NCBI GenBank assembly: GCA_021234155.1
Contig: JAJEKV010000180.1
Location: forward strand, 124,001 to 188,000
Direction of reading: 5' to 3'
Source: Isoetes taiwanensis
Lineage: Eukaryota; Streptophyta; Lycopodiopsida; Isoetales; Isoetaceae
Length of the DNA: 64,000 nucleotides
Below, in pieces: positions 1-64,000 of this stretch. Position 1 is the stretch's first letter. The number at the start of each line of letters is the position of its first letter. The notes under the pieces were generated by a model. It saw only the letters and a program-made list of their open reading frames with translations. It searched no databases and had not been told where the DNA came from. Both the position numbers and the translations under genes were made by a program.

Positions 1-984
1 GAATGAGACGGATTAGAGGAGGTCACTCATGCAAACCAAAAATCAGATCGAGTGCCTCCGGATTCAGCTAGTTTCAAAATGGCAAAAAATTGCCCTCAAA
101 ATACGCAGTTACTGCGTTACTGCGCAGTTTGGGCGAGTGATTCTGCGGGACGGAATTTTTTTGTGGTGATTCCGCCAGAAGGGTATGTCTGCCGCGGAAT
201 CACCAAAATCAGGGTATCTTTATCTTCACCTGCCTGGTTTTCCATCCAAAAAATGCAGCAAGCACAGCACAACATCTAGGCTTGTTAGGTTCGAAAAACA
301 CAGCTTTTAGGCCCTACATATGGCTTTGAAACCGCCAAGAATCCACCTTAATGCTCTCATATATACCCTCTAGCCTTTCAATGGATGAACAATATCCCTG
401 TCACGTCATCATAATAAGACATTCCACACAATGAGTAGATAATATTAATCTTGTCATGTTGAAGTTGTCCAATGTATTTAGATCTTATTTCAACTAGGTC
501 ATCCACACTATATACTGAATTGCGCAATTGAGATTGCAACACTCTTGTCCTCTGACGTCTTTTGCTCCCTGCATTATTTTCTTTGCAAGCAATGCTCACT
601 TCTAGTCCTTCTAGCTGCCTTTGGTTGCCTTTTATGAACCTTCCTTCTCATCAATAGATGCTCATCCACCACTAAGTCTTCCACGTGAACTTGGTGGGGC
701 TTCTATGTATCTTCTTGAGTTGAGGCTTCTAGGTTTTTCCCATCTTTGTGAGTAATGTGCCTAATTGGCCATCTTGGTTGGGCTTGGGACTCAAGCAAGC
801 CTAGAGCATATAATGCAATCACTAGAGGTTCATTGGGACATGACGGTATCAATGTGGATAAGCAGCCTTCCAATATCAACATCTAGATGGTGATCTCCAA
901 GACTTTGATCATTTACACAATCTGATGAATCCACTGCAGTTATGATACTTTCTACAAAGATTATCCCAATGCAGAGGTGCACCA
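1..984. other. No recognisable gene
   Basis: Short open frames only (the longest about 75 codons), none with a recognisable domain, paired splice sites or low-complexity-free similarity to a family I know. Probably intergenic or old repeat sequence. Confidence 0.5.
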
Positions 985-1190
985 ATTAACATTCCAACTT
1001 CCTCCGCTCCAATCTAGGATTTTGTTTCACACTTGCCTTGCAATGTCTACCTCAATTCAAAAAATGATATATTAGAAATGACATAAATTAGCATTCCAAC
1101 TTCCTCCGCTCCAACCTAGAACTTTGTTTCACACTTGCCTCGCAATGTCTACCTCAATTCAAAAAATGATATATTAGAAATGATATGTCA
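985..1190. repeat. 102-bp tandem duplication
   Basis: Two head-to-tail copies of a unit beginning ATTCCAACTTCCTCCGCTCC start at 991 and 1093, an offset of 102 bp. They differ at only a few positions, so the duplication is fairly young. No coding potential is seen. Confidence 0.85.
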
Positions 1191-1226
1191 AGAGTTGCCA
1201 CATTTAAAATGATTAGACAATTAGCT

Positions 1227-1248
1227 TTTTTTTTTTTTTTTTTTTTTT
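1227..1248 (-). repeat. Poly(T) run, likely poly(A) tail of a minus-strand retroposon
   Basis: About 22 consecutive T on the plus strand, followed by a G-rich stretch. Read on the minus strand this is a poly(A) tail lying downstream of the LINE ORF1 remnant at 1915-2957, so it may mark the 3' end of a retroposed copy that lost ORF2. No target duplication was found to prove the link. Confidence 0.45.
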
Positions 1249-1914
1249 GAGGGGGAAGGGGGCCCCGGGGTAAGGGAAGGGAGAAATGGAAAACACGAGT
1301 ACACTCACATATAACGATAATCATAATTATAGTGGGATATCTTAGTGACTATAACGAGAAGTAAAAACATTAAACGAGACCACGTGTTCTCCACACGTCG
1401 CGTCTATTGATGTGGCATTTCTCTAGTAACTTAAAACCACTTGAACAATTACAATGCCAGGGAATTCGGGTAAAGACACAAATTGAATTCTAAGAAGATA
1501 TTCCTATTAATTGGCTTTTATAAACATGCACACTTTATTTCCTGGCCAACCAAAAGGGAGAGAGAGGATAGTGATAAAGATTGTGTATGGGTACAAGAGC
1601 AAAAAGACACAATGATGCATTGTGTGTGAGACCATAAATGCATCTTCTAAATTTCTACAACTTCCATACATATTAACAACATAGCATCCAACAAGATTAT
1701 GCAATCTAATTTGTGTTTATAAGCAGTTATCAATAAGATAAGATACGAGAATTTTTACGTCCACGGGAACCCAACAGGCTATGGGATGGCACATGCAAGG
1801 GCAACAACCCATCTAAAACCTGGGGACTAGGCCCCATCATCAAACACAATAACCAAATATTAAAAGAGTACCAAGAAGAAGATAATGCTAATGCTAATGG
1901 TAATTTTGTGCTTC
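1249..1914. other. Non-coding stretch between LINE ORF1 remnant and poly(A)
   Basis: No domain seen. The position between the ORF1 remnant and the minus-strand poly(A) suggests decayed 3' portions of the same retroposon, but no reverse-transcriptase motif is visible. Confidence 0.35.
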
Positions 1915-2957
1915 TAAAATTATCTAAACATAGCCAATCCAAGGATTGGAAGGCCATTGGTCTAGAATAATTGCTGTGCCTCCCTTGTACACTGCCCATT
2001 TCTTTTGCAGGCGTGCTGCCCTCACCTTGCAGAGCTCCTCCTTTTAGTTACACAATTGAAGAGGGGAGAGATCCTCCTGTACTGGGAAACTAGTCCCTCT
2101 GAGATAGTTTCCATGCTGAAGAATATGTAAGCGGCTAAGAGTGTCTTGAAACTGAACCAAGAGATGGCGAGGACGATCAGGTCTTGCCGCTTCCACTTTA
2201 GTAGTGGAGACAACTCCACCAACCTTCACATGCATGACATCAGTGAAAAAATGCAAAGCCGCATCCACATCAGAATGGGCATCATCTTCCGCCTCTGCAA
2301 CCCCTATAATACGCAAGTTCAGGCTCCTGTTAACAGAAGATACTGAGGCAGCCTGCTCCTGGCTACTAGCTCGACACCGCGACTCCTGATCCGCTTGGGA
2401 TTGTGGAGATGTCTGTACTCCCACCTCAACATGCTCCCTTTCCAATATCTGCACTCCCGCTTCAACACAATGTTTCTTCTGGGGCTCTAATTCTGTATCC
2501 AGTGTCTGTATTGAGGCACATACTGAGTTGTAGGGTCTGGAACGAAGACATGTATTAACTATAATAAGTGTGTCCATTTCTCAATAGACACGATCATAGA
2601 TGTGGCCGTCATTCCTCCCTCAGAATGAATGAGTCGTACCTAGTCACGAAGTGTAGGCGGCAAATACTGAACTTGCAGGTCTAGAGCACTTTGGAGATCC
2701 TCCCGATCTTAGAAGGTAAATGTACCAGACCTTCTTGTGCCGATATGAAGAGGTCGCTGGGGACCAAAAAGAGAAGATGGTAAATCCATTATTACACTGG
2801 AATTAGCTTGCCCCTGACCATGGAGTTGTACGCTAGACCGAGCACTTATGGGACGAGGGACCTCCTGTGTGAACAATGATTCCTGAGTAAGAGGCTTTTT
2901 CTTTTCCCTGGCCAATCTTACACCAAATCTCTCCTTATTACTGGCCCTTTTTGTCAT
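1915..2957 (-). pseudogene. LINE ORF1-like protein with RRM-type domain (decayed)
   Basis: The minus strand encodes a basic N-terminal part from an ATG at 2957, then a frame break, then a 177-codon frame (2577-2044). That frame holds the pattern of L1-type ORF1 RRM domains: NLRIIGV, a short acidic loop, a helix ALHFFTDVM, RPRHLLVQFQD, then a LRGT box and EDLSPLQ. A TAA follows, and the same frame continues for about 40 codons with KEELCKVRAARLQKKWAVYKGG, the usual basic tail. ORF1 proteins bind RNA as nucleic-acid chaperones during retrotransposition. Stops and a frame change show this copy is dead. The RRM assignment comes from the LRGT and EDL...Q layout and is fairly secure; the LINE clade is not resolved. 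Confidence 0.7.
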
Positions 2958-3210
2958 GGTGAAGCTCTCTAAATGAAATCAAAGCGGATATATACAAAAA
3001 TTAAATCAAAGTGGACAGAATCTAGAGCAAAGCAAATCAAGTTGTGAAGCCTTAATCTAAAAGATCTGTAACGCAATATCCAATACTGCAAACCCTACCA
3101 AAGCTGGCCGGAACATGACTGTTTTAAAATAGAAAACGTAATCAAACATAGGTATATCATGCACTAACAAAAAGATCTCGGAGAGAGCTTTCCAACACAA
3201 TAAGCCTCAC

Positions 3211-3340
3211 CTGAAAGCTAGAAATTGTATTGTCGGTGCCATTTGTCAATGCTAACTTTTGATGCTTTCGTTGCTCAATATTACCAACTAAATCGGCATG
3301 TCTTGATCTAAGTTCTTCCAAGTATGGTTCTGAATTTTTC
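3211..3340 (-). CDS. Single well-formed exon of an unidentified plant gene
   Basis: On the minus strand a pyrimidine-rich tract and TTTTCAG precede a 130-nt open exon that ends CTTTCAG before GTGAGG, a canonical donor. In the open phase it reads as a charged helical segment including EPYLEELRSRHADLVGNIEQ. I do not recognise the protein. Intact splice sites and no stop suggest either a recent gene fragment or an exon of a real gene. No matching exon was found on either side within the window. Confidence 0.45.
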
Positions 3341-4285
3341 CTGAAAATGCCACAGAATCATACATGTAAAACCAATATATAAGATCAAAACAAAGTAAAT
3401 ATTTGCATACATCCGCTTTTCTCTTCTTCTAATTTCTATTCACATGATCCCATTATAAATTTTGTCTTTGACATCCTATTTAGTTATTGCATGCCTCAGT
3501 TTTGCTCTTACAAGATCTAAATTAAATTGAGAAACCCAGACCGATGCTCTGGTTACAAACAAATAGGAGGAAGAATGAAATAGACGGAGGTTTTTTATGC
3601 AAAAGAAGAATCAGACCATAATGTCTTGGTACAAGCAACAAGTGTAGCCTCTCGATGAATACAAAGGAGAAAATTTCGAGGGAATTTTTAATTTTCCTGG
3701 CCGCACGATTGAAAAATACAAAATCCAAGGGTGTGGGCTATGCAATGCTTTTTAAATGACATGGAAGACAGGCAGACGGGCTAGAATGGCAAGAAATGTT
3801 GTAAGACAAGCCTAAATGATATATGAAAAAACAAGGTATTGCGCACGAGGGGTTGCCCTCGGTGACCCGAGAGCGTGTTTTCATGGTTTTTGTTTGGTCA
3901 TTTCGTGTTGGGATTTTTACCTTTTTATAACTAGAAGTTTTGACTTTTCTTAAGAAGTACAAATGAGGAAGAAAACATGAAGTATTGGTGACTTCATACT
4001 GATTAGGAAAGCCCAGGAAAGCATGATATAATACATAAGTCCTCATATTTAATCATCTCTCCCCCGTTTTTTTGTTGAGGTTAAGGCAGAGGATTATATT
4101 ACATGCAAAAGAATATGAATATATACAGTAACAACAAAGGAAAAATAAGCCTTTGCAGGTGCTTACTCATCCAATAAGGGAAGAGAAAAATAGAACACAG
4201 CTTAGAAGTAGACAAAAATATATGTGCCTACAAACTATATACTATGAACTATATCAAGAATAAGGGTTAGTTTCTAACTAGAATC
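3341..4285. other. No recognisable gene
   Basis: AT-rich sequence with open frames of at most about 100 codons on the minus strand and no recognisable domain or splice structure. Confidence 0.4.
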
Positions 4286-4289
4286 TCAA

Positions 4290-4690
4290 GCTAATTAAGA
4301 TCTAAGCTAGATCTCCCATCTCTCAGGTCCTCCATGCCCTTCTAGTTGAATAAGCTCCTCCTCCTTCTCCAATTGCCCCCAAATCGAATTTGGGCAAATT
4401 GGGGCCCCAATTTGGGTATCCCAAGTTAGCAGGTCTGCTTTGCCCAATTGATTTGGGCCAGGTGGCAATTCTAGATTAGTTATCATTAACTAATTTAATA
4501 TTTTAGCCTTTTTAATATTAGGTAAGCCCTAAATTCGAATTAGAGTTTAGGGTTATGTTTCCACCTTAATAACTAATGAGTTGACATAGCTAACCTTAGC
4601 TTATGAATAATTAATGCACCATTAATTATTCATAGTGACGTGTCATGTATTTATACCTAAAAAGGCATATAAATACGTGGAATGTCACAT
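4290..4690 (+). repeat. Left arm of a ~400-bp inverted repeat
   Basis: This stretch matches the reverse complement of 6435-6840 over its whole length at roughly 80 percent identity by eye. Shared landmarks include a TTAGGGTT/CCCTAA block, an AATAATTAATGNACCATTAATTATT-type dyad, GACGTGTC and a GGCATATAAATAC TATA-like box at the inner end. The arms could be terminal repeats of a foldback-type element, or two solo LTR-like sequences in opposite orientation. No target duplication was recognised. Confidence 0.7.
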
Positions 4691-5215
4691 AATGGAAGAT
4701 CAAGCAATTTAGTAGCCATATTTTTTTCCAAAACAAAAATACCTGCAATACTGGTATCCATAGTGTCTAGTAAGATCACACACTTGGATTTGTTTAGGTG
4801 AACTCCTGAGGCTTTGCCAGAGAGATCCATTACAGACAAGAAAGTATGCACACTCTTGTCATCATTTTCTAAAAATAAGAAGGTGTTATCTGCATACTGC
4901 ATCAAAGAAAGAGTCTTACTGTCATTAGGCATCTGTAACCATTTGATCTTCCTTGTTTATTGAAGATTAGTAGTAGCTCTTGTCACCATTTCTGCTACAA
5001 TGAGAAATAAATATGGCGCCAAGGGACAACCCTGTCGGGCTCCTCTTTCACATGGGAAGAATTGAGAGGGAGAGCCATTGACCAAAACTGCAGATCTAGC
5101 CTCTTTATTAAAAGCATAGATCAAATTGATTACCTGCTGAGAGAACCTGAGAAACTCCCAGTAAATAGTTTCAAAAGCCCTTTTGAAGTCAAGTTGAACA
5201 CTAGAGTTGTCCCTT
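4657..5215 (-). pseudogene. LINE reverse transcriptase fragment
   Basis: The minus-strand frame shows LINE RT motifs in order: motif A-like QLDFKRAFETIYWEFL, motif B-like RGARQGCPLAPYLFLIVAE, and motif C-like MQYADNTFLF, followed by the typical helix SGKASGVHLNKSK. Motif C has YADN where active enzymes have YADD, so the second catalytic Asp is lost, and there is an in-frame stop between B and C. The piece lies between two inverted-repeat arms, and its 3' end runs into the inner edge of the left arm. It cannot belong to the same element as the ORF1 remnant at 1915-2957, because their order on the minus strand is wrong. Confidence 0.85.
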
Positions 5216-5239
5216 GATGGGCCATAAATGGCATTAGAG

Positions 5240-6430
5240 GAAATATGAGATCACATTTTGTCCCATTAAGGGATGCTTAAAATGCCATGTCAGCTTTTTA
5301 AACTGTCCAATAAGAGAAGAGCTCCAGTATATCTCATTCCAGTATTATGTGGCAGCCTGTAATTAATGCAGCTGCAACTAACTTCTGTAGTATCATTTTT
5401 TCATTATAACTTTTGATCCAGAACTCCGATTCAAAAACTTTTTGTAGCAATGGGTTCGTCTTCACAAGATCTATCTAGTGATAACCCATTCATACATCTT
5501 TTACGATATAAATATATAAGAAATAAGCAAAAAATCATATTTTTTTAAGGTTAACGCATATGACCATATTGAAATAGATCATAACCATATATCACTAGAA
5601 AGATCTTTTCATTCCGCATCTAATGCAACAAACGCCGCAACATTTTGACAAGTGGATCAAAAGTTATGGGGGAAAAACAACAGCAATGAAGTTGTTGGTG
5701 CTGCATTAATTGCAGTTAATAGAGGGAAGCCATTCCATTGGAGGATTCTTATGGGGATGAAATGGGATCTCAAATTTACTCTAATGTTCATTTGACAGTT
5801 CACTTTAAAATTCACATAAAATCAATGCCATAAAATTTAGTTAGACCCTTTCTAGACGTTAATATATGGCAGTCATATTGCACAAGAAAAATAGTTAAAA
5901 ATGCATATACCCCAAAAATTGAAAGTGGTGAATCAAGGGGGGTCAAGTCCAATTTGCTTCATGTTTACATAATATAAAATTGTCTCAACAAAAAGGAAAT
6001 TTTTTTTTCATTATAATGGTATTTTTCTATACGAGATAAGGACGAATACATAAAAAACCTTGTTCCAATCCGAAGTCTAGGAAGGAAGATATAGTCAGTC
6101 AAACATGACATGGCCAAAACAGTTTTCTGTCTTATGTGAACCAATAATGGTTTCCAGGAGGTTGTTTCAATTAAAATTCTACAACTTTTGCATGAAAAAT
6201 GTTTTTTACTTCAAATCTGGTATATAAGTAGTTGACTAATTGCTTTATGCATAAAAAATATTTGTTGGCTTGTAATTTGAAGGTTCAGCTTTGGCTTATT
6301 GTAACAATTTTAAGTGACTTTTAATTGATGTTTATTTTGTTAAATTTGAAGGAAATTTGAAATACTATGTTATTGAAAAAAACCATATATGAATGCTGTA
6401 TGGATGTGAGACCAATGCAAAAACAAGTAA
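5240..6430. other. AT-rich interior between inverted-repeat arms
   Basis: No domain or exon seen. It fills the space between the LINE RT fragment and the right inverted-repeat arm. Confidence 0.4.
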
Positions 6431-6434
6431 AGAA

Positions 6435-6840
6435 AACGTGACGTTCTATGTATTTATATGCCTTTTGGGCATAGATACACGACACGTCACTATGAATAAT
6501 TAATGGTGTATTAATTATTCGTAAGCTAAGGGTAGCTATGTTAGTCATTAATTATTAAGGTGGAAACCTAACCCTAAACCCTAATTCAAAATTAGGGCTT
6601 AACCTAATATTAAAAGGGGTTAAAATATTAAATTAGTTAATATTAACCAACCTAGAGTTGCCACTTGGCCCAAATCGATTGGGCAAGGTAGGCTTGCCAA
6701 CTTGGGACACCCAAATTAGGGCTTCCACCCCAATTTGCCCCAATTCGAATTGGGGGAGGGATTGGTGGAGAAGGAGCTGTTGTAACCCTTCCCCAGCCAG
6801 AAGGTTGGATAACCAGAGATAGTAGATCTAGCTATGATTC
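6435..6840 (-). repeat. Right arm of the ~400-bp inverted repeat
   Basis: Reverse-complement partner of 4290-4690. It keeps the TATA-like TATTTATATGCC box at its inner end, the AATAATTAATGGTGTATTAATTATT dyad and the CCCTAAACCCTAATT block. Divergence from the left arm is spread evenly as substitutions and small indels, indicating an old structure. Confidence 0.7.
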
Positions 6841-7035
6841 CTGTGTTGGCTGAGTCCCGCATTTCAATTCTTGTGGTGGATGTTCTGCAAAATTATCCAG
6901 AGCTCAAGGAGGTTGATGACGAAAACAAAAGCATCATGGTAGCGATGAAGATATATGTATGATGAAGCTCTGCATAGTTCTATGTATATTGTGTAATGTT
7001 CTGTATAGGAAAAAAAAATGTGTTCTATTGTAAGG

Positions 7036-7065
7036 CACTTTCTCGACTTGCGGGTCGAGAAAGTG
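7036..7065. other. Perfect 12-bp-arm hairpin, first of three related ones
   Basis: CACTTTCTCGAC and GTCGAGAAAGTG are perfect inverted copies around a 6-nt loop. Related but weaker dyads built on TTTCTCGA/TCGAGAAA occur at about 7697-7724 and TTCTC/GAGAA at about 7909-7931. They flank the unidentified ORF at 7219-7649, so they may be ends of a small mobile element; nothing proves this. Confidence 0.55.
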
Positions 7066-7218
7066 TCTTCCTGCTCAAATCTACAAATATGTGAACCATC
7101 CGGTGTAATTGTAATATATGAAACACCTAAATGGATCTGTAATTGTTTGTTTGAATTGTGATTGTTTATCATTGCTAACTGGACTGTAATTGTTAATTTC
7201 GATGTTCCATTCTTATAG

Positions 7219-7649
7219 GTGACAAGGAGCCCGGTGTCCTACCCGCTCAGAACACACTCTTACCAGGGCTTTGGGATACGGTCAATAGGAAATGCAAGTA
7301 TTACAATAACGCAAGGGATCCTAAGAAAAGGAAGTTGATTTCTGTACTTCATGAACCGCAAAGGATCTTACAAGCAATGCATGACATCTATGGGGGATGG
7401 GGGAGAAGCATTTTTTACGTAGCCATTGAGGAGAGAATGCAGGAGGAGGGTGGCGAGATCGGTTGGATGGGCCAGGTGATTGCCCATTAAGCTCCTCCTC
7501 ATGAAGCTTTCCATCATCTTCACGTTGCTCAGAGAGCATGGAGAAGGTCCGAGGATGCTCCGCCCGTTGTTCCACTCAGGTGGACCGTATATCATCCTGA
7601 TGTAACGGCTGTGACAGCACGACCACCGTGGTCTCGTAAACCACTGTAA
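7219..7649 (+). pseudogene. Unidentified 143-codon frame with one internal stop
   Basis: After an acceptor-like TTCTTATAG, a plus-strand frame stays coherent for 143 codons to TAA at 7647, interrupted by one TAA at 7488-7490. The first part is basic (NRKCKYYNNARDPKKRKL) and continues IYGGWGRSIFYVAIEERMQE. The part after the stop is rich in Pro, Arg, His and Trp (RWTVYHPDVTAVTARPPW). I do not recognise the family. Its GC content is higher than the surroundings, and it sits between hairpins at 7036 and 7697, so a transposon-borne gene is possible. Confidence 0.5.
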
Positions 7650-7985
7650 ATTACATTGTAAAGACGTCATTTATGAATAATAAGACATTGTTCTATAGTT
7701 TCTCGACTCGCCATTCGAGAAAAGGCCATTTGTGTATACTTAGATTTTTAATTGACATCCCTTACGATGGAAAAGAAAGGTCTGCTCATGGTCCCATCCA
7801 CTATAAACTACATTGTAATGATGACCCTTATTAATAGAAATTCATTGGATACTACGGTTTTATTTATAGAGAGTGAATTATTTAATTGGTGTTGTACATG
7901 TTTTTTAGTTTCTCGACCCGCCAGCAGAGAAAATGCCTCCACTTATAACCCTTTAGGTTTTATTTATTTATTTATTTATTTCTTA

Positions 7986-8384
7986 ATCAAGACACAGACT
8001 TTGAGCAGTGGCCAGGATATTATGTTGTGCACCAATCTCAGATAATTACAATACGAACATGAAAGAGCATTTGCATAGTTATGCTGCCCTTGGTCGCATG
8101 GTGGTCAAATACGAAAAGCTTGAGAAGTATATCACATGTTATTTTTCTCAGCCACAAGTGTTGAGACACTGCAAGCATTTTGCCATAATATACTGTGTGC
8201 TACACATGATTCCAAGGTATGTATCCATACATCCATGTTGTATTTGCACTTAAGAATATCAAGTTTATTAAATTTGATGGGTGGATATGTTAACATGGTT
8301 TATCCACTAAAAATTTAATTGTTTGGCATTTTCTCTCCTAGGGCCCATTTAGAAACATTGTTACTCACCTATATATAGGAGAAA
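7986..8384 (+). repeat. Dispersed repeat, copy 1 (partner at 61789-62213)
   Basis: About 400 bp nearly identical to 61789-62213, starting ATCAAGACACAGACTTTGAG and ending ATATAGGAGAAA. The other copy has an extra ~17 bp (TTGGTGTGTACAGCC region) after ATGCTGCCC and a few substitutions. A (TTTA)n run at about 7960-7982 lies just upstream here. Short open frames inside differ between copies, so it is not a coding repeat. Confidence 0.9.
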
Positions 8385-9639
8385 CCACCACATGGAGCAT
8401 TATTTGTTATTACCAATAAGGAAACGCATTGGTCTCATTCTTTTAATAAGACATGCATACTTGTTTTTTGCATGTTGGCCAAGTGTCATCAATTGTATGC
8501 ACTTGAACTATTGTTTTTCGCCAAAGAAAAAGCTTTGTCTTCTACTTATTTAACAATGCATGCTTTTCTAAGTGGTGGATAATAGGTGCGGATATCAACC
8601 ATGCTCCACACATGTAAGACATCTACGTGTCTGGTGTACGAAAAATAGAAAGCACTTTTCCATTTTGCATCACTCTTTTCTGGCTGATAACAGGAAATGG
8701 ATCAGTTTAGAATAGTAATCCTCTAGAGTTTGTAACAAGTTTTGCATTTTTATGGACAGCCGATCACATGTTCTTTCCGGCCATCTTCATTTTTCCAGTC
8801 TAATATTGCTTCCTGAGCAATTTCTTTCAATTGCTTATCCTTTTGGAAACTTCTAGAGCATTGCAAAAGCTGCAAATAGTTCCATTGGAGCGCAGTTGGC
8901 TAATTAATTTCTACACGACAATGAATATTCGAGCATCAGGAAAAAGGTAACTCATTCTTGGAAATCCTTGATTATGCACGTCCTTTGCAGTTAATCTATG
9001 ACCAGGTTATATCTATATCACACTTGTGGATGTCATGATTTTAAGCTTGTCCTCTAAGATGTGACACACCATCTCATCTGATTTCAAAGACTATAATTGA
9101 AGGTCTGATATATATTTTATTACTCATATTCAAAGGTCTGATTGCATATCTACATATTTTTCGAATCAAGTCTATAATATAGTACATCAGATGGGTGTAA
9201 GTTAAATAAGCTGATCAGACTAGTTACCTGATTCTTTAAGTTGAACTTGGTAATTGTTTCATGTTGATTTGCCTCTTTTTTTAAAGGTTGGATGCCTATG
9301 TTGTGCATAGACAAACTGCAGTTATTTATCTATTTACATAGAAGCTGCATCTTATTTCTAAACCACTTTATCAATAGGCTGCAGCAATGGCCATTCCGTG
9401 TGCATGGTCTGGTAAAATTGGATATGCATGAACTGTTAAAATCAGAAATGCTTTTAACTAATATTTGTGAACAAGAACACGGTGAAGGGTGAGAAACCGT
9501 GGTGTTCCATTGCTTACCTGTGGGGCTTGTTACCCTCTTTAGGCTAACCAATGTCTGTTTGGCTGCAGGTAACCGGAACTCCACCTCTGATGGTTTTGTT
9601 CTTTATAAAATGATACAAAAGTTAATGTCCCAGTTTATC
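8385..9639. other. No recognisable gene
   Basis: Mixed AT-rich sequence. Some stretches (9285-9590) have plausible codon runs but no family is recognised and frames are short. Confidence 0.4.
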
Positions 9640-9795
9640 ATGATGAATGAGAATAAGAATAAGAATGATTTTTTATCGTCCACTGAGACCAATCGGCCTA
9701 TGGGACCCAGAAGGAGCGCAACAAACTTATTACTGTCTGGGTTAGAAAACCCCCGCCCCGAAGGGTTTTCGAGGGAAAAACCATGGCAGTAATAA
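9640..9795 (-). repeat. LINE/SINE 3' end, minus orientation
   Basis: Read on the minus strand this has the same landmark order as 14660-14815 and 60191-60275: a GGTTTTTCCCTCGAAAACC dyad, AGTAATAA, GGGTCCCAT, a TTGGTCTC box, GGACGNTAAAAAA and then a pentamer-like AATTCTTATTCT tail. Three copies with a shared 3' end and a (TATTC)n-type tail indicate a non-LTR retroposon family. Confidence 0.7.
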
Positions 9796-9838
9796 GAATG
9801 CTGTCAAACTGTACAAGTATACATCATCATGAAATAAA

Positions 9839-10330
<492 letters not shown>

Positions 10331-10689
10331 TAAGTTTCGAAGGTTTCGATGTAGAGCTCGAAACTGGAGCATTTTCTTCCGGTTGTAAATGCGCCTTTTA
10401 GCTATGGCGCAGCTTGCAGGACTCTCTCCATCCTAAAGGACATAGCCGAATCGAATTGGGGCGTCTGCATGAAGCATTGTATGCCAGCTATTAGGGCAAG
10501 TATAAGCTGGATTTTACATAGGCAATGCAGTCTCACGCCGGAGCTGAGCCTTCTTCTTGGACCCCCAAGAAGCTATTTCATCTCTGTTTCAGGTCCAGCA
10601 AGTAAATCTGTTCTGGATTTGAAAATATTTCTTCCCTTTTCCTAATAGCAGTTTCTTCAGTTCCTGGATTGACGAGAACGTCTTTGCAG

Positions 10690-11010
10690 GTAATTTATGG
10701 TTACCCCATTGAAATTCAAGCTCTATTCTACATGTGTTTACGAGTTGCCAAGCTTATGCTTAAATCAAAAGCAGGGGGCAAAGCATTCGTGGAAAAAATT
10801 GATAAAAGACTCCATGCATTAAGCTATCATATGCGGACTTATTTCTGGTTAGACCGTCAGCAGCTCAACAACATTTATCGTTACAAAGAGTACTCTCACA
10901 CTGCGGTAAACAAGTTCAATGTGATTCCAAATTCAATTCCAGATTGGGTTTTTGATTTCATGCCCTGTAAAGGAGGTTAAATGTAAGCCCGGCAAGCTTA
11001 ATTTGTGTAT
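10690..11010 (+). pseudogene. Alkaline/neutral invertase (GH100) exon, broken
   Basis: Immediately after a TTTGCAG acceptor the frame matches the strongly conserved core of plant cytosolic invertases, which split sucrose into glucose and fructose: [18 protein letters not shown], then [36 protein letters not shown] and [18 protein letters not shown], ending in WVFDFMP. The family continues with a GG-aromatic-FIGNVSPA segment. Here GG is followed by a stop, and NVSPA reappears in another frame from 10980, so about 10-11 nt have been deleted. The stretch beyond has no further match, and no other invertase exon is found nearby. It is a fragment of a ~550-650-residue enzyme. Confidence 0.9.
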
Positions 11011-11706
11011 ATGGGCGGTAAGAAGTCAGAAATGGTTGCGACAGTAAAGTCTCATCATCAGCTCGTGGCTCAAATCAAGGCTCTCGTTCTGCTAACATAA
11101 TATATCATATGAAGCTTTGCTTAGGCTTCGTTGAGCACAGTCTAAGAGTAGTGAAAATGAGTAGAGATGTCAGCAGTATACAACTTATACAATGCTTTCC
11201 ACAGATTGGAAGTTGGAAATTGGAGAATCATAGGGTTGCTGATTCATGTGTTGCAGCAGATAGGTAAGTTGCATTTTAGTGATGAACGAATTTGATCCAT
11301 AATGCACAATTTTCTGTTCCATTTTGTGCTTTATACTCATTTTATCATCATTGAATCCTTCTTTCATGTCAATCAGGGGTTTGGCTCTCATTGTGTTCTT
11401 GCAGCCGCAATTTGAAAGAGGTATCTCTCTCTCCATCTTTTATTGCTACAAGAATTCATACATTGATCGTGTTTTGTTTGCTGTGATTTGCAGGACATGA
11501 GCATTTTCTTTGTTGGTGTTAATGCATGTGCATATTATTGGCCATCGAAAGAAAAATTACATGTTTTTAGAGGGCTTATTGTGATATGGGTCAGCAGTTG
11601 GCTACAAGCATAGTCGCGCCATAATAAGTATTCTCTTCTTACATTTCGGTGCAGCAAATAATAAATAGCCATGCCTTTGAATTTTGAAGCTTCACGCTTT
11701 ACTACG

Positions 11707-12312
11707 ATGGCGTAAGAAAGGGCATTATACGCCATTGCCAAGCCTTGGATCTCCGGATATGGAAATTCCTCGCCTTGAATCTCCAGAAATGGAAGAACAA
11801 GCCCTCAACCCAGCTGAGTTTCGTCTTAATGAATTGGGCTACAAACAGGAACTCCGCAGATGGTATAGGCTTTTCGCACCCTCTTCATCACTTTCGTTCA
11901 GTTATCGACTATGCTTGAAACACCTTAATTTTTTTGGAACATGGCAACTACGAAATTTTCTACTGTTATACTTTTTCGGAAGCTCTAGATTTGCATTAAT
12001 CTTTCTGGGAGCTACTTTTGAAATGTTAGCTCATTATAGTATGACAAAGACCTTTGTATGGATTTATCAAAAGCGTCAATTGATGGTGTTAGGTTTGAAA
12101 GAAATTTTGGGCATATAGGATTGAGTAAAATCTAACTTGGACTTAACTTTTGCTGTGTAGACATCGTTCAGACTCTGCCAATATCCTTTTCTACAATGAC
12201 TTTATTTTTGGGCTGCTCATTTAGCTGGCCCTAAATGGGGTATGACTGGAGTTAAAACTGGAGTTGTGCCTGGCTGGAATGTATTGGTCTGGTTGCTGCT
12301 ATAGGAACTCAG
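11707..12312 (+). pseudogene. BAT1-type amino-acid permease, copy A (exons 1-2, broken)
   Basis: Plant BAT1-type transporters carry amino acids and GABA across membranes. From an ATG at 11707 the N-terminal exon reads PSLGSPDMEIPRLESPEMEE and then FRLNELGYKQELRR, the family's hallmark N-terminus, ending near 11862 before GTATAG. The third codon is TAA, there is an early frameshift, and 4 nt are missing before the donor relative to copy B. A second exon around 12206-12312 has FWAAHLAGPKWG and then LECIGLVAAIGTQ before a GT donor, the next conserved membrane block, with a shift between the two pieces. The rest of the ~520-residue protein is absent. Confidence 0.85.
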
Positions 12313-13340
12313 GTATGTATTGTAATAGTTAGCTTAAGTGTGAAATAACTTGATCTTCATTTTATGTCAATGAGCTCGCATTGCCATAGGATCCAAAGGG
12401 ATCAATCAGCATTTGTGTGGACTAGGGCAGGTAGAATCACATTAACATCATTATCACCATCATCATCTGGAAATTGAGACTACAGGAGCATTTGGCTTGA
12501 GGGATTGAATGCATATAACCTTGTTTTTGATCTTTGGTCCCTTTCCAAGCCCAAAAACGCCATGCCAGTGATGATCGCTGACATCATAAGTGCATCGCTT
12601 TGATTTTCAACAGTCTGTGACATGGACGGTTGTTTTTTCTTATAGATTGAAGATTCATGAAGGCTCTGCAATGTACTGCATTATGAAAGAGAGTAATTTA
12701 AAAGTTAAGAGTGATTTGTTGGCCTTTGTCTGGGGCAGTCTCTATTCTCGAAGGTTTTGCAGATGCAAACTGCAGTCTCACATGTTGCCAAAAAAAGAAG
12801 ACTTAGATCACACCAATTACCGCCCACAATTTTTCCTTTACAGTGTTTACTTTCTCATGCGTTATAAAGTTGGCAAAGCATCCACAATGGTTTATTGGCC
12901 TTTGGTTAAGGAATATTGTTGGAACATTTAGGAATTGAGGATATGCTCTTTCTTTAGCAACAAAATGAAAGAGAAACAGATTTGCAATTAGTGGGCATAA
13001 ACTGGGGTAAATTTAAGGAAGGTTATGCAAAGAAATATATAGTTATTCTGGAGGAAAGTACAACTATGTGCTGCGTTTAATGGCTAGTTAACATGGCACG
13101 TAAATAACTTTGTACTTTAAATGCAACTTGATCATCCTGAATGGTACCTGAAACAGAGCCAAAGTTGGCTGGTTCATGGCAGTGCAATGAGACAGAGAAA
13201 GAGGTTTCAGAGAAAAGCATTATTCTTAGATTAATTTTTTATCTTAATTGTTGGAATACATGATAATGGGCACACTATAGAGGACCTATCAGTAGAACAT
13301 CTAGAGTGCATACTCCATTCTCAGTTTCTAACGCTGTCAA
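12313..13340. other. No recognisable gene between the two permease copies
   Basis: Contains an open frame at 12590-12931 that I do not recognise, and AT-rich sequence. It may include decayed intron sequence of the permease copies. Confidence 0.4.
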
Positions 13341-13359
13341 ACCCTGCATAAACGAACAG

Positions 13360-13520
13360 TGGCAGAAGAAAGGGCATTGCTTCTGCGATTGCCAAGCCTT
13401 GGATCTCTGGATATGGCAATTCCTCGCCTTGAATCTCCAGAAATGGAAGAACAAGCTCTCGACCCAGCTGAGCTTCGTCTTAATGAATTGGGCTACAAGC
13501 AGGAGCTTTGCAGGGAGATG
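13360..13520 (+). pseudogene. BAT1-type amino-acid permease, copy B (exon 1)
   Basis: A second, less damaged copy of the same N-terminal exon as 11707-11862. From a GTG where an ATG would be expected (13360) it reads AEERALLLRLPSLGSLDMAI, then SPEMEEQALDPAELRLNELG and YKQELCREM, and stops at a good donor, ATG|GTATAGG. No internal stop is present, but the initiation codon looks lost. No exon 2 follows. The two copies share the bases around the donor, so they arose by duplication of genomic DNA, not from spliced mRNA. Confidence 0.85.
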
Positions 13521-13559
13521 GTATAGGCTTTTTGCACCCGCTTCAGTTCACTTTCGTTC

Positions 13560-14655
13560 AGTCATCGATGTAGAATCTAATTACGTTGTGGCTTATGTAG
13601 CCGTCACAATGTTGGTATCTATTGTGAAAATATGATTATCTTAATCGATGCTACGTGATCCTATGAGTAGGCACACCATTGGAGTCATATTATATATATG
13701 AAATGTGAAGATTGCAATGCAATTTGGAAAGTTTGCAAAATGGAATCCATATGGTTATTGTTCCCTTGTCTTTTGTTGGTAAGTAATAACTGTATCAAGT
13801 TGTTTTGCGAGCATTTGTGCTTCCTACTAATTATCAATAAAGCTGTTTCAGACGTTTTAAATGTTGGTTCTTTGGACATTGTCTCTTACACATGGTACAA
13901 GTAATTTGCATGGTTGGGTTTGTGGATTTAGAGGTGATAGAAAAAGCCAAATGTTTCAAATTGTAAATGTGCACCATGGGACATTGAGTCTTACCTCATT
14001 TTTTTCGCTTTTTGTTTTCTTATCACCCATTTCTTTTTTCTAGCCTCTTTGTATTTCTCAAGCTTATAAATATTTGTGAGTGCAAGACTCCTGTATGGAG
14101 ATCCAGTTTTGATTTAAGTATTCTTAGACTTTGGCCTTAGAACAAGTAACCTCCCCCGTGTCTCTTGGATGCAAGGAAAATTTAAGGATACGCTTTTCAA
14201 ATACGTTACTTTGAAAAGAATATCGCAGACTTGTTGGTTAGTCTCTAGTCATATCTATCTACGCGTGTTGCTAAATATTTGGTTGGTCCTAAGCCTTGAT
14301 CCGATTTTAATCAATCTGTAGTCACCTTGTGCCTTTAAAAAGGTGGTTTGCACATGGCTAGGCTTTTTTGAAACCTCAATCCTTATACAATGTACATGAA
14401 TCGTGTCTCACATGCATCCTGTCTCCACATTTACACCTTAAGAACATTTCAATTACTTTTTCTTTCCAATTCAGTGAAATTCGTACCCCAAGGAATGAAT
14501 TGTTTTTTTAGTCTCATAGGTTGTTGATCTCTTTCCATCTACCACACCTTCATTCACCCGTTTTCCTCCACTTAATCCTCTTTTACACATACTTGAGGTT
14601 CTAGATAAACGTCTGCAATTACTGAGCCCTCAGTAGTCATTATCTCTGTTTGTCT
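13560..14655. other. No recognisable gene
   Basis: AT-rich, with only short open frames (60-70 codons) lacking domains. Confidence 0.4.
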
Positions 14656-14659
14656 AGTA

Positions 14660-14815
14660 TCATCATTACTGCAAAGGTTTTTCCCTTGAAAACCTTTCGA
14701 GGCAGGGGTTTTTTAATCCTAGTAGTAATGATTGTACTAGCCCATTGTATGGGTCCCATGACCTATTGGTCTCCGTAGACGTTAAAAAAAACTATTCTAT
14801 TCTATTCTATTCTAT
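14660..14815 (+). repeat. LINE/SINE 3' end with (TATTC)n tail, plus orientation
   Basis: The landmarks GGTTTTTCCCTTGAAAACC, GTAGTAATGATTGTACTAGC, GGGTCCCATGACC, TTGGTCTCCGT and GACGTTAAAAAAA run into four to five TATTC pentamers. It matches 60191-60275 almost exactly over their shared part, and 9640-9795 in inverse orientation. Confidence 0.75.
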
Positions 14816-14879
14816 TTATCTATTTGTTAGCTTATGTCATATTGCACAAAAGTAAAGCATGCTTCCGCAAGAATACATG

Positions 14880-15520
14880 TTTTGAGTTGTTAGATGTAGT
14901 GAGCTATTCGATGTTATCATAGACATATAGACTCACACTTATGCTCAACAAGTATGCTCATGTTGCATGCCAAGAAAACATTGAATTCGACCTACGTAAA
15001 AACAAATCTATGAAAATATCCACGAATTGAACTTGGACTTTGACGTTGACTCATTTAGCGTAACTCTTCCTATTATTTTAGCAATTGTAAGTACGTTGCA
15101 AGCATGAATAATACACACAGTTTTTGTAGGCAATGCTAAATGAAAGCATTTTATAATTCTTCTTTTGGATTCCCCCTATGGCATCATATCGACGACAACA
15201 CCTTTAGTACATTGTTGAACGAATATAAGTAGCTACCTATTAGATCAAAGATCAAAATGATGTATGAGATAAGAATGCTTTCATAGTCACATCATTGTGG
15301 CAACTATCACGAGAACCACTGTGTGTATTTAACAACTATCAGTCAAAATCTCAATGATCTCGAAGCATCATGTTCTAAAATGACAAGGTAAATCTACAAT
15401 TTAACATAAACAACACATATTAGGTAAGCATCCACAAGTTGAGTCAACTCTATGCAAATACTAAATAATAAACTCTAGATACATTTACCTTTACATTTGG
15501 ATAGATCTATCTAAAGAAAA
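14880..15520. repeat. AT-rich arm of the recurrent composite repeat
   Basis: Phrases such as GCTCATGTTGCATGCC and ACATTGAATTCGACCT recur at about 36390-36450, placing this in the same composite repeat that precedes the satellite and (TA)n modules elsewhere. No gene. Confidence 0.5.
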
Positions 15521-16160
15521 TCTCAATGAATCTATGGGAATCGCAAGAGAATGTTCATAGAGTCTTGAAGATTTTAGAGGTTTTTGATGGAATCTTAGAG
15601 AATGTAAGGGAATCTTCATAGAGTCTTGAAGAATCTAGGGGATTTTTGATGAAATCTTGGAAAATCTAGTAGAATCTTTATAGAATCTAATAGAATCTAG
15701 GAGAGCCTTCATAGAATGGTGAGGAATCTAGAGGAATCTTGGAATAATCTAAAGGAATCCAGGGGAATGTCAAGGGGATCTTAAGGAAACTATGAAGATC
15801 TATGGGAATCTTTGAGAATCTAAGCCAAACACCATAAAACATTTGAGAATCTCAAGGAATCTTCATGGAACCTTGGAGAATCTAGGGGATCTTCATAGGA
15901 TCTTAGAGAACTAGGAGAATTTACATAGAACTTTGTGCAATTTACAGAAATCTTGAGAGAATCATTGGGAATCTAAAGGAATGTAAGAGAATCTTTATAA
16001 AATATTTGAGAATCTAAGGGAATCTTCATAAAATCTTAAGGGAATCTAGGTATAGCTATCACATTGGATGTGTTTTGTAAATATAATGTAAGGAATACTC
16101 GCAGAAAACCTCGAAGAATCTTATAGAATCTCTCTAGAATAGGGGTCCCCTAGCCTTGAT
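15520..16160. repeat. Degenerate GAATCT minisatellite, block 1
   Basis: Dozens of GAATCT or AATCTAGG words spaced irregularly at about 10-12 and about 31 bp, with phrases such as AATCTAGGGGAATCTTCATA. The block is diverged compared with the 37.6-39.5 kb array. No coding potential. Confidence 0.85.
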
Positions 16161-16319
16161 GGAATGTTGGTAAACTTGAAAATCTTTTAGAAACTTGGGA
16201 AATCTATTCTTCTCAATGTACGTACATTCGACTTCATACACTCCCTCATAGTACAAATACTTGTATATATATATATATATCAGTTATATATATAAAGGTA
16301 TATCATAAAACTTTGGTAT

Positions 16320-16880
16320 ATAATGTGTTTGATTCATACATGCCCGGATGCCGTCCGTTTAAGGTGGGGTCAGTGAGGTGGCAGCATCAGGGCCATCCGT
16401 TCCTTATGGGCATGCATGGAGGCATGCATGGGTCATGCATGGGGGCATGCACCACATCCCTGGACCATTGGATCAAAGGGGGAGGATAAATCCTAGCCCT
16501 TGATTTTTTGTAAGGAAGGTGCAAGGAAGGTCCCTTAAAGTGACTTTGGTGTAGCAGATCTTAACCGTTAGATTAAAAGGTGAGCATAAATCCTAGCCAT
16601 TAACTTTTTAATATTAAATTGATCTTTTTTTAAAAGGAGGTGAGGTGTCACCCTCATTAATAAAAAGGTGTCACCCTCATTAATAAAAAAAGTGATGAGG
16701 TGGCAAAACATTTATGATTAGACTTTCTAGGAAGCTTCCTTTTGTTTAATCGCCTTCAAAGGCACATAGCTTGCGGTAGAGGGGTCGGATGAATGTGGGA
16801 CTAACACCATTGGATTCCTCTTGTCGAGAGCTTTCCAATGAGTGGTGCTTTGGCACTATTTCGTCGCAGTTGCAGCCAAC
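16320..16880 (+). repeat. Recurrent GC-rich module
   Basis: Follows CTTGTATATATATATA at 16261. It contains several CATGCATG octamers (16412-16450), AACCGTTAGATNAAAAGG and GTGCAAGGAAGGT, then a GTCGGATGAATGTGGGACTAA phrase, and gives way again to the GAATCT satellite. The same order is seen at 37105-37640. Confidence 0.75.
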
Positions 16881-16889
16881 GTGATCGAA

Positions 16890-17340
16890 CACTAAGAATC
16901 TTTTTGGAATCTTAGAATTTTACGAAATTCATGGTAATTTATAGGAAGCTGTGGAATCGACAGAGATCTTAGAGAATCTAGAGGAATTCCAAGAGAATCT
17001 TAGGGAATCTAAAGGGAATCCATAGGAATCTGAGGGAATCTAAAGGAATCTTCATAAATACATAGAGAATCTAGAGGAATCTTGATGCAATCTTGGAGAA
17101 TCTAGAGTAATCTTTATAGAATCTATGAGAATCTCAGGAGATTCTTTGGGAATCAAAGGGAATCTCAAGAGAATCTTTGGAAAATCGAAGGGAACCTATA
17201 GGAATCAAGAGAGAATCTTTGGGAAATTAAGGGAATCTTCATAGAACCTTTAAGAATCTAGAGGAATCTTGATGGAATCATGTAAAGTCTAAAGGAATCT
17301 TTATAGGATCTTAGAGAATCTAGATGAATCTTATGACTTT
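16890..17340. repeat. Degenerate GAATCT minisatellite, block 2
   Basis: Same word structure as 15520-16160. It ends in GGCTTTCGGTCGAATTTGTG and CAGTCCCTCAT, the phrase that precedes the (TA) tract in other copies. Confidence 0.85.
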
Positions 17341-17419
17341 GCATTGGCTTTCGGTCGAATTTGTGCAGTCCCTCATGAGTAGAACCACTTGTATATATGA
17401 TATATATATACAATTACTT

Positions 17420-17770
17420 TATGGGTCCTATGGGGGGTTAAAGTTATGTAGAGATTCATCATGGCCGTCGATTTTTTGAGGTGTCGCGACAATAGCCCTT
17501 GGATTTGATGGGGGGGGGGCATGCATGGGGCATGCATGGGGCATGCACCCCATCCCTGGGCCGTCGATCGGGCACGTGAGAAATCGTGGCCCTTGATTTC
17601 TTTTAGGGAAGGTGCAAGGAAGGTGCCCCCTTATTTGGGGCTTTTGATATGGACCGTTGGATTTGAAGATTTCATCTTGGCCATCAATTAGTAACTCATT
17701 GAAGTTAATGTTGGCATTATATTTAATGTTGGCACATTATTATAATTAATGTAGGTAGCCCAGTGGCAAG
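17420..17770 (+). repeat. Recurrent GC-rich module, short copy
   Basis: Follows CTTGTATATATGATATATAT. It has three CATGCATG or CATGCACC words at 17520-17550, a GCCGTCGATCGGGCACG phrase, AAGGTGCAAGGAAGGTG and TTATTTGGGGCTTTTGAT, then decays into AT-rich DNA. Confidence 0.75.
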
Positions 17771-18731
17771 GAAAAAAAAAAAAACTAGCAGAAGGGCAGG
17801 GTTGAGGCAAAGGAAAAAATTATAAAATATTAATGTGTGCTAATATGTTCACAGATATCAGTTGAGACCTACAATGGCAAGCCTAGTCCAAATATCCGTG
17901 GACAAAATATATAGAGATGGCTTGACATATATAAAGGCATGAGGTGACATGTGTTAACATGCTAATTTGTATACTTTGATATTTTCATGAAAGAATAAGA
18001 CGTCTGGCTTTCCCAACACGTAACCAGGGTTCAAAAAATACCTGGATAAACCCTTTGTTTGTCTGGTCCACTTTAGAAATTGCTGGTCGAAATTTTTGGA
18101 TACTGGAAAAAATCCGATAGAAAAAAACGTAGTTTAATGTAAAATCCGGTATATTTGTATCTTGTTATAAATATAATCCGATACGCATTGTATATAGGCG
18201 GAAAATTGTCTGGTGAAGGCTGCAGAGTTTTTTGAACCCTGCACGTAACTCCTCAAAAAACATGATGGGCAGCAGCATTAAATGTAACTGGAAATATATA
18301 TTTATTGGACTGAATGTGTTAACTATGCTTCAAACTGAATGTGTTAACTATGGCTTTCTTGCTTCAAACTCTCTACTGTTTCAAATTCACTCTAGTTTTT
18401 TTAAGGGATGCATCTGTGATGATGGCCAACTTTTACAATCGATTGAATCCAATAATGCCAATGCCGCCTCCATGCTTAAAGGAGTTGCATTGCATGCATT
18501 ACTAGTTGAGGCATTTCTTCGAGTCTATAGTGCATGCCTACTGAAAAAAGATGACTACATTGCAATGGGATCCCAGGGGAATAGGCAATTTCAGTTGCTG
18601 CACATGCATTGCTGGCTAGGTGGTATGCTGCAATCCTGGGCTAGGAATCTTGTAATTGTTTTAAACACATTGGTTGCATTTGAAGGAATTCCGGTTAGCA
18701 AGCAAGCAATAAAAGGTTGAGGTTGCTATGA
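17771..18731. other. No recognisable gene
   Basis: A 162-codon open frame at 18232-18720 has no domain I recognise and lacks an obvious codon bias. It ends just before the convergent ABCC fragment. A chance frame is the likelier reading. Confidence 0.35.
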
Positions 18732-19090
18732 CTACAGGTCAGAACCAAATAGCCATTTCAGCTCAACTCTAGAAAGCTTATCAAGTGTTGTTTTGAAATG
18801 GTCCTCCCATGCTTGTAATCTTAGAACCTTCATGCTACTGAGGGCCTCTGACGTAGCCCTTAGCCTTTCATTCTGAGCTCTCATAAGACCAATCTGGAAC
18901 TTCTGCCATAACATTGCTAAGAGGGAGTTAAGAAGTACAACAAGAATGATAATAGACAATCCAGCCAATGTTGCCCATCCTACAGATATAAAAAGAATGT
19001 GCAAGGCAAAACATATTTGCAATGGAGTTGTCCACACGAGATGCATGGAGAAATCTCGCTTAAATCTGCCTCTAAGAGAAGGCATATCTG
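18732..19090 (-). pseudogene. ABCC-type (MRP) transporter fragment, TMD1
   Basis: The minus-strand frame encodes a transmembrane stretch and the following cytosolic helix of an ABCC transporter, a vacuolar or plasma-membrane pump for conjugates. It shows HLVWTTPLQICFALHILF, GWATLAGLSIIILVVLLNSL, AQNERLRATSEALSSMKVLR, LQAWEDHF and RVELKWL, the conserved run before the first nucleotide-binding domain. Only about 110 of about 1,500 residues are present. The sequence stops soon after LKWL, and its 5' side becomes unrelated, so it is a single exon-sized fragment. Confidence 0.85.
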
Positions 19091-20430
19091 CTAGCCTTAA
19101 TCGACTCCTTATAACCTTGTGCGGAAGAGGGTTAAGCCATCATAGCCCCCAATAATGGTTCGTAAAATGTAGCCCGATATGAACTGCTATCTTCCCCGCA
19201 TTGATTCCATTGTGGACTTCATATTCATATGAAGTGCTTGAGGTCAGATGACAAAGAAACATGATTGTCTTAATATATCTGGACTTCCAAAGATGCGACC
19301 ATCTCCAACAACAAATCCATACTAGAGAATCCATAAGCTTGTGAGGGGCTATCAATTAATTTCCACGCTACTGCCTATGCACTCGCTCTAATAAATCGCC
19401 CGAAACATTTGTAACAAAATATCAATAGTCATCAAATAATAACAAAAGGAATCAAAGCTCACGACCAAGGACATTTACCATATTCTAGTTCTGGCACAAG
19501 AATGGACAGCCTCAAAACATGCGTGCAAATATGGCCTTGCACAACAAGGTCACCGCATTATATTAATAATTATACAACAATCCCTATAGATGTTTTCAAG
19601 TTGCATCGGTTTGAGATGGAGAAAGTATCGAGAAGATGGCACCCAAGCTCAAGACTAGGATCCGGATCATTCCTCTTGCCTAGAATGCATATTCGGATAG
19701 CACCATGATCGATTATCGGGCGTAAATCATACAACCGAATAGCATGAAATGCATTTAATGGTATGACAAACACGATAAATTATCCTACTCTAGATAAATT
19801 TTCAAGGTAGGTCACCTGACAGCAAACAAATGGCTATGAAGACTGGACCTAGTAGATGATTTTTTTCCCATTGAAATTTTGTCTGAAATTGATTTCTTTG
19901 ACAATTCCACAAGCATCTAGAAAACAAAATTGATATTATACATAGACTGTTGTACGGTTCTCTCACTTTATCATTCTACTGCATGCTAGTTTCATGCAAA
20001 GTGTACAATCGTCACAAATTGGCGCAACGAAACCACTGTGTGCAACATATACAAGCTCGCAGAAGTTAACTGGAAAAAATGAATGCCATGAAAATTTTGT
20101 ACAAATTAATATTACAAACCTGGCAGACATTTACATGCTTATACACAGCATGTCAAATGATGTGCCATATACTGCATGGACTTCTCATGATGTGCCATAT
20201 ACTGCATATACCTGTCATTTGCTTAATGTTGATGTTGCGTTTATATATCATGCCCCCTTGCTGAGGAGTGTGGTGACGGTTCTATGAGAGGATTAGCTGG
20301 CAGCATTTGCACACTGTATACTGTTGAAGACAACTCCAATTTTAATTTTTTTGCAGCATCCTTTCTTGGAAAGATTCACAAGCAGTTGTAAACCAGGAAT
20401 AGATACACTAGAAAATCAAATAAACTGTAA
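19091..20430. other. No recognisable gene
   Basis: Short frames only. A 25-bp near-repeat (GATGTGCCATATACTGCAT, twice at 20159-20207) is the only structure noticed. Confidence 0.4.
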
Positions 20431-20439
20431 TTTTGAATA

Positions 20440-20583
20440 CTTCCCTCTTGATTCACATCAAGGACTCCATTGAGATGTTCAAACAACAGCGAAAGAACCA
20501 TGGCATTGACAAGCCTAATAGCACCTTCTGATGATTTACGAAATAAGAGCAATGCGGCTAGTTCCTTCATAAGTTCTATCTCC
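20440..20583 (-). CDS. Exon-like segment of an unidentified gene
   Basis: On the minus strand TTTTGTTTGCAG precedes an open stretch reading EIELMKELAALLLFRKSSEG and then AIRLVNAMVLSLLFEHLNGV, a helical, Leu-rich sequence typical of an alpha-solenoid. The downstream donor is not clear. I do not recognise the protein. Its composition is that of a real protein, not of chance DNA. Confidence 0.4.
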
Positions 20584-20599
20584 TGCAAACAAAATTATT

Positions 20600-21690
20600 T
20601 AGGTAAAAATGGCATGGATCAAAAAACGTGTTAAAAACATTGAGAGACCTTTGCATGCTTTTGCTAGGTGGCCCTTACCTGCTTTTTTTACCAGGCGTTG
20701 CTTCAGAATCCATGCTTGTGCGTTTGCAACTCAATAAATAAAGCAAAACAAATAAAAATATGCTCACCAGCTGCAACTAACACATTGCACGATTGGAAAA
20801 ATACATGGACCGAACTTCACTAGTATTTGGATGATCCGAAACCAGCTCCAATGCGTTGGCATAACATTGTAAGGCCTAGGACATTCTGAATGAAAGCTTA
20901 ATGCTTCAAGCTGCTAAAAAAAAAAGCACTTAAGTTAAATAAGCATAAAGAAAGAACTTACAATATAATGCAGAATAAGCTTTGGCTTATCTGCATCCTC
21001 TGGGTGCGAATCCAGGAAAGAGCTTGCCCCTGCTCCTATTAGTTACTAATCCCCATGCTTTCCTTGCCTCATCAAAACTTGCATAGGATGAGTTTGTAGG
21101 CTGCTGTAAAAACTGAAATTAGGGTAAGACTAAATACTGGCGACCTTGAAAGCTTGGCTATGGCCACCACGAAAGCTTGGTAGATCTCGAAAAGCTTGGC
21201 TTGGCTTGGCCATGGCGAAATAGAAGAGAACAGAGAAGGTGGAGATTAGAACGGCAGTGAAATCGGAAAGGACGAGATCGAAGGCCATAGCAAGAAAGAG
21301 AAACACGGCCGTCGCCATCCGGATCTGTCATAGCCGAGTTGAGAAAGGCACGGCAGAGAATTTTTAGAGTTTTCTAATTTTCCTGGCCGTAGGATTCGAA
21401 ATTAGAGAATCGGACGGCTCAAATTGATTTTGGGTGACGTGGCACGACACGTGGCATAGCTAGAATTGCAGCCTTTTGTGCAGGGGGGGTTAGGCAACCC
21501 TGCTAAAAAGAAAAAAAAATTCCCTCCCTTTGTCGGTAGATCGAAGCTTTTGATATGGCCGTGCTTTCAGCCTTGCCGCCATTGCCCGACGTTGCATTTC
21601 ATAGCTTTCCCTCTGCTCTGCTATTAGGCGGTGTCCTAATTGGCTGTGGTTATTACCCGCTTTCTTACCATTTTGAATGCGTTAATCTGG
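20600..21690. other. Mostly non-coding; one short hydrophobic frame
   Basis: A minus-strand 62-codon frame (21318-21130) starts MATAVFLFLAMAFDLVLSDF, with two hydrophobic stretches like the start of a small membrane protein, and then becomes repetitive. It is not recognised and is probably a fragment. Confidence 0.35.
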
Positions 21691-21699
21691 AGCAGTAAC

Positions 21700-22045
21700 A
21701 AAAGCGATGGAGTTTTTATTCGGAAAGGGGCTGCTGCTAAGTTCTGGCGAAGAATGGGTGATTCGGCGAAGAATTGTAAATGGGTCATTTCATCAGGAGA
21801 AGGTCAAGGTAAATTGGATCTGGAAAACCAGATTCTGTTTCCATGGTCCGGTCGGTAGGCTGCATTTGGCAGATTGGTGCAGGAGCAAGGGAAGAAATTA
21901 AATCTCTGACACGAAAAGATGGAAATGGATTGTTGAATATGATTGATTTGGGCAAATTTTTCAGGGGCTGTTGGATGTGGCAGAATCCTGCGCGACTTCT
22001 ATCTTCTCTTTGGATTCCGACGGGAGTTGAAGAAACGTTCCTTTA
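21700..22045 (+). pseudogene. Cytochrome P450 (CYP72-clan) fragment
   Basis: A plus-strand exon near 21700-21808 reads FGKGLLLSSGEEWVIRRRIV and then NGSFHQEKVK before a GT donor. This is the conserved helix C region of CYP72-clan P450s (GxGL...GExWxxxRRIxNxxFHxxKxK), with the WxxxR pair that contacts heme. At 21995-22045 the DNA gives LWIPT and, in another frame, RELKKRSFRR, resembling the later F-x-PT...NR region; a frameshift separates the two parts. The heme-binding Cys loop is not found. P450s of this clan oxidise hormones and other small molecules; this copy cannot. Confidence 0.75.
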
Positions 22046-22059
22046 GGAGGTATGCCCTT

Positions 22060-23340
22060 CTACTTTTTAACGCAAATGAAAACTCTGGCTATGACAGCTT
22101 CCAGATAATATGAGATTCCGTGAAAACTCTGGCTATGGCGGCTTCCAGATAATATGCGATTCCGTTATGCACTGTGCTTGTGGTTTTGGCTTAAAACATT
22201 CCACTAATATGTTTACTTGCAGGAGATCTTTCTGCCGTGGCAATGAAATAATCGAACAAGCTCCAATAGACACGATGCAGCTGAATGTTCTATAAAAATA
22301 GGTTTCGATCATCAGTAGCCAATTCCGGTAGATATCTTTTGCATGATTTTTGTGTGCGAGTTTGTTATTCCTCTGAATGGGAAGGTCCTTTGTCTCGATC
22401 TTAAATTATATGCTTGGTTATTTCAAGGGCATGGGATTACTTCTTACAGCATGCAAGTTGGGTCAAAACAACCGATTTGCTCTTCTACTTTGCCCAGTTC
22501 CGACGGCCAGATTGCTCAGTTTTCTGCCCATTCTTTAGTTTTGTGCTGTTATCAGCTTAATCTGCAGTTTGGGAGCTGCTGTGGCAATCACACATGGATT
22601 AACCACGCTTTTATCTCTTCATTCGTGGATTATTTCTGTCGATTGATTGTCTGTGCATTTCGTCTTCTGCGCCACTCTATCAACCAATTTCGGTATTTCT
22701 TTCTTCAGCAGGTTCTCAGTTTTATTGCTTTAGATTCGATCATTTGCTTCATCATAAATCTCACTGTCGAATGGGATACTTCAGATTCTAACCTCGTATC
22801 CCCTATACAGATATACTATACACACTTCGGTACTGCCATTCCCCTATACAGACAAGCATGGCCACACTTTGTGGTGCTCTTTTTGTTGCATTTCCAGAGA
22901 TAGCATTACAGCTATCATTTAATGGAGTGTTTCGGTGCTCAGGCCAACTATGGCGCCATACATCTGCTGTAATATATTGGTTCTGGAAGAGGGCTTCTCA
23001 CAACCTTCATTTGGCTGGATTTTATTGAGAATATTTTGTTTATGTCGGGCTCTTGGCTTGGCTACACTACTCCGAAGCAGCATGAACGTGTTCAGTAAAG
23101 GTTCAGTAAAGGTACGCTCTATTCTGCTTGTGGCTTCTTTTTTATAGTATGATTATAATCTGTTGAATGTAGGCATCTGCACTATTTGGAAAATTTAATG
23201 CTTCTACTGATTTTGATTCCCCCTTGGTGACCTCGTAGTGTCACAAAATTACGATTTTGTATTCATCTAGTTAACCTTATTATGTAATATTTAGACAGAA
23301 GCTGCCATTTTCATTGCATCCAAATTGTAACTATTTAATG
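22060..23340. other. No recognisable gene; possible decayed P450 remainder
   Basis: A 186-codon plus-strand frame (22343-22903) shows no P450 or other motif. It sits where later P450 exons would be expected, but I cannot align it. Confidence 0.35.
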
Positions 23341-23353
23341 TCCTCTTTGCAGC

Positions 23354-23670
23354 CTTGATACTTTCCTCATGCTGACGTTAGCACCAATTGTGAATACTTT
23401 TACATGGGTATGCCATGCTTGACAATGGCTGCATCAAGTTGGTATGTTACATTATAATCTCATCTCATACATCTTATGTTTTTTTGCTGTGTCCAAAATT
23501 TAGGTGTAAAGAAGTTGATTGCACATACAAACGAAGAGTATATGAACAACACTAAAGAGTTGGCGGTGGACCATCAAGCACTAGCAGATTTAAGATTGAG
23601 AATTCATGATTATACGCTTAAATCCGATTTGTGCAGTGCTCCAAAGTTTGTATGGGGATTAGAGTCATGA
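23354..23670 (+). pseudogene. SPINDLY-type O-fucosyltransferase (GT41) C-terminal fragment
   Basis: Two exons of the catalytic end of a SPINDLY protein, the nuclear/cytosolic enzyme that O-fucosylates DELLA and clock proteins. The first (23354-23441) has LDTF, then after a one-base deletion STNCEYFYMGMPCLTMAAS, equivalent to the family's TTTCE.LYMGVPC.TM block that binds the sugar nucleotide, and ends at a GTATGT donor. After TTTAG at 23502 the second reads GVKKLIAHTNEEYMNNTKEL, then ALADLRLRIHDYTLKSDLC and KFVWGLES before TGA, the usual final helix pair. Substitutions in the YMGVPC block and the frameshift mark a pseudogene. Confidence 0.85.
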
Positions 23671-23679
23671 AACTGAATC

Positions 23680-26110
<2,431 letters not shown>

Positions 26111-26239
26111 GAACCGGGTTGGTTTTATTCATTCCAATCCAGGATTGGATCGACGGATCAGCCTGCGCTCGGATTCCAAACAAGGGCGCATTGATCCGGT
26201 GCTGCGAATTTTTTGTATCAGATCTTGCGGTTCAAATCC

Positions 26240-26475
26240 ATGGAGCAGGCAGTAGTTTCTGTTGCCAGATCCATAGCTCGCCGTTTGCAGCAGCAGCGGA
26301 GGGCATGTCGTCGTATTCATTCTTTTTCCAAAGCAAGCTCTGCCTCTTATCTCCAGGTAACGGATTCGGCTATGGTGCCCGCTTCTTCGTCTTCTAGCCT
26401 GCTTTTATTACCCTGGGGAGCAAGAAGCATTTCCGTTGAGGCCCTTAAGCCCACTGATACATTTGCTAGAAGACA
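26240..26475 (+). pseudogene. Glycine decarboxylase P-protein, N-terminal exon fragment
   Basis: The plus-strand frame starts MEQAVVSVARSIARRLQQQR, rich in Arg, Ser and Ala like a mitochondrial targeting peptide, and about 45 residues later reaches GARSISVEALKPTDTFARRQ. That is the conserved junction between presequence and mature P-protein in plants, where the family continues HNSATPEEQ. The homology stops at 26475-26479, where a 64-bp sequence also found at 28012-28075 begins. P-protein is the pyridoxal-phosphate decarboxylase of the photorespiratory glycine cleavage system. Less than a tenth of the protein is present, so this is a gene fragment joined to foreign DNA. Confidence 0.8.
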
Positions 26476-26479
26476 AGAG

Positions 26480-26543
26480 TTTGTCTGCTCAAATATTTCA
26501 TGTATAGCTCCAATCAGGACCTATTTGATTTACTAACAGTTAA
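26480..26543 (+). repeat. 64-bp direct repeat, copy 1
   Basis: Matches 28012-28075 with one mismatch, from TTTGTCTGCTCAAATATTTC to TTACTAACAGTTAA. It abuts the break in the glycine decarboxylase fragment. Confidence 0.9.
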
Positions 26544-27588
26544 TCGTTCGGTTTTGTGAAGGTGGAAACGTATTGCTCACTAAGGGTTCTCTGATTAAGC
26601 GGGGGCTTTAAAGCCACCATTCATCTCAATCGTGTTTTATTGGGCTCGGCTTCCTTGCAATATGCAGGCCCCTTGATTTAGTTTTGGTATGCCATTGTGT
26701 TTCAGAGGGATCGGAATAATGGTGGCGGAGGTCCTCCATAGCCGAGCTTGGGATCTGCGTTCAACAGGGAAGACATCGATTTATGCAGGTTCCATTTCTT
26801 CTCCTTGCTTTCTTCATTTTGGTTTGCCACTCCAAGCCATAGCCGATGTGTTAGAATGTATCTGAAAACAAGGAGCTGTATGAAGCCGTGTCAGGGAACC
26901 AATCTAAAACAGAGAATTTTCTGAGATGGAGAGTCCAAATACAGAGCTGAATCCACCATTCTGCTCCAACTACTTTGATCATTCAAGACAGCTCAATTTG
27001 CGTTCTTTCATGTTTGGGTCATAAACCCGCTCGGTATCTGGAGTTATGTCTTTCCGCTGATCTACTTAAGCAAGAGAGTCGTTCCAAGCTAATAAGGCAT
27101 CTGCATCGAAGGGAAGGATCTTTGCCGTCGGTTCAAAGTCGCTTAAATTAAATAGCCCCTTTAATAGCAATTGAGGCTATTTAATAGGCAATTGTGGTTA
27201 ATCGTACGAATAACATGGAGAAGGAGGCAGGGGAGTCGCCCAGTTCCGGCTACTTATAAGGTGAGCTTCTGCATTTCGCCATTTTTTGTTCGTCATTTCG
27301 TCCCTGCTTTGCAACCATTGCACAACATATTTCTCAAAAATCTTATCTCTTCCTGATCATCTTAGAGCTGTAAAAAATATGCAGGAAGCAGCGGATTTTT
27401 AGCACATGGTGAAGGCAGATGCGTTGATCAACAGCACACAGATGGCAACATCTTTTCCCTTGGATCATCTTTGTAAGTTCATATTTGATCTTCCGTTTTC
27501 ATTTTCTTCATTTGCTTTGTAATTGATCCTCCCTTTAATCCCTCTTCGTTTGTTTCATATGCAATGCATAGGTCTATACATATCCCTT

Positions 27589-27955
27589 TTATAGATTGGG
27601 GCCAAGGTGGAATGGCTCCAGGCTTGCGCCCCGTTTCTGAGGCCGATCGCATCGACCTGATGGAGACGCTTCAAAAATTCCGTGATAGTCCTGAAGAATG
27701 TAACGACATTACCCATTTGCTTCTTATTTGTTTCATTTACATGGAGAAGAGAAAATACTGAACAGGTTATTTCAATGAAATTTCTGTCAACACCATAGAC
27801 TAGATTCTGATTGCAACAGCATATTGGGATTACTCTTACATTTACAGCGATTGATCATTTGCAGAGATGACATTTGAAGCCGGACTAAGCAACCATGACC
27901 GGGCAGTAGTTCATGATTTCTGTAAGCGAATGGGCTTTAAATCAAAGAGTCATGG
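27589..27955 (+). pseudogene. R3H/DExH-box RNA helicase (NIH/DExH2-like) N-terminal exons
   Basis: The first segment (27600-27703) reads GGMAPGLRPVSEADRIDLME and TLQKFRDSPEE. The second, after a TTTGCAG acceptor (27865-27955), reads MTFEAGLSNHDRAVVHDFCK and RMGFKSKSHG before GTATGT. Together they match the R3H module at the N-terminus of plant nuclear DEIH/DExH helicases, a single-stranded nucleic-acid binding domain with its family-typical (Y/M)TFEAxLSxxDRAxVH core. The R3H exon has intact splice sites and no stop, but the donor of the preceding segment is not clean. No helicase motifs I-VI occur downstream, so only the N-terminal exons are here. Confidence 0.8.
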
Positions 27956-28011
27956 GTATGTTGTCATAGAACCATAACCAGATTTATTTGGTGGATGCCG
28001 TTCTCATGATA

Positions 28012-28075
28012 TTTGTCTGCTCAAATATTTCATGTATAGCTCCAATCAGGAGCTATTTGATTTACTAACAGTTAA
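28012..28075 (+). repeat. 64-bp direct repeat, copy 2
   Basis: Second copy of 26480-26543, lying 56 bp downstream of the R3H exon donor. The pair suggests both gene fragments were handled by the same rearrangement or element. Confidence 0.9.
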
Positions 28076-28079
28076 CTGC

Positions 28080-29160
28080 CCAGATAACTGCGCATTGGTG
28101 AGACTAATTGGTTGGCCTTGCTATGTACGTCTACAAAAGATGACTACTTCCTGTTATTCACATATAGAATCTGCAGAATGTAAAAAAAATGTAGTTTACC
28201 TCCACCTTCATCTGGCAACAAATATAATTTTCCCAAGGGATTTAACATGATATTGGACATTTTGTTTTGCCCAGTTCGCTTAGTTCCACTTCTGGTACAC
28301 TTCTGGTGCTTTGTCTTCAGACGAGTCCTTCCATGTTGGATGTTTTTTTCTTTGATTTATGGCACAACCAGTTCTGGCATAAATGCCATCCTGCATATAT
28401 AACATCAAGCTCAGGGTTACCTTAGTGTGTCCAGATCAGGACACTCTTCATCGTGCTTTAATTACTCATTATTAGCATAGTAGTTTCTGTTTATGTGTTT
28501 ACTTAGTAGTTCGAGAAGATTCTGCAGAATTAATGTAGAATGTGCAAGGAGAAAATATTAAACGGGTCATGCCACATGAGGAATGCCAATTTGTCTAATG
28601 AGGAATGCCAATTTGTCTAATGAGGACTGTGTTTCAACAAGGCATGTGCAGATTGTGTGCCACACTTAGAGCGTGTGCTTGATCTGGAGATTTAGGGCCC
28701 TCTTGCTTTGCCTTGCTTTTTTGAGCAGTGGAGTTCCCATACAGATGTTCTATTTGTTGCTGCCAGTGTCTTTACTTCATACAAATTTACACAGTCTTGA
28801 ACAGCCATGCCTTTGAAAGAGTTTGCTAGATTGGATGAGAGTTCTTGGGGCCCTCATGTATTTTGCCAGATCAACACCAATTTCAAACTATAGTTGTCTA
28901 TATCATACTGCAAAAGCCAAGCAAACATGGTGAATGTTAGCAGCATGTGCATGCATGTAGCGTCTCCGTTTAACTTGCAATGAGGAATATTTTATAGATG
29001 CTTTTTACATAAGGAAAGTTCAATGTACATGTTGCATCAGGTGTAAATGCACATGTTGTTTGTTCTCTTTTTTACCACTGTTTTTCCAATTCAAAATACC
29101 AAAGAAAATGTCTTTATCTGCAGACGATGCCATAGAAGACCTATCAAATATTAGTAGCCC
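28080..29160. other. No recognisable gene
   Basis: No exon or motif recognised. A short direct repeat (GAGGAATGCCAATTTGTCTA, twice at 28578-28620) is present. Confidence 0.4.
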
Positions 29161-29163
29161 TTG

Positions 29164-30305
29164 AGCACGATCAGGGCTCGAATTTGACGGCTTTCATGCC
29201 TGTTTTTTGGAGTTTTGCCCGTCAAAACAGGTGGAAAAAAATTTCGTATGGCAAATGAAAGGACGCAGTTGGGCAATCGCCCGTCATAGAGAAGGGCAAC
29301 TACAAGACATACTCGTCATTTGAAAGGCTAGGAATAGAGAAATGCCCGTCATTTTTCTTGCTATATATATTTACAGATTTTAAACATTTGTATTATTATT
29401 GATTATAAATCTATAATATCTCTATACAGTAACAGTATACATGATACAATTACACATCCCAAATTTCCAATGATCCCCCATCCCGTTTTTTTAACCTCTT
29501 ATACATTATAGTTATAGATGCACCATTAACAATCAAGTACCAACGAGAACCTAAATTTATGCTAAATTGCTAATTCAAGAAAATTAAATGCCTAAATCTA
29601 TGCCAATAATTCGATTTTTTTTTCTTGGAATCTTGATGCCCGCCCGCCCACTGCCCGCCTAAGATCAGAGATTCAGAGTTCTTCGCTTCTTGCTTGTGTT
29701 GCGAAATCACAATGTCGAATCTATGCTACAAAGGAATGGTTGTGGCTTGGACTATTTGTAGAGATGAAAATGGAACGTGTGACAGTTGGTGGGACAATTT
29801 TCCAGCATTGATGAAATTATGGCAATGTTGTATGGTCATTCCTGGAAGCACGGCCTCTTGCAAGAGAGGTTTCTCCCGTCAAAACGCTATTAAGAGTGCT
29901 ATAAGATCGAGCATGAACTTAGAAACTCTTGACGCCACAATGTGTATATCATTGTGGAATGAACCATTTGAAAGCATAGATTGGCAAACATGTTACAAGG
30001 ATTGGAATGCCACTTGAATAAGTTTTTGTGATTGATTTTAAACTTCAAACTATTATTTTTATTTCAGTAGTATCTATGTAAGAACTTCATTATGTATTTG
30101 ATGAACTTATAATGGAAATATGCTTTGTTTTATGTATCTATCTATGTTTTCGAGGGAAAAAACTGGTTTCTGTCATTTTAAATTTTTTTATTGCATTTGA
30201 AAGGCTTGAATTTAGGAACTTCCTGTCACGCGAAAGTTGTAAAATTATTTTGCCCGTCCCTGGAAAATTCAGGGCAGACCGTCAAATTCGAGCACTGAGC
30301 ACGAT
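29164..30305 (+). mobile_element. Internally deleted hAT transposon with 8-bp target duplication
   Basis: The element spans 29172-30297 (1,126 bp). It starts CAGGGCTCGAATTTGACGG and ends CCGTCAAATTCGAGCACTG, 19-bp terminal inverted repeats with one mismatch. It is flanked by the 8-bp direct repeat AGCACGAT (29164-29171 and 30298-30305), the target-site length of hAT elements. Subterminal copies of GCCCGTCA occur at 29217, 29279 and 29344, with a variant near the right end, as expected for transposase binding sites. Inside, only the 3' end of a transposase gene remains. The perfect target duplication indicates a fairly recent insertion. Confidence 0.95.
29694..30017 (+). pseudogene. hAT transposase C-terminal (dimerisation) fragment
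   Basis: A 107-codon frame reading SWWDNFPALMKLWQCCMVIP, GSTASCKRGFSRQNAIKSAI, RSSMNLETLDATMCISLW and on to a stop matches the hAT C-terminal dimerisation domain (P.S.A.CER.FS..N.IK...R..L....L..LM.I). It sits in the right half of the hAT element, in plus orientation. The RNase-H-like catalytic core and the N-terminal zinc finger are missing, so the copy is non-autonomous. Confidence 0.85.
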
Positions 30306-31500
30306 AGCTTCTCGAATTGGTGGGCCTCCAGAAGACAGTGCCACTGAAGAAGGAATTCATGACACATTTACCCAGTTTTTATTATATGTCATACGTTTAT
30401 AGTAACTTTAAACAAGTCTGAATATTTAATGAAGTTGGACAAATTTGCTTCGCTTTCTGGCTGCATGGCTATTGCCACAGGTTCTATATTGCCACAGGTT
30501 CTAGTGAGCACTTAAGTACTCTACATCATTCATGTAGGTTGTTTGATTGTCCGTTTAATGTGCAGATAGACTCTATTTTTTGACATGCAACTGAAAGTTG
30601 ATAATATAATATACGTGGGCTTGCACTTAGAAATAAACATCAAAATACCATTTCTATGGCAGACTTTTAACTGTTGTATATACTTGTTGCATGTTTATGT
30701 GAAAAGTCACAACAACTAGATTCATGAGGAGCTGTATCCGTTAGAAACCTTAAAGTAGCGTATTTAGGCCTTGCCACTGCCTAATACTTCTGTTCTCCCA
30801 CATGTAGTAAAATGTGTCTAGATGTCTTTTATGCCAAGCGATTGTATTTAACAAGTCCACTTGGATGTCCTTTGTGCTAAGCAATTGTATTTAGCAAGAC
30901 CACAAGATGTCGAAAGAGATGCTGAATCCTATATCATTTTGCTCAAGGTTTCAACAAAATGTGACTTTTTATTGCGTGTCAAAATAAACACATTTTCATA
31001 ATTTATTTGGTGGTAGTAAAATTTTGCTGCTTGTTTAGATTCTTAGCTCATAATATGACCACTCGCAATTCTTATTCTTTCATTTCTCAACTCGACGTAG
31101 CATAAAACACTCACAATCCACATAAAACACTCACAATCCATCTTCATGGGAAAAAACAAAGAAAAAAAGGATAAATTAAGCCTTCTAAATCAAGCATTAT
31201 TTGTCAAGTAACTGAATGAATTTGGTGCCAGATAAGTGGTTTAAAAAATGTAATGATTAAATGGTTTAAAAACTAATAGCGATATTATTTTCTAGTGTAG
31301 ATGTTGTTCCTAGTGTCTTAACATTATAAAGTGGAGGAATTTGCTAATAAGAGAAATGGCTTAATATATGATAATTTCAAATCTTTGTCTGACTATACTC
31401 TCACAAAGATATATATCACTTACTTCTTTGCCAGGCTCAGAGGTATTCCTTCAAAGATATTCACTGTAAGCCTTCCACATACTCATTTGAGAACGTTTGC
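30306..31500. other. No recognisable gene
   Basis: Continues the sequence interrupted by the hAT element, with AT-rich DNA and no recognised exon. A short tandem (ACATAAAACACTCACAATCC, twice at about 31101-31140) is present. Confidence 0.4.
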
Positions 31501-31599
31501 TATTAGTCATATACAATAAATTTTATTTTATTTTGGAGGAAGGAACCAAGAATATTTTCCATACAGAAATGGGCTACTTAAAATCAATTGCAACGTGGC

Positions 31600-32194
31600 C
31601 ATATTTTTCTTTGGGACAAAAGTATAGGGTTATTGGCCATGTAGAGTTCAAGAGGATCTTCTAACTGGCTAAGGAATGACATAATTAGTGTTTAGTGGAA
31701 TCTCCAAGATGGTGATTGAACATACTCCCTTTTGTAAGATAAGACAATTGAGGTAATTGAGAAAGAAAAATCTCAAATAGGATGTGGATTAAATACACTA
31801 ATGAATTCACCCCATGACAACAATAAGTTAGTGGATTTATGTGTACATTATAACTGCACATAGAAGGAACGCCAAAATTTACATGAAATCTTCATAAGAC
31901 TCGATAAACTTGTCACCTTTCTTCAAATGTCTAGGACTATTGGAGACGATTGCTGGGAACAGCTAATATTCTTGCTACCAAATTTGAGGGACAACAAGCC
32001 ATTTTGCACGCAATACACCTCTAAACCATTTTGATGGTTTAAGGGTTTGTTTTGATTGATAAAAAAAATCTATCATTTGACAAAATTAGGAAACTTTCTA
32101 CGTTAGAGAACTTTTGCACTCTATTCATAACTCGAATTTTATGCCCAGATGTTTATAAACCATAGTTGATAGACCATTTGATAGTACAAAAACT

Positions 32195-32196
<2 letters not shown>
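31600..32196. repeat. AT-rich arm of the composite repeat (copy B)
   Basis: Shares the ordered phrases of 23680-25428 and ends CATAGTTGATAGACC, TAGTACAAAAACTTG before (TA)n. Confidence 0.65.

Positions 32197-32267
<71 letters not shown>
32197..32267. repeat. (TA)n microsatellite
   Basis: About 71 bp of pure TA at the junction of arm and module. Confidence 0.98.
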
Positions 32268-32269
<2 letters not shown>

Positions 32270-32640
32270 GTTATATATATACAATTATATAAGCTGCCCC
32301 CTTATACATAGACGCCGCGGTGTCGCCATCTGGACCGTCCATATTTGAGATCTGACGGCCTTCACGAAGCCACCTCAATCACCCCAAGCACCTCCCTTAT
32401 TTATGGACCTTGAGGTGTCGCCGTCTTGGTCATCCATATTCGAGATCAACGGCCTAGATTAAAAGCCCCATTCTTTGGGGCTTTTAATGTGAGCCGTCGA
32501 ATGTGCTAGATCAATGGCTGAGATTTAGCCCCATATATTAATTGCAAATGATGCTATGTGATAAGGTGGCAGCAAAAAATAATGACCCTTTCGTGTTGTG
32601 GCAATTCTATACCAGTTAATGCACCTTACTAGGTGACACT
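32268..32640 (+). repeat. Recurrent GC-rich module
   Basis: Nearly identical to 25540-25640 at its start (GCTGCCCCCTTATACATAGA, then CGCCGNGGTGTCGCCAT). It contains GGTGTCGCC twice, GACGGCC, and TTCTTTGGGGCTTTTAAT. No coding sequence. Confidence 0.75.
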
Positions 32641-32724
32641 GCAAATCATATTACGATGAGACAAAAGAAAAGCCAAATTTGTAGACGAAAATTTTTAGGA
32701 TTCTTCTACATGCATTTTGTGAAT

Positions 32725-33535
32725 ATGGCGGCCACAGCAGCCACGGCACAGCTCCTAGAACGGCCAGGGCTCCATTCGACTCTTGCTCCGGCAGTCCATT
32801 CTCTGTGGCACAATCTCCATCTGGGCCAATCATGGCGGCAAATTCAGTGTATCTCTTGATTTTTTTTTGGCGACCATTGGCTTGCCAATTTGTTACCACT
32901 GGAGATGTTGGAAGGAGGCACTGCCGGGCTGCTTTTTGCTGGATACCCGTTGTTTAATCTTCTTGCAGTCGTTTAGAAGAGCAGGATGGATGCACTCGGG
33001 ATCTGCATGCACACAGCCGGATAATATGCGGTTATTTGGACCAGGCCGAAAATAGACTGGTCGGTTGTGCTGGGATACGCAGGCTTGGCGAATGTATCTG
33101 AAGCCTTTGAAGCTAGGCTTTATGCCTTTTGTTTTTTTGCCAGGCAGGGCTTATGCCAGCGGTGTTGGAGCAGATGCTTACTCCAGTTCCTGCTCCTGGA
33201 TCCTTTTAAGGATTTCGATCTCAGGCTTGCCTCTTGAAGCCCACACCTATGAAGTAGTACCATGGTAAGGAAGATGTGGTCAGTCTTCCGTTTTCATGCC
33301 TATACAGGACAAGAGTTTTTAGTCTTAAGAGGCATGAACTGGAGTTGTGTAGCAGCAAAAATGGTTGCTTCAGGGCCTCTTACGGTGATCAAGAGACCAT
33401 GGTCGGATTCGAGTGAAACTGCATCATTTCTGATGTATAGCTATGATGGAGCAGATACATATTCACTGCGGCTCTTTGGTGAACCATTTTGCATACGTGG
33501 TGTAGATTGTGAACTGGCTGGCTATAGAAGGTAAG
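32725..33535 (+). other. Unidentified exon-like pieces, possible plastid-targeted N-terminus
   Basis: An ATG at 32725 opens MAATAATAQLLERPGLHSTL, Ala/Thr/Ser-rich like a chloroplast transit peptide, but the frame ends after about 44 codons. Further pieces downstream (33075-33260 with GYAGLANVSEAFEARLYAF in one frame, and 33340-33532 with PLTVIKRPWSDSSETASFLM and FGEPFCIRGVDCELAGYRR before a GTAAGATC donor) have protein-like composition in different frames. I do not recognise any of them. They look like exons of one broken gene. Confidence 0.4.
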
Positions 33536-33539
33536 ATCT

Positions 33540-34330
33540 TCTGGCATTATAATGAGCTTTGAGCTATATTTTTCTTTTCCCTGAGGGTAATGCTTGACAA
33601 TCATTTCCAGTGTCTTGGCTGGGCCAAGTTTGTAGCGGCCATGTTTTTGAAGGTGTGTATATATCTTTTCTTGCATGTTTTCCTTTTTAACAAAGAAAGG
33701 AGAAGTCATTGAGGATTGTAACACTTAATATCTTCATTAATTCAAGGTGGTGTATGCAAAATTTCTTTTACTTTGTCGCAAATTATTTGCTTTTATGCAA
33801 ATCTTAAGCGCACATAAATTATATTTGCATTGGAGCTATAATACAACACGTTGTTTATAAGACAGCCTGCTGCATCTCTTCACTGCCGTTAATGAGGTAT
33901 GACTTCTTTTTCATGTCTCTCTTTTCTCATTTGTTTCTCACAGGTCTGCACATAGAGTTTTCCAGAATTTGCTTTTTTTGCAGCCACCATGATCATCCCA
34001 TGGCCAGTATTTAATGTGAATTTGCTGATCTGCTTTTGTATCTATTTTAGTTTGATCTTGCATGCTTCTTATTGTCAAATGTTGCATTAAGCCATGCTCA
34101 TAGGCTATAACTATAGATTGTGGTCTGGTTAGGCATGTAGTTTTGTTGCTAGCTACTCGCGGCATGTTGAATTTTTATCCATGCTTATTCTGACCAGAGA
34201 CTGCAGCATTGCTTAATAAACCAGCTTCAGCACTAGTAAAGATTCAGTGGCCTGCCATGGCCGCCTGTTGATAGGCCTCTACAACTCAGTGCGGAGCATG
34301 GCTGGCTTTTCTCTTATGTTCTTCTTGCTA
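33540..34330. other. No recognisable gene
   Basis: Intron-like AT-rich DNA between exon-like pieces. Confidence 0.4.
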
Positions 34331-34339
34331 AAAATGTGC

Positions 34340-35639
34340 AGATTAATGGTTTTCACGGTTACCCGTTTTTTGTACGGTTTGTTATGTTTCTAGCCCTGTT
34401 GTGCACTTTCGTAATGCATGGGCTCGGTGGTAATAAGCCCATGTTAATTCTGCTCTGGAACATCAGTTTAAGCTTCGGAGCAATCTTCTGGGCCAGGAAT
34501 AAATGGAGGAGACATGAAAAGCCCCATTGTTCCTTTAAATCCAAGAGCGGCTATCGGGGCAAGCCTGGAAGCTGTTCATCAGCTTTTATCCATATTTAAA
34601 CTTCTTTAAACTTCTTCACTAAGAAGAGTTTCCATCGAAAATTTCGGAAAAAACCATATGTTCTTGCATTCTTTTCCTCATTTTACTTTTTTAGAGCTAA
34701 GCCATAGATCTCAAGCTACATTAGATTATACATTTTTGTTCTTTGTCTCATTCTTAGCAGAAGCCCTCCTGATCTTTGTCTGAGCCTCTTTCAAAAAGTT
34801 TGGGTGTTGAGCTAAGCCAAAGTTGATTTTCGATCGAATTAATAGCCGCTACAATCAATAACTATTAGATTCTTAATCAAATTCTTCTTTCGCTATGCAT
34901 GTTTTTGCAAGTCTGGTTAATTTGCCACAGAATTACAAGGTTTGGATTTTAATTTGACACAGACGTTTTCACACCTTCTTCTTTGTTGCAGAATGTGAAG
35001 GGTCCTATGTGAATAGCGGATGCCATGATCATCGGATTCATGAATTAGCAAATCGACTGGATGAAGCATTGGGTTTTATGGCTGCATTCATGGTATTCTC
35101 TTGGTTGTTTTTTGGATTGTTTAATATAACCTTTGTTGATCTAAGTTCTATTTTGTGGCTCACGGTCTCTATCTAGAGGAGTTTTTGACCCAAAAATCAT
35201 GGATAGGATGAGCTTCAACCACTGCGGGTGCATTTTCAAATGTCAACTGAACTTAATCTTTACTTTCTGCATAATTTGTGTTCCATGCCATGCATTTCTG
35301 TGATCCAAATTTGGCATTCTTTATGATCCTTCCGTAACTGCATACCTACAGTGCTTTATTTGTGCGATAGAATAACGGAGTTGTGAATTCATAGAACTGA
35401 TGTTTTATTGCAGCTGCGGATTTTTAAATAAACTGCCGGGGGTAACTTAAACAGTGTATTATGGCATTTTTTTTTGCGGTCCTACTCACGTTAGCGATGC
35501 ATCATTTTTCGCCCGAGATGAACATTTGATTCTAATTTGATAAAGTTGATCTTATTAGGATTCCAAAAATTGTTGAAAGCATTGAGGCTGAAGAAAAGCA
35601 GAAGGAAAAAGTCCACATTAGACGAGTGGTGTCTAGATA
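34340..35639 (+). other. Unidentified exon-like pieces
   Basis: Three pieces stand out on the plus strand. 34340-34600 is open and hydrophobic (FFVRFVMFLALLCTFVMHGL, then two further hydrophobic runs and a basic tail). 34993-35091, after TTGTTGCAG, reads CEGSYVNSGCHDHRIHELAN and RLDEALGFMAAFM before GT. 35561-35639, after TTATTAG, reads IPKIVESIEAEEKQKEKVHI and RRVVSR before TAA, like a C-terminal exon. Good acceptors suggest remnants of a real gene, perhaps a membrane protein. No family is recognised, and one gene cannot be proven. Confidence 0.4.
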
Positions 35640-35956
35640 AGAAAGACTCGCTAGCTGTCCACCCTGTCTTGGGGAAACAATGTATATTTTATGGGTCTTG
35701 AATTATTTTGAATTTGATATGGTGCTGATAGAATCGATTGTCAGAGATTCAAGCCGAACTGCATAAGTTCTCTTAACGTAAGAAGTGATGTGATTCCTTG
35801 GTGAAGGTTAAGAAGATCCCAAGAATCAGCGACACATAATTTCGTTTGGAATTAAATTTGATATTTAGCACCAAGTAAACACACTAGAGCTTTTGCTTTT
35901 GCACTGCCTATCATTACAGGGCATGGCATCTGAATACTGCGCCTACAAAAAGAAAT

Positions 35957-36233
35957 TTAAACGACCGCGGCAGCGGGGTATGTGGTACACATGCGCTTTT
36001 GCTTAAAGAGGGTTGGCAATGGAAGATCCGCATGATTTCCATTAAGTTGTCGATATATTTTCGATAATAATCGAATGACTCTTTTGACAAAGAATGATTG
36101 AGCCAAGTTTTTCTCTATTTCGACTAAATTGCCGTAAGTCGTAAGAGGTTCTTTCGAAAAGAAGATGCATGGAATGTCCCCCAGGGTGTTCTGCATTGCA
36201 TAAAAAATTACATGTCCCGCATATCTCAAACAT
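35957..36233 (-). other. Unidentified 90-codon frame
   Basis: A minus-strand frame with protein-like composition: AGHVIFYAMQNTLGDIPCIF, then FFVKRVIRLLSKIYRQLNGN and a short tail. A second overlapping frame starts at 36233. No family is recognised; it may be a fragment of a mobile-element protein or chance. Confidence 0.3.
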
Positions 36234-36389
36234 TATTCTGCACGTTATACACTTGTTAGGGATGCTTAGCTTCCAGTTGAAGAGGTTAGGCTTTCAATCG
36301 AGATGATTGGGAATATAACAACCCTCAAATGACTTAATATTCACAATTTGGGTAGGTTGCAAGTTTGTGTGGATGCATTTCCTGTAGGT

Positions 36390-37075
36390 TGTAGGTTGTT
36401 CAACGAATACGCTCATGTTCCTTGTTAGAGGAGACATTGAATTCGACTTATTTGAGACAAAGGCATCCCTCTTCCAATGTTAGACATTGCTTTGGAAGTA
36501 GTTATACAATTTTGTTAAAAAAAAATTATCATTTGACAAAATTAGAAAACTTTCTACATTAGGGAAGTTTTGCATGGGATTTCGAAAATGCTTTACACTG
36601 TTGTATTAGTTCGACTTCGTGGTGTACAACTTTGGCTTTCTTATTTGTCTATACACAATAGGATCATTAGCATAGACAAACCAAACTCCGTGCCAAGATC
36701 TTTATTGTAAATTCATCATACAGAAATTCGATCACGAATGACCGTTCGACTTGCTATAAGACTCTTCTACTTTAATTCAAATTTAACTCGAGTCTCACCG
36801 AGAAGTTCTAATAAACGATGGTGAGCTTCATTGAATGGCTATTAGTCAAGGAATTTAGCTTTAACTAGATGCATGCTACCATTTGTGCAAGAGGTTATGA
36901 TGACAATAAATCAGTAGACTATGATACATGAATTCGACTTGAACAAACAAAATTTTGTCATTTACCGATGACTTCTAACTCAATTCTAAGCTATCCAACT
37001 CTATTAATAACTCGTATTTTATTCCCAGATGTTCATAAACCATAGCTGATAAACCCATTGATAGTACAAAAACTT
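36390..37075. repeat. AT-rich arm of the composite repeat (copy C)
   Basis: Carries the same phrases as 23680-25428 and 31600-32196 (GAATGGCTATTAGTCAAGGA, ATGACAATAAATCAGTAGAC, CATAAACCATAGCTGATAAA, TAGTACAAAAACTTG) and leads into TATATATATATC. Confidence 0.65.
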
Positions 37076-37104
37076 GTATATATATATATCATTATATATA
37101 TAAA

Positions 37105-37640
37105 ATTACTTTGGATGCCCCCATGAAATAGATATCTATATATTCAAATCGATCTAGGCCATTCATTTAAAAATAGGTGAGGTGGTGAACACATAGCCAT
37201 TGGATCTCCATGGGGGGCATGCATGGGCATGCATGGGGGCATGCACCACATCCCCAAGCCATTGGATCAAAAGGGGAGAAGAAATCCTAGCCTTTCAATT
37301 TTGTGAGGAAGGTGCAAGGAAGGTGCCAAAAAGTGGATTTGGTGCAACAAATTATAACCGTTAGATCAAAAAGTGAGGATAAATCCTAACCCTTAACTTT
37401 TTATATTAAATTGATCTTTTCTTTTCTAAAAGAGGTGAGGTGGCACTCTCATTAATAAAAAGTTAGAAAGCATTTATGAATACCCTTTCCAAGAAGCTTC
37501 TTTTTCTTAATCGCATTCAAAGGCACGTAACTTGCAGTACAGAGGTCGGATGAAGGTGAGGCCTACGCCATTGGATCCCTCTCGTCGAGAACTTTCTAAT
37601 GACTAGTGCTTTGGCACTATTCCATTGCAATTGGAGTTAA
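37105..37640 (+). repeat. Recurrent GC-rich module
   Basis: Closest to 16320-16880: a CATGCATGGGCATGCATGGG block at about 37218-37240, AACCGTTAGATCAAAAAGTG, GGTCGGATGAAGGTGAGGCC, then the GAATCT array. Confidence 0.75.
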
Positions 37641-39500
37641 CGTGATCAGATTCTAAGAATCTTCTTAGAATCTTAGAAGTTTACGAAATCTATGGTAATT
37701 TAAGGGAATCTAGGGGAATCTTCATGAGATCTTTAAGAATCTAGAGGAATCTCAACAGAACCTTAGGGAATCTGAAGAATCTCAAGAGAATCTTCAGGAT
37801 TCTTGGAAGAATCTTTGAGAATCTAGGGGAATCCTCATAATATCTCAAGAAAGCTAAGAGAATCTACATAGAATCTTGATATAGTCTTTGGGAATTTAGG
37901 GAATCTCAAGAAAACCTTAGGGACTATGGGAACCTTAAGAGGATCTATGGGAATCTAACAGAATCTTCATCGCATCTTAGAGAATCTAAATAGAATCTTG
38001 GAGAATCTATATGAATCTTGAGAGAATAGTTCGGAATATAGGGAAATCTCGATGGAATCTTTAAGAATCTAGGGGAATCTTGATGAAATGTTGGAGAACC
38101 CAAGGAAAGCTTCGTAGGATCTAAGGGAATCTACATAGAATTGTGGGAAATCTAGGTGAATCTTAGGACAATCTTTGAGGATCTATGGGAATCTCGAGAG
38201 AATTTATGGAAATCTAGGGAATCTTCATAAAATATTTGAGAATCTAGGTGAACCTTGATAGAATCTTAGAGAATCTAGGGGAATCTACATAGAATCTTTA
38301 AAAATCTAGGGGAATCTCGATAGAATCTTTTAGATTCTATGGGAATCTTGATGGAATCTCAATCTTCATAGTATCTAAGGGAATGTAAAGGAATCTCAAT
38401 AAAATCTTTAGGAATCTGGCGAATCTTCATGAAATCCTTGAAAAATTATAGAAATCTTCATAGGATCGAAGGGAATCAAGAGACAATACAAAGAGTCATG
38501 GAAAATCTAGGTGAATCTTTGGGCAATATCTAGAAATCTAGGGGAATTTCGAGAGGACATAAGGATATCGAAGGGAATCTTCATAGGATATTTGAGAATC
38601 TAGGGGAATCTTCTTAGAATCTTAGAGAATCTAGGAGAATCTACATAGAATCTTGGGGAATTTATGTGAATCTTGAGAGAATATTTGGGAATCTTGATGG
38701 GGTCTTTGAGATTCTAGGGGAATCTTGATGGAATCTTGGAGAGCATAAAGGAGTCTACATATGATCTAAAGGAATCTTCATAAAATCTTTAATAATCGAG
38801 GGGAATATCTGGGAATCTTGATGAAATCTTGGAGAACTTAAAGGAATCTTCATAGAATCTAAGAGAATCTAAAAGAATCTTCATAAAATTTTTAGAAATC
38901 TAGGAGAATCTTGATGGAATCATGGAGAATCCAGAGGAATCTATATAGAATCTTGAGGAATCTAAGGGAATGTTGATGGAATTGTGGAGAATCTAGAGGA
39001 ATCTTTATAGAATCTATAGGAATCCAAGATAATCTACATAGAACCATGGGGAATCTGTGTGAATCTTGAGGCATCTTTAGGAATGTAGGGTAATCTCGAG
39101 AGAATTTATGGGAACCTAGGGAATCTTCATAGAAATACTTGGTAATTTTGGGGAATCTTGATAGAATCTTAGAGAATCTAGGAAATATACATAGAATCTT
39201 GAGAAAACTATGTGAATTTTGAGAGAATCTAAGAGAATCTTCATGGAATCTTGGAGAACCTTCTATGATCTAAAGGAATCACAAGGCAATCTTGGAGAAT
39301 CTTTAGGAATCACAAGAGAATCATTAAGAATTTAGGAAAATCTTGATGGAATCTTGAACAATATAGAAGGATCTACATAGAAACTTGAAGAATCTAGAGA
39401 AATCTTGGGATCTCAAGATCTTAAGGAATAATGGAAAAATTTGAGGAGAATCTTAAGGAATTTATGAAAATATCAAGAGAATCCAGTAAAATCTAAGAGA
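37640..39500. repeat. GAATCT minisatellite array, ~31-bp period
   Basis: The longest array in the window. Its clearest part (38260-38345) repeats a 31-bp unit beginning AATCTAGGGGAATCT exactly at 31-bp steps (38272, 38303). Each unit contains two or three GAATCT words, giving sub-periods of about 10-12 bp. Many units have lost register. No protein coding; open frames rich in Asp, Ser, His and Leu are by-products. Confidence 0.9.
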
Positions 39501-39575
39501 TATATCTTTGTATTTGGCTTCTAGTTGGATTTGTACCGTCCCTAACTCGTACAGGCCCTACATAGTACAAAGACT

Positions 39576-39577
<2 letters not shown>

Positions 39578-39648
<71 letters not shown>
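39578..39648. repeat. (TA)n microsatellite
   Basis: About 71 bp of TA preceding tandem copy 1. Confidence 0.98.
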
Positions 39649-39650
<2 letters not shown>

Positions 39651-41469
39651 TTATATATATAAAACTATTCTATATGTGCCAGGAAAGGATGTACCCATGC
39701 TATATAGAGATTAATGCCGACCGTCCGATTGGAGATGGAGGGCCATGATGCCGCCACCTCATGGGAGAGGTCATGCATGGGCATAGAAATATGATGGGGG
39801 ACATGCATAGGGGCATGCACCATGTCTTTAAGCCGTCGGATTAAAAGGGGAGGAGAAATCATGGTCCTTAATTTTATAAGGAAAGTGCAAGGAAGCTTCC
39901 TCAAAAGTGGATTTGGTGCAACCAATCTTAACCGTTAGATCAAAAGGGGGAGGATAAATCTTAGCCATTCATTTTTTTATTAAATTAGAATTTTTTATAT
40001 TAAAGGAGGTGAGTTGGCACCCTTTATTTAATGAAAAGATAGTGAGGTGGCAACTCATTAATTACGAAGCGTCCTTGGAAGCTTCCTTTTTTTGCGTCCC
40101 CTTCAAACGACTTTATCTTGTGGTGGAGGTCTCGGATCAAAGTGGGACCCACGCCCTTGGATTCCTCTCATCAAATGCTTTCCGATGAGTAGTGGTTTGG
40201 CATCGTTCCGTGCAATGTTGGATAATCTAAGGGAATATTCATAGAATCTAAGGGAATTTGAGAGATATTGGGATAAAGGGAACCTCAAGAGAATCTCAAG
40301 AATCTATGGGAATCTCAAAAGAATCTAGGGGAATCTAAGAAAACCTTCAAAAAAGGTTTAAGAATCGAGGGAAATCTCGATGGAATCTTAGAGATCTAAG
40401 GGGGTCTTCATAGAACTTAAGGGAATCTATAAGAATCTACATAGAATCTTGGGGAATCTAAACGAATCTTCAAATAATCTTTGAAAATCTAGGGGAATCT
40501 TTATAGAACCTCAAGAATCTAGGGGGATCTTTGTGGAATCTTAGGGAATCGCAGGAGATTCCAAGGGATCTAGGGGAATCTTTGACAGTAGGTGCGTTCT
40601 ACAGGGGAATCTTCATAGAATCTAAGGGAATCTAGAAGAATCTAGAAGAATCTTAGGATAATATTTGGAAATCTAAGGGAATCTCAAGAGAATATTTAAG
40701 ACACTAAAGGAATCTAGAGGAATCTTGGGATAACCTTTGGAATCAAGGAAATGTCAAGAGAATCTTAATGAATCTATGGGAATCAAAAGAATATAGAGGA
40801 ATCTAAGAGAAACTTCAAAAAATGTTTGAGAATCAGGGGGAATCTTTATGGAATCCTAGAGAATCTAGTGGAATCTTGATAGAATCTAAGGGAATCTAGG
40901 AGAATCTACATAGAATCTTAGGGAATCTTCAGATAATCTTTGAAAATCTAGGGGAATCTTTGTAGAACCTTAAGAATCTAGGGGATGTTTATGGAATTTT
41001 AGGGAATTTAGGGGGAATCCAAGGGGATCTAGGGGAATCTTTGACACTAGGTGTGTTCTACAGGGGGATCTTCATAGAATCTAAGGAAATCTTGAAGAAT
41101 CTACATGGAATTTTGAGGAATCTTAGGATAATCTTTGAGAATCTAGGGGAATCTCAAGAGAATCTTTAAGAATCTAAAGGAATCTAAGGGAATCTTCATA
41201 AAATCTTTGAGTATCTAGAGAATCTTGGAGAATCTATATAGAATCTTCATCGCATGACTTTAAATTTGACTTCTACTCGATTTTGTACAATTCCTCGAAG
41301 AATAGTCCGCGGATCTTGGGGAATATAAGCGCACATTGATGGAATCTCATAGTATCTAGGGACATTTTTGTAGTCTTTGGAGAATCTTGGAGAATCTTTA
41401 TAGGATCTTCGTTGGATGGCATTGCATTTGGCTTCTAGTCGAATTTGTACAGTCCCTCATAGTACAATA
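39649..41469 (+). repeat. Tandem duplication, copy 1 (module plus satellite)
   Basis: Begins CATTATATATATAAAACTAT, carries a GC-rich module (to about 40215) and a GAATCT array, and ends in TTCTAGTCGAATTTGTACAG and TCCCTCATAGTACA. It is almost base-for-base identical to 41563-43427. Confidence 0.92.
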
Positions 41470-41562
41470 ACTTGTATATTATATATATTATATATATCAG
41501 TTATCCTATTATATATATAGATATGAGGGTACTTACATACGGGGGTGTTACATATTTATATT

Positions 41563-43427
41563 CATTATATATATAAAACTATTCTATGTGTGCCAGGAAA
41601 GGATGTACCCATGCTATATAGAGATTAATGCCGACCGTCCGATTGGAGATGGAGGGCCATGATGCCGCCACCTCATGGGAGAGGTCATGTATGGGCATAG
41701 AAATATGATGGGGGACATGCATAGGGGCATGCACCATGTCTTTAAGCCGTCGGATCAAAAGGGGAGGAGAAATCATGGTCCTTAATTTTATAAGGAAAGT
41801 GCAAGGAAGCTTCCTCAAAAGTGGATTTGGTGCAACCAATCTTAACCGTTAGATCAAAAGGGGGAGGATAAATCTTAGCCATTCATTTTTTTATTAAATT
41901 AGAATTTTTTATATTAAAGGAGGTGAGTTGGCACCCTTTATTTAATGAAAAGATAGTGAGGTGGCAACTCATTAATTACGAAGCGTCCTTGGAAGCTTCC
42001 TTTTTTTGCGTCCCCTTCAAACGACTTTATCTTGTGGTGGAGGTCTCGGATCAAAGTGAGACCCACGCCGTTGGATTCCTCTCATCAAATGCTTTCCGAT
42101 GAGTAGTGGTTTGACATCGTTCCGTGCAATGTTGGATAATCTAAGGGAATATTCATAGAATCTAAGGGAATTTGAGAGATATTGGGATAATCTTTGAAAA
42201 TCAAGGGAACCTCAAGAGAATCTCAAGAATCTATGGGAATCTCAAAAGAATCTAGGGGAATCTAAGAAAACCTTCAAAAAAGGTTTAAGAATCGAGGGAA
42301 ATCTCGATGGAATCTTAGAGATCTAAGGGGGTCTTCATAGAACTTAAGGGAATCTATAAGAATCTACATAGAATCTTGGGGAATCTAAACGAATCTTCAA
42401 ATAATCTTTGAAAATCTAGGGGAATCTTTATAGAACCTCAAGAATCTAGGGGGATCTTTGTGGAATCTTAGGGAATCGCAGGAGATTCCAAGGGATCTAG
42501 GGGAATCTTTGACAGTAGGTGCGTTCTACAGGGGAATCTTCATAGAATCTAAGGGAATCTAGAAGAATCTAGATGGAATCTTGGAGAATCTAGAAGAATC
42601 TTAGGATAATATTTGGAAATCTAAGGGAATCTCAAGAGAATATTTAAGACACTAAAGGAATCTAGAGGAATCTTGGGATAACCTTTGGAATCAAGGAAAT
42701 GTCAAGAGAATCTTAATGAATCTATGGGAATCAAAAGAATATAGAGGAATCTAAGAGAAACTTCAAAAAATGTTTGAGAATCAGGGGGAATCTTTATGGA
42801 ATCCTAGAGAATCTAGTGGAATCTTGATAGAATCTAAGGGAATCTAGGAGAATCTACATAGAATCTTAGGGAATCTACAGGAATCTTCAGATAATCTTTG
42901 AAAATCTAGGGGAATCTTTGTAGAACCTTAAGAATCTAGGGGATGTTTATGGAATTTTAGGGAATTTAGGGGGAATCCAAGGGGATCTAGGGGAATCTTT
43001 GACACTAGGTGTGTTCTACAGGGGGATCTTCATAGAATCTAAGGAAATCTTGAAGAATCTACATGGAATTTTGAGGAATCTTAGGATAATCTTTGAGAAT
43101 CTAGGAGAATCTCAAGAGAATCTTTAAGAATCTAAAGGAATCTAAGGGAATCTTCATAAAATCTTTGAGTATCTAGAGAATCTTGGAGAATCTATATAGA
43201 ATCTTCATCGCATGACTTTAAATTTGACTTCTACTCGATTTTGTACAATTCCTCGAAGAATAGTCCGCGGATCTTGGGGAATATAAGCGCACATTGATGG
43301 AATCTCATAGTATCTAGGGACATTTTTGTAGTCTTTGGAGAATCTTGGAGAATCTTTATAGGATCTTCGTTGGATGGCATTGCATTTGGCTTCTAGTCGA
43401 ATTTGTACAGTCCCTCATAGTACAGTC
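41563..43427 (+). repeat. Tandem duplication, copy 2
   Basis: Starts 1,914 bp after copy 1 and ends 1,958 bp after the end of copy 1, so it is 44 bp longer. The extra bases are small insertions within the GAATCT array (near 42190, 42570 and 42870). A 93-bp spacer (41470-41562) separates the copies. Only a few substitutions separate them, so the duplication is recent. Confidence 0.92.
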
Positions 43428-43520
43428 CAGATCTGAGATGGACGGCCAGGATTCCAAGATCTACATTCAATATAATTGTATATATATAGGTGATATGATA
43501 TATATATATATTGCAAAAAA
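43424..43520 (-). repeat. Inverted fragment of the (TA)n/GC-rich module
   Basis: Reverse complement of the start of 9940-10330 (AGATCTGAGATGGACGGCC, ATTCAATATAATTGTATATA). It joins the tandem array to the reverse-transcriptase gene. Confidence 0.75.
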
Positions 43521-43587
43521 TATTTTCCTACCTCCAACCGGAAGGCAGGAACATGGTCCCGTAATTCGTATAGGGCGAGGAGGGTCC

Positions 43588-43612
43588 CTATACTAATATA
43601 GGGACCACTCCT
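43588..43612. other. Strong hairpin just past the reverse-transcriptase stop
   Basis: GGTCCCTATA and TATAGGGACC are inverted copies around a 4-nt loop, nested within an outer GGCAGGA...TCCTGCC pair (about 43543-43618). On the minus strand this is the immediate 3' flank of the reverse-transcriptase ORF, a plausible RNA structure at the element's 3' end. Confidence 0.6.
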
Positions 43613-43623
43613 GCCAACTGCCT

Positions 43624-46014
43624 TTAGTCTAAAAATGCACGCAACATAGAAGCAATTTGCTTAAAAGAGACGTCTAACCTGTATGTGTTCAACATCTTTG
43701 TAAAAACTGTGACGTCAAATTTGAGGCCTGGGAAGTCTGCATTCTTCAAGGTTCTGCCCACAGTGGTCCATACATCCCTTTCATGAAATCCTTTTTGAAC
43801 AAACTGTAAAATCAACTGGTGTATCTCATGTGCTGCTTGATTTGGGCAGTTGTGCACATAAAGGTAAGGTATCAGTTGTGATATTATCACATTTTTAGCC
43901 ATGTAATAGGGCCTACATCCACTAGCATCCACAAATTTACTGATTTGGAATGGGAGGTTATCCCGCTTATCATATCTACTCATCTTAAAAATCCCATGCA
44001 TGGGGTCGAGTATTTCAATCTTGAGGTTGAGGAAGTTAATTGCTTGCCCTTTTGCTGGTACGCCATAGGGTTGTTCCCAATACATGGTTTCATCTTTGAT
44101 TTCTAGATGTTGGAGATTATATATGCTTGGAATTTTTTCATTATCCCCTTCCAGCCTAAGCGCAGTTCTAATATGCCTATTGTTAAGACTGACAAGGTCA
44201 TCAATATACCTATGTGTGGCATTAAAGGCTGCAGCTTCCTCAATTAAACCCAATTTAATGAGTTTCATAATAAATTTAAACTCGAACAGTCCTAAGTATA
44301 GGTTGCACCAAGCAGGGCTGCTGGAGAAGCCCATTGGTATACCCTTGATCTGCCTCCAAAACTTAGTGCCCATTTGCAAGAAGCAGCTCTTTAACAACCA
44401 TATATTCATGTCAATAAATGTTTCTTTGCTGATGAGACTCCATTTGTCACTGCTGGGCATTTTATCCTTCCATTCTAGGCAAACTTCATTATTACCCTTC
44501 ACCATGTACCACATCTCATAGCGCGCAGATCTAGCCTTTTGGAAACACCAGACCATATCAGCTAACTCTTGCATTACCTGACAGATCCCGTCATCCCCAT
44601 TAATGGGAATATTTTCATAGCAGCGTGCTATGTCAGCAACAAAGACATCTTTTACCTCTGCCGGTATATTACAGATGAAATCATATACAGAATTAATACA
44701 CCAGGCTGCTTTAACTTTGTTCCTTCGAAAAAAGTTAATTCTGCTAAGCTTTTCTTCACAGATTTGTGGCCAGATCTCCAAAAAGGTGTTAAGCCCTTGA
44801 GCTATCACTGTAGCAAGTTGTGAGAAAGTTGAATTGTGTGCACTAGTTAACCATCTATAAGTGCCCTTGTGCGCCTTAAAGATGCCGAACAGATAGGGGA
44901 GTTCAGAGTTGGTCAGTTCCCAGTCACCTAAGAAGTTTTGCAGATCAGAAGAAATACTAGCTTTCAATGCATTTGGATCAGAGTGGATCACCTCAAAGTC
45001 AGTACTGGACAATCTGACAAGTGCCTGTTCTCTAATGTATCTTGGGCAAATGAACGAGGGGTTATTAGCAGCCTTATCCACCCCTGAGATGTACAAATTG
45101 TTAACAAGCCATTGAATATTTTTGATGACAGCATTGTCATTAATAGGGAACTTTTTCTTGTGTTTAGCATTCTGTTTGATGAAGCACTTTGCCATCTTTT
45201 TAGCTTTACTAAAAATTTCAGCTTTACAGGTGTTAACTAGTTTCTCCTTAACACCAAGAATGGAATATCTATGCACACTGAAAAACTGATCAATGGTCTT
45301 CCTGATTTCCCTCGTGAATTGTAGCAGCGAGAAAGGCTGGTCTGGAATGTGGTTAAGGCCAAGACGGATCCAGTTCCTAAGAGCCTTATTATGCACAATT
45401 TCAAGTTTTGTGGTCCGTATATGGCCAATGCTGTGGTCGACATATTTTTTAAGACTTGGATTTGCGCATGGGCAAGGCATCTCAGCAGTTTCAGCAAAAA
45501 CTCTTTTTGGCTTATACAGCATGTTTTTTAAATTTCGTGCATATTTCCAGCCAAAAATAGTGTCCTCACAAATTTTACTGCCAACTAGGCCAAGCTTTTT
45601 GCTGATTACATCCGTAAAGATGCTTGCAAACTTGATTTTATCAATGGCTTTTGAAAAAAACTTGAAATGCACAAACTTAGTCTTCCTTTTGCTGTTAATG
45701 TAGGTCTGCAACGCCCATCGGCCTTCCGCTTTCTTTACCAATACTTTTGTATTTTTCTGGTTAGACAACCCCACAGTATCCATTAATGCAATAAACATTA
45801 AGCAAACAATTAGCAACTTACTTGTATGGTTATACGCGACAGTGAGGAAGCTAATCTGATATACAATACCAAAGCTTGCTGAGGTATTGTCTATGTAGTT
45901 TTTATTGCATAGCAATATAGTCTTAGATGGTAGCCCAATAGGGTTTACCCTTGTCTTAAAATAGCCAAAGGGCCATTCATAGTTACCAAACATAGCAATA
46001 AACGTAAAATAGTA
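43624..46014 (-). CDS. Penelope-like element reverse transcriptase, C-terminal exon
   Basis: A 789-residue open frame from the ATG at 45993, or 796 residues if spliced at 46014. RT motifs run in order, numbered from that Met: VDKAANNPSFICPRY near 305, LFGIFKAHKGTYRWLTSAHN near 368 (the HK...R fingers block of Penelope-like enzymes), motif A FVADIARCYENIPI (Asp454), motif B GIPMGFSSSPAWCNLYL (551-567), motif C RYIDDLVSLNN (Asp598, Asp599), then FLNLKIEI and YDKRD near 674. An upstream CPC...H...GHI block near 173-191 looks like a zinc-binding site. All catalytic Asp residues are kept, with no stop or frameshift. No GIY-YIG nuclease is seen at either end, unlike canonical Penelope elements. It primes DNA synthesis from an RNA template; a TERT-related or domesticated role is possible. 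Confidence 0.85.
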   Translation of the reverse strand, partial: YYFTFIAMFGNYEWPFGYFKTRVNPIGLPSKTILLCNKNYIDNTSASFGIVYQISFLTVAYNHTSKLLIVCLMFIALMDTVGLSNQKNTKVLVKKAEGRWALQTYINSKRKTKFVHFKFFSKAIDKIKFASIFTDVISKKLGLVGSKICEDTIFGWKYARNLKNMLYKPKRVFAETAEMPCPCANPSLKKYVDHSIGHIRTTKLEIVHNKALRNWIRLGLNHIPDQPFSLLQFTREIRKTIDQFFSVHRYSILGVKEKLVNTCKAEIFSKAKKMAKCFIKQNAKHKKKFPINDNAVIKNIQWLVNNLYISGVDKAANNPSFICPRYIREQALVRLSSTDFEVIHSDPNALKASISSDLQNFLGDWELTNSELPYLFGIFKAHKGTYRWLTSAHNSTFSQLATVIAQGLNTFLEIWPQICEEKLSRINFFRRNKVKAAWCINSVYDFICNIPAEVKDVFVADIARCYENIPINGDDGICQVMQELADMVWCFQKARSARYEMWYMVKGNNEVCLEWKDKMPSSDKWSLISKETFIDMNIWLLKSCFLQMGTKFWRQIKGIPMGFSSSPAWCNLYLGLFEFKFIMKLIKLGLIEEAAAFNATHRYIDDLVSLNNRHIRTALRLEGDNEKIPSIYNLQHLEIKDETMYWEQPYGVPAKGQAINFLNLKIEILDPMHGIFKMSRYDKRDNLPFQISKFVDASGCRPYYMAKNVIISQLIPYLYVHNCPNQAAHEIHQLILQFVQKGFHERDVWTTVGRTLKNADFPGLKFDVTVFTKMLNTYRLDVSFKQIASMLRAFLD

Positions 46015-46067
46015 CTAGATTGCAGAAATGCTTAGAATTCAAGAATGAATGTTTTGTTACCTTATAC
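46015..46067 (-). other. Putative 53-nt intron in the reverse-transcriptase gene
   Basis: The upstream exon ends ...GAAAATCAA before GTATAAGG, and the downstream exon starts after TGCAATCTAG. Splicing joins the two frames in phase 0; without it the upstream frame ends at TAA (46064-46062). At 53 nt it is shorter than usual plant introns, so a small deletion breaking the frame is the alternative. Confidence 0.5.
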
Positions 46068-46613
46068 TTGATTTTCAAAGTCGAGTTTGCCTTTGCTTTG
46101 TCTGATGCTTGATCTGCCATTCTTGTTCACATTGCCTTTGTTGACCGAATATTCAGTATTGCATGCCGCATTGCCAATTCCATGATTGTTGAGATTTGTG
46201 CCACTTCCAGACGCTGTTGAACTTCCGCTTGTTTTTTTCTTTCCAGTGGGTGGCATGATGATTTGAATTTCTTCCTCATCCCCATGCCTTACTTTTTTCC
46301 GGTAACTGCTCATCCTAATTTTTTCCTCATGTTCCTGTTCCATGGCTTTGAGCAGAAAGTCTTTGCCTTTAATAGTCTTTTCCAGAATATCCGCCATTTT
46401 AGAGTTCCCAAATTCCTGTTTTAAGTTGGCATTTTCATCCTCCGCAAATCTAATTGCCATTTTAATCATGCATTCCCTAACTTTTAGGTACCCAATATAA
46501 GCTAGGGCACCAATTCTCAACGGTTTTGAATTCATTATCTCATGGAAATGCTGGAACCTATAGCGAGGAGATTTATTGGGATCAATCTTATCCATACTGT
46601 TCATTATATACCA
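46068..46613 (-). CDS. Penelope-like RT gene, middle exon, downstream half
   Basis: Starting directly at the transposon's left end, the frame reads WYIMNSMDKIDPNKSPRYRF, then a charged helical region (KVRECMIKMAIRFAEDENAN and EKTIKGKDFLLKAMEQEHEE, likely coiled coil) and a Ser/Gly/Asn-rich basic linker. It has no recognised domain and is the N-terminal extension of the RT protein. Codons extending further upstream to 46688 belong to the inserted transposon and are spurious. The frame continues the ORF at 54401-55546 across the insertion. Confidence 0.75.
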
Positions 46614-46650
46614 TACTGGGTGAAAGTATCTTTGGTGGGTAGCAAAAAAC

Positions 46651-46963
46651 GACCCGAAAGACCAAAGACCAAAGACACCAAAATACATTTTTCCCCACCG
46701 TCATACATTTTTTTTCCCACCCTTCACCTATATAGTACCACCTATATTCTGCCCGCCTATTCGTCTAGCCGGTGCCGTTTATACAATCATTACTGTTTTG
46801 TCGCCCCGTAATGAAAGCGACCCCTAACTGGAACCACTAGACAAACGAAACGAACTTTCAATTTGTGTTTTTCCAAATCTCTCTTCCCCAACTTTCTCTA
46901 CTCCTACCAAGCAACCCGCGAATTTGCGCTTTTCGGTTTCCACTTTATACAAACGGATCAACC
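46651..46963 (+). promoter_or_regulatory. Left subterminal region and putative promoter
   Basis: Between the left terminal repeat and the first ATG of the plus-strand gene lie short direct repeats (AAAGACCAAAGACCAAAGAC; CATACATTTTT twice) and a CTATATAGTACC TATA-like box near 46730. The leader is pyrimidine-rich (CTCTCTTCCCCAACTTTCTC), common before plant start sites, and the start context is AACCATGGTAA. Function is inferred from position only. Confidence 0.4.
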
Positions 46964-47999
46964 ATGGTAAAGAAGGTGATTGATCCGCCCGCTCAAGCAG
47001 TAATTCCAACGGAACCCATTATCCGGGTAAGCAAAAAGCAACAAAACAAAATTTCAATGGGTTTAGGGTTCAACCCTGTTAATTCGATTTTCTTGCATTC
47101 TTCCGGCCGGAAGAAACGTTCCCTTAAGACCGGACTGGCTGATTGCCGAACCGAAGAAGACTTCCATGCGTATGCAGGTCTGCCAAACGAGGGCGTTCAT
47201 CCCTCTCAATTTCGAACAGACCTCATATCTGCAGCAGAGTACAATGAAGTTTGGGATACCAACGGGGTCATTCCTGGCAAAACTTCCATTGACAAGGTGA
47301 GGCGAACACCTAAGAAGCTCTAATAGAGCTTCTGAGCAAAATATACCCGGACGGGTTGAAGAACAGAGAAGTTAGAAAGACAGTATCATACCTATTTGCA
47401 TTCAATAACTGCCTCAGAGCAAAGCAGGATCCACAGAAGTTCAAGGTTAATTGGGCAGCAGTTGCAGCAAAGAGTAGAGCCTACAAGCGAAGGTTAAAAG
47501 TGAACCGGCAAGCAGTGCTCCAGCAAGCAGGGCAGAGGCCAGCAAATCTCAGCAAACCACAGCACCTGAAAGCATAGCAGAAAGGCCAGTTTCAGGAGGC
47601 ACTGGTATTAAATTAGAAGGGAGGCCGTCCATAAGGAGCTTTGCACTGTGCCCAACAGCTTACACAGCTTATGGGGAGAACATATCACGCCTGGAAGTCC
47701 TATGCAAAGATTTGCAGGAAACCCTAGACACGCAGCAGGCTGATTTAGTCTCCAAGAAGGAGCTAGTTGTCCAGTCCCAGGCTAAGGGAGCTTTCTTCTT
47801 GGCTTCAGAAGAGAAATTGCAGAAAATTAAAGACAACATCTCACGTCTTCAAGCAGTCACAGGTCCTGATGCTGGTGCCTCTGCTGAGCTACTGAGCTTG
47901 GAGAGAGAGAAAGACATGGCAGAGTACATGCTCAAAGCCCTTGTTGAAATGGGGGGTGGCCCAATAGATGAGGGGATAGTTCAACAGTGGCCACTATAG
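46964..47999 (+). pseudogene. Transposon plus-strand gene, N-terminal and coiled-coil part (unknown family)
   Basis: From the ATG at 46964 a 119-codon frame starts MVKKVIDPPAQAVIPTEPII, with a basic middle and an acidic EEDFHAYAGLPNEGVHPSQF segment. A one-base shift at about 47320 moves to a frame reading LIELLSKIYPDGLKNREVRK through to a basic helix (RAYKRRLKVNRQAVLQQAG). A further shift near 47540 leads to ISRLEVLCKDLQETLDTQQA and a long heptad-rich coiled coil ending at TAG near 47999. I do not recognise the family. The three frames read as one protein once the shifts are allowed for, so it was a real gene and is now broken. Confidence 0.65.
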
Positions 48000-48870
48000 C
48001 TGCCGAGGTTGCAAACACCGGTGCAACTTGCAAAAGCCAAGCAAAGATTTACGAGAATCTCAACAGGGCTTAGGGAACTTACAAGGAGAGTCGGCCGAAC
48101 TTGTGAGCATCTATCCCGTGACATTCAAAGGTTGCCAATTGGAGATGAGGAGCGATGCTCCACATGCGGGCATTCGGGATGATTACACCCTAAGTCTGAA
48201 GCTGAAATGTGGCCACGTATATCATGTCAGCTGCCTGAGTTTGCTTATGGAGAAGACACACTGCCTCGAATGCTCAGAAACAGTTCCAGCAGGCTTAGTG
48301 GAGGAATTGGGGAAGATACCAAGCAGAACCCCCATCTTTGGGCAACACACAAAACAAATAGTTGAGACAATTGACCTAGATGAGGTGGTAGCTACAACTC
48401 CAGACAGCAACAGGAAAAGGAAGCATGTTAAAACACCTCTTAGTAAAAGGACCCCGGACACAAGTCTACAAGGACTCGAACTCCACAAGCAAGAACAGCC
48501 AAAAAAGGTACACGCTTGTTTCTGGCGGGTACATTAGAAGCGCTGTAGGCGAACAAAGACCGCGAAGCAAGCGGTCACAAAGACATTGCAAAAGACCTGA
48601 AAGCACTGTGCTAAAGACACCAACACGGTCCAAAGCAGATTCCAGTAGTTCTGACGATGCTGAGAAATACAATATAGTTCCAAATTCTGCAGCAACCTCT
48701 ACAAAGGCCTCCTCTAACACTGTTGATGCAGGGGCAGACAAGGATGTTGAAGACCCGAATATAGTGGATAAGCAGGTGAACAAGGTTGTGAGCCGAATCA
48801 CAAAACTCTGGGTCCGGGACCAAAAGGTCCCGGACCCCGAAAGGAGGGTGAGTCGATGATTCGGTTGATG
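48000..48870 (+). pseudogene. RING-H2-like zinc finger and low-complexity tail
   Basis: Continuing the same gene, one frame gives a helix (LTRRVGRTCEHLSRDIQRLP) and the first zinc pair CSTCGHSG near 48155. After a frameshift the next frame supplies LKLKCGHVYHVSCLSLLMEK and THCLECSETVP. The combined spacing, C-x2-C ... C-x-H-x2-H-x2-C ... C-x2-C, is that of a RING-H2 finger, the E2-binding module of ubiquitin ligases. Downstream comes a Lys/Arg/Ser/Thr-rich tail (DSNRKRKHVKTPLSKR and similar) without structure. The shift between the first pair and the rest shows decay. RING fingers are unusual in plant DNA transposons. Confidence 0.65.
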
Positions 48871-49315
48871 AGGGGCGTGCCTATAGGCGTGGCACTAGGA
48901 AAAAAAACAGCATGTCTAATGTAATTTATATGTACTCGTTTCAGGGCCAATTTTGTTTGCACAAGACTTGGCAAAACGATCAGTTAAAAGGTTTTTGTGT
49001 AATACCATAATATATGTTTTTTCCCCCATTGTGTCCTTGTAAAATTTGTTTCGAGTTTCAACCTAGGGATCAATATGCATTTGCATGCGAAGGAAGGAGA
49101 AGGCACCACAAGTGGTGCTTTACTTGAATCTGAGGTGAAGATAGTGAGAGAACCCGCATTTATAATGAAGAAACCAAAGTGCAAAAACAAACTCTTACAT
49201 ATAAAAGGTGCAATCCAATATTTAAGTTCAAGCAGTTATTTTACTTGTCTTATTTCACTTGGCATAATGTCCTGCCAGTTTCAGTTGGTAATTGTAGCAC
49301 CACTTTTGATTTTGC
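48871..49315. other. Probable intron of the plus-strand transposon gene
   Basis: AT-rich DNA ending in a long pyrimidine-containing stretch and TTTTGCAG at about 49318, after which protein-like sequence resumes. Confidence 0.4.
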
Positions 49316-49318
49316 AGG

Positions 49319-50365
49319 AGACCAAGGACCCTAAGCCACCACTTGGTACGGGTTCTAACGATAGCGTGAAACACCCATACATTGGGGACGGGGGAGATAC
49401 TAGTAAGGATGTATCTAGCTATGGCTATCAAAGACTCTCCATCACCTGGTAGCAAAGATAAACCCGAGTCCAAAGAGGTCGCGGCAACTTCCAAAGACGC
49501 CCGGATAGCACTTCCCGGCCACACCGGCAAAGACGCCCGGATAGCACTTCCCAAAGCCACCCGGTCCGGCCACGCATAAACGCGATGCGGCAGACCATCG
49601 GCGGTGGTTGCAAAGCGTCGAGGATGGACACCCGCACGGAAGTGCATGGTGCTTGACATAAATGGTGTAATCGCACGAACAACAGAGGAGAATGAATCAA
49701 AAATCTTGCATCCACCACAAAGCGAACCATGTTGTAAAAGAAACAAGTAAGTACCTCATTTGCGGACCAGGGGTATCATGAGTTTGTGGAGTGGGCAATC
49801 GCAGAGGGTTTGATGTTGTGATTTGGAGTGCTTCTCTACTTCGATACAAGGGATATGGTGGATGCATTGTTCCCGATCTGCACCAGATTCTTGAAGATAT
49901 ATGGTCAAGAGCATTGCTATGCATGCGAGCATCCAACCAACGCTGAGAAAAAGCAACTATTTTTCAAGGAGTTGAAGGTTGTTCTTGAGGATTTTCCTCA
50001 ATATCATGGTATGATTTTCTTGGTTGATGACAGCTTTGCACAAAGGGTTTCTAAACCCCGCACACACAACCGCTCTGTTATGCCTTTCAAGGGGCAAGAA
50101 GAGGACAATTTTTTTTCGCGAAGTTTGTGTGTCCGGCTTTGGAATACTTGGCCTCTCATACAAGATCAGAAAACGATCTCACAAATTGATTTCACCGATG
50201 CATGGTTGGCCCCGAGAGGCGCTTGCGATCTTTGGATTACTTGTCTCAACAACTACCTTGTCTCGACCTACTATATCCTCAATGCTCCTATTGAAGTACA
50301 AAAGGCAATTCTGGGCACCCTTCCCAGGCGACGAGCATAGATTTGAGGACTTCGATGACTTATGA
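49319..50365 (+). pseudogene. FCP1/SCP-like HAD phosphatase segment carried by the transposon
   Basis: After an acceptor, a linker contains two copies of KDARIALP. Then comes RKCMVLDINGVIARTTEEN (49640 on), matching motif I of plant FCP1-like HAD phosphatases, where DLNGLL-type replaces DxDxT. Further on in shifting frames are YHEFVEWAIAEG, FDVVIWSAS (motif II, at 49807), TRDMVDALFPICTRFLKIYG, QEHCYACEHP, LFFKELKVVLEDFPQYHGMI and FLVDDSFAQRV (motif IV Asp-Asp). The order and spacing are those of the NLI-interacting factor fold, which dephosphorylates phosphoserine in RNA polymerase II tails and other targets. At least two stops or shifts break it. Either a captured host exon set or a true accessory transposon gene; conserved position in other copies would decide. 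Confidence 0.75.
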
Positions 50366-50768
50366 AGTAACCATTGTACACTACTTTTTGTAATATATGC
50401 AGATTACTTTGTGTTATATCTTGAGTATTGAGTGATCTTGTAAGATGTCTCAAATATTGAGTGTACAATTTTCTCGTAATATATATCAAGCTTACTCGCA
50501 ATACTACAAGCATTGTTTCCAAAGATTAAAATACTCAATACAAAGACTACTACAAGCATTGTTTCCAATACTAAAAGACTCCAATACTCACAAGCATTGT
50601 CTCCAACATAATGATCAAAATTTGAGACAAGTACACAAGTAACTACAGACCTGTTAAAATGATAAAACAACTAGGTCAAAGCATATTCAACCTTCATATG
50701 GCAGACTGTCAAGGATCATCTGGTGAGTAGCCTGATCAAGGGAAAATCTGTTAGTGCCAGGAATCTGA
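50366..50768. other. Convergent 3' region between the two transposon genes
   Basis: AT-rich, with three near-copies of ACAAGCATTGTNTCCAA at about 50500-50605 and AATACTCAATAC-type words. No coding sequence. Both genes end toward this stretch. Confidence 0.6.
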
Positions 50769-50769
50769 T

Positions 50770-53700
50770 TCATCTCAAACTTGATGGTGATACGTGATGA
50801 TCATCTTTGAAGGTCGGACCTTTGTCTTCAAGTAGCTCCCAAGTACCATCGGGCCGGGCAAAGATAGTACAAACCAGCCAACACATGTTCATCGACATTG
50901 AAGGTTCGACCCAGCTATCCTTGACAATTCTGTCAAGGATATGCCTCGGCTTAACACATTTCACCACATAGAAATCTGCATTCTCCTGATTTCCCTCCTC
51001 GGCTACAACAGCAAAGTTATCACCTTCCTCTATGTTTCCACTAAGCCATTCTCCATCACCTTCAAAAATGCCTCATCGATTTCGCCTTGATTACCTTCAC
51101 CAATGGACTTTTTCTGGCTTTAGAGTAACATATTTCCAATTCTTTAACCTCTCGCTTGTTCACACAAGATGACCGGTTTCCTTTCAAACAGCTTACCACG
51201 TAAACAACTTAAACCTCTATGAGCCACCCTTGTGCTTGATTTGGCCAAGTATGTCCCGATCTTTCGTGTATTTCCTTCGTCCCTTCTACCACGGCGCGGG
51301 TCCCAGCCGGTTACGTCCTATCAACATCATCCTTTCCAATGAACCAAAAGTGCCCGCAAAAGCCAAAGAACAACTATTGCGGTTCACATACAAGATCTGA
51401 GGGCACATTACAAACATTACACGCCAGATAAAAGCGGATAAAAGCACTTTGTGAAGCGGATGAAAGCACGTTAAAAGCGGATGAATGCGGATGAAAGCAT
51501 ATTACCTCTTGATGTCCCCGTTCTTTGGCACCTTCATTTCCAACTCATAGCGAATTCATTGGCATCGGCAAGCACCCTAAATCTCACTCCATCATACTTG
51601 AGTCTGCTCTCTAGTGAATGCCCCTTTGAGGACTGCCCCTTGCCCATCGTGCTCTCCCTTACCATGGGCTGTCCCAAAGAAATTCCATATTATTTCCTTC
51701 CCTAGCTCGTGGTGATATCTTGGTAGGAAATAGAATGGTCTCGCAGATTTGAATTGGCTAGAACAACCATCCGACCAAACTATATGCCCGGAGAATTCTA
51801 CACCATTTGATACTAGCCATGAATTGTGCTTTCTAAGACAAGTGTTGCACAAAAAGAGTGTCATGAATCTTGTCATCACTCAAGTAAAATGGGGTTTCCT
51901 TCAATAGCTTTACGATCCCGTAGCTGCTGTCCATCCTATAATGCGATGTGGACGAGAATTGTTATTTGGTCATTGTGCCAATCTTTGGCTTTGAACCTCC
52001 CTTTGTATTTTGATGTTTGTAATTCTCAAAGAAAAATCAATTCTGAAAAACAATGGTGCCATCTTGGATATTGTCCAAGCACCTCTTGAATTGCATGGCC
52101 CGCCACCTAGCCCTCATGGTTGTGTGACACTTAATATCTTCAACGTGGAACACGATATGAAATGAAAGCCTTCACCGCCGTTCTCTTGTAAGACAATCTA
52201 AGAACCGGCTTTGGTCCTTTCTTTTTTTCCCCTTGCCATTTGAGGTCTCATCTTGTGCTTTGCGGCTTCAATTGTGTCCCACCACCGCCTTGGATTTCTT
52301 ACTTTTGTTTCCCTTCTTCTCAACTTGTCTCTGCGGCTTTCAGTGTCCTACCAAATACCTTGGATTTCTTACTTTTGTTTCCATTCTTCTCAAAATGTCT
52401 TTGCAGCCTTCAGGGAGGTCCCACCAGCTACCTTGGACTTCTTACTTTGGTTTCCTTCTTGGTGGCATTAGATCTTTTCTTTACTGCCGCCACCAGCTTC
52501 CTTGGTAACGCAGTCGCAACTCCATCGCTTCTTACGTCTCCACTGGAATCAGTAACAAGGTGCGTAGCATAAAAAAAGAAGATCGGCGCAAGTTGAAAGC
52601 ACAAAAGCGATGAGTCGGTGATGACAAGACATATCGGCGATGCTTCAAAGAAACAATAAAGAGAGTATTACCTTTTCAAACGTCTTCCATTCAAGCAAGA
52701 ACTCGCGTGATTCTCTCTTTCTCTTGGACATATAGGAAGACTTTTCGGTGCCACGCCGACATGTCCGCATCAAGCGATCATGTTTATACCATTCTTCACC
52801 CTCGCCCTTGTTGCAAACCCACGACCCTCGAGAGCTCATTTGGTTGAGTCATACGTGATGTTGGTCGGCGGACACTTCTCACCGGTCCACAGACCTCGCG
52901 GGTGCACTTGCACTCTTCACCATGGAATCCGGTTTTATTTTGACCTTAATGCATTCGGTGCTACCCCGCATACTCCAACTTCATATGGTATATGCAACAA
53001 CAGGTTTCCCTTTTTCGATACTTTCTTCACATAAATAGGCTTCAACTTCGAAAGCCTTTAAGCAAACAGGTGTTCGGGATGTCCCTTTTTGTATTGTTGA
53101 TATAGTCGCAAAATTTGAATGGTGGCCTTTGGTTAGAAATAGCAGAAAAAAAAGTTTGTATGGAAACTTATACCTGTGTGACCTCCAGAAGGTGCAAGGG
53201 ATAAGAAATTCGGAAGCCTGACTCTCCAACAGTGTTCACAACATCTTTCTTGCAAGGAGAGACTCTGCTGTTTTCTTTCCAGAATTCTGTTATGCTTTGC
53301 TTGCAAGCAGGGGTGAGAGAATCGCACCTCAACCTCTTTTGGAAAGCAGACCACGGACCATTTCCAAGGAAGGCTTCCGATTTCCTTAATGCAGCAGTTG
53401 CAATTGTTGACCTCATGCAACCTATCATAAGAAATATTGCACATGTATCAATGAACATATCCCAGCCAGCATCACTCAGCAGATACAAGCACTTGAAAGC
53501 ATGAAGAAGCACAGGCATGAAGACAAGAAATAGATGTACCTAACAGCCCTGCCATAGTGGAATTGCATCTCGAATTTGTGGAAGAAGCCATCACAAGTGT
53601 TGAGGTTCGGCTCTCCCAATATCATGGTTCCTTAGCCTCTTTGTGGCTGCCATTGTCTGTTTTCAAGTTGTTGAGCAAAGACTCCGCCCTTGCACTCCTT

Positions 53701-54087
53701 TGGATTTGGCAAAAGTCCAGGTTCTGAGATTTCCATTTCGTGGTGATGAACCACCCTCTTCATCACATCAGCCTTGAGTTCTGGTGAATGCTTTTTGGTG
53801 AGCTTATTGAAGTAATCAACTACTTGCTTGGCTATTTCTTGCCTGCGTCTCATGCTCAGATCCTCCCGTTCAACCGCTGCTCTTTTCATCTTATTCCTTA
53901 ATCTGTATTCTCTCTTTCTCTCTGCATCCAATTTCTTGTAAATTGCAGAGGAAACTGGATCTTCACGTGATATTTCCTGTGTTGGATTGACATCCAACAA
54001 ATTTGGAACACTGTATTGGGATTCATCAGGCCGAAAATCCAATGCTAAACGCGTGATTGCCTCCAGGCCGGTATCAGGGAGCGCCAT
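50770..54087 (-). pseudogene. DDE transposase (Sola-like, tentative), multi-exon and decayed
   Basis: The start is the ATG at 54087 (MALPDTGLEAITRLALDF), 313 bp inside the right terminal repeat. Exon 1 (to about 53540) is a basic helical N-terminus with one in-frame TAA at 53634. Exon 2 (53421-53174) has FWKENSRVSPCKKDV and SYPLHLLEVTQ before GTATAAG. Catalytic pieces follow in several frames: IDF then FENYKHQ (first Asp, about 52020-52045), REVQSQ then DWHNDQITILVHI, HIVWSDGCSSQFKSARPFYF (second Asp, about 51775), and FFGTAHGKGEHDGQGAVLKG (about 51640). A C-terminal beta-rich part (NFAVVAEEGNQENADFYVVK) ends at 50770. The DFxENY / SDGxxxQFK / HGKGxxDG series is a DDE transposase family seen in many invertebrates and non-seed plants. 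At least three frameshifts make it inactive. Confidence 0.8.
51405..51510. repeat. Short tandem repeat in a transposase intron
   Basis: GCGGATGAAAGCA-type units of about 13-23 bp repeat five times, apparently in non-coding DNA between transposase pieces. Confidence 0.7.
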
Positions 54088-54277
54088 GAAATTCCTGAGA
54101 GAGGGAGGATAATTGAATTGGAGGGAGAATTTTCGCGGCCCATGACGAAGTAATCCAATTTGCAACGTACTACCACACCACTCGCGCGAAAATCCAGCCA
54201 AAAACCCACAATCATTATCCTAACGGTTCATTCGTGAGGTGGACGTGTTAGTACATGAAGGGCGTAAAAAAAATGAC

Positions 54278-54370
54278 GGGCAGTTACGCTTAAAGCACCC
54301 CAAATTAAGCAAAAGCAGGGGTGCTTTAAGCGGGCTAAAACCCTGCTATAAGCATGCGTCCGGACGCATG
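54278..54370. other. Right subterminal palindromes of the transposon
   Basis: GCTTAAAGCACCCC and GGGGTGCTTTAAGC are perfect 14-bp inverted copies (54288-54331), followed by the perfect 20-bp palindrome GCATGCGTCCGGACGCATGC (54351-54370) that abuts the terminal repeat. No equivalent is seen at the left end. Subterminal dyads of this kind often bind transposase. Confidence 0.8.
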
Positions 54371-54400
54371 CTTTTGCTACCCACCAGCATACTTTCACCC

Positions 54401-55546
54401 TACTGCCTGGTCATACCAGGTAATATGGTCTTTGCACGCATCCTCATCATTATTTCTGTTATTACTGTTCTTAGCAAATCTGTCGCATCTGCACTTGAAG
54501 TATGGACAAAAAGTCCTCCACATTTTGTTGATGTAGAAGCTGTCTCTCGTTTCTATTGTATTGGCGTTATGCCCTTTCTGGCCAATATAAATGCCATTAT
54601 CTTTATTGCACTTCTTGCCAAAAAACTGGGTATTCTTGAATGGAAAGTCAACATCCATTTTAGTGATCCGCTTCCTGAAGTTCACGGCATCTTTGTGTGC
54701 TTGGTCCACTTCAGCGTTGGTAATGCCCATCAAAGCTTTTAGGGTGTTAACACTAAGGGGTGCAAGAACACCAAGATTTCCAGTTTCCCAAAGTGCCTGT
54801 CTGCAACAAATCCCATGTAACTCAACCAGTCTAGGGGACATAACTGGAAAGTGCCCACAGTTGTAAAGCGTAAGTGCCTTAATGTTGTAATCCTCTAACT
54901 GCTTGCTGACCTCATCAATTATATTATCAGTGTTGTTATCAGCCACGGCCTCGACGTCACCCATTATATCCTGTACTTCTTCGTCTGGTAGCATACTAAT
55001 GTCAAAGAGACAGTTAGAGGTGGATTTCACTCTTTTTTCCTTTGGTTTTGGTTTCTGCTGTACTCTTTTGCCCATAGGTGGATTAGCAACTCGTGCATTA
55101 TTTGTCTTTTCCAAAGCAGTGGCCACTTTAACAAGGTTAAGTACATCCATCAATTCTCGATCCTGTGACTCAGCATGTGCTATTGGGAGTGCCACCCCCA
55201 GGTCGTCAATCATTTTCATAGCGTTGATCAAGGTACAATCAGGTTTGTTGACTTTAGAAACAAGATCCAGCATATTGTTAACCCCAAGGAATGTTATGAT
55301 AGATACCTCATCCTCACCCAAGAATGCTTCCTTTTTTATGAGATATTTATGAATGTCGGTTTTGACAATACAACCCAGCAGCATCTGTACTGCATTATTT
55401 GGTGGAATTATACTTGTTATGCCATACCCAAGAGCAGCCACGTTGGGGTCCCATTTTGGTCCATTCTTTGCTCCAGATGCCTTGTTTGAAGTTTCAGGCT
55501 TGTCTGTAATCTCATCAGGTGTACTGATCACAGATATAATTCCTTC
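54401..55546 (-). CDS. Penelope-like RT gene, middle exon, upstream half
   Basis: 382 open codons after the acceptor ATATTCAG at 55547, starting EGIISVISTPDEITDKPETS and ending ITWYDQAV exactly at the transposon's right end. It contains an acidic and Lys-rich linker, then a region with several Cys/His (YNCGHFPV, HGICCRQALWE, FCPYFKCRCDRF) that may bind zinc. No known domain is recognised. The frame continues without a gap into 46613-46068 once the transposon and one TACT are ignored. No stops. It joins to the first exon in phase 0. Confidence 0.75.
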
Positions 55547-57588
55547 CTGAATATACATTCAAAATCCAGATTAGTAAAAAACATCTTCATTACTTAATAC
55601 AAATATGATATGTCAGAGGTCAGCAAACTGCTGGGGTGGAAAGCACAAAAATAGAGGTCTCCATGGCTAGATCGGTTAAACCAATGCTCTGAAATCTATG
55701 AATATATACCTAGGCCTAAACTTAACCTTTTGGCTAAGCCAAGACATCTCGGATAATCCTAAACCTAAGTCTAGGTAATCTAAGACTTATCAGACCTTAG
55801 CCTAAGCTAAGGTAACCATGGAGACCTCCAGTTTTACAAATCTATTTACATAATGCCTTTAATTTCATAGTTTAAGAAGATAGATTATATTGTTTATGCA
55901 CAGGGGTCCATTTATGTCATTTAAGTTAAAGCACCGAATGTATGAATTAAGTCCACAAGTTAACACCTCAAAAAGAGTCCCTTACGAGTTGAATTAGATC
56001 TGCTCAAGTTTCAGACCACTTGAGTTCAACATACATGGAAGTACTCTATTGTGTTTCAAACCAAACAAATATGAAAGCAAACGAAAATACTTGTGTCTAT
56101 TTCAATGCTGAGTTGTGAGCACTAAGAGATATAGATTTTCTACTTCTCGGGCTGGTATTCATTTTCAAAAGTATGCTGTTTACAGACCAGGGTAATAACC
56201 TATTAATGTCAAGTGCAATCCACACATTATGCTAGAAATTAAATTGCTAAGTCTGGACCCTGGATAAAACAATATTCAAGACCCTGATGATCCAAAGCAA
56301 TAGAGCAGGGATCTGGATTATGGAAAATAAAACAGCAGCTTAGAACCAAGCTAAATTAAACCAGCCCATCAAGAATGACTATCATCAAGAATGACTATTG
56401 CTGATGGATTGGGAATGCTGCAAAAACATGCTTCATAGAAGAAACGAGTTCAAGTGTTTATAACAGTTAATTCCAGATGAGTTCTAGAAAATTACCAGTT
56501 AAATTTGAGCCAATATTTTTAGCTCCATTTAAGCGTCTGAGCTAAAATTTGATTTCAAATTACCTTAGTGGCTTAAACAAAGCCTTAACAGAAAAGAAAT
56601 AGCAGTAATAAAGTCCAAAGTGTTGAAGTCCTCAAATGAAAATGCTTCTTCTCGCGCATCACAATTAAAAGTAATTGGAATTGGAGATGAGAACCGGTTA
56701 CCTGTAACCAAACAAACCAACATTAGCAAGGATTTGGTAATGAGGCAAGGGTTATCAGGTAAGCAATGGTTCATCATGGCTTTTCGCCCTTCACCAATAA
56801 GAATAATCAAGTAATAAATGAATACCAAAAGAGACTGAAGCTAGAATAAATAGGTTGAAGCCTATCCAAATATTTATTGCCATAGCAGAATATACTATGT
56901 ATTTCCTATTCACCGGGTGTTTAGCGATCACCCTGGACCAGATTATTTATTGATAGGTGCAGCCTATACGTGGCACCACCAGGCAAATAAGTTAGATGTT
57001 CAAAAAGAAGTTCACAAAGTTAGCAAACCCGTTTACATCCTATTTCCGTGATTTCCTCCAAATCCGGTCTACCTTTTGAAACCAGTCCACCTTTTGAAAA
57101 CGTTCATTTGTGAGCCCGTAATCACACCTCCAAAGTATTCTTTGCCAAAGCACGAAAAGTGTGTATCTAAACCGGACAGATCATATCTCATTTTACCGCC
57201 TCGAAAAAGCCAAGTTTGGAAAAGCAAGAACCGTTTCTCATAACGGAAAAAGTCATGACAAATCTGCTGCTGAAGGTATGAACTCTGCTAGGAGAGTGCA
57301 GATTTAGAGCAGAAAAGGCAAAGAAAGAATCTAAGATTAACACTGCAACTCTTGGTCAAAACAAATCCTTCACGTTTAATGCAAATCAACGATTAATGCA
57401 ACTCTTAAATGCATTAATTATCCAAGAGAAGTTCCATTTTCCTGCTTCATCAATTTTAAGTTTAAGCTATCTAAAGAAAGCTATCAGCTATTTTGCAAAG
57501 CTAATCAAAATCGTGCTGCATTTGAGTTAAATTAGGCCACTATTTATGGCACAGACCTATAATGCTAATCTAGAAATTGACATCAAAC
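55547..57588 (-). other. Long phase-0 intron of the RT gene
   Basis: About 2 kb between donor CAG|GTTTGATG (57588) and acceptor ATATTCAG (55547). A stretch at 56565-56702 after TTGGTTACAG is open (ITFNCDAREEAFSFEDFNTL) and might be a further or alternative exon, but its phase does not fit a simple insertion. The rest is AT-rich without recognisable features. Confidence 0.5.
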
Positions 57589-58026
57589 CTGGTTAAGTTG
57601 AATGTCCTCCACATAGTCTGAATCTTCGTCATCCTCTAGATCACAGTCCTCTGCATTTGTTGCATCTGCTATGTTAACAACTTCATGGTCTGCTATGTTA
57701 ACAACATCATGGTTGCGCCAACGTGTGCGCTCGGCATAGCTCCATCTTTGCTACCCATATCTCTCGTTCTTGCTCGGGAAGCTACCGAGAGGACCGACTC
57801 CCTTGCTTGTAGACTCAATCGATTTATATTTGGCAACTACCTTCCCACGAAGTAGCTTCTTAGGCGGCCGTGTAATTGAAACGCCTTCATTCTTCTGATT
57901 TGAACCAAATCCAGCCCGCTCTTATCTATCGGTTCGAAAGTAACTTTGCTCGTAACGCATTTGTTGGGCCACCTTCTCTTTGGCATCTTGAGACCGCAGT
58001 GAGCTTGTGTCGCTAAACCGAGGCAT
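57589..58026 (-). pseudogene. Penelope-like RT gene, putative first exon, two nonsense codons
   Basis: From the ATG at 58026 one frame runs 146 codons to a clean donor at 57589: MPRFSDTSSLRSQDAKEKVA, a basic middle (SITRPPKKLLRGKVVAKYKS), then an acidic tail with VVNIAD repeated and DLEDDEDSDYVEDIQLNQ. It is broken by TAA after FRTDR and TAG after NERYG. The frame is otherwise coherent, so both look like point mutations in a once-coding exon. Phase 0 at the donor fits the exon at 55546. Assignment to the RT gene rests on position, strand and phase only. Confidence 0.55.
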
Positions 58027-58289
58027 AGAACAAGTACTTAAGAGGCAAAGAATAGGGGCAGGTGTAAATGAACTTTCTCTGTACTTCCGGATGTTTAGAG
58101 TCCGGCTTAGCCATGCATACTACAAGTTTCCCTCTGAACTGGGAGTTATCTCAAGCTAGGTTGGTGACGACCATGCTTTAAGAAAAATTCAGATAGCTAC
58201 TGAAATTAGCTTGGAGGCTTACCATCACAAAGAAGCAGCTAGATCCGCACTAAAACTAGCCACAGAGCCAAATATAGACATGCAAGACA

Positions 58290-58468
58290 TGCATCTTTCT
58301 GCTGAATTTGTCGGGAGACACATCCGCTTCTGCTTCCATTTTCCCTGTGGAAAAGATACGCTGGGCTGCCGCCATGCTCCATGATGATGCCAAAATTTGT
58401 ACTCTCAGGTTTCTTCAATGATGATTCGGGATGCCAGTCTATCCGCTCGAATCTCAATCTGCTCAAAT
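58290..58468 (-). other. Exon-like segment upstream of the RT gene
   Basis: After CGGCAAACAG on the minus strand the DNA reads LSRLRFERIDWHPESSLKKP and ESTNFGIIMEHGGSPAYLFH, protein-like and open, ending near CAGCAGAAAG. Not recognised. It may be an upstream exon of the RT gene or of an unrelated host gene. Confidence 0.35.
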
Positions 58469-58499
58469 CTGTTTGCCGCTGTTAGAAATGTAGCAATCA

Positions 58500-59290
58500 A
58501 TTTCCAAAAGTTATCTTCAAAACCCTAAAACGTTTTAGGGCCTTGATTTTTATTGGATGTAATGGATACATGGACCATTGCCGTAATTAATGCACATACC
58601 AAAGCTCATTGTGCCCTTTGTGATCCTGGAGCATTTGCCTTATTCTACCATTGCCGAATATTAAACCATAGGTCATAAGAAAATAATATCCAGCAATTCA
58701 TTTCCTTTCCAATTTCATTTTATGCAGTGTAATATCATAAAACAACGTACACACATGTCACATACCAGGGAGTTCCTATTTATAGGTGTTAGTCTAGAGA
58801 ATGCAGACAATAGTAGTATCCAGCACAAGCGTATGGACACGCCTATGTGCAGCAGGTTAATCCCAACGAGCATGCATGTTATCTAGGTGTAATACCAAAG
58901 GAAATATACACATAATTAGTCACTAGAGCCATTTTGCATTTTAAATGTCCAAGCAGGGCCACTCCTAGCCACAAAAAAGAGCCTGCATGCTACGCAATAA
59001 AGACGAGCATTTTACTTTGTCGAGTCTAATGAGAAATGTAAAAACTTTAGCTGAGTGACTGGTGTAAGATGCATTAGCGTGTTCGTTAAAACAGCCATGC
59101 CTGCTTAAAAAATAAAGCTTAATGCAGCCATGTGTATCCTATGGTGCTTTTAGCAGCTTGTTACCCGTTTTACACAACATGTGCCAAGGGCGTAATTCAT
59201 TAGCTTACCGGGGCAAAGTACACATCAGTACCAATTCATTCCCTTACATTATTGCATGGCCATGGGTGAACAAGCAAAGTAGCCAATAAT
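58500..59290. other. No recognisable gene
   Basis: AT-rich; nothing of note. Confidence 0.4.
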
Positions 59291-59299
59291 AATCAACTG

Positions 59300-59695
59300 C
59301 ACATGTAGAACTAGCAGTTCCACTATGGCAGAAGAAATGCATGGTCTATGGTCTAGAGCTGGACAAATTCCATGTTCTAGAATAGGTGGACAACTTCCAT
59401 GTTCTAGAATGTAAAGATAGCAGGTAGACCTAGCAGGTCCACTCTGGCAAAAAGAATGTATGGTCTATAGTCTACAGCAGGGCAACCTCCATGTTCTAGA
59501 ATGCCTCGTTAGTATGTATTAAGGCCATTGTAAAAATAAAGCCTTTGGAACTGTCAAACTTTAGTCACCCACAACTACTAATTTTCCTAGACCATAAGTT
59601 GAGGCCACTGTAACAATAAAACCCTTTGAGCTATCAAAATTTAGGCAGCCACAACTACTATTTTTCCTACACCATAAGTTGCTCAACATAGAGCT
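59300..59695. repeat. Two adjacent short tandem duplications
   Basis: First, a ~119-bp unit with CTAGCAGNTCCACT and CCATGTTCTAGAAT starts at 59311 and 59430. Second, an ~86-bp unit containing GGCCATTGTAAAAATAAA and CACAACTACTA occurs at about 59523 and 59609. Each pair is about 85 percent identical by eye. Confidence 0.75.
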
Positions 59696-59706
59696 ACACT
59701 AAAAGC

Positions 59707-60160
<454 letters not shown>

Positions 60161-60190
60161 TTATGTTAAGCTTTTAACTTGCACCCTTCG

Positions 60191-60275
60191 ATTGTACTAG
60201 CCCATTGTATGGGTCCCATGACCTAATGGTCTCCGTGGACGTTAAAAAAACTATTCTATTCTATTCTATTCCTTC
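60191..60275 (+). repeat. LINE/SINE 3' tail with (TATTC)n
   Basis: GATTGTACTAGCCCATTGTA, GGGTCCCATGACC, TGGTCTCCGTGGACGTTAAAA and four TATTC pentamers match 14725-14815 nearly perfectly. It is 5'-truncated to about 85 bp, as target-primed reverse transcription often leaves. Confidence 0.8.
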
Positions 60276-60279
60276 ATTT

Positions 60280-61785
60280 TATTTTAAGGAAAATGTGAAT
60301 CTCATGATTCTTTCTATCTATTGTTCTAATGCAAAACAAGACTTGTGTTGGCTGCAACTAAAAGGATCAAATATTTTTATGCTTGCATTGGACATGGAGA
60401 AACAATAAATTGTGATTTATCTACTTGGATAAAGTTTTCTAAAACTGGTTTGACCATTTTAGATTAGTCTAAGAGTCAATTGGCTACATTTGAGTGCTCG
60501 AGAGTCTTAGTTACATAATTAAATTGCTATATTGTAATGTGTACGGAAGGGTTGCTTAACTTCTAGTACACCCCTACCACTAGCTAATGGAATAAACATG
60601 ACAAACATCTCAGTCTTATATTTTTGACGATCCTTAGAAATTATCTTATCATGCTGAGTTCTAGTAGCACAAGCATATGTTTACCTTTATGGTTGCTTAT
60701 AAGAATAGGAAAAGTATATTGTTACTTTGCCCTTGTAATTTGTAAATATCAAAGTATGTTTACAAGATCTAGTATCAAACCATGGCTTAAAGGAAAAAAC
60801 ACTTGTTTTTCTTTAAGGCTGCTAGTTGAGCTTTTAAGTCTCCAAGATTGGGGATGGTAAGGTTAAAGTCTACTTAATAAGCAAGAATAAAGGGAATTGT
60901 CTTTAATGCTAAATTGTTACCAAGTCTTTAACTTGTAATCAAGTCTAGGCCTAAAAGAAAAGAGCACTTGTTTTCTTTTGAGCTGCTTATTGGCCCGAAG
61001 TTGTCTTTGCAAAAGTCCATAGAAGGTAAAAGTTTGTTTGTACAGATTTTAGAAGGTTTTTTTTGTTCTTATTCCAGTTTCTTGGTTATCCCAGGAACCT
61101 TGACTTGATTTATATTTCAGGTGTGAATTTTAAAGCTTTGAATAATCTGCTTTTCGACTTACATATGTATTATATGTGACATAGGAAATGGAAAGAAAAT
61201 GTTTGCAACAGGACAAGAAGAAGATACTGATATCCATTATTTATGCGAAACATTGAAGTACCATTGAAAAAGAAATAATGTCACTTGAGCAATTGAAGCT
61301 GAAGTCTATCGATGACTAAGTAAGTCGGTCTTCTCGCTAGACATTTGTTTGCTTGAATGCAATATGAATTACCATCTACCTTGGGTTTTTATGGGGCTAG
61401 TTTTCCCTTGGTAGGTATGACATATATATTAAAAAAACTGTCCAAATCTTACTCAAAACATATGGGCATTTGTCTTTACAAATTGACTTTATCAAGGCAT
61501 TTTGCCAGATATTATAATAAAAAGGAAAAATACAAGCTACAGATTTCGGGGCTGATGTAGTCTTAGAGACATGAAAGTGTCTGATGAGATTTCTGTAAGT
61601 AAATATTTCTCATTATCTTAGTTTTTATGTACATAAGTTGAAATGAGTAGAATGGCAATAGTGAGGGTAGGGCCCCTGTGTTACAGCAGGGTCCTACTCT
61701 CCTTGTTGTAACATCACTCTAGAAAGTTTTCTAGTATGAAGAAGCAGGTGGTCCCCTAAACTACGGTTGGAGGCAGGTTTTTTTT
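60280..61785. other. No recognisable gene
   Basis: AT-rich with only short frames. A phrase (AAAACACTTGTTTTTCTTTAAGGCTGCT at 60797 and a diverged version at 60965) hints at an old local duplication. Confidence 0.4.
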
Positions 61786-61788
61786 ATT

Positions 61789-62213
61789 ATCAAGACACAG
61801 ACTTTGAGCAGTGGCCAGGATATTATGTTGTGCACCAATCTTAGATAATTACAATACGAATATGAAAGAGCATTTGCATAGTTATGCTGCCCTGTTGGTG
61901 TGTACAGCCTGGTCGCATGGTGGTCAAATACGAAAAGCTTGAGAAGTATATCACTTGTTATTTTTCTCAGCCACAAGTGTTGAGACATCTGCAAGCATTT
62001 TGCCATAATATACTGTGTGCTACACATGATTCCAAGGTATGTATCCATACATCCATGTTGTATTTGCACTTAAGAATATCAAGTTTATCAAATTTGATGG
62101 GTGGATATGTTAACATGGTTTATCCACTAAAAATTTAATTGTTTGGCATTTTTCTCTCCTAGGGCCCATTTAGAAACGTTCTTACTCACCTATATAGGAG
62201 AAATGTGACGTCC
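61789..62213 (+). repeat. Dispersed repeat, copy 2 (partner at 7986-8384)
   Basis: Nearly identical to 7986-8384 in the same orientation. Similarity stops sharply at 62213, where TGTGACGTCCCC begins, whereas copy 1 continues into CCACCACATGG. Confidence 0.9.
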
Positions 62214-63250
62214 CCTACTTCCTCTACGATGCACACATCGTATTAGAAGGCGGAGCATTCCCCCTGACAGCCAAACTGGCAGGGGCCATCCACCTGACAC
62301 CACTCCCAGTGGAATAAGCCAGCAAGGGAAGAGTGGATGTGTCATTCACCCGTCTCCCTGCGGGTCGACCTAGCTGCGGAAGCGTGAATAAACATGAGCA
62401 CATAATAACAATATATCAATACAATCACCTCGAAGGGTGAACACATCATAACCATCACGTATGCAACAACATCAACATGAGCAATAACAACAAAGGAAAT
62501 CCTACCCAGGCACATATTCAAGGGAGCTCCACTGACGGCTTCGGCCTCCAGAAGTCATTGCAGACAGAATTCATGGCAAGTGGATTTGGCTGGCATAAGA
62601 ACGTGGCTGAGGGTAGTCCACTCCATCCGCTCCTCCCGTGCACACTTTGCAGAGTAGGCTGAAAAGTATTGGGACCTGACCGTAGCCTGCCCTGCCGAGT
62701 GCATAGCCAAAGGGGCTACTGCTGAGTTGCATCTCCCCAGTCCCGATGAGGCAAGAGGAGAGTCACCTCCCCTCCAGAGGCATCCATGCCCATCACAGGC
62801 GGCTAGAGGGCCACTGCCCGTATTCGACTTGAACCTCATGGAAGGTGACGCATCACCCCAGAGGTGTCGAGCTCATGCCTTGCCCACACTCAGTGACAAG
62901 CCATTAAGCCTATCCCACATAGACCCCCGGTAGGCTTTACACACCAGAGGGGTCAAACCGTGATGGGACAAGTTCCTCCTGGCCCCTGTGCACAGGCCGC
63001 ATGTAATTGGGAACTAGTAGGCTATCTAGGATCATCTGCTACACAGGCTTTAGGCCTCTACCCCCTTCCCAATACATGGAGGTCACAGAGTGAAATACCA
63101 ACATCATCACAGAACTGAAATGAAGAATAACATCTAATCTATCTACCTAAACATCCAGAGTTAGGTTCCTTTGTTAGGGCTTATGATCTCGGGATCTATA
63201 AGGCCTCTAAAGCTGAACTAACATGCTAAGCCAGCTCATTGTCAAGCTAA
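62214..63250. mobile_element. LTR-like sequence beginning TGTGACGTCCCC
   Basis: The sharp break in the dispersed repeat and the TG start suggest the edge of an LTR. The following ~1 kb is unusually GC-rich for the window, with punctuation-like phrases (CCTCCAGAGG, GGTAGGCTTTACACACC) and no long ORF. The right border, a CA end and the 5-bp target duplication were not located, so the solo-LTR reading is tentative. Confidence 0.45.
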
Positions 63251-63308
63251 AAGGTGGCTTTTCACAACAGAATGACTAATTACCTGGCACTTGAGCTGCA
63301 AATTTGCT

Positions 63309-63538
63309 CTGGGCGCACTCTGTGAGGGGTGGGGCTCTGTTTGAGTCTAGGTTGGCCAATTTCTACAATCTAAGGGTCAAATCCTACTAATCACAATGAG
63401 TTAAGTTGGATGGTGCCCTTACTTTCTACATTTGGCCAAGTATTGGCAAAGATCAGTGCTCGACCACTCACACAGTGCACGAGGAGCAAATCCGAGAATG
63501 GCGGATTTGGTCTGGGCGCACTCTGTGAGGGGTGGGGC
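63309..63538. repeat. 27-bp perfect direct repeat, 203 bp apart
   Basis: CTGGGCGCACTCTGTGAGGG followed by GTGGGGC occurs at 63309 and 63512, while the intervening and flanking bases differ apart from an ATTTG(C/G)T lead-in. Likely the edge of a small duplication or element. Confidence 0.85.
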
Positions 63539-63676
63539 CAAAAACACTGAGTTTTGCTCCAATTTTGGTGATTCCAATTGCAGAAATCATTAATACAACT
63601 TAGATAACTATGATTTCATAGATTATCATGGCAAAAACATAAATTTGTATTTATAAAAATTATTTACAATAGATTA

Positions 63677-64000
63677 TTAGTCTTCCTTCTTGATGTATTT
63701 GGCCAGCCTCATATCCTTAGGCATGCATGTTACCCTTTTTTCATGTAGGGCACATGCTACTGAATCCTCAAAATGCTGGACAATCTTCTGCTCAGCCGCC
63801 TCCTGTAGCGCGAGTAGCATGTCCTCTGTTACTCGCTTGGTATTGTCGAATTCCTGCAAAATTTCGTGAGTGAGTCTCGCGAAAGCGGCTCTTGGAATCT
63901 GCAATCCATAGCTCCTCTGGAAGTGTCGGATATCCCGAGCAGCTCTGGCAAAATATGAGTCCGCTTTTCTCCTAATGGGCTTCTTCGGAGGTGATGGTCT
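63677..64000 (-). CDS. Divergent histone H3-like protein (5' end beyond window)
   Basis: The minus strand is open for 107 residues from the window edge to TAA at 63677. A basic tail (PPKKPIRRKADSY) leads into a complete H3 histone fold: alpha-N ARDIRHFQRSYGL, alpha-1 IPRAAFARLTHEILQEF, alpha-2 TEDMLLALQEAAEQKIVQHF, EDSVACALHEKRVTCMPKD and alpha-3 MRLAKYIKKED. It aligns without gaps to canonical H3 from about residue 45 to the C-terminus, but identity is only around 40 percent. Loop 1 has no insertion, unlike most CENH3. It binds H4 and DNA in nucleosomes; which variant class is unknown. No stops or introns in this part, so it may be expressed. Start codon and N-tail are outside the window. 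Confidence 0.85.
   Translation of the reverse strand, partial: RPSPPKKPIRRKADSYFARAARDIRHFQRSYGLQIPRAAFARLTHEILQEFDNTKRVTEDMLLALQEAAEQKIVQHFEDSVACALHEKRVTCMPKDMRLAKYIKKED

Follow-up and report, generated by a model that had tools for sequence, protein, structure and literature searches.

A DNA transposon of Isoetes taiwanensis encodes a transposase and a convergent accessory protein with coiled-coil, RING-H2-like and HAD regions

A two-gene element with defined ends

The 64,000-bp stretch of the Isoetes taiwanensis genome analysed here (the window) contains a 7783-bp element at 46618-54400. As the original prediction had described, it carries two convergent genes, an accessory gene (+) reading inward from the left end and a transposase gene (-) reading inward from the right end (Table 1).

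Table 1. Features of the element and its flanks, in window positions
Feature	Position	Strand	Basis
Target site duplication TACT, left copy	46614..46617	.	flank reading
Left terminal inverted repeat	46618..46647	+	GGGTGAAAGTATGCTGGTGGGTAGCAAAA at both ends in several copies
Accessory N-terminal conserved domain (MVKKVIDPP..., EALIELLSKIYPDGLKN, NWAAVAAK)	46964..47493	+	copies aligned
Accessory coiled-coil region	47600..47975	+	judged by eye
Accessory RING-H2-like finger, ligands	48156..48273	+	ligand spacing; frame change inside finger needed in window copy
Accessory NIF/FCP1-type HAD domain	49640..50250	+	Pfam NIF match
HAD motif I DINGV	49646-49669	+	motif reading
HAD motif II VVIWSAS	49815-49835	+	motif reading
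HAD Lys motif	49960-49983	+	motif reading
HAD DD motif	50020-50037	+	motif reading
DDE transposase gene, probably with introns, start 54087	50740..54087	-	conserved motifs
Transposase C-terminal frame	50770-51072	-	motif reading
Transposase HGKGEHDGQG	51637-51687	-	motif reading
Transposase VWSDGCSSQFKS	51745-51786	-	motif reading
Transposase ENYKHQ, first catalytic D region	52010-52027	-	motif reading
Transposase motif TCCCIYH	52979-53005	-	motif reading
Transposase motif STIATAALRK	53369-53410	-	motif reading
Subterminal perfect palindrome AAGCATGCGTCCGGACGCATGCTT, right end	54350..54373	.	sequence
Right terminal inverted repeat	54372..54400	-	copies compared
Target site duplication TACT, right copy	54401..54404	.	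flank reading

The claim that the element is real and has defined ends was borne out by its inverted repeats, its TACT duplication and its copies. The window contains the terminal sequence GGGTGAAAGTAT exactly twice, in inverted orientation, at 46618 and 54389-54400, and the inverted repeat extends to about 29-30 bp with a small gap included (29 bp in several copies of the window's family). Because the alignment score of the two 200-bp ends was equalled by 6 of 1000 pairs drawn at random from the window (simple repeats included), the assignment of the ends rests on terminal position, duplication and copies rather than on this score. The insertion lies in an open frame of another element, and excising the 7783 bp together with one TACT restores a 569-aa open frame, although the two sides would join in frame by chance in 1 of 3 cases and excising 1 or 7 bases does likewise.

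A genome-wide search for the exact terminal 12-mer returned 309 forward and 286 reverse occurrences, versus 41 and 44 for a reversed-pattern control, showing that the genome carries hundreds of such termini. Among the 100 places listed, 25 pairs of plus and minus termini lay less than 10 kb apart, and 20 of these copies were fetched. Each spans 6593-7783 of the 7783 bp of the window element, and all except L027 are flanked by an exact 4-bp target duplication (19/20). The 16-bp core of the palindrome AAGCATGCGTCCGGACGCATGCTT was intact in 13 of 21 copies.

Domains of the two encoded proteins

Pfam DDE profiles did not match the transposase of the window copy or of other copies. Acidic motifs of the D, D, E/D type are conserved across five sequences, in which D71 and D176 are invariant and the third residue could be E215 or D217, both likewise invariant. 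A structure model of low confidence (pLDDT 49.9) placed the strands in the order expected of an RNase H-like fold, with the acidic residues on strand 1 and after strands 4 and 5. A Foldseek search with this model gave 0 matches at E<=0.001, and folds in its top 50 included those of RNase H, Argonaute and integrase. The stitched transposase showed weak matches to capsid proteins among PDB sequences (best E 0.1), which we took as chance. The element is best read as a DDE-type DNA transposon with two genes, and it probably moves by cut-and-paste.

The coiled coil, RING-H2-like ligands and FCP1-like (NIF) segment ascribed to the accessory gene were all found, with a basic linker between the finger and the HAD domain. 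The C3H2C3 zinc-ligand spacing was satisfied in the majority sequences of two subfamilies (A and B) of the copies and in two related elements, L039 and L049; in a third, L037, the second half of the finger alone could be placed within one open frame. All RING profile scores fell under the Pfam cut-offs (best, zf-RING_2, 19.0 bits vs 27.3), and the assignment thus rests on ligand spacing.

No NIF match was found among the window frames tested unstitched, the frame at 49822-50340 giving only a chance-level Rad50 hook match. The hand-stitched read-through of the window copy matched NIF with E 3.2e-10 (40.4 bits, cut-off 21.8), and unstitched frames of other copies matched at E 1.1e-18 (L025) and 3.6e-14 (L037), with PF03031 scores of 67.9 and 53.2 bits against the same cut-off of 21.8. 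The structure prediction for the HAD domain reached a pLDDT of only 37.2, and the stitched domain had no match among PDB sequences.

The family PF03031 is shared with plant FCP1/SCP (NIF) and DxNG-type HAD proteins. An active phosphatase of the CTD type, acting on RNA polymerase II to raise transposon transcription in line with the host RNA polymerase II regulation raised by the original prediction, would fit the NIF scores well over cut-off and the motif II Ser, Lys motif and DD motif found in both aligned sequences. However, motif I reads DxNG and not DxDx in the window, the B consensus, L037 and L049 (DINGV, DVNGV, DLNGV or DLNGA), as opposed to DLDHT in L051, a gene of this genome that resembles FCP1, and the HAD module was not found in one related family (L039/L048). 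Phosphatase activity is doubtful on account of this motif, and we consider the phosphatase reading improbable.

Conservation, selection and reading frames

The N-terminal, coiled-coil and HAD blocks of the accessory gene aligned in 20/20 fetched copies; the RING block aligned in 19/20, the exception being L017. The presence of the left gene across copies, on which the original prediction had hinged, is thereby confirmed, and its recurrence in three further families is described below. Since both genes align across the 20 copies, the left gene was not captured just once, in this copy, and a host fragment limited to the window copy is excluded. Passive captured host gene fragments in this copy only would agree with the many frameshifts of the window copy and with the existence, in the same genome, of an HAD frame with a DxNG-type motif (DMNG) lacking this transposase nearby (L050). 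Against this stand the gene in all 20 fetched copies and three other families, its dN/dS of 0.26, and indels that track CAG/CTG sites, so that this explanation retains hardly any probability. Queries with the RING, the coiled coil or the transposase had no match at E<=0.01 in the 4-kb regions of L050 and L051.

The intactness expected of the left gene held in part: both genes could be aligned in all 20 near-full-length copies, but among the fetched copies of the window's family none had long open frames through both genes (longest frame, 383 aa). Introns and likely assembly errors blur the reading of intactness for both genes. Copy indels were enriched 4.2-fold at CAG/CTG vs 1.05-fold at GAC/GTC, with GC-rich controls also raised (GC 1.78, GGC/GCC 1.30, CG 1.99, CCG/CGG 1.97). 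Because the indels concentrate at CAG/CTG, the frameshifts in the copies are probably largely assembly error, for which methylation-linked basecalling may be the source; the same pattern makes it less likely that the window copy is a decayed pseudogene. Caution is warranted with methylated repeats in nanopore-based plant assemblies, as their reading frames may look broken when possibly intact.

The expected purifying selection on the left gene was observed between subfamilies. The majority sequences of A and B gave a dN/dS of 0.26 for the accessory gene (572 codons; 1.10 and 1.75 in its other sense frames) and 0.29 for the transposase (439 codons), with values of 0.95-1.75 across the other sense frames of both genes. 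By block, dN/dS was 0.25 for the accessory N-terminal domain, 0.25 for the coiled coil, 0.23 (0.14-0.35) for the RING, 0.25 (0.12-0.52) for the HAD and 0.19 (0.10-0.34) for the catalytic part of the transposase, while the 95% range includes 1 for the transposase N and mid blocks. These block values leave out codons with a majority stop or without a callable majority (kept: N 110/114, coiled coil 115/123, RING 192/204), and the whole-element majority consensuses, still frameshifted, were left out of dN/dS. Antisense frames were partly low too (0.51 accessory, 0.38 transposase), and substitutions within subfamilies gave 0.49-0.79, not 1. The accessory protein was under purifying selection during the divergence of the two subfamilies and, as selection preserved it, probably aids the spread of the element.

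Related families and possible role of the accessory protein

Three further families (L037/L038, L039/L048 and L049) have a transposase whose catalytic part is about 47-59% identical, and in all three a convergent left gene encodes coiled coil and RING. The NIF/FCP1-type HAD is kept in two of them, L037/L038 and L049, the latter having been chosen via the NIF profile and found beside the same kind of transposase; it was found in neither copy of L039/L048 (0/2), in which coiled coil and RING persist. HAD is thus carried by 3/4 families seen, the window's included. The N-terminal domain had a weak match in L048 (E 0.004). Flanks gave 4-bp duplications for L037 (AAGA), L038 (ACAT) and L039 (TAAC), and the terminal inverted repeat of L039 matched at 27/27. 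Between L037 and L038, dN/dS was 0.93 for the RING part and 0.67 for the HAD, with few changes, and the L038 HAD is interrupted by 8 indel blocks in this comparison.

Among the matches listed, 57 of 150 HAD matches had a convergent transposase match within 3 kb, and none formed a same-strand pair within 5 kb or a divergent pair within 3 kb. No relative was found in viral contigs by transposase fragment, terminal pattern, two degenerate motif patterns or stitched HAD, nor in GTDB contigs by transposase fragment or motif pattern, and the DNA of the element had no match in plasmids; these collections are prokaryotic or viral and say little on other plants.

Published descriptions give, for the Sola superfamily, 4-bp duplications, terminal inverted repeats of 11-1124 bp, lengths of 2-9 kb and presence in a spore-bearing land plant (PMC10741241, PMC9033089). 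The duplication, repeat length, total length and host type of our element fit these ranges for Sola1-3, making it Sola-like in duplication length, a likeness drawn from element features and not from transposase sequence. With regard to the DDD catalytic triad of Sola, D71 and D176 are candidates for the first two residues, and the third could be either D217 or E215. A RING or HAD gene is not known to us from any Sola element. In Ectocarpus, Sola1-1_Ec32 carries on the strand opposite its transposase a ParB/DNA-methyltransferase gene proposed to act on the element itself (PMC12477816). The window element likewise has its second gene on the opposite strand, but the accessory domains are unrelated and Sola1-1_Ec32 measures 21.5 kb. 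The literature searched held no RING and HAD domain pair in a transposon.

VANDAL MULEs with VANC, Spm with TnpA and MuDR with MURB are transposons of plants in which a second protein acts in regulation or against silencing; they differ in superfamily, duplication length and protein domains. The RAG1-RAG2 transposon differs in the domains of RAG2, in a RING inside RAG1 itself and in its 5-bp duplication. It resembles our element in that transposase and partner protein come from one element and a RING is associated with RAG1 (PMC4411706).

The left protein could instead serve the transposition complex as a subunit with a structural or DNA-binding task, its RING a zinc-stabilised contact module without E3 ligase function. 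A subunit would agree with the convergent arrangement relative to the transposase, with dN/dS values that are similar for the two genes and with the persistence of coiled coil and RING in the family without detected HAD, but a NIF/HAD module with a dN/dS of 0.25 in the window's family is not obvious in a DNA-binding partner, and we hold this reading to be possible though rather unlikely.

We lean, with limited confidence, towards a two-gene DDE transposon whose selected RING-HAD accessory product is a nuclear protein promoting propagation of the element through E2 recruitment and binding of a phosphorylated partner. The coiled coil would multimerise the protein, and the RING would recruit an E2, leading to ubiquitination of a protein of the host or of the transposase complex. 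The HAD, in which the second Asp of a DxDx pair is missing, would mainly bind rather than dephosphorylate a phosphorylated partner, for which the RNA polymerase II tail and a silencing factor are candidates, and the element would escape silencing or be transcribed. Such an anti-silencing role is suggested by analogy with proteins that counter silencing in other plant transposons. More tentatively, these elements may form an undescribed DNA transposon lineage in which the transposase is paired with a coiled-coil RING protein, usually with a DxNG HAD, that would serve as the element's own ubiquitin-ligase-type anti-silencing or targeting factor reading a phosphorylated host protein, with no described counterpart.

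Accessory proteins with recognisable domains are few among plant DNA transposons. If this reading is true, an abundant transposon group with a selected RING-HAD gene would mean that a mobile element uses ubiquitin and phospho-protein recognition, and the gene would offer a concrete candidate, open to testing, for the means by which elements of this kind evade silencing.

Structure and genomic copies of the element

The transposase and accessory genes of the window element are convergent. GGGTGAAAGTAT occurs once at each end, in inverted orientation, and exact matching found it nowhere else in the window. The inverted repeat reaches about 29 bp and TACT flanks the element on either side. Removal of the element and one TACT in silico left a minus-strand frame of 569 aa; therefore, the element inserted into an open frame of an apparent other mobile element. 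The interrupted element seems to be a retroelement, with the endonuclease-lacking Penelope-like elements of plants (PMC9033089) as a candidate identity. At the right end, the palindrome core is unbroken in 13 of 21 copies, and the single-strand DNA fold z-score is -5.08 vs -0.76 at the left end. The repeat region inside the transposase gene reads as Lys-rich repeats in two other copies, L021 and L024.

Features of the element and its surroundings (window positions)
Feature	Position	Strand	Remarks
Transposon	46618-54400		7783 bp
Accessory gene	from 46964, reading rightward	+	inward from left end
Transposase gene	from 54087, reading leftward	-	inward from right end
796-aa frame	43627-46014	-	adjoins insertion frame; RVT_1 E 0.0018, 18.5 bits, sub-threshold (cut-off 29.6)
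569-aa frame interrupted by transposon	46065-46617 + 54405-55558	-	insert left out
Right end	54280-54400		24-bp perfect palindrome; hairpin with 15-bp stem
Repeats inside transposase gene	52288-52486	-	imperfect, ~70 bp, tandem
GAATCT-rich repeat array	37200-43430		long, degenerate; periods e.g. 10, 21, 31 bp

Across the genome (1,658,258,908 bases, 1110 contigs), the terminal 12-mer matched exactly at 309 forward and 286 reverse positions, vs 41 and 44 with a reversed-pattern control. Among 100 listed places, 25 +/- pairs lay less than 10 kb apart, and 20 were fetched. All 20 aligned over 6593-7783 bp of the window element; the accessory gene is thus not limited to the window copy and is no host fragment captured once, the case that the original prediction had named as its refutation. 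Exact 4-bp duplications, differing in sequence, were present at 19 of the 20, and none was found at L027. Two subfamilies can be told apart, with 74-82% identity between them: A comprises the window element and 12 fetched copies, and B the other 8.

Genome searches using the transposase catalytic part and the HAD part gave at least 154 and at least 150 matches, respectively, many of them free of stops; these counts are lower bounds, as only about 150 of the 9403 and 4138 first-look candidates were scored. A convergent transposase match lay within 3 kb, mostly at about 1.3 kb, of 57 of the 150 listed HAD matches (using 141 of the 154 listed transposase matches). None of these 150 had a same-strand transposase within 5 kb or a divergent one within 3 kb.

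Frameshifts and selection

The original prediction had proposed to check whether the left-hand gene is intact and under purifying selection in autonomous copies. None of the fetched A or B copies keeps both genes open over long stretches, and the longest frame among them is 383 aa. In the coding blocks of 21 copies (L009-L028 and the window), we counted 1793 short indels (<=6 bp), leaving out 20 longer ones. Their rate at CAG/CTG was 4.20 times that elsewhere, with 1.05 for the reversed motif GAC/GTC; enrichment was 1.99 at CG, 1.78 at GC and 1.28 at homopolymers. Near the left end, some copies read CAGC vs CAAAG in others, including the window. Of the 48 indels counted in the window copy, 32 fell at CHG/CG sites; no indels are counted for this copy in blocks where it was itself the reference. 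CHG sites are commonly methylated in plant transposons. Furthermore, the published Isoetes taiwanensis assembly was built from nanopore reads, with racon and pilon used for polishing (PMC8566536). We therefore infer that basecalling error probably accounts for many of the frameshifts, in repeats beyond short-read polishing, so that the intactness of the fetched copies may have been obscured.

Selection was assessed by projecting copies on in-frame reference blocks from single copies and comparing the A and B majorities. dN/dS was 0.26 for the accessory gene (572 codons; control frames: sense 1.10 and 1.75, antisense 1.10, 1.55 and 0.51) and 0.29 for the transposase (439 codons; sense 0.95 and 1.06, antisense 1.06, 0.85 and 0.38). 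By block (95% bootstrap ranges), the accessory gene gave 0.25 (0.12-0.48) for N, 0.25 (0.10-0.45) for the coiled coil, 0.23 (0.14-0.35) for RING and 0.25 (0.12-0.52) for HAD, and the transposase 0.45 (0.16-1.39) for N, 0.58 (0.14-2.58) for mid and 0.19 (0.10-0.34) for the catalytic block. Differences within subfamilies gave 0.49-0.79, and one majority stop was left in each of B's N block and A's RING block. Between A and B, dS was 0.57-0.83 in the three left-hand accessory blocks, N, coiled coil and RING (46964-48540), vs 0.08-0.17 in HAD and the transposase (49640-54087). This difference suggests a swap of the accessory gene's left part between lineages. In L037 and L038, two loci of a further family, dN/dS was 0.93 for the RING part, 0.80 for the HAD frame and 0.67 for the HAD domain, and L038 has many indels; therefore, the purifying selection seen between A and B is not visible in this pair.

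Related families and the accessory-protein core

L037 and L038 share the TIR GGGTGTAAATTC..., have duplications AAGA and ACAT, and are 54-56% identical to the window family in the catalytic part. Besides a coiled coil and RING motifs, their accessory genes carry a NIF HAD; in L037 this HAD lies within a 394-aa open frame (NIF E 3.6e-14). The element at L037 in turn interrupts a further long open frame, one that looks transposase-like by eye (flanks, oriented 700-1677 + 8997-9971). L049, picked from a seemingly repeated group of NIF matches, has a transposase 47-51% identical to the window family and 59-70% to L037. In its left gene, one open frame of 455 aa carries the coiled coil and RING, and another of 292 aa carries HAD (DLNGALV). 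L039 (TIR 27/27, duplication TAAC) and its close relative L048 have the coiled coil and RING with a weak N-domain match, and no HAD was found in them with the queries used. The ligand spacing C-x2-C-x15-C-x-H-x2-H-x2-C-x8/9-C-x2-C is found in A, B, L039 and L049, and HAD identity across families is 31-46%. Because HAD was not found in one of the four families seen, the accessory-protein core is, judging from these sequences, the coiled coil and RING, HAD being a module in three.

Transposase class and proposed role

Transposase residues D71, D176 and E215/D217 are invariant in five sequences, and a low-confidence structure model has an RNase H-like strand order. The transposon is Sola-like in the lengths of its duplication and TIRs and in its overall size (PMC10741241). 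An Ectocarpus Sola1 element likewise has an accessory gene, a ParB/DNA methyltransferase, on the opposite strand (PMC12477816). DNA transposons with an accessory gene are known; we have not seen RING-HAD domains described for such genes, and among the titles and abstracts listed in a literature search that covered few subscription papers, none described a transposon combining RING with FCP1 or HAD.

Motif I reads DLDHT in L051, a separate FCP1-like gene of the same genome, and DMNG in L050 (G000:C1027:14500000-14504000), a 309-aa DxNG-type HAD frame with no match to the window-type transposase in the 4-kb stretch that contains it. Further NIF matches similar to L050 are among those listed. The L050-type DMNG HAD hints at the source lineage of the accessory HAD. 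The RING of the accessory protein suggests recruitment of an E2, and its DxNG HAD suggests binding of a phospho-protein more than catalysis. The RING-HAD protein may serve in escape from silencing or in control of the transposition complex.
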